Source: Sinohyriopsis cumingii | Lineage: Eukaryota > Mollusca > Bivalvia > Unionida > Unionidae | Assembly: GCA_028554795.2 (NCBI GenBank) | Contig: CM068831.1 | Location: forward strand, 67,555,982 to 67,619,981 | Length of the DNA: 64,000 nt | Direction: 5' to 3' | The notes under the pieces: model-generated | The model's input: only the letters and a program-made list of their open reading frames with translations | The model's database searches: none | What the model was told of the DNA's origin: nothing | Position numbers and translations under genes: made by a program | Shown: piece after piece, positions 1-64,000 of the stretch | How positions within the stretch are numbered: the stretch's first letter is position 1 | Layout: each line of letters starts with the position of its first letter

Positions 1-2765
1 GTGCAGAGCCAACAAACTACAACTAGAACAACAACAAGACAATGCTAGCACGCTTCCAGTAGGACTGAGCCACTTTCTTTCCTAATTCAATGACATGATA
101 GGCAAGAACCCACGTTCCATACAGACAGATAAAATGGCTGTCATTTTCATTTTATATTGCGTAAAGAAAAGGACATTACGAGTCCACGTTCCATACAGTG
201 CATCAATATCCCACCACAAACCACCTCCCAAACAAAAAAATGCTTGTCTACTTTCTTTACTACTTTGTGAAAAACAAAGAATACTACCACCAAGGAAGAG
301 AACAGATCACTTAACCTATTGCCGTATATTTCAGTGCAAAACAAAACAAAAAATGTCACCATGTCCAATATCTCACTACGTGACTACTTTGCTTGCTACT
401 GTATTAATGAACTTCCTGACATTGTTACTTCAGCAATTTACTTATTACTAATTAAATGAGAACAACATGCAAGACATCAAGGCATGATTGGAACAAGCTG
501 ACAATACATTACTAATGTAAGAATTATTGAACAGAATAATACCAGAAAGACCAAAATCACAGAGCTGTAGAAAACATATTTACAAGAACAGAGAAAAGAT
601 TTTTATATGCTTAAGAAGTGTTAAACAAATATCCAGCTTTCTATATACTGCTAATTATGTCATTTGATCGACCTGACAAATAGACAGATGATTCGCTTAA
701 CGTTCATTGATATATACAACCCAAGGAATTAAGGATAAAGAGAGAGAAATATTATTGGAGAGCGACAAGCAGAAAATAAAATAAATAACCAAAATAAAAA
801 TTTAAAAATGGAGAAATGATCAGGAAAGTTGTGCCTCTATTAATATGAACTTTCAAAGGAGAACCAAAGATCGAAGGAGATGAATGATTACAATAATTAA
901 TGGCCTGGACAAACAACATCGTAGCAAGCACTACCTCTTGCACAGTGTTCAGGCAGCAGAATGATTTTGCCATTTAATTCATGGATAGATCTATAGAAAC
1001 AACACTCAGACTATCCATTCATTTTCAGACTCCACTGATTTAATCAAAACGAAACAAGATGTTACATTCCAAGAATTTGCAACGCGATACAAGTCACAAT
1101 CTAAACCACATGCAAACGATTTTGAAGATCGGAAAGGGGTCTCTTAATATTGATGTTGTGCATGGTAGTATTTGGGAAATAGATAACATAACGATAGAAT
1201 GAGAAAACATTTAAATGATTTTGATCAAAGTTTACAATAGATTTAGGTGGAATCAATACCCAAGTGGATGAAAATATGTATGCATTAAGTGTTAGGCTTC
1301 ATGCAATTAAAGCCGAAAGAAAGGAAATACAGATATTCAGACCGAATCAAACACGGAAAATGGGCATCAAGAATATTGCGTTTAACTTGAAAGGGTGAAT
1401 TGAAAAATCGATCAATAAAAACAAACAAGAGAGTTATGCAAAATGAAACTAATACCAGTGTCATATTGTTTTACAATTTTCGCATTTGTTCCTGGTCATG
1501 AGTATCCTGATTTTTGTAATATTAACCGATTTACTTAAATGTACACTTGTAATTAGTAGACAAGAAAATGTATTTCAAGTGATAAATGGGTTATTTGGTA
1601 ATATAACAAAACAATGCAAAACAAAGAAATATATAAATTAATTAAATACATTTCACTGATCTAACTATAGTTTCACGTTTTGCTGAATACAAGTGTTACA
1701 TTCAATAGATGAAGGATAGTTTTCATTAAAAACAAAGCTCTTTTACAACTTTTATCAAGTTCAGTATTGACCATGTAAAATCCTTGTGCCTCATTTCTTC
1801 CATTGCATTTGAGGTTAGCAACCAACTCTTGCATACTCAAAAGACATTAGACACATATCAGTATCTAATATTTACAGCGGAAAAGACGACCTCTTCAGTC
1901 AGCATGTAAAACAACTATTGGAACCAGTATCAAAGTATGTGTGGAGGATACATAAGTGACGGTTTAACTTTTCAAAACAAAGTCAAATATCTATTCAAGT
2001 TCACTGATCGAACTGCAGAAAGAAATGAAGAGTACGGGCAAAACACTTGCGAATACGGTGAAAACAGAACATAGACACTTGACTTGATTGAAGGATTGAG
2101 AAAGCATGGTTTGGTTGCTAAGTACATTGAGCAATCTGGACGGTTCTTTTTCCATATATGCGTCTACGTATTGTGATGTTGATACGCGTGGCATAAGACA
2201 ATATTTGAAAACAAAAGACCACCTCAGATAATTTATTTATTCAATCCTTGTGATTAGCACGTGAGATACGAATACTTATTGTTTGTATGTGTCAATTTTC
2301 TTTACATCGCTTCTAGGTTTTTTCAGCACAGTAAATAACTAATATGTATACATTCAGAAAATACGTAATTCTTATCAAGGAAGCGATATTCCTCCTCGTG
2401 ACTCAGATATCTCAATCACAAAGACTGGTATATGATTCACGCAAATAGCAGTATTAAACCCAAAAAAAAATCTTTGTAGCATTATATACCAAAGTGAAAC
2501 TAAAATATCATAATTTGCTTTCATAGGATAATCATCTTAATATCAGTAACATGAGAGAGCGGTAGGAGTTTGGATGATTTAATTTCGATGTAAATTGCAT
2601 TGTTGGAAGTTGTGAACAATATGAGCATATCTGACGAACAAGCAAGTCTGATTCAGAAAAGTATCACATCAGGTAATCACTTTTATCAAGGAAGTAAGGG
2701 GAAATAACTTCACAGAGACCCCAACGGTGCGAGTCAAATGTCTTTAGCAAAAATGAATTTCCATG

Positions 2766-3068
2766 TTGTGCGTATGTGTGTGTGATTCTCATTTTTAACG
2801 TAGCTTAAAAAACATTTGCAGCAATATAGCTACGCTGTCTCCAGATTGACAGATTAAAGTGATATCTAGCACTGATGCATCATCCCGCAGATATTATCCT
2901 GACACCAGACCGACCAGTAAAAACACGAACCACTTAAAGTTGAGCGCCAAGCGAAGCAGCTGCATGTACCGTTTTTATTAGTTTTTGGTGTGACTCGGCC
3001 TGGGTTCGAACCCGCGAACTCTCGCATCCAAGGCGGTCGTTCTAACCAATACGCCAACGGTGCTATTA
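2766..3068 (-). mobile_element. tRNA-derived SINE, family B (alpha1 copy 1)
   Basis: On the minus strand the head reads as a tRNA-like Pol III promoter: A-box-like TGGCGTATTGG (complement of 3046-3056) and B box GGTTCGAACCC (around 3002-3013). A non-tRNA body follows with the phrase GCTTCGCTTGGCGCTCAAC, ending in an AC-rich tail (2766-2784 on the plus strand). Short flanking repeats around CCATGTT (2761 and 3070) may be the target-site duplication. Beta lacks the element at the matching place. Confidence 0.75.
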
Positions 3069-6000
3069 CCATGTTTGATATATAATGGATTTTACATGAG
3101 ACCAGTATGTCTGAGGTAATATTTATTGTGTTTTATGGAAGCAACTGTCATTATTCTGGGCTTGTACCTATGCAACATACCGGTTTAAGGGAACGTGACC
3201 TTCGTACATGGCCCTTTGATTACAAGTAAACAGGAGTGCAACCGGTGGGGCGAATAAAACACTTGCAACAGAAAGCCTACCTTTCCCATACTTCATGTGA
3301 ATCCCAGTGACACATCTTTCCACATTTATGGCCAGCTTAGGAAACGTTTGCAGGGCTCATCAGGATAGTTTTTGAAAAATCTACAGGACGTTGGATTGCT
3401 GATGGTAGATGTGACAGTCCATGCCACTGTCCACGTTTTGGAACCAATAGTGTGTTAGAGGTGAATTCCGGTGTAGTCTTGGACATCGAGCCAGTAGAGG
3501 TAATTTAAGTGCTTGTTTACAAGATAAAAATTAAAATATTTATTTGTGTGAATATTCTTGTAGATTCGTCAATTCTGGAAAGTTGTATATTTTCATGCAC
3601 TGGCAAAGATTTATTTTTATGAGACACAAGAAAATAAGCATGCAGTTACTTCTGTATATTTCGTGCATTTGCTCTGTAAATGCAAATAGTTGCAAATACG
3701 TTTAAGCAATGTATTGGTGACACCATATCAAGAGAAATAGATGTAATGCATGTTAATGCTCATCAGATAATTTGGTTTACCCAGATCAAAGAAGTAACGT
3801 CCATAATCTACATCAGAAAGCGGGACTTGCTAGATTGAAGTGGAGGTTGACGTTATTGTCACGTACAGCCATCTGCAGATATAAATGGAACAGGGAGAAC
3901 ACGAGAACCACTCAGTATTTTGATGTGTGCAATGTTCATAGTTTTACATATGGCATGATGTTTACTACACCAAATTATATCATTTGATAAGGGGAGAACC
4001 CATTACTTTTGCAGGGAAAACAAACAAAGATCTACAAAAAATCTGACAGAAAAATATAGCTTTGTATTTGTTTAATTCCATGTGTGAAGAAATAAAAATG
4101 AAATTAATTGCCAGGGAAAGATAATTTGCGGATGTGAAGAATGGATTTGGAGAACTCCAAACACATCTCTTGGTGCTTCCATCCCATTTAAGTCAGCAAT
4201 ACTATGCAATATCAGTAACAGATAAATACTTCCTATCAAAGGCGAGTGAGAATCTTCAAACAAATAGTGGTGACCATCGCTTAGCAGGCAACTACAGAGG
4301 TTCTGCTTCACGAAACTGTAATCAGAATTTTAGTAAGATACAAAAAGACGCAAGTATTCCATCACAAGTTGTCATATTAAAATAAGCATCTCCTCATCAA
4401 AGTACTAAACTTTATACCTAATAATGATGACACAGGGTACCGTTCTATCATATACTTAGGTGCGAACTGTATGACCTATTGTTGGTGAAATAATTACATA
4501 TTGCTGATTCCAATATTTTCACACTTGTATAAATATCCTTGTATATTTATAGATGAAAATATCAGATTTTCCATCATATCTTTGGGCGCTTCATTGTGTG
4601 CCTGCAGAAGTTATTCATGCAGAAAAAATGCACTTTTTGAGCAATAACAACTTAAAAATGGCATCAATTTTCAGTAGTGGAAATTAATTGTTGCTTAATT
4701 TATTTCAAACCAATCGCCCCACCGAGAAATTATATCTCCTTCCCTCCTTGACAAAAGTGATAAACCTAATGTTGTGCTTTGCTGAATCGGAACTGCTTTG
4801 CGATCAGATACGATAAAATAGTTTACAAAATGTCAAAATGTATTGCAACAGATTATGTCTTCCCAATCACACCACTCGCCAATCATTGATATTTATTGAA
4901 TCATCATATAAAAGAGAATCGTCATGTTTCGTTTTCACTGTAGTCTACGATCCTCCAAAGACTGGGTTTAATGCTGCTCTGTGTCTGAATGATGAACTAG
5001 TTTTTGTGCTTGAAATATTTGACTAGTTGTGATATCTCTTCCTTCTTCTTACAAGTTATATATTCAAAATCTAAACATCTTGAGTATGTATAGTGCCAGA
5101 AAGCCTGCACAATATGCAAATTAAATTCACACTAACACAAAATATTCTTAGACTCTAAGTAACTGTTATGAATATTTAATTAGCTTTGTTTGTTAGTTTT
5201 ATTTTAGTTTTTTGCATTACATGCTATTGTAATGTAACATTGTATGTTGTTCTTGACCTTGTCCAAATTTGAGCTCATTTCTGCTTGACCCAGATTGACT
5301 TCTTTATTTTATTTATTGTAAACAACTAATACGTAACTATTTATTCTCAGTATGGATGGGGTTAAAATCAGTATTATTATTAATAGAGAAGTAAATTATA
5401 CATAATCTAGGTTCTTCTTACTAGAAGGTTATTTTCCATCAGGTAATAGTTTTTTTTATCATAGAAAAAAGTAGTTATTCTAATGATTTTTTCGCTGGAA
5501 CTACAAAAGTGCTCTGATATAATTCTTTGATAAAGACATTCACTCCAATTTATAGTGTATTCAAACCTGGAATTATATTTCTGTGATACAACAAAAGTCT
5601 GTTGGCACATAAGCACACTAAGAGTTATAAAAGACACATTATCGCCGTCAGTTTTTGGATTTATTTTTGACTACTACTGAAGTTTATTCAGGACTTGAAA
5701 TTGCTAGGACTTGTGTCTGTAATTCTTGGATTTTTGGGGTGATTCAATTCGCAATACTGAAAGTTATTTTCTCATTTTCATTTTGTATTCTAGGAAAATA
5801 AAATATTTGTTAATTTTACAACGCATTTTGTCTTCACTCTTTTCTGATTTTTACTTTAAGAGTATAGGTCGTAACATAACAGAGAAAGCAATACCAAACA
5901 CTTTAGTAACCTTCAACAAATAATGTGTTTCCATTGAATACAAAGCCAAACTTTTAAAGAAACTTGCAGTGTTGTGAAGAAAATCCCAAATAATCCTGAA

Positions 6001-6702
6001 AATTCTTTCATAAGTCAAAAAAAAAAAAGATAGTATGCTTCAAATAAATTTAGGATTCTAATGAGTCTACGTATCAATCGTGTTTATTGATCTGATATGT
6101 CAGCAGTCTTGATGTATCACAATGGTATTATCCATATATATAGCTTTGATATTAGTCACATGGATCTTTGTTTTCCATTGTTTAGGTTACTAATTAAAAC
6201 AAATATGTATAACTTAACATGGCAGTAAAATGAAAATAATTAAAAGCTGAAATGTATTAATTACCCCAAATAATGATGGTAATAACCATAACTCCACAAA
6301 CTTCTCAATTAATGACATCATGTACTTCATAAAAGTTTCTAATGACTATGTCCTATCCAAGGTTCCAATATTTATTCCTAATCTTTGAAATTATTAGATC
6401 CACAAGAACATATTAGCAAATTAAGACTAAAACAGAATGAAGTCAATATATCTTCAAGAGACTGATGTCATTTACACTTCTCCAAAAGCTTACAGATAAA
6501 ATACTGGTACTAAATGTATATGAAGTCTGTATTAAATATGCGTCTACTGGTCTGAATATTTTATTAAATTTACTCAATTTATCCCGATAACATTAACATC
6601 TTTAAGGGCAGATGGAAGCCATGCAAATCATAATCAAAATAGCATCAACCAAGCCGGTGAACAAAGTGAGCTGATGCACAAATATAACCTTATGTTTGGC
6701 TC

Positions 6703-7016
6703 TGTGTGTGTGTGTGTGTGTGTGATTTGAATTTTTCACGTAGATGTAACTATTTTGCAGTCATACTGCTAGGATGTCTAGAGTGTGGTAGTTTATAGTG
6801 ATATCTAACACTGGAGCATCATACTGAAAACATGTAGCATCATTTCCCACCCAGTCAAATTGTCCTAACACTAACCTCTTAATGCTGAGCACCAAGTGAG
6901 GCAGCTGCAAGTACCATTTTTATAAGTCTTTGGTATGACTTGGCCAGGGTTCAAAACTGCGATCTCCAACATCCGAGTCAGATGTTCTAACCACTTAGGC
7001 TACCAGGGTGGTACCT
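6703..7016 (-). mobile_element. tRNA-derived SINE, family B (alpha1 copy 2)
   Basis: Same arrangement as the element at 2766-3068 but more diverged. The tRNA-like head is at about 6945-7016 (complement), with GGTTCAAAA in place of a clean B box. The body carries GCACCAAGTGAGGCAGCTGC, and a (TG)11 tract at 6703-6724 on the plus strand is the 3' AC tail. Confidence 0.7.
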
Positions 7017-7801
7017 TATGCACTCATGTGACTCACTCACATCCTGGAAAGAGAAATCACGGACGACACCAAATTGTTCAATCCATTATACCTTCTGCTT
7101 TTGGATTTTCTCAATCAAATCTTGCTGAAGTCCTCAAGGTCTCTACCTAAGTGCCTTAATTACTAAGAGACTTCTTGTGAATTTATTGGTTCATGATAAA
7201 ATACCAAACTTTCCTCTTATAATCATCATAGCTTCAAAAGCTGAATTCCTTTTCATGACATTCTTCTCATCCAACCTTGATCATGGGATCCTACCTGCTA
7301 CAATGTACTGAACGTTTTCAGGATAGTCACTCTTTCTGTCTCCTATAACGTAACCATATTAAAACCTGTATCAAATCCATCTCTGGCTGATGTTACATGT
7401 ACATTTTCCTTTGACCCAGAATATAAAGTATTAGACAATATATCTGGCCCTGCAATACAGGTTTGAGCTTTATCCATTTAAGACCCTGGTACACCTGGGG
7501 AATTTATCAGGTAAAAAGAATTTGAATCTAATAATCAGTGATACACAAAATTCATATTAATTCAGGTATCAACGCCAAAGTAACTCCTATATATAGTATT
7601 GACCTATATAATAATCTCTCAAGCCACATCTACAACTACCACATAACCTTTATCTAAAAACATACTAGTAATTTAACTGGATATACACATGTGCCAGTAA
7701 ATCACAACCCATTATGAGTCCTCTAGGCCATGTTGGCATCAAGCAATGGATGAGTGGATGGTCAGACAGATGGATGATTAATGAATGTATACAGAAGATG
7801 A

Positions 7802-7818
7802 ATATATATATATATATA
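7802..7818. repeat. Short (AT)n microsatellite
   Basis: 17 bases of alternating A/T. The matching site in alpha2 (38937-39057) is expanded to 121 bases. Confidence 0.9.
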
Positions 7819-8560
7819 GACAAAGATTAAATAATCAAATGACAATAAGAAACAATACATGGTTTGATTACATATTTTAAAGTGGAGATGTAATGTACAC
7901 ATGTTGTTATTGCTGAGCTTGCGTGTTTTTATAGTCTTATCATCAATTCGTCTGCCTTAAAGTTTCTCTATCTTTACGTTTTCTCGTTTTATCCAGCCCG
8001 AACACGATATTTTTTCCAGTTAAGTATTTTATAAGTTGAAATAATTCATCTTTTTCTATCTTTTGATTCTTATGTTCAAGTTGAGAGTAAAAGTGTCAGA
8101 ATTATCCTGATATGTTTTAATTCTTTTTTAATTTTTATTATTTCTTGGCCTAGAACATATATCTATGTTTATCATCGATTCCATGGGTTGTATATATCAT
8201 GCGTGGTGAAGCAAATCATCTGCTCTTAGTGTTGTCGATTGAATGACCTGAATAGCAGTAGATAAAGTACTGAATTTCTATCTTGACTCGCCTTCAGCTT
8301 CTAAAACTGTTTTATGCTCTTGTAAATCAATTTCTACAGCACTGAGATTTTGGTGGATTTTCTGGGCATTCTATTCAATTAGGCTTATTAGTAACTTATT
8401 GTCCAATTGTACCTTCCATCATTTGATGTCTTTCAATTGTTCTCACTTAACTAGTAGTAAGTAAAGTGATGAAGTAGTAAAATCAAGGACACGGTTATTG
8501 TGGGGGAGTAATTAAGTGGTACATTCAAGGGCATGACAATTTTGTGGGCGTTTATTAATG

Positions 8561-9001
8561 TAGTGTGTATGTGTGTGTGATTTGTATTTTTAACTTAGCT
8601 TTAGCAATTTTGCAGTCATATCGCTACGATGTCTGCAGTTTGACAGTTTATAGTGGTGTCTAGAACTGAGACATCATTGTTGTTGTTGTTGTTGTGGAGT
8701 TTAACACCATTTTTCAGCACACCATGGACTATACATGGCGACCAGTATTATTGGTGGAGGAAGAACCCGGGAAAACCCCGAAATGAACCACCGACCCACG
8801 AGAAGCCACTGGCAAGCTTTCTCACATACCAACATTGTCCGAATCCGAGACTCGAACCCACGCAGACAGAGGTGAGATGGCAGTGATCCGTAACGGAGAG
8901 CGCTTTAGACCACTCAGCCACTCGGGGCCCCTTGAGACATCATGCCGCAGATATAAAGCATCATGTCCAACCCAGAAACATTCTCCTGACACCAAACCGA
9001 C
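8561..9001 (-). mobile_element. tRNA-derived SINE family B, interrupted and headless (alpha1 copy 3)
   Basis: The 3' half (8561-8677, with a GT/AC tail) and the middle (8933-9001, up to CACCAAACCGAC) match the element at 2766-3068. A family A SINE splits them at 8678-8932. The tRNA-like head is missing: similarity stops at about 9001 and the older alpha/beta backbone resumes. Confidence 0.7.
8678..8932 (-). mobile_element. tRNA-derived SINE, family A, full length, nested in family B
   Basis: About 255 bases. On the minus strand it runs from GGGGCCCCGAGTGGC (A-box region) through a B box and a GC-rich CCGGGGTTTTCCGGGTTC-type central part to a (CAA)n tail, seen as (TTG)n at 8678-8695. It is flanked by an exact 11-base target-site duplication TGAGACATCAT at 8667-8677 and 8933-8943. 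No protein is encoded; mobilisation would need a LINE partner. Confidence 0.88.
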
Positions 9002-9559
9002 TATTTAGTGTTTACTATGATTTCGACACACTCACTACATCCCGAAGCATTAAGTCCCTTGCACTTGTGATATTCTTCTCCATATGACAGATCACAACCA
9101 GCGACTCTTAGAAAAGTTTACATTTTCTGTGTATGCAGATCATAAAGTCTGAATAACAACAGAACAATTCTTTGATTTGATGTGTGCAAAAGAGCACATA
9201 GTCAGTATAATACATAATTCATTGCAAATGCTCTGTTTCCTAAATAATAGAATACATAAATTAATAATAGCAATAAAAAATGTGCAAATAAATATTCGGG
9301 GATAGACAGACAGACAAAGAGAGAACTCGACAGCGAGAGAAAATCATCTAAGTTGGAAAGCATTACCAACATATTTACCTAAGTATTTTAGAGTCGTTAA
9401 AACTTCATTTTTGGGTTAATAAAGTAATTTGTACATGCTTGGTGTCTTCCAATAATAAGGACCAATATAAGATTCCATATGTGAGGGGAATACAGGACAG
9501 CTTAAAAAAAATGATATTCACACATTCGTCGAAATTGACTTAGTCTTTTAAGCAGAAAG

Positions 9560-10583
9560 ATGTGGGGTCGTATATCTATCCCATCATGGCATGCTTGCTT
9601 TAATCTACGCAGACTACAAGCGAATACGAAGCTACAGAATATTACTGTTCGTGGCCTTATATTTGCCGACGAATGTTCCATGAATCTCAATTATAAGTTT
9701 GACATGTAAAACGGTATGGATCATTTCTTGTAGCTTGTTATTATTACGGTCTCAAAATCTATCAAAAAGACAAAGGGGATGCACCATCTTGCAGCAAGGA
9801 ATCAGTTCATATAGCCAACCATCAGAGCAAATGGATAATCACTATTGTCAGTGACATGTTCACCTATTTCGGCAGCACACTGTCACCTACTGTCCACTTC
9901 GATGATGAAACGGCTGAATTTTCAAAGCAAGTGTGGCCTTTGGCAGAATACGCACAAACGTGTGGGAGCGAAGAGGTATCAGTCTACACGTTAAACTGAA
10001 GGCCTACAAAGCCACCGTGTTGCCAAACTTGTTATATGTTAGCGTATGCCACGAAGTTCAATGGTTTTCTCATGGGCTGCTGAGGAAACTCGTGAGGATA
10101 AGATGGCAGAACAGGGTCGCAGGATCTGAGTTTCTCAGACGAGCAAACATTCCAATTATACACAATGTGCCGATGGAATTACAGTGGAGACAGGCAGCCC
10201 CATCGCCAGGATATCAGGATCTCAGAGGAGCTACTAACAAGAAGATCGTCTATGTTGAGCTCAAGGAGGCAAAGTGATCTCACAGTGATTATAATTAACG
10301 CTTCACAGATTCCTTCAAGTCATCCTTAAATTACTTCAACACTGTCCCTGAGCATTTGGATGATCTCGCACAGGATCCCTCCCCTGCCGCAGTTTCATCC
10401 ATGCTGGAGCTAAAGACTTTGAACTGATGAAAATTGAAGAGTCAGACAGAAAGGTGAACAAGGTAAATCTCGAAAATGCAGCACATCCTGCATTGATCAA
10501 GCAAGCGCAACCGGCATTTGCTGTCGAGTGTACAACAGACTGTAGGAGCACAAATTGACCTGATCTTACATACCCACACAACT
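9560..10583 (+). pseudogene. LINE (non-LTR retrotransposon) reverse-transcriptase remnant, alpha1
   Basis: A decayed fragment of a widespread metazoan LINE ORF2, read across frames. Pieces in order: the polymerase catalytic box as FADE (9662-9673, normally ADD), YGLKIYQKDK, DMFTYFGSTLSPTVHFDDE, NVWERRGISLHVKLKAYKA followed by TVLPNLLY, LRKLVRIRWQNRV, then a C-terminal tail ending near LILHTHT that corresponds to the zinc-knuckle-like end of the family. Frameshifts and stops are frequent. The open stretch 9933-10277 is the best-preserved part. Related fragments sit at the collinear place in beta1 and beta2. A SINE lies immediately downstream. Confidence 0.8.
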
Positions 10584-10598
10584 CAAAACAGTTATTGA

Positions 10599-10850
10599 GG
10601 GGCCCCGAGTGGCCGAGTGGTCTGAAGCGCTCTTCGTTACGGATCACTGCCATCTCACCTCTGTCTGCGGCGGTTCGAGTCTAAGATTCAGCCAATGTGG
10701 GCATGTGAGAAAGCTTGCCAGTAGCTTCTCGTGGGTCGGTGGTTCTTTCCGGGGTTTTCCGGGTTCTTCCTCCACCATTAATACTGGCCGCCATGTATAG
10801 CCTATCGTGCTCAAAAATGGCGTTAAACCCCACAACAACAACAACAACAA
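10599..10850 (+). mobile_element. tRNA-derived SINE, family A, full length
   Basis: 252 bases: A box TGGCCGAGTGG (10610-10620), B box GGTTCGAGTC (10672-10681), a central GC-rich domain (about 10730-10800) and a (CAA)n tail (10832-10850). Exact 15-base target-site duplications starting CAAAACAG flank it at 10584-10598 and 10851-10865. It is inserted in the 3' end of a LINE remnant; the collinear beta1 sequence near 23555 is uninterrupted. Confidence 0.9.
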
Positions 10851-12188
10851 CAAAACAGTTATTGATATCCTAGTTAACAATAAGTCAACTAATAAATTGG
10901 AAAACGCGTACAAGTTAAGACTCCGCAGGAAAACTGCAAAAATAATTAGTGTTTCGTGATTCATCTTTTGCAAGTAATAACTGGTCTAGAAAACATTTGT
11001 AAATGCAAATTGCATTGACAGGAATAAGATTAATTATTTTCTTTCATTATATTCAGCAAAGCTTGCTGATGTGATTAATGCGGGGATTTAAGTGAGTATA
11101 AAATTAGATGTGTCAGGTAAATACAAAATTAAATTTATCTTCGAGTATATAAATAGGTAATCATTTATTATATTACAAGCTAGTCGAAGTCATTGATGCA
11201 AAATTTGTTCTAATAATAAACCTAGATAGTACTCGATTGGTACTACATTCCTCTATTAATTTAAGTAATATAATCGTTGGTTGTTTCATGATCCAAAAGG
11301 AGAAGATTTCATTGAGTAATAGTCTTTTAAGTCTTTTGTACAAATAAATTTTAAACAAGTTCGTCTTGACTAAAGGCGTTTTGAGGCTAGCTCCATCAGG
11401 AAGTTGTATCTTAACACCTGTTGCTCAAACTGTCAAAGGTATAAAGTCGTCACACTATCGTGCATTTGAAAAATATCTTAATCTTTATTTGTAGCTTCTT
11501 GCTGAAGTCTTTTCCATTCAGTTATTCACAAAATTTAGCATAAGTCATAGATTTTTTTGTCCCACAAAAATATATTCCTGAACTAAAAAGAAGGACTTTA
11601 ATAGGGTTGTATGCACTCCATAAGTCCACCATAGGAACAAAAGGTGAAAACGTAAGATATCGTTAATAATTTCCTTAAACGGATAAAATACAAAACATTA
11701 TTGCTGTAACCTTCTGGAATGTGTTAATTTAGACAAAACCTAAACTTATTGTATTCTGAAATAGTGTATTTTTGAGGAATAAGGAAAAGTAGTATTATAC
11801 GGTAAATAGGAGCAGGTGATATCTACTTATAAATTCATGGTACTAAGCTTCACTCGGACACTTATTTTGAAGAAAGCAACGGAAGAATACCAAATACTCG
11901 CAAAAGGCTGCACAAACATGCATTACAAGCTGTTGAATTGTTATTAATATGAACAGATTCGAACTAAGGAAGTCAAGTGTGTTACACAAGATTAGGGCAT
12001 AGAATTCCGACATGGTTTGGGTTATAATAGGTAGGTACAGGTTGTTAGAGATGACAAAGTAGTTATATTTATCTTCGGAAAATGATATCTTAAGACAATT
12101 TAATTCAGAAATGGAATTAAAATGTAAACAAATGACAGAAAGCATTTCGCTACAGTCAATTTTATATTTTTCTGTTTTATTATATATA

Positions 12189-12310
12189 CATGCATACATA
12201 CATACATACATACATACATACATACATACATACATACATACATGCATGCATGCATGCATGCATGCATACATACATACATACATGCATACATACATACATA
12301 CATACATACA

Positions 12311-12341
<31 letters not shown>
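12189..12341. repeat. Compound (CATA)n/(CATG)n microsatellite
   Basis: About 150 bases of CATA repeats with an internal CATG tract at 12241-12267. The long Tyr/Cys/Met/Val or His/Thr/Tyr/Ile open frames across it are repeat artefacts. It lies in the part of alpha1 that is deleted in alpha2. Confidence 0.95.
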
Positions 12342-13341
12342 GGTGTGTGTACGTTTGTGAAATGTGCGAAATGGGGACATATGTGTGAATACACACCAAC
12401 TGTGCGGGTACACAACTCGAAACCGGGATGTACCCACATTAGTAATGTCGGCTTAAATGGAATGGCAGTCCGGTACCTAATGAAATAGGCGTATCTGAGC
12501 ATGTCCCCGTTATGTCGGTATTTTTTTTAGATGATGTTATACACAACAATACACATGTACCACTCGACTCAAAACTTTGCGTGTATCAGTCGGAAAACTG
12601 TGTTCACGTGTACGCGGTAAAATTTCACACTGTTTTGCTGTCTGCTTGCGCACGTTGCTTCGGAAATACTCACAGAAGATGACATCAAGAAGAGCTAACA
12701 GAATTGAAATCATTTATGTAAACGTAGACAAATATACATGAAATAGTTTCTCTTTTAACACAGAGAGCAATATCGATATACATGTTTATTAAATGTAGTC
12801 TAATATTCATAACACATTTCGCCAAATTAGAACGAGAACACAAGAAAACTGAATAAAAGGTTTGATGCATATGTTATGCACGGTTTTTCGATGGGCAAGG
12901 GATTCTAGCCGTTCATCTGTTCCTCGTATATTTACCTTATATTTAACTCTGAGCTATTGACATTTGGATAAGAAATACACTGGAAAATATCAACATAGAG
13001 TTTAGATCATGTGGTTAGAAGAATAATAACGAACAGTCTACGTGTTTAAAAAAAAACAAAACATAATACCATTTCTATCCTCCAATTAACCGCGTTAGAA
13101 GTTAAGCTTGAACCAATAAGAAATAAAAAGGAGTTTTGTAAAAACTTGTACATGACACCAGTCACGACGCTGAAAGTACAAGTGTTCATACTCATAGTTA
13201 GTGTTTATCGATGTATCTTAAATATGCTTTCTGGCTGAAATACAAACAATGTGAAACAAAATAATAATATAAATTTTGTTTGACTCAGACGTAAATTATC
13301 AAACATTTCTCATTCTTACCACTTTTAGTCAGTACCTTTTA

Positions 13342-13346
<5 letters not shown>

Positions 13347-13401
<55 letters not shown>
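13347..13401. repeat. (CT)n microsatellite
   Basis: A 55-base uninterrupted CT tract. The matching tract in R2 is shorter and interrupted (40780-40819). Confidence 0.95.
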
Positions 13402-13403
<2 letters not shown>

Positions 13404-13673
13404 CTCTGTTCCTTCTGTCTTTCTTCCGTCTTGCTAGCTTGATTTCTTTCTGGCTGCATGTCCCTTGTTTTGCCCTATTTCTAAGGACCTGATGACATTA
13501 GTTTGTTAATTTGGATGGGAACTGTGTTCATGAGGTGAGAATACTACAATATTTAGATGTATATATCAAATGCATAGTAAAATAGATCTTTTCTGACCAT
13601 AATTTGTTAAGATAAAAATCTCCTCGCTTTGATGGTAAAAGTCATATGTTCCCGTTTTGTATGTTTTACAAGA

Positions 13674-13674
<1 letters not shown>

Positions 13675-13716
<42 letters not shown>
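13675..13716. repeat. (TG)n microsatellite
   Basis: 42 bases of TG, the same length as its R2 counterpart at 41093-41134. Confidence 0.95.
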
Positions 13717-13717
<1 letters not shown>

Positions 13718-14835
13718 CAAAAGAGTCAGGTAGAACATGTTTATCTCGTTTCACAATGCCCATTTTTATTAGATCTTGAAAACAGATTCACACCAGTGAC
13801 TTTCTTGGAAAGAAATACCCTTGTTGTATCCACGTTTATGCGGTAAAAATTCACACAGTTTTGATGTCGGCTTGCACACTTTGCTTCAGAAATACTCACC
13901 GAAGATGACATCAAGATGAGCTAACAGGATTGAAATCATTTATGTAAACATTGACAAATATGTATGAAATATTTTATTTTTAACAGAGAGCGCAATATCG
14001 ATATACATGTAAGTTAATGGCTAGTCCAACGTTCAGAACACATTTCGCCAAATTAGAACGGATATTATACACTGTTTAAAATATTCTAGTCGTTCATCTA
14101 TTATCGTATATTTAACTTATATTTAATTCTGAGCCATTTAAATTTGGATAAGAAATACAGAGGAATAAATCAACAGTGATTTTAGTTCATTCGAATGTGG
14201 TTGGAAGCAACATAACGAACAGTCTATATGGTTAAAAAACATAATACCATTCTCTCCTCCAATTATCCACGTTAAAGTTAAATCCAACAAGACAAGCTTG
14301 AGCCAATAGGAAACAAAAATAACATTTGTAAGAACTTGTACATGACACCAATTAAGATGCTGAAAATAAAATTGTTCATACTCTTATTTAGTGCTCATCG
14401 ATGTATCTTAAATGTGCATGCCAGCTGAAGCATAAATAATGTGAAACAAAATAATAATATAAATTTCGTTTGACTCAAAGGTCAATTATTGAATACTTCT
14501 CATTCTGTCCTGGTTTAGTCAGTACCTTTTTATATTCTCTCTCGATGGGCATTGTGAAAGATGACATTGTCCTCTCTCTGCCTTTCTTCCTTCTTGTTTG
14601 CTTGATTACTTTCTGGTTTTAAGTTCCTTGTTTTGCCCGATATCTACGGACCCGATGACTACAGTCATTAGTTTCTTAATAGCGATGGGAACTGTGTTCA
14701 TGCGGTGAGATTACTGCAAAGATGTATATATCAAATGCGTAGCAAAATTAATGTTTCCCTCATTTTTTGTTAAAATAAAAACGTCCCCGTTTTCATGGTC
14801 AAAATCATATGTCCCCATTTTGTAGGTTTTACAAG

Positions 14836-14838
<3 letters not shown>

Positions 14839-14876
<38 letters not shown>
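14839..14876. repeat. (GT)n microsatellite
   Basis: 38 bases of GT. The R2 counterpart at 42258-42279 is 22 bases. Confidence 0.95.
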
Positions 14877-14879
<3 letters not shown>

Positions 14880-14970
14880 ACAGAAGAGTCAGGTAGAATA
14901 TGCTTGTCATCTTTCACAATGCCCATCTTATTCAGATTTTGAAAACAGATTCACACCGATGACTTTCTAC

Positions 14971-17900
14971 TAATTAAATGAAAACAATATGCAAGACATC
15001 AGGACATGATTATAACAAGTTGACAATACATTACTAATGTAAGCGTTATTGAACAGAATAAGTACTGAGAGACACCAGAATCACAGAGCTATAGAAACAG
15101 ATTCTCAAGAACAGAAGAAAGATTTTTATAAGCTTAAGACGTGTTGAACAGAGATTCGGTACTCTATCTACTACTATCTAAGTCATTTAATCGACTTGAC
15201 ATTGAGACAGCTGATTCGCATAATGTTCAATGATACGTATATATCCCATGGAATTCGGATAAAAAGAGGAAAATATTATTGGAAAGCGACTAGCAGAAAA
15301 TAAAATTAAAATATAAAACAATTAAAAATAACAACAAAAGGAAAAAGGTGTCTCTTTTAATGTTAACTTCAATAAAAGAATAAAAAGATGAAAGAAGATG
15401 AATGATTACAATACATTATTTAATGGCCTGGACAAACACCATCTTAGCAAGTACTACACTATATAAAGTTTTCAGCAGCAAATTAAAAACGAAAAAATGT
15501 AGCCATAAATCTGATGAAGCTGAACGAATTAATGGCTAGATCTCTAGAAACAACATTCAGTCTATCCATTCATTTTTAGACTGGATTCATGTAGTCAAAA
15601 TGAAAAAGGATGTCACATTCAAACAATTAACAGCACACTAAAAGCCATCAAAGTAAAACACACATATGATTCGGTTATCTACGTTAATTATCGAATTGTC
15701 AGTGACATAAGAGAGCGGCATTATTTTTTATGACTTAATCTTTCGATGTAACTTACTTTTGTGACATTTGTAACTGTTTCGACATATCCGACTAACAAGC
15801 AAGTCTGATTCAGCAAATCATCACATCAGGTTAACACTTTAATCATGGAAATAAGCGGAAATAACTTCAAAGAGACGCCATCTGAGGTCAACTTTATTGT
15901 CTTTTATTAACAACTGCTGTCATTATTCCGGCGTTGTCCCTATTGCCACTGACCAGCAAATGGGGCCGAGACTCGCATACATCTCCCTTTACATACATGT
16001 ACATAGGAGTACTTACTGTGGGCCGAATACAACACTTGGAATAGGCAGCCATACCTTGGAGACATGCCAACCAGAGCAGTGTTCTCAGTAACCATTCTAT
16101 TTGCAGGTGGAACTCTAACAGATTTCTTTCTTGTTTAAATACCTCATGTGCATCCCAGTGATATATCTTTCCACATCTATGTCCAGCTCAAGTAAAGTTT
16201 GCAGGGCGCATCAGGATATTCTTTGAAACGTTACAGATCGTTGGATTGCTGACTATTTATGTGACAGTGTATGCCACACTCCAAAGCTGGAGCCCATAGT
16301 GTCTTAGAGGTGAATTTGGGCCAAGTCTTGAACATTGAGCCAGTACAGGTAATCTAAGTGCTTGTTTACAAGATAAAAATAAAACTATTTATATGCCTGA
16401 ATATTCTGATAGATCCTTCATTTCTGCTACGTTGTATGTTTCATGCACTGGCTAGGATTCATGTTTATGTCACACAAGAAAATGCGGATATGTTTTCAAA
16501 TATACTTTTGGAAATTGCATGCATCTGCTGTATATGCAAATAGCCTGAAATACATTTAAGAAATGTATTGGTCACACCATATCTAGATAAACAGAGGTAA
16601 TATATGTTAATGTCAGCTAATTCGTTTTTGCCTAGTGAAAGAAGCAAAGAAAAGAATAGTCATGGAAAAAATGGGACTTGCTAGATTGATTGACAATCGG
16701 CAGAACTATAAAGTGGAAGTGAAAGCTAATATCACATATAAGCATGTCCAGATAGAAATGAAACAGGGAGAACCTGACCGCCGCTCACTATTTTGATGTA
16801 TGGCATGTTGCCATAGATGTGTCCATAGCACAGTGTTTACTACACCAACTGATAATGGAAGAACCCTATTACTTTTACAGGGAAGAGACAAACAAAGAGC
16901 CCTACATCAAATCAGACAGAATAATATGTTTTAATATGTCTAATTCCATGTGTGAAAAAATAAACATGAGTTGATTGCCAGGGAACAAGAATTTTATGAT
17001 CTGAGTAACCAAATTTCCAGCATTTGAAAAAACGTAAATGCGTGTTTCCAACACTGATTTTAAAAAATTTTTATAAGTACTTGAACTTCGTTTAACTTAT
17101 CAATAACATATCTGGGACAGATAAATATTTTTCTATCGGAGGAGAGCGAGAATACTGGGTTAATTAATGCTGTGTATGTAAATGATGTAGCAGAGTCTGT
17201 GATTGAGATATTTGATTCGGAGCAATGTCTCTATTTTACGTTGATAAGAGTTAAGTATATTCAAAATTAAAACATCTCAGGTATTTTTTGTGCAAAAAAA
17301 CCTACATAATATCTGGGAAAAATGCAGACTAACAAAAAGTAATGTTATGACTCTAAGAAACAGAGAAATCAAGCTAAACCAATTTAGTAAATTTCAACAA
17401 ATAATGTATTTCTCTATAATACACAGGACATTTGAAATAGAACTTAATGTTGTGAATTAAAATCCAAATAATTCTAACCTTTCTATCATAAATCCAAAAG
17501 TATAGAGTGCTTTGAATGAATTCCAGGTTTTTAATATGCTTAAGGATCAATGGTGTTTCATGAGCTGATATGTCAGCAGTCTTGAATATATCACAATGAT
17601 ATAATCTAGAATATCTTTGAATGAATTCACAATAATCCAATATAATGATTTAGCCTAAAATGTCAGTAGCCACTTAGCAATTCCAATGAATGATATAACT
17701 AAATAATTCCTCTTAAATTATATCTCATACAACTAACAGTAATCTTAATAGACTGAAGATAAAATAGCAAAGACCAATTTGTTTACTTCAGAAAACTATA
17801 TAAAAGTCTATTACGCAATAAGATGTCAAGGATGATGATTATTTTCAATGGAAATTTCCATCACATTCGTAATTATATTCAGGTCTATTCGAATAAGGTT

Positions 17901-20900
17901 AAGCAACTATCGAGACCAAATACAATTTCCAAGGAAAAAATCTGAATCTGAGTACTGAACTCAAATCTAACTAAACATTTTGTTTACAAATGAATATCAT
18001 CTAAAAGTAAAATCTACAATACTGGACATGCGTTATCTATATAATGTGTTGCATAACAATGTCAGCAGCGATATACAGTCATGGACAAAAATTAAATACA
18101 CAGTATAGATATCCATAATATGAACCCATATCTTACTTGCTAATCACTGTGTGCGTTTAAACCCCTTATTTCACGTGATCTTTGTTTCTCGGGTAATAGT
18201 GTATCTATTAAACCATAACAAGTATGATCACTATGAGTAGACCCATATAAAGGAAAAGGACCGTCCAGATTGTTAAATATAGTCAGCGACGAAACGTTCC
18301 TTTTTCAATCGTTCACTCAAGTAGTCAAGTGTTTAGTTTTTACCGATGTTTTCCATTTATTCTTTATTTCCTTCATGCCTAACTTATTTCTTCAGCATAA
18401 CGATCAAATAACTTGAATATAAAGTTGTTTTTATTTTAAAATGCGAAATCTTTACTTATTGATTTTCCTGTAGTAATTGCTACTGAGGCTATATGCTTCA
18501 TTCAAGAGGAACAAACTTTGGTTCTGCTCCTATTATCACATGCTGACTCAATACCTTCTCTTTAACTCTCAAATGACTCAAACAGAGTTCTCTTGCATAA
18601 TGTGTTCATTTGTTTCTTTTAACGCTGTAAATTTAGGGAATTGATCTTTGCCTAATGTCTTTTTAGAGTGAAAGTGTTCAATGATTTCATCGGTCAGAAT
18701 GATAAAATCATAGCCAAAATTGTTTAAATTGTCAATTATAAAATTGGCAAATATTGTGAACTGTCTTGCTTTATGGTCTTAATGACGAATCTCCTCCATC
18801 TATAGGGTATACTAATTATTCAGCACATCATACGGGAGCATAAATAGATCCATATAATGCAGTTAATTAATTTATATATTTCTTTTTGTTTTGAGTTATT
18901 CACCTACAAAATTATCATTTAACACATGTTTCAGTTGAAATACATTATCTCGTCTACAAATTGCAAATCTACATTTAATTAAATCAGTTAATATAATTTA
19001 GCTGGGATACTAGTGGCAAAAGATACAATGCAAAAGTCATAGAGCTATTTCAAAATATTGTTATTTTCATTTTGCATAACACTCTTGTTTGCTTTTAACA
19101 ACTAATGTTTTCAAATTCACCCGTTTTTACTTATAATGTAATACTTTTTCCGTGTTGTATTCTATTTTGAATATCTCTTTTTCCTTTCTGTCGCCTTTGA
19201 TTGCATTAAAGCTAGTACTTAATGCATACGTCTGTTAACCACTTGTGTCTTGAGTGAACCTTTATCTACTATAAACCTTCCTTACAAATCATTTAAATGT
19301 TTTTGACAACACGGGAGAATTTTGGGTTTAATAAAGTCGGGTACAAAAAATGAGTTTTTAATCTGCATTTTCTAGATATTCCAGATTATTTGGTATCATT
19401 GTAGAGCTACATGTGTCTACCTTTCTGTAATACCACCCACTGTAGTGTATCATTCTACTGTTGTTTATTTTGTCAATACTATCATGCACCACGCTGATTT
19501 CAAGACACAACATCCCAATCATTTGCACACGGCTTAGACTGCCTAGTTTATGTTTCGTGCTATTCTTTGAATCTAGCATCTTAAATCGTTTGGATTTCAT
19601 CAATCCAGTCTAAAACGAATGGACAGTTTGCATGTCAATTTCATATATCTTACCATGAATTAATTCACTTCTATTTCTTTAACTGTTCTATTTCTCTTCT
19701 AAGTCTCTTCTTCTGCTGCCTGGGAACTGTGCTGTTGTCGGTGTTTGCTACGATATTGATTGTTCCAGGCCAGTAATGTATATGCTGAAATCATTCATCT
19801 TTTCCCATAACTTGATTCTTTTGTTCAAGTTGAGATTAAAAGGGTCAGAATTTTCCGACATTTTGGAATCTTTGTTTAAAAAATTGTTCTTCCACAGGAA
19901 CATATCTCTTTGTTAATCTTCGATTCCAATTGTTATATATCATCGAAGGTAAAACGAATCTTCTGATGATTGTCTTGTCTATCCAATGACTTGTAAAGTA
20001 GTAGATACAGTTCTGAATTTCTATCTAGACACATCAACAGCTTTAAAATTTGTTCTGCTCTGGTGGATCTCTTTCTACAACCATGGAATTTTGGAGGCTT
20101 CTCTTGTCATTCTATTAAATAATGATTATTAGTAATCTATTGTCCACTTGTTCCCTTCATCTCTTGATGTCTTTTAAATCGTTCACTCTAAACTTGCAGT
20201 AAGTGCAGTAATGAAGTAGTAAATTCAAGGGCATGGTCTTTTGGGGGGGTGTTTGTTATTGCAGTTGAAATTGAAGTAATCATGTTGTAAGGTAAAGGAC
20301 GAACTGATTTATTTCTTTATTTTACCCCAAGAAATACGGAATGTGGTTCTCTTTTAAGGTATATTAAATTGTGGTGACTTTGCTTTGTTTATGATACAGT
20401 AGTGAGGAAGGTAGTCAGCTATTATTTGTGCGGCTTTGCTGGGTAGGATGTGGCTGGATTGGGCTATTTTTAAAATATATAAATTGACTCATTTGGGTAA
20501 TGTGTAGTAGAATTAAGCAAATAGAAAAAATAACCGGCCTGTGTTTTCATTGTATCATTTATGATTCTAATAATTAAGTTGCTCCATGTTTATTTCTAGC
20601 ACGGTGATCATCGTAGTTACTTTAGATTTACAAAATTTATACCACTCAAACAATTGCTTCCAAATAAGTTTTATACTCTAGATAGCAGAAATAAAATAAT
20701 CATTTGCACACTAGTTTCCTCCAGAATCAACTGTAATTAAATCCTATGTAAATTTATATACTACAGTTATGCCTACAGTGACGAAACTATTTATTTCAGC
20801 AACATCATTGTCACTTTGTCCTACGTTTGATAATAAAACATCTTTCAACATTTAACTTATTTGATTACCTTACATAACATTTCTATGACAACAGGACCTG

Positions 20901-23900
20901 TAACGAGAACTCTCCATGAAATAGATGTAGACCAACTTTATATTCCAAATAACGAAACACGCACACGACCGAGGTGGCCTTAGTGTTTACTATTATTTCG
21001 ACACTCACCCCGCCAAGAAAAATTAAAAGGCACGCCCCATGCACTTGTGATATTTTTCTCAGAGCGAGGTAGTTTAAACCAACGAGGTTCCCAAAAGTTC
21101 ACAATTTCTGCATAGGCAGATGATGAAATCTGAATAACAGAGCGAAACGTACTTTTTTATTTGGCATGTGCAAAAGAGCACATAGCCAATATAATACATG
21201 ATTCATACACAATGCACTGTTGCATAAATGCCTAAATATATCAATCAATAATGGCTAAACAAATGTGCGCATAAATCCTCGGAGATGGACAGACAGACAG
21301 AAATAGAACTCTACAGCGAGAAAAGATAATCTAAGTTGGAATGCATTATCAGCATATTTACCTAGGTATTTTAGAGTTCTTAAATCTTCATTTTTGTGTA
21401 ATTGAAGTAATTGGTACATACTTGGTTTCTGCCAGTAATAAGGATCCAAATAAATTAAAATAAATATGTATTTTAGTCTCTGGTTACAAAACAATAAAAG
21501 GCAAGATATAAGGACTCAATTAGGATATTACCAGATCTCCAAGACCGTGAAGTCAATAAAATAGTTCTCACACTGGAAACCCAGTTATTACAATTCTTTC
21601 TTTTAAAATCTGTAAGCATTAATTGTTATATTTTTTAACAATTTAATTATTTGTGTTTAGCACTCTGAACCAATGCTTAATGATACGCACATATATATTT
21701 AATTAAAGAGTATGGGGGCCAAACTATCCATTTTCAAGCATATTGTTGGCAGGATGTATAACATCTAGTATCTACATGCATTATTTTCTATGTACCCGTC
21801 ATATACTATCTGTTTTCTAAACCACCAAATATCACAGCAATAAGACAATATTGGAGATGCGAATTAATCAAATAAATAAACCATTATATTTACCAGACAT
21901 TCTAGAATGTTAGTATTATTCAGAAGTAATGTGGCGCACACCTCTGCTCATGCAAAGTCTGACTGTATGCCCTGAAGTCGGAGAGGCATTGATCATTAAT
22001 CAAAATGTAATAACAAAACCAGTGGCTTCAAGTTAGTGATCATTTACTGTGATAGTACTGTTGACGTGTCACATATACAAAAACCACTCACTTCGTATCA
22101 ATCAAATCAGTTGCTACAGCTCTGTAAACTAAATCGACTTAAAAATCATGTAATGATCTCATTTCCTTTACAATTTGAACAGTAACTTTGTATTGGGGAC
22201 TTTTATTTATCGCTAATCACCTACCGTTGCTTAATTGTCAAACAACCACATAGATACTGTTCGTGTCAGCAATGTATTCCATATCAGAGTGAGCTATATA
22301 TAAAACTATATTATTCTTGCTGTACAAGCAATAGCTAATTTTATGTAACCAATGAAATATGTAGAAAGTCTTTTATGCAGTCAGCTATGGGATCCTATGA
22401 CTAATTTCGGTTGCCCAGAAAAATTCATCGTGATAGTTCGGTAATTCCATCATGGCATGCACGCTCATGTCATAGACGAGGAATAGTCATCTGAATCATT
22501 CCATGTCACCAATGGAGTCAAGCAAGGTTGTGTGTTGGCCCCAATCCTCCTGAGTATGATGTTCTCTGCTATGCTTACTTACGCTTCCCGTGACCATGAC
22601 ACTGGGATTGTATCCGATACCACACTGATGGCAAGATCTTGAATCTGTGGAGAGTTCAAGCGAAGACTAAGACATAAAATTACTGTTCGTGGTCAACTAT
22701 TTGCCGACGACTGTTACCTGAATGCCTGATCTGAGTCTTTGGATCCTTTGTGTCAGCTTGTAATAATTGCAATTATTATATTGTTTGGTTTGTGCTGTGA
22801 GTGATGCAGACGTAAACTAACAAGGGAAGGTGGTGGTTTTATGTTACAGTTCTAATCAATGATAAAACCAACACCAGAATTGCTAAAGCAAGTGTGGGCT
22901 TTTGGAGACTACGAGCAAACGTGTGGGAGAGAATTTAACAAATACGTTGAAGGTCTACAAAGCCGCTGTGTTGCCAATCCTGTTATATGTTTGCTTAAAC
23001 GCTATGTTAAGACGCTTAATCATTTTCACATTGGCTGCTGAGGAAACCGATTAGGATAAGATGTCAGAACATGGTTTCAGACACTGAGCTTCTCACAAGG
23101 GCAAACATTCCAAGTATTCACATTCTGCTGATGACATCACAGTAAAGACTGGCAGGACCCATCGCCAGTATGTTAGGATGTCAGAAGAGCGACTACTTAA
23201 GAAGCATTTCTACGTTGAGCTGAAGGAGGGGAAGTGATCTCAGGGTTGACAAAAGAAACGCTTCATAGATGCCGTCAAGACATCCTTGAAGCACTTCATC
23301 TATGACCAATAGCCTTGGGATGATCTCGCACAGGATCCCTCCCCTGGCGCAGTTTCATCCTTATTGGTGCTAAGGACTTTGAACAGATGACAATCGAAGT
23401 GTCATGAAAGAAGCGCGAGCAACGTAAATCTCAGAACTGCAGCACGTCCTGCATTGATCAATCTATCCCACCCTGCACATGCTTCCAAGTGTGACATAGT
23501 CTGTAAATAGCACACATTGACCTGATCTCACGTATTCACAGACTTCTAACCAGTTACTGATATCTTAGTCATCTTCGAACTCAGAGGATGCACAACAAGT
23601 TAACTTATAAAATGGGAAATGTATAACTTACCACTGCACATGAAAACTGCAAAAAGCATAAGTGACTCGTTATTGCTAATTTACAAGTAATAATTGGCCT
23701 CGCAACCATTTGTAAAAGCAACCTGAATTCAAAGCAATAAGGTTAATTGTTTTCTTTCACTATATTCAGCACAACGTACTCTTGGGATAATACAGGAATT
23801 TTCCATTCAGTAATACACTTTGATACAAATTAATTTTGATCTAGGTTTGTCTTGGCATAAAGGTGCTTGAAGGCTAGTTCTATCACACAATCGTAACTTA

Positions 23901-25020
23901 ATACATGTTGTTCAAACTGTGGACGGCATCAAATCGTCACTATATCGTGCATTTAAAAAATGTGTTCAGTCTTTATTTGTAGCTTCTCCTTGGAATCTTT
24001 TCTTTTTTGTTCCTCCTTAAATTTCAGAATAAGCCATAGATTTTGATGTCTAACAAATCAACATTCCTGCAATAAAAAGAAAGGCTTTTAAGGGAAGGTA
24101 TGCAATCCATAAGCCCTCAGCAAGACAAGAAGTGAACACTTAAGATATTGTAAAAGATTTCTTTAAACGGACAAAGTAACATAATATTATAGTGACGTTC
24201 TAGAATCCGTGTTAATTTAGATCAAACATTCTGAAATGGTGTAGTGTTGAGGAATATGGAAAAGCAGTATTACACGGAAGAAAAGTCCATATCATATTTG
24301 GTTATAAAAACATGGGACTAAACTTCTCTCGTACACTTATTTGGAAAAAAGTAAAGGAAGAATACCCATTACACGCAATGTGTCCACAAACATGGATTAT
24401 TGTGTACAATACACTAGGCATATTTGAGCTGTTATTAATAGATCGCATTCGTATTAATATATGCTGCTGATATTTGGCTACAATATTCATAAGCAATTGA
24501 AAACGTAAATGGTAAGAGTTTTACTAGATATGGAATCTTCCTAGAAAACATGCATACTCCCTGCTGCCACAAGGAGAATACTGACCAAGTACGTCTGTAT
24601 TTTACCTATTACTGTAAATTAATACTGGATTATGCTGGATGGTAACTGATATCCATGGCAATGCAATGAACACTGAAAATAACTCGATGAACCAGGTAAG
24701 TGAAAATGTGTTACAAATTTTAATAGCATACACTTCCCATATGGTTTGGGTTATAATAGGTACGTATAGGCTGTAGGTGATGACAAAGTTGTCCTATTTT
24801 ACCTATTACTGTAAATGTAGTATTTACCATCTGAAAATGTCATAAAGACAATTTAATGCAGAAATGGAATCCAACCGTAATCAAATCACATCAAGCATCC
24901 CACTACGGTTGCATTACACGTACCCATTGAGTAACCAACGCATCCATTACTGGCTTCAGAGTGGCGTATATATCGAGCATTGTGTGCGTGTGAGTGTGAA
25001 ACAGAAGGCAAATATTATGT
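14971..25020. repeat. Segmental duplication segment beta1
   Basis: Nearly identical to beta2 (42374-52426; offset 27404-27406, roughly 1-2% different by eye) and distantly paralogous to alpha. It contains a LINE remnant at 22360-23560. Outside that I see no gene, RNA or intact mobile element in 14971-22359 or 23561-25020; open frames are short and resemble nothing I know. Confidence 0.85.
22360..23560 (+). pseudogene. LINE reverse-transcriptase remnant, beta1
   Basis: ORF2 pieces in order: MTNFGCPEKFIVIVR (from about 22397), FHVTNGVKQGCVLAPILL (about 22500-22555) and SMMFSAML, the catalytic box FADD (22700-22711), IAKASVGFWRLRANVWER, LLRKPIRIRCQ, LKHF..PWDDLAQDPS, and the degraded C..C tail near 23480-23530. 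Segments between FADD and the thumb region are missing. Many stops and frameshifts rule out function. The catalytic DD survives here but is changed in the other copies. Confidence 0.82.
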
Positions 25021-26342
25021 TTCACAATGCCCATTTTATTCAGATCGTGAAAACAGATTCTCCACAGGGATTTTCTCAAACGAATTCAGGCGTAATATCT
25101 CAACTTGCACCATATGTCATTTCAGCATCCCAGAGAAGAGCTTCAATGGAAATATCATTCACTAATTAGTACTTTTCACACCATATTTCTTTCACCCGTA
25201 TGCGATATATATTTGATATTTTTCCAATGTCGTCATGAAAAGTATTTCTACTATGGATTCTTACTTTTTCGCTTTTTTCATTTCACTGTTACATTTGTGA
25301 TTGTTGAACCATTGTTATGTAGGTGTATGTTTATGCTCCACATTTCCAAATATCCCTTTTCATGGACATTGCAATAGATAGCATCTGCAGCAGTAGGTAT
25401 ATAATAGAAATATTAGCAGCCGGTATCATTGTCATTGATAACTTGTTTTCACTTCTAGCGAATGGAGAGCAAAGTGACCATTATTTTTCTTTGGTTTTCA
25501 ACGATTGCAATATCTCAATCACAATACATGTCAAAAATGATGTATACGAGATAAAACTATAAGAGTGTTTACCAGCAGCAGAAGGAGCTTTTCACTATTC
25601 ACGTTTCGTTTTGACTATATTATTAGCCCAAAGTTGAGGATACTAAATGTCCAAATAAGGCAGAAAAGAATGAGGCGACAGGTTGTATTTCAAAACCTTG
25701 TTGATATTTTTTTTCTCCATTATTTATCTTATAACACTAAAAAGCTGCCGCTTGTGAAGTTCACAGACTCTCTCCAAGTTTCATATTTCACTCCAAATCT
25801 AATGTATTTAAATACGAGTAATTTAGTACGGAACGTAATATTATATAGCAAACAAAATGTCATCCAAAGTATTTTAGGAAGACCAAGAGATAGCACAGAT
25901 AGCTCTGTAGGTTTCGGTTCTACGAAAGTATGAAATTATTAGTTATGGTGTACTAGGTTTTAGCTGCAGTGCTTAGTTATGTTATTTTTGTATGCCAGAA
26001 CTTAATTTCCTATTTTAGGATCACAATATTTGTAGTGAGGTTAATTTGTACAACTCACTGAGTTAGTTGGGCTGCAATTCGCGTCATTGGAGAAAAAATA
26101 CTTTCTCCTCTAGAAAAATAATTATATTTTATGCTGACAAAGTCTATTCGGATGAATTTATAGTGGATTGTTTACATCCGTCTTATCATTCTTACCCAAT
26201 GAAATCAATGCCTCGAACTGGATAATTATTATTCAAGCAACACCCCCTTTTTGTGTATTCCCAATTATGTATCTAATAAATATGGACAGCCCTCTTAAAC
26301 ATTTCCACATCCAGCTATACGCTAGAAAATCCTTAACTGAGA

Positions 26343-27131
26343 ATGTTTTGTTCAGTGTTCTTTACCGTGACAATGGTTCGCTTATTCTTCGCTTTCCTGA
26401 CGTTCTCTGAATTGCTTACAAGCGGACATCCTCAAATTAATTGTGGAAACGTCACTTCATCTATATGCCAAAATGTCCGTTTTGGAAAACCAATTGACTG
26501 CCAGGACATTTACCAAATGGGTTTTACAAAGACTGGAGGCTACATTATTTATCCCAAAGGACATCCTAATGGTATCTACGTTCGATGTGACATGCGTACA
26601 GCCGGTGGAAGATGGACTGTCATTCAGAGAAGAATCAGCGGAGATGTTGATTTCTTTCGTGAGTGGATTGATTATAAAGAGGGTTTTGGTGATCCAAATG
26701 GAAACATGTGGCTCGGAAATGACAATATACATGACCTCACGGCTCAGGCCGATTACCAGCTGCATATAAACTTGACTCTTTCAAATACAAGTACCAACTT
26801 TGCCATGTATGATACTTTCTCGGTTGGAGACGAAAGTAGTGGATATCTTCTCATCGTAAAAGGCTACAGTGGAACAGCAGGCGAGTCTTTCTATGCTCAT
26901 TCTTGTATGAAATTTAGCACCAAGGATTGGGACAACGACAAAGCCAATTCAACAAATTGTGCCAGTAGATATAAAGGCGGTTGGTGGTACAATAATTGCT
27001 ATCATTCAAACTTAAATGGAATCTACGGATCCACCAATTTTGGTGAAGGAATAAATTGGAAAATATATTCCGGACATCATACATCCATGATATATGCAGA
27101 CATGAAAATAAGGAGAAAAATTTCACAGTAA
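26343..27131 (+). CDS. Secreted fibrinogen-related domain (FReD) lectin, copy 1
   Basis: A 262-residue open frame, complete in one exon. It encodes a probable secreted carbohydrate- or acetyl-binding lectin of the ficolin/tachylectin-5/FREP type. Residues 11-28 form a signal peptide. Met11 (position 26373) has the better start context (A at -3, G at +4) and may be the true start. The FReD spans about residues 50-258: GGRWTVIQRR (88-97), FFREWIDYKEGFG (104-116), MWLGND (122-127), MKFSTKDWDNDK (189-200), GGWWYNNC (212-219) and SNLNG (222-226). Family disulfides would be C53-C82 and C206-C219. D197 and D199 match the calcium ligands. C34 and C42 are extra N-terminal cysteines. There is no collagen, coiled-coil or Ig segment, so it is FReD only. 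Oddities against copy 2: Y220 replaces the canonical His after Cys219, C188 is an additional cysteine, and NLT at N143 is an added glycosylation sequon. The family call is firm; the ligand is unknown. Confidence 0.93.
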   Translation: MFCSVFFTVTMVRLFFAFLTFSELLTSGHPQINCGNVTSSICQNVRFGKPIDCQDIYQMGFTKTGGYIIYPKGHPNGIYVRCDMRTAGGRWTVIQRRISGDVDFFREWIDYKEGFGDPNGNMWLGNDNIHDLTAQADYQLHINLTLSNTSTNFAMYDTFSVGDESSGYLLIVKGYSGTAGESFYAHSCMKFSTKDWDNDKANSTNCASRYKGGWWYNNCYHSNLNGIYGSTNFGEGINWKIYSGHHTSMIYADMKIRRKISQ

Positions 27132-28041
27132 GAGTGATACAAAAGTATTAAGATAAAAAAATATTTGTACAAATAGGGTAAAGCAGCTTGAAGTATGTCC
27201 ATATAGATTGATGTTATTTGAAACTTTCGCAGCACCCCGCTTTAGTCATATGAATATTCCTTCTTCATAAAGGGACGCAGGTATAATTAATTTGTAGAAC
27301 CATTTAAATTTGCTGTCCCTATTGCATTTGAAACGGATGCAGTTGTAATTCCTTTGTTTTGTCTGAAAGGAGATAGTTTAAAATTAATAAGTATATTTTA
27401 TTGAAAGTATGATTCTACATTTTCATTTTGTTTGTTTTTTCTTATTATTATTCGCAATTTGTACTTTCAAAATTTTGATGTTAATTGCAAAACATATAAT
27501 ATGCGCTACATATACGGGTGCAAATAACATCCTAGTTCCCTCCACTCCCATACCGACCTAACGGATTGATCAAATGTTAAAGAAATGTTTTGCATATTTA
27601 TATATCTATGTCAATTGGCAACAAAATTCCCTGTTCTATTAATGTATTTACACATTGATGAACATGTGCAATCGTCAATCCACGATCTGAATCAGAATAA
27701 TATATAAATATCCCGATTTCAACAAGCACCTTGCTTAACATCTCAGTTAACAATAGTGTTATGTATTGTAAAAAGTGGCAATATATTACATTTTAAGGAA
27801 TGATAAAATATAATATTCATCCGTATGTAGTGCTGCATAAGTGTGGTTTTCAAACATAGTTTCGTACAAACAAAGAAACATGAGCAGCTTACGTTCTTTT
27901 CCTGGGGAATGGTTGCTGTTTTCAAAATCCTAAGAGTTTTTCAAGGACAATTAAAAGGACTTAGGAGACAATTCTTTCCCCTGCTAGTCAAACCTTTGGG
28001 TTGATGTCCTTGATTCATTCAGAGTCCGTGACCTTAAATTG

Positions 28042-28049
28042 TGACGTCA
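28042..28049. promoter_or_regulatory. CRE-like palindrome TGACGTCA
   Basis: A perfect 8-base cAMP-response-element palindrome, about 0.9 kb downstream of the FReD stop, present unchanged at 55457-55464. One such site in this length can arise by chance, so function is unproven. Confidence 0.2.
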
Positions 28050-28483
28050 CAGAAAGTTACTATATTAGATAAAATCAGACCCAAATGACTCTTTGGCATA
28101 CTCGAGTGCATTGCTAACTAGGAAAATCCACGAAGAATACACAAGATACCAAAAATTCCATTTTCATCATTTTTCCGAAAATAAATTCATTGCTTTAAAA
28201 TTATGAAAGAAGACAAATAAAATAAAAAGGTACACAAAATCTGAAAAGTATAAAATCCAAAAATAATGTTAAGTACCGGAACATTTACAAAGATACTAAA
28301 ATGCAGTCCAGTATACAACATTGATCGTCTTTCTCAGTTAATCAAGAAGTTCAAGGTTATAAGTTTCACACAAGACAAATATTTTAATATACCTTGCGCA
28401 GATTCCGTATTTAAATCTCCGAAATTCCTGAAGTTTCATGAACTTTAATATCACTGGGTTGGTTCTTGCAAACTTTCCCATTT

Positions 28484-28729
28484 GCTATATAAACATTTTG
28501 TTGCATTGACACATTAATCGTGTTTGTTGTTCTTTTATCTTTTGTAGCAAACAAGTTTTCTTGCATGGCGATTGACCCAAATCATGTAGAACGCCCCAAC
28601 TGCCTTCACGGTAGCCATATAAACCTTTGTTGCATTAACACAGTAATCGTATTCGTTGCTGTTTTATTTTCGGTTACAAAGAAACGTTATTGCAGAGTAA
28701 TTTATCCAATATCATGTAGAACAAACCAA
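28484..28729. repeat. Diverged 130-base tandem repeat
   Basis: Two units start GCTATATAAAC (28484) and GCCATATAAAC (28614). They share TTGTTGCATT, the ACACA/G-TAATCGT segment and ATCATGTAGAAC near their ends. The unit 2 counterpart is 55899-56150. Confidence 0.75.
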
Positions 28730-29499
28730 TCGTGAAACGATCCGGAATAATTATTGCATTTTAACTGAATTCACGAGATTTTTACTTATTTTCCTAAATT
28801 TGTCTCCAGGCACAGTGATATATGACGCATCATCGGCACGTACTGATCACACTGAGAATCGATTTCAGGGTTATTCTCAACTGGCATTAACTTATATTTG
28901 ATCCTCTTGTTAATCAATGATTGTACTCTACACCACAATTAGCCCTCTAAGTGGTTAGTATATACGTTATCAGCCCGAGAACGATATTCTAGATCAAAGT
29001 TATTGATGTAAGAGTTAGAATTTTCACAAAAGCATAGTTCGCTTGTCAGGACCTGTCTCGCCTAAAGAGGTTCTAATATTTGCTACCGATAGAACTTCTA
29101 TCTATTGAAGATACAAGTAAAGAAAAACTAATTTTGAACTTCCATAGGAAACAAAAATATCTAAAACATATATTTGCTGCATCGGGGTTTTCAGATTCAA
29201 ACAAAGGGAACAGACATGTATAAGTATTGATTTCACAAAGAACGATATTTTAAGAGAATATGTTACATTGGCAATTACTCAGGATATTTGGCTTGGATCG
29301 GTGTTTCATACATGTATATGCATTTCAATTGGAAGTCACGTTATGATCCTTCATACCCTAAGTTCAATTTGGTATTATTATTTTTTTATTAAGTAGGCGT
29401 AACGTATCACTGGAGACCTGTAATAAAAGTCTATATTATAAACAAAATGCTTTAATACGAAAGTTTGTTCTAGATCAGTAATCGATCTGTAGGAGGAGG

Positions 29500-29710
29500 A
29501 ATATAGTTCTGAGAACCAAGGCCCTTCTTATAATCTATTCAGTTATGAAAGAACTCAGCAACACTGTTGACGCTTCTTATGAAAGAATATCCGTCCTCCA
29601 CCAGTAGTATCGATGTCACAGCTAGCGTAGATCCTGCTACGATCCCCGTTGGATCAATGATGTAGACGCCTATCCTATCAGTCTTCTGTTTTTCTAAGCA
29701 GACATTGTGC
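29500..29710 (-). pseudogene. Decayed FReD pseudogene, copy 1
   Basis: Reading the minus strand, the order of motifs is that of a FReD N-terminal half. It runs NVCLEKQKTDRIGVYIIDPTG, then (after a frameshift) ASCDIDTTGGG, then (frame restored) FIRSVNSVAEFFHN, a TGA where the family has Trp, and IDYKKGLG. The matching segments of the intact gene are DCQDIYQMG..GGYIIYP, RCDMRTAGG and FFREWIDYKEGFG. The similarity fades below about 29500. An open frame continues upstream on the minus strand to about 29955 but shows no family signature. There are at least two frameshifts and one nonsense codon, so no intact protein is expected. It lies about 2.4 kb downstream of FReD copy 1 and points toward it. 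Confidence 0.8.
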
Positions 29711-32700
29711 AGTGTAGGAATGGCTCTTTTTGGTTCTGCCAGTCTTAGCAGTTTCACATGCAAGGACAATAGTTTTGTGCATTTCTGCTCAGAAACAATG
29801 CTGCTAACAACCGGTTTGAGAGGACAAAGCTGTTTCCTTGTTTCAGTGAATATGACAATGATACGGAATGACCATTCTAGTCGATACTTGAATAGAGTTA
29901 TTAATCCAAGGCAATATGTATGTTTTAGTCTGTTTGATGTTCATCACAGTTTTCCGACTATGTTAAGGATAGCGGTAAATTGCCTTACTCCAGTAAGATT
30001 AGTTTCTTTTTAAAATGAAAGAAACTCATTAAATAATTATAAACATAAAATAAGAGGGTTCTGACATTCAGTTATATTTGCACTGTCTAATTAGCTGTAG
30101 CTGTAAGGTCGTTAGAGTAGCCATCTACAACGATATTTACCACCTTCTTGTCGTATAATGACGTTCGTTCAGACAAGTAACTTCAGTTCATCAGTCTATC
30201 AACACCACTAATTATGCATCAACATACCTTAATAATTCTCTCAAAGACGCATACATTCTTTTATGTGGTTGAGCTAATACCACTTGATGACGTACTGTTG
30301 CTATTACTCTTGGAATGGAAGCTTTTAGAGCTTACGGCATGTCAATGACCGCTGAGTACAAGGAAGGGACTGTTATTTTTCTCGATTGAATTATGGCAAG
30401 TGTTCAAGAGTCCAATGATTATATAATTTACAAATCTATCTAGCTAGCTATTTACCCAGGTTTATTTTTGTCTTTGCTTTGAGCGATTTCATTATTTTGG
30501 TTGGAAAACACATCGAATGATTTTAAGTGTGATGGTCGTTAATTTCATATGAAGGACACCATCTTTTGCTTGTTTTAGAAAGGTACTCTGAAAGCTCGAC
30601 GCACAGGGTCTCTTAAAATAAAGATCGAGTATAAACGTTATAAAGATCGTTTGCTTAATTGTATTCACATCAAAATTCTTCTTTGTGTACAAAATTAAAG
30701 CACGTATCATTTGAATGGGGGAAGTGTATCATCTCTTTTATACGCATTTCATATGCTTAGCATTTACATGAACAGCCACGAATAACAATATTCTATCTAT
30801 TCCTCAATCGAACTTGGTAATATATTGCTGGTTAAATAAATATTGCCCATGCGATTGTTTCACAATCAAACTAAGTAAGGAGATTAGAAACTTGTAAAAC
30901 CCCTCAAGACAATCTTTTTTTTACTCTAAAGGTGCTGAGGTTATTACAAAAAAAATCATTTAGCTCGAAGACTTACGGCCGTTGATTTGATTGATACTAA
31001 GTTTGTGTTATCTGTATATCTGTCACGTCTACATTACTATTACAGGAACAAATAATTACGAACTTAAGGCTACGTTTTGTACTGATTGATTTTAAAAATC
31101 TTTAATGAATATCCGACTTCGTTTCTTGTTTGAACTTTGATCAAAAAATCGTTAGAAAACGTTAAAGGCCCCTGAATACCTATCCCTACATACATATCGT
31201 GACACAATATAGTCTGAACATCAAACAAGGGGTATAGTCAGAAATAGCAAGAACATGGTCGTGTCCCACAGTTATTCAGAATTTACCATCAGCGCATGTG
31301 ACATTTTGGAAACCTTCCTGGTTGTGATCTGCTTGTTCAGTGACCAGTTCAGTTCAGCCCCTTCTGAAGTGACCAATATCAGAAGTATAATGGAGATACC
31401 ATTACTTTTACGTGGATGGGGTGAATGTGTCAAAATAAAAGAAAAGGTTCGTTTGAGCTCAATGAATTGACGTCAGCAATAGCAGAATTGGAGACAGTGC
31501 TGGTGATTTGTATACCGTCACTAGCACTGGGCAAGTGTCTGAATAAAACAAAATATTTTGTTTGAGGCTTATTATAAGCTAGCATTGAATTACACTTAGA
31601 CATATTTATCTGCATTCTTTTACTTTTAGATGTTAACTGTTCATCATGAATATACTTCAAAGAGAACACAGACATTGAGCCCCGGCTTAAGATCCGACGA
31701 ATGGTCTTGATCTACATCGCTCAAAATAGCATAAGTTTATGTAACAATTATCTCGAACATGAAACGTCAGCACGTCTTATTTCCTACTGCAGGTAGATGT
31801 GTACGCATAGCTCAAAAATGAGACACTAATAATGTCAACAGCCTGTAAATGTTTATGTGTACGTGTGGATGTGTTAGTGTCATTGTTGAGAATAAAGCGT
31901 TGGTCTCCACAAGTAGTTTCATAATGAACACGTTCTTCTTGAAAGAAGTTTGAATATGGAAACTAAATCAGGATGAGAACGGAGAATGTGACACATTTTG
32001 ATTTATTTCTCATATCCTGATATTTTGTCAATATTTTGAATAAATATTTACAATGATATCTTCATAGGTCACTATTCTTGAAATGAACATAGAGCAGGCA
32101 CAATTAGTACAATGGAAAATGATAGCTTATCGAACGAATTACAAAACACAAATCGGTATCTGTTTTAAATTCTGCTGCGCATTATTCAGTTGATTCGTTT
32201 GATGTTGACAATCAATATTTTTGTAAACAAAAATACAAATAGTACGAATTTAATTTCTTATTGACAGTTTTTTTATGTAATGACGTCTTTTTTGTAGTCT
32301 GAAGGCAACACTGCTTATTTTTAACCGCTTTAGGGCATGTTATAGACAGACTTAGTAAAGATCGAGGAATATATAGAAGGACGATGTCTTTTTTAAATTT
32401 AAATACTAAGAACTGGCATAGACCATTTATCGAACTACTGTGTGCAAAGCCAGCAAATTACAGCAATAACAACAACAAGACGACACTGGCACGCTTCTAC
32501 TAGGATTGAGTCACTTTCTTTGCTAATTCAAAGACATGATAGGCACGAACCCACGTTTCATACAAACAAATAAAATGGCGGTCACTTTCATTTGATATTG
32601 CATAAAGAAAAGGAAATTACGAGTCCACGTTACATATAGTGTATCAATATCCCACCACAAGTCACAAGCCACACCCCAAAAACGAAAATACTGGTCTACT

Positions 32701-34884
32701 TTCTTTACTACTTTAAGTTAAACAAAGAAAACTGCCACCAAGGAAGAGAACAGACCACCTAACCATTTTCTGTATATTTCAGTGCAAAACAAAAAATATG
32801 TTACCATGTCCAATATCTCACCACGTGATTACTTTACTTGCTACTGTATTAATGAACTTCCTGACATTGTTACTTCAGCAATTTAAATGAGAACAATATG
32901 AAAGACATCAAGGCATGATTGGAACAAGTTGACAATACATTACTAATGTAAGAATTATTGAACAGAATAACAACGGAGAAAGACCAAAATCACAGATCTG
33001 TAGAAACATATTTACATGAACAGAGAAAAAATTTGTACATGTTTAAGACGTTTTTAACAAACATCCGGCTTTCTGTCTACTGCTACTTATGTCATTCAAT
33101 CGACTTGACAAAGAGATAGATGATTCGCCTAACGTTTATTCATATATACAACCCCTGGAATTCAGGATAAACAGAGGGAAATATTATTAGAGAGCGACAA
33201 ACAGAAAGAAGAAAAAAAATAACGAAAATAAAAATTTAAAAATAGAAAAATGATCAGGAATGTTGTGCTTCTTTTAATCTGAACTTAAAAGAAGAATCAA
33301 GAGATTGAAGAACATGAATGATTAGAATACATTAATTAATGGCCTGGAAAACAACATCGTAGCTAACACTACCTCTTGCACAGTTTTCAAGCAGCCGAAA
33401 GATCTACCCATTTAATTCATGGCTAGATCTATAGAAACAACATTCAGATTACCCATTCATTTTCAGATTGCGTTGATGTAATCAAAACGAAACAAGATGT
33501 TACATTCCAAGAATTTGCAACGCCATACAAGTCACAATCTAAACCACATGCAAACGGTTTTGAAGATCGGAAAGGGGTTTCTTAATTGATCTTGTGCGTG
33601 ATAGTATTTGGGAAATATATAACATAACGATAGAATGAGAACACATTTAAATGATTTCGAACAAAGGTTTACAATATATATAGGTGAACTCAATAGCCAA
33701 GTGGATGAAAAGGTGTATACATTAAGTGTTAGGCATCATGCAATTAAAACCAAAAGAAAGGAAATACAGATATGCAAACCAAATTAAACACGGAAAATGG
33801 GCATCAAGAATATTCCGTTTCACGTAAAAGGGTAATTGAAAAATCGATCAATAAAACAAACAAGATAGTTATACAAAATGAAACTAATACTTAACAGACA
33901 TTAGACGCAAATCAGTACCTAATATTTACAGCGGAAAAGAAAGACGTGTACGTTATCTAAAAGAAAACGCCGTTTTAATCATTTGAACGTAATATAAAAT
34001 ACGCCATCTTCAGTCAGAATGTAAAACAACTATTGGAACCAGTCTCAAAGTATGTTTGGACGATAAATAAGTGACGGCTTAACTTTTCAAAACAAAGTCA
34101 AATATCTATTCAAGTTCACTGACCGAACTGCTGAAAGAAATGAAGAGTACGGGCAAAAAACTAGCGAATACGGTGAAAACAGAGCATAGACACTTGACGA
34201 CTTGAGTGAAAGATTGAGAAAGAATGGTTTGGTTACTAACTACATTGAGTAATCTGGACGGTCCTTTTTCCACATATGCGTCTACGTATTGTGATGTTGA
34301 TACGCGTGGCATAAGACAATACTTGAAAACAAAAGACCACCTCAGATAATTGATTATTTCATTCTTGTGATTGGCACGTGAGATACGAATACTTATTGTT
34401 TTTAGGTGTCCATTTTCCTTACATCGCTTCTAGGCTTATTCAGCACAGTAAATAACTAAGATGTATACATTCAGAAAATACGTAATTCTTATCAAGGAAG
34501 CGATATCCCTCCTGGTGACTCAGACATCTCAATCACAAAGACTGGTATATGATTCGCGCAAATAGCAGTATTAAACCAAAAAAAATCTTTGCAGCATTGT
34601 ATACCAAAGTGAAACTAAAATATCATAATTTGCTTTCATAAGATAATCATCTTAATATCAGTGACATGAGAGAGCGGTAGGAGTTTGGATGATTTAATAT
34701 TTCGATGTAACTTACATTGTTGGAAGTTGTGAACAATATGAGCATATCTGACGAACAAGGAAGTCTGATTCAGCAAAGCATCACATCAGGTTATCACTTT
34801 TATCAAGGAATTAAGGGGAAATACCTTCACAGAGACCCCAACGGTGCGAGTAAAATGTCTTAAGCAAAAAGTAATTTCCATGTT

Positions 34885-35168
34885 GTGCGTATGTGTGTGT
34901 GATTCTAATGTTTAACATAGCTTAAAAAACATTTGCAGTAATATAGCTACGATGTCTGCAGTGTGACAGATTATAGTGATATCTAGCCCTGAGGCATCAT
35001 GTCGCAGATATTATCCAGACACCACACCGACCAGGAAAAACACCCACCACTTAATGTTGAGCGCCAAGCGAAGCAGCTGCTTGTACCATGTTTATTAGTT
35101 TTTGGTGTGACTCGGCCTGGGTTCGAACCCGCGAACTCTCGCATCCAAGGCGGTGGTTCTAACCAATA
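34885..35168 (-). mobile_element. SINE family B, alpha2 copy, 5' end deleted
   Basis: Matches 62259-62562 closely but stops within the A-box region (CCAATAAGGG at about 35163), where 102 bases present in alpha3 are missing. The B-box region is intact. Confidence 0.7.
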
Positions 35169-37736
35169 AGGGAACATGGCGCCCTTTGATTACAATTACA
35201 CAGGAGTGCTACCTGTGGGGAAAATAAAACTCTTGCAACAGAAAGACATATCTCTGAGACAAGTTAACTGGAACATTGTATTCTCAGTAGCCATTCTATA
35301 TCCTTCCTTTGCCATACTTCATGTGAATCCCAGTGACACATCTTTCCACATTTATGGCCAGCTTAGGAAACGTTTGCAGGGCTCATCAGGATAGTTTTTG
35401 AAAAATCTACAGGACGTTGGATTGCTGATGGTAGATGTGACAGTCCATGCCACTGTCCACGTTTTGGAACCAATAGTGTGTTAGAGGTGAATTCCGGTGT
35501 AGTCTTAGACATCGAGCCAGCAGAGGTAATTTAAGTGCTTGTTTGCAAGATAAGAATTAAAATATTTATATGTCTGAATATTCTTATGGATTCTTCAATT
35601 CTGGAAAGTTGTATATTTGCATGCACTGGCAAGGATTCATTTTTGAGACACAAGAAAATAAGCATATGTTTACAAAGTTACTTCTGTAAATTTCATGCAT
35701 TTGCTCTGTAAATGCAAATAGTTGCAAATACGTTTAAGCAATGTATTGGTGACACCATATCAAGAAAAACAGATGTAATGCATGTTAATGCTGACCAGAT
35801 AATTCGTTTGTCCCAGATCAAAGAAGTAACGTGCAGAATCCACATGGGAAAACTGGACATGCTAGATTGAAGTTGAGGTTGACACTATTGTCACATACAG
35901 CCATCTGCAGATAGAAATGGAAGAAGGAGAACATGAGAACCATTCAGTATTTTGATGTTTGGCATGTTCATAGATTTTTTCATAGCATAATGTTTACTAT
36001 ACCAGATTATATCATATGATAAGGGGAGAACCCATTACATTTGCAGGGAAAACAAACAAAGATCTACAAAAAATCTGACAGAAAAATATAGCTTTGTATT
36101 TGTTTAATTCCATGTGTGAAGAAATAAAAATGAAATTAATTGCCAGGGAAAGATAATTTGCGGATGTGAAGAATGGATTTGGAGAACTCCAAATACATCT
36201 GTTGGTGCTTCCATCCCATTTAACTCAGCAATACTATGCAATATCAGTGAAAATATTTCCTATCGAAGGCGAGTGAGAATCTTCAAACAAATAGTGGTGA
36301 CCATCACTTAGCAGGCAACTACAGAGGTTCTGCTCATAGAGACTGTAATCAGGACTTTAGAAACACACAAAAACGCCAGTATTCCATCACAAGTTGTCAT
36401 ATTAAAATAAGCATCTCCTCATCAAAGTACTAAACTTTATACCTAATAATGATGACACAGGGCCCCGGTTTATCATATACTTAGGTGCGAACTGTATAAC
36501 CTATTGTTGGTGAAATAATTACATATTGCTGATTCCAATATTTTCACACGTGTATAAATATCCTTGTATATTTATAGATGAAAATATCAGATTTTGCATC
36601 ATATCTTTGGGCGCTTCATTGTGTATGCCTGCAGAAGTTATTCATGCAGAAAAAATGCACTTTTGAGCAATAACAAATTAGAAATGGTATCACTTTTCAG
36701 TAGTGGAAATTAATTGTCGCTTAATTTATTTCAAACCAATCGCCCCACCGAGAAATTATATCTCCTTCCCTCCTTGACAAAAGTGATAAACCTAATGTTG
36801 TGCTTTGCTGAATCGGAACAGCTTTGCGATCAGATACGATAAAATAGTTTACAAAATGTCAAAATGTATTGCAACAGATTATGTCTACCCAATCACACCA
36901 CTCACTAATCATTGATATTTACTGAATCACCATATAAAAGAGAATCGTCATATTTCGTTTTCACTTTAGTTTACGATCCTCCAAAGACTGGGTTTAATGC
37001 TGCTCTGTGTCTGAATGATGAACTAGTTTTTGTGATTGAAATATTTGACTAGTTGTGATATCTCTTCCTTCTTCTTACAAGTTATGATATTCAAAATCTA
37101 AACATCTTAAGTATGTATAGTGCCAGAAAACCTGCACAATATGCAAATTAAATTCACACTAACACAAAATATTCTTAGACTCTAAGTAACTGTTATGAAT
37201 ATTTAATTAGCTTTGTTTGTTAGCTTTATTTTAGTTTTTTGCATTACATGCTATTGTAATGTAACATTGTATGTTGTTCTTGACCTTGTCCAAAATTGAG
37301 CTCATTTCTGCTTGACCCAGATTAACTTCTTTATTTTATTTATTGTAAACAACTGATACTTAACTATTTATTCTCAGTATGGATGGGGTTAAAATCAGTA
37401 TTATTATTAATAGAGAAGTAAATTATACATAATCTAGGTTCTTCTTACTAGAAGGTTATTTTCCATCAGGTAATAGGTTTTTTTTATCATAGAAAAGATT
37501 AGTTATTCTAATGGTTTTTTCGCTGGAACTACAAAAGTGCTCTGATATAATTCTTTGATAAAGACATTCACTGCAATTTATAATGTATTCAAACCTGGAA
37601 TTATATTTCTGTGATACAACAAAAGACTGTTGGCACATAAACACACTATAACAGACACATCATCGCCGTCAGTTTTTGGATTTATTTTTTACTACTACTG
37701 AAGTTTATTATTATTTATTTATTATTATGTTCGGCT

Positions 37737-38070
37737 CTGTGTGTATGTGTGTGTGTGTGTGTATGTGTGTCTGTGTGTGATTTGAATTTTTTACGCAGCT
37801 GTAACTATGTTGCAGTCATACTGCTACGATGTCTAGAATGTGGTAGTTTATAGTGATATCTAATACTGGAGCATCATACTGAAGACATGTAGCATCATGT
37901 CCCACCCAGTCAAATTGTCCTAACACTAACATCTTAATGCTGAGCACCAAGTGAGGCAGCTGCAAGTACCATTTTTATAAGTCTTTGGTATGACTTGGCC
38001 AGGGTTCAAAACTGCGACCTCCGACATCCGAGTCAGATGTTCTAACCACTTAGGCTACCAGAGTGGTACC
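37737..38070 (-). mobile_element. SINE family B, second alpha2 copy
   Basis: Counterpart of 6703-7016, with an interrupted TG tract (37737-37779) as its tail. The tRNA-like head lies at about 37998-38070 on the complement. Confidence 0.7.
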
Positions 38071-38933
38071 TTATGCATTCATGTGACTCACTCACATCCT
38101 GGAAAGAGAAATCACGGACGACATCAAATTGTTCAATCCATTATACCTTCTGCTCTTGGATTTTCTCAATCAAATCTTGCTGAAGTCCTCAAGGTCTCTA
38201 CCTTCTTCCATGGCGATCAACCATACATGAAATAAAAATATATCTTACATTAAGTGTTGTGAGTAAGCACCTTAATGACTAAGAGACTTCTTGTAAATTT
38301 ATTGGTCCATGATAAAATACCAAACTTTCCTCTTATAATCATCATAGCTTCAAAAGCTGAATTCCTTTTCATGACATTCTTCTCATCCAACCTTGATCAT
38401 GGGATCCTACGTGCTACAATGTACTGAACGTTTTCAGGATAGTCACTATTTCTCTCTCCTATAATGTAACCATATTAAAACCTGTATCCAATCCATCTCT
38501 GGCTGATGTTACATGTACATTTTCCTTTGACCCAGAATATAAAGTGTTAGACAATATATCTGGCCCTGCAACACAGGTTTGAGCTTTATCCATTTAAGAC
38601 CCTGGTACACCTGAGGAATTTATCAGGTAAAAAGAATCTGAAATCTAATAGTCAGTGATACACAAATTTCATATTAATTCATGTATCAAAGCCAAAGTAA
38701 CTCATATATATAGTATTGACCCAAATAACAATCTCTCAAGCCACATCTACAACTAGCACATAAAAACCTTTATCTAAAAACAAACTAGTGATTTAACTGG
38801 ATATAATACCAGCAGTCATACATATGTGCCAGTAAATGACAACCCATTATGAGTCCTCTAGGCCATGTTGGCATCAATCAATGGATGCGTGGATGGTCAG
38901 ACAGATGGATAAATAATGAATGTATACAGAAGA

Positions 38934-39061
<128 letters not shown>

Positions 39062-39809
39062 AAGATTAAATAATCAAATGACAATCAGAAACAATACATG
39101 GTTTGATTACATATTTTAAAGTGGACATGTAATGTACACATGTTGTTATTGCTGAGCTTGCGTGTTTTTTTATAGTCTTATCATCAATTCGTCTACCTTA
39201 AAGTTTCCCTATCCTTACGTTTTCTCGTTTTATCCAGCCCGAACACGATATTTTTTTCCAGTCCAGTAATGTATAAGTTGAAATAATTCATCTTTTCTAT
39301 CTTTTGATTCTTATGTTCAAGTTGAGAGTAAAAGTGTCAGAATTATCCTGATATGTTTTAATTCTTTTTTAATTTTTATTATTTCTTGGCCTAGAACATA
39401 TATCTCTGTTTATCATCGATTCCATGGGTTGTATATATCATGCGTGGTGAAGCAAATCATCTGCTCTTAGTGTTGTCGATTGAATCATCTGAATAGCAGT
39501 AGATAAAGTACTGAATTTCTATCTTGACTCGCCTTCAGCTTCTAAAACTGTTTTATGCTCTTGTAAATCAATTTCAATTTCTACAGCACTGAGATTTTGG
39601 TGGATTTTCTGGGCATTCTATTCAATTAGGCTTATTAGTAACTTATTGTCCACTTCTACCTTCCATCATTTGATGTATTTCAATTGTTCTCACTTAACTA
39701 GTAGTAAGTAAAGTGATGAAGTAGTAAAATCAAGGACACGGTTATTGTGGGGGAGTAATTAAGTAGTACATTCAAGGGCATGACAATTTTGTGGGCGTTT
39801 ATTAATGTA

Positions 39810-39924
39810 GTGTGTATTTGTGTGTGATTTGTATTTTTAACTTAGCTTTAGCAATTTTGCAGTCATATCGCTACGATGTCTGCAGTTTGACAGTTTATAG
39901 TGGTGTCTAGAACTGAGACATCAT
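39810..39924 (-). mobile_element. SINE family B, 3' part, alpha2
   Basis: Counterpart of 8561-8677. It ends at the target-site copy TGAGACATCAT (39914-39924) where the family A SINE begins. Its remaining part was removed by the deletion at 40103-40106. Confidence 0.65.
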
Positions 39925-40106
39925 TGTTGTTGTTGTTGTTGTTGTTGTGGGGTTTAACGCCATTTTTCAGCACACCATAGGCTATACATGGCGGCCAGTA
40001 TTATTGGTGGAGGAAGAACCCGGAAAACCCCCGGAAAGAACCACCGACCCACGAGAAGCCACTGGCAAGCTTTCTCACATACCCACATTGTCCCAATTCG
40101 AGACTC
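39925..40106 (-). mobile_element. SINE family A, truncated, alpha2
   Basis: Keeps the (TTG)n tail and central domain of the element at 8678-8932 but loses the tRNA-like head (A and B boxes). At 40103-40106 (ACTC) it is joined straight to R sequence. Confidence 0.85.
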
Positions 40107-41091
40107 ACAGAAGATGACATCAAGAAGAGCTAACAGGATTGAAATCATTTATGTAAACATAGACAAATATACATGAAATAGTTTCTCTTTTAACACAGAG
40201 AGCAATATCGATATACATGTTTATTAAATGTAGTCTAATATTCATAACACATTTCGCCAAATTAGAACGAGAACACAAGAAAACTGAATAAAAGGTTTGA
40301 TGCATATGTTATGCACGGTTTTTCGATGGGCAAGGGATTCTAGCCGTTCATCTGTTCCTCGTATATTTACCTTATATTTAACTCTGAGCTATTGACATTT
40401 GGATAAGAAATACACTGGAAAATATCAACATAGAGTTTAGTTCATGTGGTTAGAAGAATAATAACGAACAGTCTACGTGTTTAAAAAAAACAAAACATAA
40501 TACCATTTCTATCCTCCAATTAACCGCGTTAGAAGTTAAGCTTGAACCAATAAGAAATAAAAAGGAGTTTTGTAAAAACTTGTACATGACACCAGTCACG
40601 ACGCTGAAAGTACAAGTGTTCATACTCATAGTTAGTGTTTCTCGATGTATCTTAAATATGCTTTCTGGCTGAAATACAAATAATGTGAAACAAAATAATA
40701 ACATAAATGTTGTTTGACTCAGACGTAAATCATCAAACATTTCTCATTCTTACCACTTTTAGTTAGTACCTTTTAATATTCTCTCTCTTTCTGTCTCTCT
40801 CTCTCTCTCTCTCTCTCTCGGCTCTGTTCCTTCTGTCTTTCTTCCGTCTTGCTAGCTTGTTTTCTTTCTGGCTGCATGTCCCTTGTTTTGCCCTATTTCT
40901 AAGGACCTGATGACATTACTTTGTTAATTTGGATGGGAACTGTGTTCATGAGGTGAGATTACTGCAATATTTAGATGTGTATATCAAATGCATAGTAAAA
41001 TAGATCTTTTCTGACCATAATTTGTTAAGATAAAAATCTCCTCGCTTTCATGGTAAAAGTCATATGTTCCCGTTTTGTATGTTTTACAAGA

Positions 41092-41135
<44 letters not shown>

Positions 41136-42373
41136 CAAAAGAGTCAGGTAGAAGATGTTTATCTCGTTTCACAATGCCCATTTTTATCAGATCTTGAAAA
41201 CAGATTCACACCAGTGACTTTCTTGGAAAGAAATACCCTTGTTGTATCCGCGTTTATGCGGTAAAAATTCACACAGTTTTGATGTCGGCTTGCACTCTTT
41301 GCTTCAGAAATACTCACCGAAGATGGCATCAAGAAGAGCTAACAGGATTGAAATCATTTATGTAAACATTGACAAATATGTATGAAATATTTTATTTTTA
41401 ACAGAGAGTGCAATATAGATATACATGTAAGTTAATGGCTAGTCCAACGTTCAGAACACATTTCGCCAAATTAGAACGGATATTATACACGGTTTAAGAT
41501 ATTCTAGTCGTTCATCTATTATTGTATATTTAACTTATATTTAATTCTGAGCCATTTAAATTTGGATAAGAAATACAGAGGAATAAATCAACAGTGATTT
41601 TAGTTCATTCGAATGTGGTTGGAAGCAACATAACGAACACTCTATATGGTTAAAAAACATAATACCATTCTCTCCTCCAATCATCCACGTTAAAGTTAAA
41701 TCCAACAAGACAAGCTTGAGCCAATAGGAAATGAAAATAAGATTTGTAAGAACTTGTACATGACACCAATTAAGATGCTGAAAATAAATTTGTTCATACT
41801 CTTATTTAGTGCTCATCGATGTATCTTAAATGTGCATGCCAGCTGAAGCATAAATAATGTGAAACAAAACAATAATATAAATTTCGTTTGACTCAAAGGT
41901 CAATTATTGAATGCTTCTCATTCTGTCCTGGTTTAGTCAGTACCTTTTTATATTCTCTCTCGATGGATCGATCGATATATCGACATTGTCCTCTCTCTGC
42001 CTTTCTTCCTTCTTGTTTGCTTGATTACTTTCTGGCTTTAAGTTCCTTGTTTTGCCCGATATCTAGGGACCCGATGACTACAGTCATTAGTTTCTTAATA
42101 GCGATGGGAACTGTGTTCATGCGGTGAGATTACTGCAAAGATGTATATATCAAATGCGTAGCAAAATTAATGTTTCCCTCATTTTTTGTTAAAATAAAAA
42201 CGTCCCCGTTTTCATGGTCAAAATCATATGTCCCCATTTTGTAGGTTTTGCAAGAACGTGTGTGTGTGTGTGTGTGTGTTTGACGGAAGAGTCAAGTAGA
42301 ATATGCTTGTCATCTTTCACAATGCCCATCTTATTCAGATTTTGAAAACAGATTCACACCGATGACTTTCTAC
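40103..42373. repeat. Segment R2: two tandem 1.2 kb repeats
   Basis: Copy of R1 with its first unit truncated at the left by the deletion junction (units about 40103-41245 and 41246-42373). Microsatellites inside: CT 40780-40819, TG 41093-41134, GT 42258-42279. No gene is seen. Confidence 0.85.
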
Positions 42374-45300
42374 TAATTAAATGAAAACAATATGCAAGAC
42401 ATCAGGACATGATTATAACAAGTTGACAATACATTACTAATGTAAGCGTTATTGAACAGAATAAGTACTGAGAGACACCAGAATCACAGAGCTATAGAAA
42501 CAGATTCTCAAGAACAGAAGAAAGATTTTTATAAGCTTAAGACGTGTTGAACAGAGATTCGGTACTCTATCTACTACTATCTGAGTCATTTAATCGACTT
42601 GACATTGAGACAGCTGATTCGCATAATGTTCAACGATACGTATATATCCCATGGAATTCGGATAAAAAGAGGAAAATATTATTGGAAAGCGCCTAGCAGA
42701 AAATAAAATTAAAATATAAAAAAAATTAAAAATAACAACAAAAGGAAAAAGGTGTCTCTTTTAATGTTAACTTCAATAAAAGAATAAAAAGATGAAAGAA
42801 GATGAATGATTACAATACATTATTTAATGGCCTGGACAAACACCATCTTAGCAAGTACTACATTATATAAAGTTTTCAGCAGCAAATTAAAAACGAAACA
42901 ATGTAGCCATAAATCTGATGAAGCTGAACGAATTAATGGCTAGATCTCTAGAAACAACATTCAGTTTATCCATTCATTTTTAGACTGGATTCATGTAGTC
43001 AAAATGAAAAAGGATGTCACATTCAAACAATTAACAGCACACTAAAAGCCACCAAAGTAAAACACACATATGATTCGGTTATCTACGTTAATTATCGAAT
43101 TATCAGTGACATAAGAGAGCGACATTACATTTTATGACTTAATCTTTCGATGTAACTTACTTTTGTGACATTTGTAACTGTTTCGACATATCCGACTAAC
43201 AAGCAAGTCTGATTCAGCAAATCATCACATCAGGTTAACACTTTAATCATGGAAATAAGCGGAAATAACTTCAAAGAGACGCCATCTGAGGTCAACTTTA
43301 TTGTCTTTTATTCACAACTGCTGTCATTATTCCGGCGTTGTCCCTATTGCCACTGACCAGCAAATGGGGCCGAGACTCGCATACATCTCCCTTCAAATAC
43401 ATGTACATAGGAGTACTTACTGTGGGCCGAATACAACACTTGGAATAGGCAGCCATACCTTGGAGACATGCCAACCAGAGCAGTGTTCTCAGTAACCATT
43501 CTATTTGCAAGATGAACTCTAACAGATTTCTTTCTTGTTTAAATACCTCATGTGCATCCCAGTGATATATCTTTCCACATCTATGTCCAGCTCAAATAAA
43601 GTTTGCAGGGCGCATCAGGATATTCTTTGAAACGTTACAGATCGTTGGATTGCTGACTATTTATGTGACAGTGTATGCCACACTCCAAAGCTGGAGCCTA
43701 TAGTGTGTTACAGGTGAATTTGGGCCAAGTATTGAACATTGAGCCAGTACAGGTAATCTAAGTGCTTGTTTACAAGATAAAAATAAAACTATTTATATGC
43801 CTGAATATTCTGATAGATCCTTCATTTCTGCGACGTTGTATGTTTCATGCACTGGCTAGGATTCATGTTTATGTCACACAAGAAAATGCGGATATGTTTT
43901 CAAATATACTTTTGGAAATTGCATGCATCTGCTGTATATGCAAATAATCTGAAATACATTTAAGAAATGTATTGGTCACACCATATCTAGATAAACAGAG
44001 GTAATATATGGTAATGTCAGCTAATTCGTTTTTGCCTAATGAAAGAAGCAAAGAAAAGAATAGTCATGGAAAAAATGGGACTTGCTAGATTGATTGACAA
44101 TCGGCAGAACTATAAAGTGGAAGTGAAAGCTAATATCACATATAAGCATGTCCAGATAGAAATGAAACAGGGAGAACCTGACCGCCGCTCACTATTTTGA
44201 TGTATGGCATGTTGCCATAGATGTGTCCATAGCACAGTGTTTACTACACCAACTGATAATGGAAGAACCCTATTACTTTTACAGGGAAGAGACAAACAAG
44301 GAGCCCTACATCAAATCAGACAGAATAATATGGTTTAATATGTCTAATTCCATGTGTGAAAAAATAAACATGAGTTGATTGCCAGGGAACAAGAATTTTA
44401 GGATCTGAGTAACCAAATTTACAGCATTTGAAAAAACGTCAATGGGTGTTTCCAACACTGATTTTAAAAATTTTTTATAAGTACTTTTTGAACTTCGTTT
44501 AACTTATCAATAACATATCTAGGACAGATAAATATTTTTCTATCGGAGGAGAGCGAGAATACTGGGTTGATTAATGCTGTGTACGTAAATGATGTAGCAG
44601 AGTCTGTGATTGAGATATTTGATTCGGAGCAATGTCTCTATTTTACGTTGATAAGAGTTAAATATATTCAAAATGAAAACATCTCAGGTATTTTTTGTGC
44701 AAAAAAACCTACATAATATCTGGGGAAAATGCAGACTAACAAAAAGTAATGTTATGACTCTAAGAAACAGACAAATCAAGCTAAACCAATTTAGTAAATT
44801 TCAACAAATAATGTATTTCTCTATAATACACAGGACATTTGAAATAGAACTTAATGTTGTGAATTAAAATCCAAATAATTCTAACCTTTCTATCATAAAT
44901 CCAAAAGTATAGAGTGCTTTGAATGAATTCCAGGTTTTTAATATGCTTAAGGATCAATGGTGTTTAATGAGCTGATATGTCAGCAGTCTTGATGTATCAC
45001 AATGATATAATCTAGAATATCTTTGAATGAATTCACAATAATCCAATATAATGGTTTAGCCTAAAATGTCAGTAACCACTTAGCAATTCCAGTGAATGAT
45101 ATAACTAATTAATTCCTCTTAAATTATATCTCATACAACTAACAGTAATCTTAATAGACTGAAGATAAAATAGAAAAGACCAATTTGTTAGCTTCAGAAC
45201 CCTATATAAAAGTCTAACACGCAATAAGATGTCAAGGATGATGATTATTTTCAATGGAAATTTCCATCAAATTCGTAATTATATTCAGGTCTATTCGAAT

Positions 45301-48300
45301 AAGGTTAAGCAACTATCGAGACCAAATACAATTTCCAAGGAGAAAATCTGAATCTGAGTACTGAACTCAAATCTAACTAAACATTTTGTTTACAAATGAA
45401 TATCATCTAAAAGTAAAATCTACAATACTGGACATGCGTTATCTATATAATGTGTTGCATAACAATGTCAGCAGCGATATACAGTCATGGACAGAAATTA
45501 AATACACAGTATAGATATCCATCATATGAACCCATATCTTACTTGCTAATCACAGTGTGCGTTTAAACCCCTTATTTCACGTGATCTTTGTTTCTCGGGT
45601 AATAGTGTATCTATTAAACCATAACAAGTATGATCACTATGAGTAGACCCATATAAAGGAAAAGGACCGTCCAGATTGTTAAATATAGTCAGCGACGAAA
45701 CGTTCCTTTTTCAATCGTTCACTCAAGTAGTCAAGTGTTTAGTTTTTACCGATGTTTTCCATTTATTCTTTATTTCCTTCATGCCTAACTTATTTCTTCA
45801 GCATAACGATCAAATAACTTGAATATAAAGTTGTTTTTATTTTAAAATGCCAAATCTTTACTTATTGATTTTCCTGTAGTAATTGCTACTGAGGCTATAT
45901 GCTTCATTCAAGAGGAACAAACTTTGGTTCTGCTCCTAGTATCACATGCTGACTCAATACCTTCTCTTTAACTCTCAAATGACTCAAACAGAGTTCTCTT
46001 CCATAATGTGTTCATTTGTTTCTTTTAACGCTGTAAATTTAGGGAATTGATCTTTGCCTAATGTCTTTTTAGAGTGAAAGTGTTCAATGATTTCATCGGT
46101 CAGAATGATAAAATCATAGCCAAAATTGTTTAAATTGTCAATTATAAAATTGACAAATATTGTGAACTGTCTTGCTTTATGGTCTTAATGACGAATCTCC
46201 TCCATCTATAGGGTATACTAATTATTCAGCACATCATACGGGAGCATAAATAGATCCATATAATGCAGTTAATTAATTTATATATTTCTTTGTTTTGTGT
46301 TATTCAGCTACAGAATTATCATTTAACACATGTTTCAGTTGAAATACATTATCTCGTCTACAAATTGCAAACATACATTTAATTAAATCAGTTAATATAA
46401 TTTAGCTGGGATACTAGTGGCAAAAGATACAATGCAAAAATCATAGAGCTATTTCAAAATATTGTTTTTTTTCATTTTGCATAACACTCTTGTTTGCTTT
46501 TAACAACTAATGTTTTCAAATTCTCCCGTTTTTACTTATAATGTAATACTTTTTCCGTGTTGTATTCTATTTTGAATATCTCTTTTTCCTTTCTGTCGCC
46601 TTTGATTGCATTAAAGCTAGTACTTAATGCATACGTCTGTTAACCACTTGTGTCTTGAGTGAACCTTTATCTACTATAAACCTTCCTTACAAATCATTTA
46701 AATGTTTTTGACAACACGGGAGAATTTTGGGTTTAATAAAGTCGGGTACAAAAAATGAGTTTTTAATCTGCATTTTCTAGATATTCCAGATTATTTGGTA
46801 TCATTGTAGAGCTACATGTGTCTACCTTTCTATAATACCACCCACTGTAGTGTATCATTCTACTGTTGTTTATTTCGTCAATACTATCATGCACCAGGCT
46901 GATTTCAAGACACAACATCCCAATCATTTGCACACGGCTTAGACTGCCTAGTTTATGTTTCGTGCTATTCTTTGAATCTAGCATCTTAAATCGTTTGGAT
47001 TTCATCAATCCAGTCTAAAACGAATGGACAGTTTGCATGTCAATTTCATATATCTTACCATGAATTAATTCACTTCTATTTCTTTAACTGTTCTATTTCT
47101 CTTCTAAGTCTCTTCTTCTGCTGCCTGGGAACTGTGCTGTTGTCGGTGTTTGCTACGATATTGATTGTTCCAGGCCAGTAATGTATATGCTGAAATCATT
47201 CATCTTTTCCCATAACTTGATTCTTTTGTTCAAGTTGAGATTAAAAGGGTCAGAATTTTCCGACATTTTGGAATCTTTTTTTAAAAAAATTTTCTTCCAC
47301 AGGAACATATGTCTTTGTTAATCTTCGATTCCAATTGTTATATATCATCGAAGGTAAAACGAATCTTCTGATGATTGTCTTGTCTATCCAATGACTTGTA
47401 AAGTAGTAGATACAGTTCTGAATTTCTATCTAGACACATCAACAGCTTTAAAATTTGTTCTGCTCTGGTGGATCTCTTTCTACAACCATGGAATTTTGGA
47501 GGCTTCTCTTGTCATTGTATTAAATAATGATTGTCAGTAATCTATTGTCCACTTGTTCCCTTCATCTCTTGATGTCTTTTAAATCGTTCACTCTAAACTT
47601 GCAGTAAGTGCAGTAATGAAGTAGTAAATTCAAGGGCATGGTCTTTTGGGGGGTATTTGTTATTGCAGTTGAAATTGAAGTAATCATGTTGTAAGGTAAA
47701 GGACGAACTGATTTATTTCTTTATTATACCCTAAGAAATACGGAATGTGGTTCTCTTTTAAGGTATATTAAATTGTGGTGACTTTGCTTTGTTTATGATA
47801 CAGTAGTGAGGAAGGTAGTCAGCTATTATTTGTGCGGCTTTGCTGGGTAGGATGTGGCTGGATTGGGCTATTTTTAAAATATATAAATTGACTCATTTGG
47901 GTAATGTGTAGTAGAATTAAGCAAATAGAAAAAATAACCGGCCTGTGTTTTCATTGTATCATTTATGATTCTAATAATTAAGTTGCTCCATGTTTATTTC
48001 TAGCACGGTGATCATCGTAGTTACTTTAGATTTACAAAATTTATACCACTCAAACAATTGCTTCCAAATAAGTTTTATACTCTAGATAGCAGAAATAAAA
48101 TAATCATTTGCACACTAGTTTCCTCCAGAATCAACTGTAATTAAATCCTATGTAAATTTATATACTACAGTTATGCCTACAGTGACGAAACTATTCATTT
48201 CAGCAACATCATTGTCACTTTGTCCTACGTTTGATAATAAAACATCTTTCAACATTTAACTTATTTGATTACCTTACATAACATTTCTATGACAACAGGA

Positions 48301-51300
48301 CCTGTAACGAGAACTCTCCATGAAATAGATGTAGACCAACGTTATATTCCAAATAACGACACACGCACACGACCGAGGTGGCCTTAGTGTTTACTATTAT
48401 TTCGACACTCACCCCGCCAAGAAAAATTAAAACGCAATCCCCCCATGCACTTTTGATATTTTTCTCAGAGCGAGGTAGTTTAAACCAACGAGGTTCCCAA
48501 AAGTTCACAATTTCTGCATAGGCAGATGATGAAATCTGAATAACAGAGCGAAACGTACTTTTTTATTTGGCATGTGCAAAAGAGCACATAGCCAATATAA
48601 TACATGATTCATACACAATGCACTGTTGCATAGATGCCTGAATATATCAATCAATAATGGCTAAACAAATGTGCGCATAAATCCTCGGAGATGGACAGAC
48701 AGACAGAAATAGAACTCTACAGCGAGAAAAGATAATCTAAGTTGGAATGCATTATCAGCATATTTACCTAGGTATTTTAGAGTTCTTAAATCTTCATTTT
48801 TGTGTAATTGAAGTAATTGGTACATACTTGGTTTCTGCCAGTAATAAGGATCCAAATAAATTAAAATAAATATGTATTTTAGTCTTGGTTACAAAACAAT
48901 AAAAGGCAAGATATATGGACTGACTTAGGATATTACCAGATCTCCAAGACCGTGAAGTCAATAAAATAGTTCTCACACTGGAAAACCAGTTATTACAATT
49001 CTTTCTTTTAAAATCTGTAAGCATTAATTGTTATATTTTTTAACAATTTAATTATTTGTGTTTAGCATTCTGAACCAATGCTTAATGATACGCACATATA
49101 TATTTAATTAAAGAGTATGGGGGCCAAACTATCCATTTTCAAGCATATTGTTGGCAGGATGTATAACATCTAGTATCTACATGCATTATTTTCTATGTAC
49201 CCGTCATATACTATCTGTTTTCTAAACCACCAAATATCACAGCCATAAGACAATATTGGAGATGCGAATTAATCAAATAAATAAACCATTATATTTACCA
49301 GACATTCTAGAATGTTAGTATTATTCAGAAGTAATGTGGCGCACACCTCTGCTCATGCAAAGTCTGACTGTATGCCCTGAAGTCGGAGAGGCATTGATCA
49401 TTAATCAAAATGTAATAACAAAACCAGTGGCTTCAAGTTAGTGATCATTTACTGTGATAGTACTGTTGACGTGTCACATATACAAAAACCACTCACTTCG
49501 TATCAATCAAATCAGTTGCTACAGCTCTGTAAACTAAATCGACTTAAAAATCATGTAATGATCTCATTTCCTTTACAATTTGAACAGTAACTTTGTATTG
49601 GGGACTTTTATTTATCGCTAATCACCTACCGTTGCTTAATTGTCAAACAACCACATAGATACTGTTCGTGTCAGCAATGTATTCCATATCAGAGTGAGCT
49701 ATATATAAAACTATATTATTCTTGCTGTACAAGCAATAGCTAATTTTATGTAACCAATGAAATATGTAGAAAGTCTTTTATGCAGTCAGCTATGGGATCC
49801 TATGACTAATTTCGGTTGCCCAGAAAAATTCATCGTGATAGTTTGGTAATTCCATCATGGCATGCACGCTCATGTCATAGACGAGGAATAGTCATCTGAA
49901 TCATTCCATGTCACCAATGGAGTCAAGCAAGGTTGTGTGTTGGCCCCAATCCTCCTGAGTATGATGTTCTCTGCTATGCTTACTTACGCTTCCCGTGACC
50001 ATGACACTGGGATTGTATCCGATACCACACTGATGGCAAGATCTTGAATCTATGGAGAGTTCAAGCGAAGACTAAGACATAAAATTACTGTTCGTGGTCA
50101 ACTATTTGCCGTCGACTGTTACCTGAATGCCTGATCTGAGTCTTTGGATCCTTTGTGTCAGCTTGTAATAATTGCAATTATTATATTGTTTGGTTTGTGC
50201 TGTGAGTGATGCAGACGTAAACTAATAAGGGAAGGTGGTGGTTTTATGTTACAGTCCTAATCAATGATAAAACCAACACCAGAATTGCTAAAGCAAGTGT
50301 GGGCTTTTGGAGACTACGAGCAAACGTGTGGGAGAGAATTCAACAAATAAGTTGAAGGTCTACAAAGCCGCTGTGTTGCCAGTCCTGTTATATGTTTGCT
50401 AAAACGCTATGTTAAGAAGCTTAATCATTTTCACATTGGCTGCTGAGGAAACCGATTAGGATAAGATGTCCGAACATGGTTTCAGACACTGAGCTTCTCA
50501 CAAGGGCAAACATTCCAAGTATTCACATTCTGCTGATGACATCACAGTAAAGACTGGCAGGACCCGTCGCCAGTATGTTAGGATGTCAGAAGAGCGACTA
50601 CTTAAGAAGCATTTCTACGTTGAGCTGAAGGAGGGGAAGTGATCTCAGGGTTGACAAAAGAAACGCTTCATAGATGCCGTCAAGACATCCTTGAAGCACT
50701 TCATCTATGACCAATAGCCTTGGGATGATCTCGCACAGGATCCCTCCCCTGGCGCAGTTTCATCCTTATTGGTGCTAAGGACTTTGAACAGATGACAATC
50801 GAAGTGTCATGAAAGAAGCGCGAGCAACGTAAATCTCAGAACTGCAGCACGTCCTGCATTGATCAATCTATCCCAACCTGCACATGCTTCCAAGTGTGAC
50901 ACAGTCTGTAAATAGCACACATTGACCTGATCTCACGTATTCACAGACTTCTAACCAGTTACTGATATCTTAGTCATCTTCGAACTCAGAGGATGCACAA
51001 CAAGTTAACTTATAAAAAAGGAAATGTATAACTTACCACTGCACATGAAAACTGCAAATAAGCATACATGACTCGTGATTAATACTTTAGAAGTAATAAT
51101 TGGCCTCGCAACCATTTGTAAAAGCGACCTGAATTGAAAACAATAAGGTTAATTGTTTTCTTTCACTATATTCAGCACAACGTACTCTTGGGATAATACA
51201 GGAATTTTCCATTCAGTAATACACTTTGATACAAATTAATTTTGATCTAGGTTTGTCTTGGCATAAAGGTGCTTGAAGGCTAGTTCTATCACACAATCGT

Positions 51301-52426
51301 AACTTAATACATGTTGTTCAAACTGTGGACGGCATCAAATCGTCACTATATCGTGCATTTAAAAAATGTGTTCAATCTTTATTTGTAGCTTCTCCTTGGA
51401 ATCTTTTCTTTTTTGTTCCTCCTTAAATTTCAGAATAAGCCATAGATTTTGATGTCTAACAAATCAACATTCCTGCAATAAAAAGAAAGGCTTTTAAGGG
51501 AAGGTATGCAATCCATAAGCCCTCAGCAAGACAAGAAGTGAACACTTAAGATATTGTAAAAGATTTCTTTAAACGGACAAAGTAACATAATATTATTGTG
51601 ACGTTCTAGAATCCGTGTTAATTTAGATCAAACATTCTGAAATGGTGTAGTGTTGAGGAATATGGAAAAGCAGTATTACACGGAAGAAAAGTCCATATCA
51701 TATGTGGTTATAAAAACATGGGACTAAACTTCTCTCGTACACTTATTTGGAAAAAAGTAAAGGAAGAATACCCATCACACGCAAAGTGTCTACAAACATG
51801 GATTATTGTGTACAATACACTAGGCATATTTGAGCTGTTATTAATAGATCGCATTCGTATTAATAGATGCCGCTGATATTTGGCTACAATATTCATAAGC
51901 AATTGAAAACGTAAATGGTAAGAGTTTTACTAGGTATGGAATCTTCCTAGAAAACATGCATACTCCCTGCTGCCACAAGGAGAATACTGACCAAGTACGT
52001 CTGTATTTTACCTATTACTGTAAATTAATACTGGATTATGCTGGATGGTAACTGATATCCATGGCAATGCTATGAACACTGAAAATAACTCGATGAACCA
52101 GGTAAGTGAAAATGTGTTACAAATTTTAATAGCATACACTTCCCATATGGTTTGGGTTATAATAGGTACGTATAGGCTGTAGGTGATGACAAAGTTGTCC
52201 TATTTTACCTATTACTGTAAATGTAGTATTTACCATCTGAAAATATCATAAAGACAATTTAATGCAGAAATGGAATCCAACCGTAATCAAATCACATAAA
52301 GCATCCCACTACGGTTGCATTACACGTACCCATTGAGTAACCAACGCATCTATTACTGGCTTTAGAGTGGCGTATATATCGAGCTGTGTGTGCGTGTGAG
52401 TGTGAAACAGAAGGCAAATATTATGT
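42374..52426. repeat. Segmental duplication segment beta2
   Basis: Second copy of beta1, collinear from end to end at an offset of 27404-27406 with scattered substitutions and small indels. Outside the LINE remnant at 49766-50966 no gene, RNA or intact mobile element is seen. Confidence 0.85.
49766..50966 (+). pseudogene. LINE reverse-transcriptase remnant, beta2
   Basis: Duplicate of the 22360-23560 remnant with the same motif order (FGCPEKF, VTNGVKQGCVLAP, RLRANVWER, DDLAQDPS). The catalytic box reads FAVD (50105-50116): the first Asp of the DD pair is changed to Val by one base. A further stop (TAA for TAC) occurs near 50347. It is dead. Confidence 0.82.
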
Positions 52427-53748
52427 TTCACAATGCCCATTTTATTCAGATCGTGAAAACAGATTCTCCACAGGGATTTTCTCAAACGAATTCAGGCGTA
52501 ATATCTCAACTTGCACCATATGTCATTTCAGCATCCCATAGAAGAGCTTAAATGGAAATATCATTCACTAATTAGTACTTTTCACACCATATTTCTTTCA
52601 CCCGTATGCGATATATATTTGATATTTTTCCAATGTCGTCATGAAAAGTATTTCTACTATGGATTCTTACTTTTTCGCTTTTTTCATTTCACTGTTACAT
52701 TTGTGATTGTTGAACCATTGTTATGTAGGTGTATGTTTATGCTCCACATTTCCAAATATCCCTTTTCATGGACATTGCAATAGATAGCATCTGCAGCAGT
52801 AGGTATATAATAGAAATATTAGCAGCCGGTATCATTGTCATTGATAACTTGTTTTCACTTCTAGCGAATGGAGAGCAAAGTGACCATTATTTTTCTTTGG
52901 TTTTCAACGATTGCAATATCTCAATCACAATGCATGTCAAAAATGATGTATACGAGATAAAACTATAAGAGTGTTTACCAGCAGCAGAAGGAGCTTTTCA
53001 CTATTCACGTTTCGTTTTGACTATATTATTAACCCAAAGTTGATGATACTAAATGTCCAAATAAGGCAGAAAAGAATAAGGCGACAGGTTGTATTTCAAA
53101 ACCTTGTTGATATTATTTTTCTCCATTATTTATCTTATAACACTAAAAAGCTGCCGCTTGTGAAGTTCACAGACTCTCTCCAAGTTTCATATTTCACTCC
53201 AAATCTAATGTATTTAAATACGAGTAATTTAGTACGGAACGTAATATTATATAGCAAACAAAATGTCATCCAAAGTATTTTAGGAAGACCAAGAGATAGC
53301 ACAGATAGCTCTGTAGGTTTCGGTTCTACGAAAGTATGAAATTATTAGTTATGGTGTACTAGGTTTTAGCTGCAGTGCTTAGTTATGTTATTTTTGTATG
53401 CCAGAACTTAATTTCCTATTTTAGGATCACTATATTTGTAGTGAGGTTAATTTGTACAACTCACTGAGTTAGTTGGGCTGCAATTCGCGACATTGGAGAA
53501 AAAATACTTTCTCCTCTAGAAAAATAATTATATTTTATGCTGACAAAGTCTATTCGGATGAATTTATAGTGGATTGTTTACATCCGTCTTATCATTCTTA
53601 CCCAATGAAATCAATGCCTCGAACTGGATAATTATTATTCAAGCAACACCCCCTTTTTGTGTATTCCCACTTATGTATCTAATAAATATGGACAGCCCTC
53701 TTAAACATTTCCACATCCAGCTATACGCTAGAAAATCCTTAACTGAGA

Positions 53749-54537
53749 ATGTTTTGTTCAGTGTTTTTTACCGTGACAATGGTTCGCTTATTCTTCGCTT
53801 TCCTGACGTTCTCTGAATTGCTTACAAGCGGACATCCTCAAATTAATTGTGGAAACGTCACTTCATCTATATGCCAAAATGTCCGTTTTGGAAAACCAAT
53901 TGACTGCCAGGACATTTACCAAATGGGTTTTACAAAGACTGGAGGCTACATTATTTATCCCAAAGGACATCCTAATGGTATCTACGTTCGATGTGACATG
54001 CGTACAGCCGGTGGAAGATGGACTGTCATTCAGAGAAGAATCAGCGGAGATGTTGATTTCTTTCGTGAGTGGATTGATTATAAAGAGGGTTTTGGTGATC
54101 CAAATGGAAACATGTGGCTCGGAAATGACAATATACATGACCTCACGGCTCAGGCCGATTACCAGCTGCATATAAACTTGGCTGTTTCAAATACAAGTAC
54201 CAGCTTTGCCATGTATGATACTTTCTCGGTTGGACACGAAAGTAGTGGATATCTTCTCATCGTAAAAGGCTACAGTGGAACAGCAGGCGAGTCTTTCTAT
54301 GCTCATTCTGGTATGAAATTTAGCACCAAGGATTGGGACAACGACAAAGCCAATTCAACAAATTGTGCCAGTAGCTATAAAGGCGGTTGGTGGTACAATA
54401 ATTGCCATCATTCAAACTTAAATGGAATCTACGGATCCACCAATCCTGCAGAAGGAATAAATTGGCATGCATATGCCGGACATCATACATCCATGATATA
54501 TGCAGACATGAAAATAAGGAGAAAAATTTCACAGTAA
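53749..54537 (+). CDS. Secreted fibrinogen-related domain (FReD) lectin, copy 2
   Basis: A 262-residue single-exon frame, 27406 bases after copy 1. Residues 1-144 are identical to copy 1 at protein level (one synonymous base change). Twelve substitutions follow: T145A, L146V, N152S, D163H, C188G, R209S, Y220H, F233P, G234A, K240H, I241A and S243A. This copy keeps the canonical NNCHHSNLNG motif and HSGMKFS, so it looks closer to the family consensus. In ficolins and tachylectin 5A the Cys-His of this motif helps form the acetyl-group pocket. The signal peptide (residues 11-28 if Met11 is used), the cysteine pairs C53-C82 and C206-C219, and D197/D199 of the calcium site are all retained. A consensus AATAAA lies 31 bases after the stop. 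The calcium-dependent lectin role is inferred from the family. Confidence 0.93.
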   Translation: MFCSVFFTVTMVRLFFAFLTFSELLTSGHPQINCGNVTSSICQNVRFGKPIDCQDIYQMGFTKTGGYIIYPKGHPNGIYVRCDMRTAGGRWTVIQRRISGDVDFFREWIDYKEGFGDPNGNMWLGNDNIHDLTAQADYQLHINLAVSNTSTSFAMYDTFSVGHESSGYLLIVKGYSGTAGESFYAHSGMKFSTKDWDNDKANSTNCASSYKGGWWYNNCHHSNLNGIYGSTNPAEGINWHAYAGHHTSMIYADMKIRRKISQ

Positions 54538-54568
54538 GAGTGATACAAAAGTATTAAGATATCGCGGG

Positions 54569-54574
54569 AATAAA
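54569..54574 (+). promoter_or_regulatory. Candidate polyadenylation signal of FReD copy 2
   Basis: A consensus AATAAA hexamer lies 31 bases past the stop codon. Copy 1 lacks the roughly 10-base segment here and has only the variant GATAAA at the matching place. Function is inferred from position. Confidence 0.4.
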
Positions 54575-55898
54575 AAATATTTGTACAAATAGGGTAAAGC
54601 AGCTTGAAGTATGTCCATATAGATTGATGTTATTTGAAACTTTCGCAGCACCCCGCTTTAGTCATATGAATATTCCTTCTTCATAAAGGGACGCAGGTAT
54701 AATTAATTTGTAGAACCATTTAAATTTGCTGTCCCTATTGCATTTGAAACGGATGCAGTTGTAATTCCTTTGTTTTGTCTGAATGGAGATAGTTTAAAAT
54801 TAATAAGTATATTTTATTGAAAGTATGATTCTACATTTTCATTTTGTTTGCTTTTTTTATTATTATTCGCAATTTGTACTTACAAAATTTTGATGTTAAT
54901 TGCAAAACATATAATATGCGCTACATATACGGGTGCAAATAACATCCTCGTTCCCTCCACTCCCATACCGACCTAACGGATTGATCAAATGTTATAGAAA
55001 TGTTTGGCATATTTATATATCTATGTCAATTGGCAACAAAATTCCCTGTTCTATTAATGTATTTACACATTGATGAACATGTGCAATCGTCAATCCACGA
55101 TCTGAATCAGAATAATATATAAATATCCCGATTTCAACAAGCACCTTGCTTAACATCTCAGTTAACAATAGTGTTATGTATTGTAAAAAGTGGCAATATA
55201 TTACATTTTAAGGAATGATAAAATATAATATTCATCCGTATGTAGTGCTGCATAAGTGTGGTTTTCAAACATAGTTTCGTACAAACAAAGAAACATGAGC
55301 AGCTTACGTTCTTTTCTTGGGGAATGGTTGCTGTTTTTAAACTCCTAAGAGTTTTTAAAGGACAATTAAAAGGACTTAGGAGACAATTCTTTCCCATGCT
55401 AGTCAAACCTTTGGGTTGATGTCCTTGATTCATTCAGAGTCCGTGACCTTAAATTGTGACGTCACAGAAAGTTACTATATTAGGTAAAATCAGACCCAAA
55501 TGACTCTTTAGCATACTCGAGTGCATTGCTAACTAGGAAAATCCACGAAGAATACACAAGATACAAAAATTTTCATTTTCATCATTTTTCCGAAAATAAA
55601 TTCATTGCTTTAAAATTATGAAAGAAGACAAATAAAATAAAAAGGTACACAAAATCTGAAAAGTATAAAATCCAGAAATAATTTTAAGTACCGGAACATT
55701 TACAACGATACTAAACTGCAGTCCAGTATACAACATTGATCGTCTTTCTCAGTTAATCAAGAAGTTCAAGGTTATAAGTTTCACACAAGACAAATATTTT
55801 AATATACCTTGCGCAGATTCCGTATTTAAATCTCCGAAATTCCTGAAGTTTCATGAACTTTAATATCACTGGCTTGGCTCTTGCAAACTTTCCCATTT

Positions 55899-56150
55899 GC
55901 TATATAAACATTTTGTTGCATTGACACAGTAATCGTATTTGTTTTGGTTTTATCTTTTGTAGCAAACAAGTGTTCTTGCATGGCGATTGACCCACATCAT
56001 GTAGAACGCCCCAACTGCTTTCACGGTAGCCATATAAACCTTTGTTGCATTAACACAGTAATCGTATTCGTTGCTGTTTAATTTTCGGTTGCAAAGAAAA
56101 GTTATTGCAGAGTAATTTATCCAATATCATGTAGAACAAACCAATCGTGA
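55899..56150. repeat. Diverged 130-base tandem repeat, unit 2
   Basis: Same two-unit structure as 28484-28729. In this copy the start of the first unit (ACACAGTAATCGTATT) matches its own second unit better than it matches the first unit of the other duplication. Confidence 0.7.
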
Positions 56151-56869
56151 TTTTTACTTATTTTCCTAAATTTGTCTCCAGGCACAGTGATATATGACGC
56201 ATCATCGGCACGTACTGATCACACTGAGAATCGATTTCAGGGTTATTCTCATCTGGCATTAACTTATATCTGATCCTCTTGTTAATCAATGATTGTACTC
56301 TACACCACAATTAGCCCTCTAAGTGGTTAGTATATACGTTATCAGCCCGAGAACAATATTCTCGATCAAAGTTATTGATGTAAGAGTTAGAATTTTCACA
56401 AAAGCATAGTTCGCTTGTCAGGACCTGTCTCGCCTAAAGAGGTTCTAATATTTGCTACCGATAGAACTTCTATCTATTGAAGATACAAGTAAAGAAAAAC
56501 TAATTTTGAACTTCCATAGGAAACAAAAATATCTAAAACATATATTTGCTGCATCGGGGTTTTCAGATTCAAACAAAGGGAGCAGATATGTATAAGTATT
56601 GATTTCACAAAGAACGATATTTTAAGAGAATATGTTACATTGACAATTAGGATATTTGGCTTGGATCGGTGTTTCATACATGTATATGCATTTCAATTGG
56701 AAGTCACGTTATGATCCTTCATACCCTAAGTACAATTTGGTATTATTATTTTTTTTTATCAAGTAGGCGTAAAGTATCACTGGAGACCTGTAATAAAAGT
56801 CTATATTATAAACAAAATGCTTTATTACGAAATTTTGTTCTAGATCAGTAATCGATCTGTAGGAGGAGG

Positions 56870-57080
56870 AATATAGTTCAGAGAACCAAGGCCCTTCTAA
56901 TAATCTATTCAGTCATGAAAGAACTCAGCATCACTGTTGACGCTTCTTATGAAAGAATATCCGTCCTCCACCAGTAGTATCGATGTCACAGCTAGCGTAG
57001 ATCCTGTTACGATCCCCGTTGGATAAATGATGTAGACGCCTATCCTATCAGTCTTCTGTTTTTCTAAGCAGACATTGTGC
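56870..57080 (-). pseudogene. Decayed FReD pseudogene, copy 2
   Basis: This is the duplicate of the pseudogene at 29500-29710 and carries the same frameshifts and Trp-to-stop change. It has one further stop in the IDYKKGLG motif (AAG to TAG, read as IDY*KGLG) and V-to-D and N-to-D changes just upstream. The shared lesions show that it was already dead before the 27.4 kb duplication. Confidence 0.8.
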
Positions 57081-59816
57081 AGTGTAGGAATGGCTCTTTT
57101 TGGTTCTGCCAGTCTTAGCAGTTTCACATGCAAGGACAATAGTTTTGTGAATTTCTGCTCTGAAACAATGCTGCTAACAACCGGTTTGAGAGGACAAAGC
57201 TGTTTCCTTGTTTCAGTGAATATGACAATGATACGGAATGACCATTCTAGTCGATACTTGAATAGAGTTATTAATCCAAGGCAATATGTATGTTTTATTC
57301 TGTTTGATGTTCATCACAGTTTTCCGACTATGTTAAGGATAGCGGTAAATTGCCTTACTCCAGTAAGATTAGTTTCTTTTTAAAATGAAAGAAACTCATT
57401 AAATAATTATAAACATAAAATAAGAGGGTTCTGACATTCAGTTATATTTGCACTGTCTAATTAGCTGTAGCTGTAAGGTCGTTAGAGTAGCCATCTACAA
57501 CGATATTTACCACCTTCTTGTCGTATAATGACGTTCGTTCAGACAAGTAACTTCAGTTCATCAGTCTATCAACACCACTAATTATGCATCAACATACCTT
57601 AATAATTCTCTCAAAGACGCATACATTCTTTTATGTGGTTGAGCTTATATCACTTGATGACGTACTGTTGCTATTACTCTTGGAATGGAAGCTTTTAGAC
57701 CTTACGGCATGTCAATGACCGCTGAGTACAAGGAAGGGACTGTTATTTTTCTCGATTGAATTATGGCAAGTGTTCAAGAGTCCAATGATTATATAATTTA
57801 CAAATCTATCTAGCTAGCTATTTACCCAGGTTTATTTTTGTCTTTGCTTTGAGCGATTTCATTATTTTGGTTGGAAAACACATCGAATGTTTTTAAGTGT
57901 GATGGTCGTTAATTTCATATGAAGGACACCATCTTTTGCTTGTTTTAGAAAGGTACTCTGAAAGCTCGACGCACAGGGTCTCTTAAAATAAAGATCGAGT
58001 ATAAATGTTATAAAGATCGTCTTCTTAATTGTATTCACATCAAAATTCTTCTTTGTGTACAAAATTAAAGCACGTATCATTTGAATGGGGGAAGTGTATC
58101 ATCTCTTTTATACGCATTTCATATGCTTAGCATTTACATGAACAGCCACGAATAACAATATTCTGTCTATTTCTCAATCGAACTTGGTAATATATTGCTG
58201 GTTAAATAAATAGCGCAGTGCCCATGCGATTGTTTCACAATCAAACTAAGTAAGGAGATTAGAAACTTGTAAAACCCCTCAAGACAATCTTTTTTTTACT
58301 CTAAAGGTGATGAGGTTATTACAAAAAAAATCATTTAGCTCGAAGACTTACGGCCGTTGATTTGATTGATACTAAGTTTGTGTTATCTGTATATCTGTCA
58401 CGTCTACATTACTATTACAGGAACAAATAATTACGAACTTAAGGCTACGTTTTGTACTGATTGATTTTAAAAATCTTTAATGAATATCCGACTTCGTTTC
58501 TTGTTTGAACTTTGATCAAAAAATCGTTAGAAAACGTTAAAGGCCCCTGAATATCTATCCCTACATAAATATCGTGACACAATATAGTCTGTACATCAAA
58601 CAAGGGGTATAGTCAGAAATAGCAAGAACATGGTCGTGTCCCACAGTTGTTCAGAATTTACCATCAGCGCATGTGACATTTTGGAAACCTTCCTGGTTGT
58701 GATCTGCTTGTTCAGTGACCAGTTCAGTTCAGCCCCTTCTGAAGTGACCAATATCAGAAGTATAATGGAGATGCCATTACTTTTACGTGGATGGGGTGAA
58801 TGTGTCAAAATAAAAGAAAAGGTTCGTTTGAGCTCAATGAATTGACGTCAGCAATAGCAGAATTGGAGACAGTGCTGGTGATTTGTATACCGTCACTAGC
58901 ACTGGGCAAGTGTCTGAATAAAACAAAATATTTTGTTTGAGGCTTATTATAAGCTAGCATTGAATTACACTTAGACATATTTATCTGCATTCTTTTACTT
59001 TTAGATGTTAACTGTTCATCATGAATATACTTCAAAGAGAACACAGACATTGAGCCCCGGCTTAAGATCCGACGAATGGTCTTGATCTACATCGCTCAAA
59101 ATAGCATAAGTTTATGTAACAATTATCTCGAACATGAAACGTCAGCACGTCTTATTTCCTACTGCAGGTAGATGTGTACGCATAGCTCAAAAATGAGACA
59201 CTAATAATGTCAACAGCCTGTAAATGTTTATGTGTACGTGTGGATGTGTTAGTGTCATTGTTGAGAATAAAGCGTTGGTCTCCACAAGTAGTTTCATAAT
59301 GAACACGTTCTTCTTGAAAGAAGTTTAAATATGGAAACTAAATCAGGATGAGAACGGCGAATGTGACACATTTTGATTTATTTCTCATATCCTGATATTT
59401 TGTCAATATTTTGAATAAATATTTACAATGATATCTTCATAGGTCACTATTCTTGAAATGAACATAGAGCAGGCACAATTAGTACAATGGAAAATGATAG
59501 CTTATCGAACGAATTACAAAACACAAATCGGTATCTGTTTTAAATTCTGCTGCGCATTATTCAGTTGATTCGTTTGATGTTGACAATCAATATTTTTGTA
59601 AACAAAAATACAAATAGTACGAATTTAATTTCTTATTGACAGTTTTTTTATGTAATGACGTCTTTTTTGTAGTCTGAAGGCAACACTGCTTATTTTTAAT
59701 CGCTTTAGGGCATGTTATAGACAGACTTAGTAAAGATCGAGGAATATATAGAAGGACGATGTCTTTTTTAAATTTAAATACTAAGAACTGGCATAGACCA
59801 TTTATCGAACTACTGT

Positions 59817-62800
59817 GTGCAAAGCCAGCAAATTACAACAATAACAACAACAAGACGACACTGGCACGCTTCTACTAGGATTGAGTCACTTTCTTTGCTA
59901 ATTCAAAGACATGATAGGCACGAACCCACGTTTCATACAAACAAATAAAATGGCGGTCACTTTCATTTGATATTGCATAAAGAAAAGGAAATTACGAGTC
60001 CACGTTACATATAGTGTATCAATATCCCACCACAAGTCACAAGCCACACCCCAAAAACGAAAATACTGGTCTACTTTCTTTACTACTTTAAGTTAAACAA
60101 AGAAAACTGCCACCAAGGAAGAGAACAGACCACCTAACCATTTTCTGTATATTTCAGTGCAAAACAAAAAATATGTTACCATGTCCAATATCTCACCACG
60201 TGATTACTTTACTTGCTACTGTATTAATGAACTTCCTGACATTGTTACTTCAGCAATTTAAATGAGAACAATATGAAAGACATCAAGGCATGATTGGAAC
60301 AAGTTGACAATACATTACTAATGTAAGAATTATTGAACAGAATAACAACGGAGAAAGACCAAAATCACAGATCTGTAGAAACATATTTACATGAACAGAG
60401 AAAAAATTTGTACATGTTTAAGACGTTTTTAACAAACATCCGGCTTTCTGTCTACTGCTACTTATGTCATTCAATCGACTTGACAAAGAGATAGATGATT
60501 CGCCTAACGTTTATTCATATATACAACCCCTGGAATTCAGGATAAACAGAGGGAAATATTATTAGAGAGCGACAAACAGAAAGAAGAAAAAAAATAACGA
60601 AAATAAAAATTTAAAAATAGAAAAATGATCAGGAATGTTGTGCTTCTTTTAATCTGAACTTAAAAGAAGAATCAAGATATTGAAGAACATGAATGATTAG
60701 AATACATTAATTAATGGCCTGGAAAACAACATCGTAGCTAACACTACCTCTTGCACAGTTTTCAAGCAGCCGAAAGATCTACCCATTTAATTCATGGCTA
60801 GATCTATAGAAACAACATTCAGATTACCCATTCATTTTCAGATTGCGTTGATGTAATCAAAACGAAACAAGATGTTACATTCCAAGAATTTGCAACGCCA
60901 TACAAGTCACAATCTAAACCACATGCAAACGGTTTTGAAGATCGGAAAGGGGTTTCTTAATTGATATTGTGCGTGGTAGTATTTGGGAAATATATAACAT
61001 AACGATAGAATGAGAACACATTTAAATGATTTCGAACAAAGGTTTACAATATATATAGGTGAACTCAATAGCCAAGTGGATGAAAAGGTGTATACATTAA
61101 GTGTTAGGCATCATGCAATTAAAACCAAAAGAAAGGAAATACAGATATGCAAACCAAATTAAACACGGAAAATGGGCATCAAGAATATTCCGTTTCACGT
61201 AAAAGGGTAATTGAAAAATCGATCAATAAAACAAACAAGATAGTTATACAAAATGAAACTAATACTTAACAGACATTAGACGCAAATCAGTACCTAATAT
61301 TTACAGCGGAAAAGAAAGACGTGTACGTTATCTAAAAGAAAACGCCGTTTTAATCATTTGAACGTAATATAAAATACGCCATCTTCAGTCAGAATGTAAA
61401 ACAACTATTGGAACCAGTCTCAAAGTATGTTTGGACGATAAATAAGTGACGGCTTAACTTTTCAAAACAAAGTCAAATATCTATTCAAGTTCACTGACCG
61501 AACTGCTGAAAGAAATGAAGAGTACGGGCAAAAAACTAGCGAATACGGTGAAAACAGAGCATAGACACTTGACGACTTGAGTGAAAGATTGAGAAAGAAT
61601 GGTTTGGTTACTAACTACATTGAGTAATCTGGACGGTCCTTTTTCCACATATGCGTCTACGTATTGTGATGTTGATACGCGTGGCATAAGACAATACTTG
61701 AAAACAAAAGACCACCTCAGATAATTGATTATTTCATTCTTGTGATTGGCACGTGAGATACGAATACTTATTGTTTTTAGGTGTCCATTTTCCTTACATC
61801 GCTTCTAGGCTTATTCAGCACAGTAAATAACTAAGATGTATACATTCAGAAAATACGTAATTCTTATCAAGGAAGCGATATCCCTCCTGGTGACTCAGAC
61901 ATCTCAATCACAAAGACTGGTATATGATTCGCGCAAATAGCAGTATTAAACCAAAAAAAATCTTTGCAGCATTGTATACCAAAGTGAAACTAAAATATCA
62001 TAATTTGCTTTCATAAGATAATCATCTTAATATCAGTGACATGAGAGAGCGGTAGGAGTTTGGATGATTTAATATTTCGATGTAACTTACATTGTTGGAA
62101 GTTGTGAACAATATGAGCATATCTGACGAACAAGGAAGTCTGATTCAGCAAAGCATCACATCAGGTTATCACTTTTATCAAGGAATTAAGGGGAAATACC
62201 TTCACAGAGACCCCAACGGTGCGAGTAAAATGTCTTAAGCAAAAAGTAATTTCCATGTTGTGCGTAAGTGTGTGTGATTCTAATGTTTAACATAGCTTAA
62301 AAAACATTTGCAGTAATATAGCTACGATGTCTGCAGTGTGACAGATTATAGTGATATCTAGCCCTGAGGCATCATGTCGCAGATATTATCCAGACACCAC
62401 ACCGACCAGGAAAAACACCCACCACTTAATGTTGAGCGCCAAGCGAAGCAGCTGCTTGTACCATGTTTATTAGTTTTTGGTGTGACTCGGCCTGGGTTCG
62501 AACCCGCGAACTCTCGCATCCAAGGCGGTGGTTCTAACCAATAGGCCAACGGTGCTATTACCATGTTTGATATATAATGGATTTTACATGTGACCAGTCT
62601 GTCTGAGGTAATATTTATTGTGTTTTGATGCAACAGACCAGTTTAAGGGAACGTGACCCTTGTACATGGCGCCCTTTGATTACAATTACACAGGAGTGCT
62701 ACCTGTGGGGAAAATAAAACTCTTGCAACAGAAAGACATATCTCTGAGACAAGTTAACTGGAACATTGTATTCTCAGTAGCCATTCTATATCCTTCCTTT

Positions 62801-64000
62801 GCCATACTTCATGTGAATCCCAGTGACACATCTTTCCACATTTATGGCCAGCTTAGGAAACGTTTGCAGGGCTCATCAGGATAGTTTTTGAAAAATCTAC
62901 AGGACGTTGGATTGCTGATGGTAGATGTGACAGTCCATGCCACTGTCCACGTTTTGGAACCAATAGTGTGTTAGAGGTGAATTCCGGTGTAGTCTTAGAC
63001 ATCGAGCCAGCAGAGGTAATTTAAGTGCTTGTTTGCAAGATAAGAATTAAAATATTTATATGTCTGAATATTCTTATGGATTCTTCAATTCTGGAAAGTT
63101 GTATATTTGCATGCACTGGCAAGGATTCATTTTTGAGACACAAGAAAATAAGCATATGTTTACAAAGTTACTTCTGTAAATTTCATGCATTTGCTCTGTA
63201 AATGCAAATAGTTGCAAATACGTTTAAGCAATGTATTGGTGACACCATATCAAGAAAAACAGATGTAATGCATGTTAATGCTGACCAGATAATTCGTTTG
63301 TCCCAGATCAAAGAAGTAACGTGCAGAATCCACATGGGAAAACTGGACATGCTAGATTGAAGTTGAGGTTGACACTATTGTCACATACAGCCATCTGCAG
63401 ATAGAAATGGAAGAAGGAGAACATGAGAACCATTCAGTATTTTGATGTTTGGCATGTTCATAGATTTTTTCATAGCATAATGTTTACTATACCAGATTAT
63501 ATCATATGATAAGGGGAGAACCCATTACATTTGCAGGGAAAACAAACAAAGATCTACAAAAAATCTGACAGAAAAATATAGCTTTGTATTTGTTTAATTC
63601 CATGTGTGAAGAAATAAAAATGAAATTAATTGCCAGGGAAAGATAATTTGCGGATGTGAAGAATGGATTTGGAGAACTCCAAATACATCTGTTGGTGCTT
63701 CCATCCCATTTAACTCAGCAATACTATGCAATATCAGTGAAAATATTTCCTATCGAAGGCGAGTGAGAATCTTCAAACAAATAGTGGTGACCATCACTTA
63801 GCAGGCAACTACAGAGGTTCTGCTCATAGAGACTGTAATCAGGACTTTAGAAACACACAAAAACGCCAGTATTCCATCACAAGTTGTCATATTAAAATAA
63901 GCATCTCCTCATCAAAGTACTAAACTTTATACCTAATAATGATGACACAGGGCCCCGGTTTATCATATACTTAGGTGCGAACTGTATAACCTATTGTTGG
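59817..64000. repeat. Segmental duplication segment alpha3 (cut by window end)
   Basis: Start of a third repeat unit. It matches alpha2 at offset 27375, then 27490 after the alpha2 deletions near 35165, with only a handful of differences. It contains one family B SINE and no supported gene. The small minus-strand frame at 61481-61687 recurs in all three alpha copies but resembles nothing known. Confidence 0.85.
62259..62562 (-). mobile_element. SINE family B, alpha3, full length
   Basis: Complete counterpart of 2766-3068, with A-box-like TGGCCTATTGG and B box GGTTCGAACCC on the minus strand and an AC-rich tail at 62261-62276. It serves as the reference for what alpha2 has lost. Confidence 0.75.

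Follow-up and report, generated by a model that had tools for sequence, protein, structure and literature searches.

The FReD genes on contig C8 of Sinohyriopsis cumingii probably form a tandem array of single-FReD lectins in which the scaffold is under purifying selection and the S1 ligand pocket under diversifying selection, with duplication, point mutation and segment exchange all contributing to the present set of copies. The window analysed here is the whole 64-kb stretch C8:67555982-67619981, which has zero N and holds two of these genes, each within one unit of a long repeat:

12668..36510, no strand assigned: long repeat unit 1, containing copy 1; identity to 40103-64000 of 98.1% (16.1 kb), 99.1% (6.4 kb) and 100% (1.3 kb)
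26343..27131, + strand: FReD lectin copy 1 (L001), a single ORF of 262 aa; PF00147 with E 4e-64 over residues 51-257
26775..27071, + strand: variable stretch of copy 1, codons 145-243; 16 bases unlike copy 2, in 12 codons, all replacement
40103..64000, no strand assigned: long repeat unit 2, containing copy 2, 27.4 kb downstream of unit 1
53749..54537, + strand: FReD lectin copy 2 (L002), an ORF of 262 aa; PF00147 with E 4e-67
54181..54477, + strand: equivalent of the variable stretch in copy 2, from base comparison with copy 1

The array and its two copies in the window

PF00147 is the sole Pfam domain in each 262-aa ORF, and its scores of 216.8 and 226.7 bits in copies 1 and 2, against a curated cut-off of 22, place both in the FReD family. 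The N-terminus of copy 1 resembles a signal peptide, as judged by eye, and is followed by the fibrinogen C domain. Elsewhere in the window there is an ATAC microsatellite at 12182-12340 and a perfect AT repeat at 38937-39057.

A protein search over the 2.905-Gb assembly (1138 contigs) returned 121 matches, some of which are pieces of one gene. The 21 full-length copies all lie at 67.03-67.75 Mb of C8, with 86-100% identity to copy 1 and a spacing between neighbours of roughly 16-42 kb; shorter, more diverged copies lie upstream of them. Nineteen of the 21 are free of stops, while L005 and L019 both stop at codon 228, using different bases (TAA and TAG), and three copies (L007, L017, L019) have no ATG at codon 1, with ATGs present at codons 9 and 11. 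Two gene pairs, L008/L007 (C8:67457558-67477668) and L013/L017 (67639624-67659737), have an identical two-gene layout with 16.3 kb spacing each. The two pairs are separated by 182 kb, and their likeness suggests the joint duplication of a larger block of the array. All 21 copies were aligned codon by codon. Across them divergence is 6% in the 5' flank near the ATG, and it rises from 8% at the end of the coding sequence to 15% directly past the stop (window 27132 onward).

Between copy 1 and copy 2 the coding sequence has 17 base differences: a synonymous one at coding base 18, and 16 in codons 145-243. A recount bore out the preliminary description of this region, which had reported 16 base differences in 12 codons at 26775-27069, every codon a replacement, with one synonymous base upstream; the codons replaced between copy 1 and copy 2 are 145, 146, 152, 163, 188, 209, 220, 233, 234, 240, 241 and 243, and Nei-Gojobori path counting divides the 16 differences into 15 N and 1 S. 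The flanking divergence, put in the same description at about 1%, is right for the 5' side (1.0% over 1.4 kb) but slightly low for the 3' side (1.4% over 0.5 kb, 2.1% over 1.5 kb). Rooting with L005, an array copy carrying a stop codon, assigns 13 of the 16 changes to the copy 1 branch and one to the copy 2 branch, leaving two ambiguous; most of the change between the two copies occurred in copy 1. On the copy 1 branch the C-half of the domain has 13/357 changes against 22/2929 in the flanks (odds ratio 5.0, P=4e-5), a five-fold higher rate.

A single pair lacking synonymous change is a small count and weak evidence alone. When six recent pairs are pooled, N and S changes in the C-half stand at 48:7, and the sites themselves at 280:77; the difference (P=0.07) is not significant and tells against any claim resting solely on synonymous counts. 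The 295-bp variable stretch is also wider than the part showing a clear excess in other pairs.

Variability and conservation around the S1 pocket

FIBCD1 is the best solved relative by sequence, and pocket membership was assigned by sequence alignment to FIBCD1 together with published residue lists. The FIBCD1 acetyl pocket is described in PMC3908420 as comprising Tyr405, His415, Tyr431, Trp443 and, at its base, Ala432, with the Cys401-Cys414 bridge alongside, and the Ca2+ ligands given there include Asp393 and Asp395. The corresponding codons in copy 1, with their states across the array, are:

26931..26939, + strand: codons 197-199, with two Asp that match the Ca2+ ligands Asp393 and Asp395; invariant in 21/21 copies
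26970..26972, + strand: codon 210, matching pocket residue Tyr405; Y/C/F across the array
27000..27002, + strand: codon 220, matching pocket residue His415; Tyr in copy 1, His in copy 2, H/R/Y/L across the array
27039..27044, + strand: codons 233-234, matching pocket residues Tyr431 and Ala432; Phe-Gly in copy 1, Pro-Ala in copy 2, nine and five amino acids across the array
27075..27077, + strand: codon 245, matching pocket residue Trp443; Y/H/R/D across the array

Cys206-Cys219 is the counterpart of Cys401-Cys414, and both cysteines are invariant in all 21 copies, every one of which has the Ca2+ ligands and disulfide of acetyl-binding FReD lectins. The five pocket residues rank high in variability among 210 sites (233 first, 234 seventh, 245 ninth, 220 twelfth, 210 sixteenth), with a permutation P over the domain of 5e-6 (2e-5 in a second run) and within the C-half of 7e-5 and 8e-5. 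A wider S1 set of 11 residues, drawn from the residues named in PMC3908420 and PMC10825690, is likewise more variable than chance (P 2e-5 and 2e-4). The structural mapping proposed at the outset, done here by alignment to FIBCD1, thus places the clustered variability at the ligand pocket. The original assignment of the 295-bp stretch to the P subdomain holds for most of it, but codons 145-163 precede the pocket part as judged from the same alignment.

The five-residue pocket reads Y-Y-F-G-H in copy 1 and Y-H-P-A-H in copy 2, and the 21 copies together have 17 five-residue combinations and 19 eleven-residue motifs. Position 233 takes nine amino acids, every codon T-ending, with Tyr in 5/21 copies. 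The full canonical set of five S1 residues (Tyr405, His415, Tyr431, Ala432, Trp/Tyr443) occurs in 0/21 copies, the nearest being L011 and L019 (2/21), in which Gly replaces Ala and the second of which has a stop; as far as the sequences indicate, many copies therefore probably do without the usual N-acetyl binding. A predicted structure of the copy 1 domain only (pLDDT 94.6) has TM scores of 0.93-0.95 to FIBCD1, ficolins and tachylectin-5A (TL5A); FIBCD1 is the best solved fold match by E-value (TM 0.95), and tenascins score nearly equal.

Selection, exchange and competing explanations

Among the 19 stop-free copies, mean pS and pN are 0.042 and 0.007 in the N-half of the FReD (codons 48-143) and 0.049 and 0.078 in the C-half (codons 144-262). 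The dN/dS analysis that had been proposed for the family, carried out as site models on all 21 copies, yielded a codon class with omega near 10 (omega2 9.4-10.8, 6-12% of codons), M2a improving on M1a with LR 149 for the FReD on the full tree, 125 for the C-half on its own tree and 171 for the C-half on the N-half tree. The same test on the N-half as a control gave no signal (LR 1.5 and 0.0). Naive empirical Bayes posteriors on the full tree exceed 0.9 at codons 201, 204, 209, 218, 221, 233, 234, 240, 241 and 245; the C-half tree loses site 204 from this class, and the N-half tree replaces 245 by 192. The full-tree class takes in three of the five pocket residues (233, 234, 245; Fisher P 7e-4), residues 210 and 220 being variable but below the M2a posterior of 0.9.

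Trees of the 5' flank, N-half, C-half and 3' flank are mutually rejecting, and comparison of the copies indicates that array members do exchange segments. L011 and L019, for example, nearly share the C-half, with two codons differing past codon 122 (codons 123-262), despite flanks that differ by 12% on the 5' side and, on the 3' side, by 6% over 0.5 kb and 22% over 1.5 kb, an apparent sign of such exchange, and L006/L018 diverge by 2.6% upstream and 13.7% downstream. Because the four segments' trees conflict, neutral simulations of C-half size were made, 30 in which the tips were reshuffled at intervals of 10 codons and 30 without reshuffling; the largest LR values were 39 and 12.5, respectively. 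Recombination inflates site tests; the observed C-half LR of 125 is well outside the simulated range, which places the codon class with omega >1 beyond the effect of recombination and supports diversifying selection. Two weak signals, with LR 9.6 for codons 1-47 and LR 7.9 for the C-half minus the 11 most variable codons, fall inside the simulated recombination range and were dropped.

Synonymous divergence across the array is 4-6%, and that of the flanks is 6-15% in 24/29 windows of 100 bases, reaching 30%. Homogenisation of the coding part by conversion, or constraint on silent sites, would each explain the low synonymous value. Given this low dS, the family-wide C-half dN/dS above 1 is partly a low-dS effect; against the flanks, family-wide C-half pN is not elevated, and it is the pocket codons and the recent pairs that carry the case for selection.

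Disjoint pairs chosen by a fixed rule, with both flanks within 5%, number five. At flank rates these pairs should have 1.3-1.5 changes in pocket codons, and they have 8 (P 7e-5 to 1.4e-4). The counts elsewhere are 27 for an expected 29.5-32.6 in the part of the C-half beyond the wider S1 set, and 2 for an expected 26-29 in the N-half. Seven pairs selected by the 5' flank alone have 15 pocket changes against 1.7 (P 5e-10), or against 4.3 at the larger flank rate (P 5e-5), and five pairs with the stop copies and the window pair left out have 10 against 1.25 (P 8e-7) or 3.2 (P 0.0019). Six hand-picked pairs, which are not the closest disjoint set (L006-L018 and L003-L005 are closer), have 11 against 1.4-2.3 expected, and repetition by the fixed rule gave the same conclusion. 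For the wider S1 set of 11 residues, P in recent pairs runs from 2e-7 to 0.07 according to pair choice and flank rate. With the pocket above the flank rate and the remaining C-half at about that rate, the excess belongs to the pocket, not to the C-half as a whole. Diversifying selection, offered in the preliminary description for the whole 295 bp, is thus supported by the other copies and by the FIBCD1 pocket mapping, but is concentrated on some 10 pocket and rim codons.

Several explanations would do without selection. Ectopic gene conversion might have brought a divergent tract into copy 1 or copy 2, and the conflicting segment trees and the L011/L019 C-half suggest that exchange is real in this array; yet nine copy 1 codons are absent from the other 20 full-length copies, and of the 40 best-candidate assembly places that were scored, copy 2 alone exceeds 91% identity, so the copy 1 block does not come from a known copy, and the original suggestion that divergent sequence had been imported into copy 1 is not borne out. 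A neutral tract should moreover carry synonymous differences, and it would leave the variability of the pocket columns unexplained, which makes conversion an unlikely account. We consider relaxed constraint, with redundant copies decaying to pseudogenes, less probable again: the codon-228 stops in 2/21 copies, the missing codon-1 ATGs in L007, L017 and L019 and the near-flank rate of the C-half outside the wider pocket set would all fit it, but pocket codons change about 3-9 fold faster than the flanks, depending on pairs and flank, N-half replacements are far fewer than expected (2 against 26-29) and the Ca2+ ligands and Cys pair have not changed in any copy.

Local hypermutation aimed at pocket codons, of an AID-like or retroelement-like kind, would account for the clustering of changes, for codons with two bases altered and for the NNT or NNC series formed by several codons. 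A mutator is not expected, however, to spare third positions, and in the 11 most variable codons (a set chosen on the same data) the first and second positions have diversities of 0.45 and 0.43, and the third has 0.11; this extends to A-ending codons, site 241 being always A-ending. The low third-position diversity indicates that changes track the protein and not a base or a spot, and hypermutation in place of selection appears very improbable. Slighter still is the chance that copies 1 and 2 are two haplotypes set in tandem by the assembly. Their 1-2% divergence is near the heterozygosity of 0.92% given for S. cumingii in PMC10969987, but the window is uninterrupted by N, the assembly is described in the same source as HiFi, and the pattern repeats elsewhere in the array, persisting after removal of the window pair.

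Proposed mechanism, role and relatives

Our preferred reading of selection on the pocket can be set out as follows. The array would encode secreted single-FReD lectins of tachylectin-5A-like architecture, in which the scaffold is kept constant by purifying selection, together with the Ca2+ site and the disulfide at the pocket, and diversifying selection would alter the residues that line the S1 ligand pocket and its rim. Segmental duplication would give rise to new copies, with pocket replacements following by point mutation, and copies would additionally trade segments. The proteins are presumably expressed and secreted, and the pocket changes may well shift ligand specificity. Such lectins could serve microbial (immune) recognition, and we regard immunity as the likeliest role, with a fair though not strong degree of confidence, recognition of gametes or particles being its main rival. 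A broader reading, possible but held only tentatively, is that of a germline lectin repertoire, in which an ancient acetyl pocket common to TL5A, FIBCD1 and M-ficolin would have turned hypervariable across some 20 tandem genes with one scaffold, 19 motifs, segment exchange and distinct specificities.

Selection may also be real but directed at gamete recognition or particle capture and not at immunity, an outcome we think rather unlikely and yet the most serious of the alternatives. In its favour are the sperm bindins of oysters, F-type lectins for which PMC5712786 reports positive selection at eight fucose-pocket sites and isoforms without the binding triad. Against it, nothing in this analysis links the array genes to gametes, and mollusc FReD proteins are described in PMC4346834 and PMC8678459 as pattern recognition or defence proteins.

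TL5A of the horseshoe crab consists of a short N-terminus and one FReD, as do the array proteins, and the predicted model of copy 1 has a like fold (TM 0.93). According to PMC3908420, TL5A and FIBCD1 have in common the Ca2+ site, the Cys-Cys bridge adjoining S1 and most pocket residues; the pocket residues conserved there in FIBCD1, TL5A and L-/M-ficolin vary in the array. The same source describes human FIBCD1 as a membrane protein with an acetyl-binding pocket, and ficolins as having a collagen-like region ahead of the FReD. The array ORFs differ from FIBCD1 in a signal-peptide-like start, no further domain and a changed pocket, and from ficolins in having PF00147 only, with no collagen-like region in the ORF (further upstream exons being possible).

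Biomphalaria-type FREPs have one or more Ig-type domains ahead of the FReD, and their diversity is mainly in the Ig part. They resemble the array as mollusc FReD proteins in tandem clusters with reported hypervariation and positive selection (cited in PMC4346834 and PMC8678459). The array differs in that its 262-aa ORF has no Ig-type domain (again allowing for possible exons further upstream) and that its variation sits in the FReD pocket and is present in the assembly. Coral tachylectin-2 belongs to another lectin family, and its diversity is allelic and not that of an array. It is alike as a lectin for which positive selection is reported (PMC2880987). Oyster bindin is closer in that positive selection clusters on a sugar pocket, with recombination and isoforms that lack the canonical triad, and is unlike the array in its other fold, few genes, repeated domains and alternative splicing (PMC5712786). 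Diversifying selection on lectin pockets is thus already known from the oyster bindin account (PMC5712786), and positive selection is reported for snail FREPs (cited in PMC8678459). Among the entries listed in a survey of open-licence literature, judged by title and start of abstract, none gives an account of this array or of FReD pocket hypervariability, and in PMC10969987, on the S. cumingii genome, 'lectin' and 'fibrinogen' each occur 0 times.

The open question to which these genes speak is how invertebrates achieve specific recognition without antibodies: if the proposed reading is true, such an animal gains a set of distinct lectin specificities. Rapid evolution, the array suggests, is possible even at a pocket surface taken to be conserved. 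Since the variable residues are those of a solved pocket on a near-constant scaffold, and the proteins are small, glycan arrays could give a direct measure of the specificity of each copy.

Four other FReD groups were assembled by hand from 19 of the 46 non-array loci fetched, the C4 group having three loci only. In the same 11 columns their pN/pS is 0.98, 1.55, 4.4 and 2.2, against 0.29-0.59 in the remainder of the C-half. His220 and Tyr/Phe233 are kept in all members of three of these groups (15 loci) and not throughout the fourth, a more diverged set of 4 loci close to the array on C8; in a second alignment, position 233 is Tyr or Phe in 20/21 (21 of 34 non-array rows). These patterns point to rim variation in several groups and to loss of the canonical core in the array and its nearest relatives.

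A scan for bacterial promoters and terminators found nothing above chance, such models not being meaningful for animal DNA. The mitochondrial contig C807 has genes on both strands, as judged by eye, which is typical of Unionida, and carries COI twice (L031/L032), 15,961 bp apart, so the mitochondrial circle was assembled nearly twice. A second COI (L033; 506 aa, protein 68% identical) on C1106 may come from a male-type mitogenome, as in doubly uniparental inheritance, or from a contaminant.
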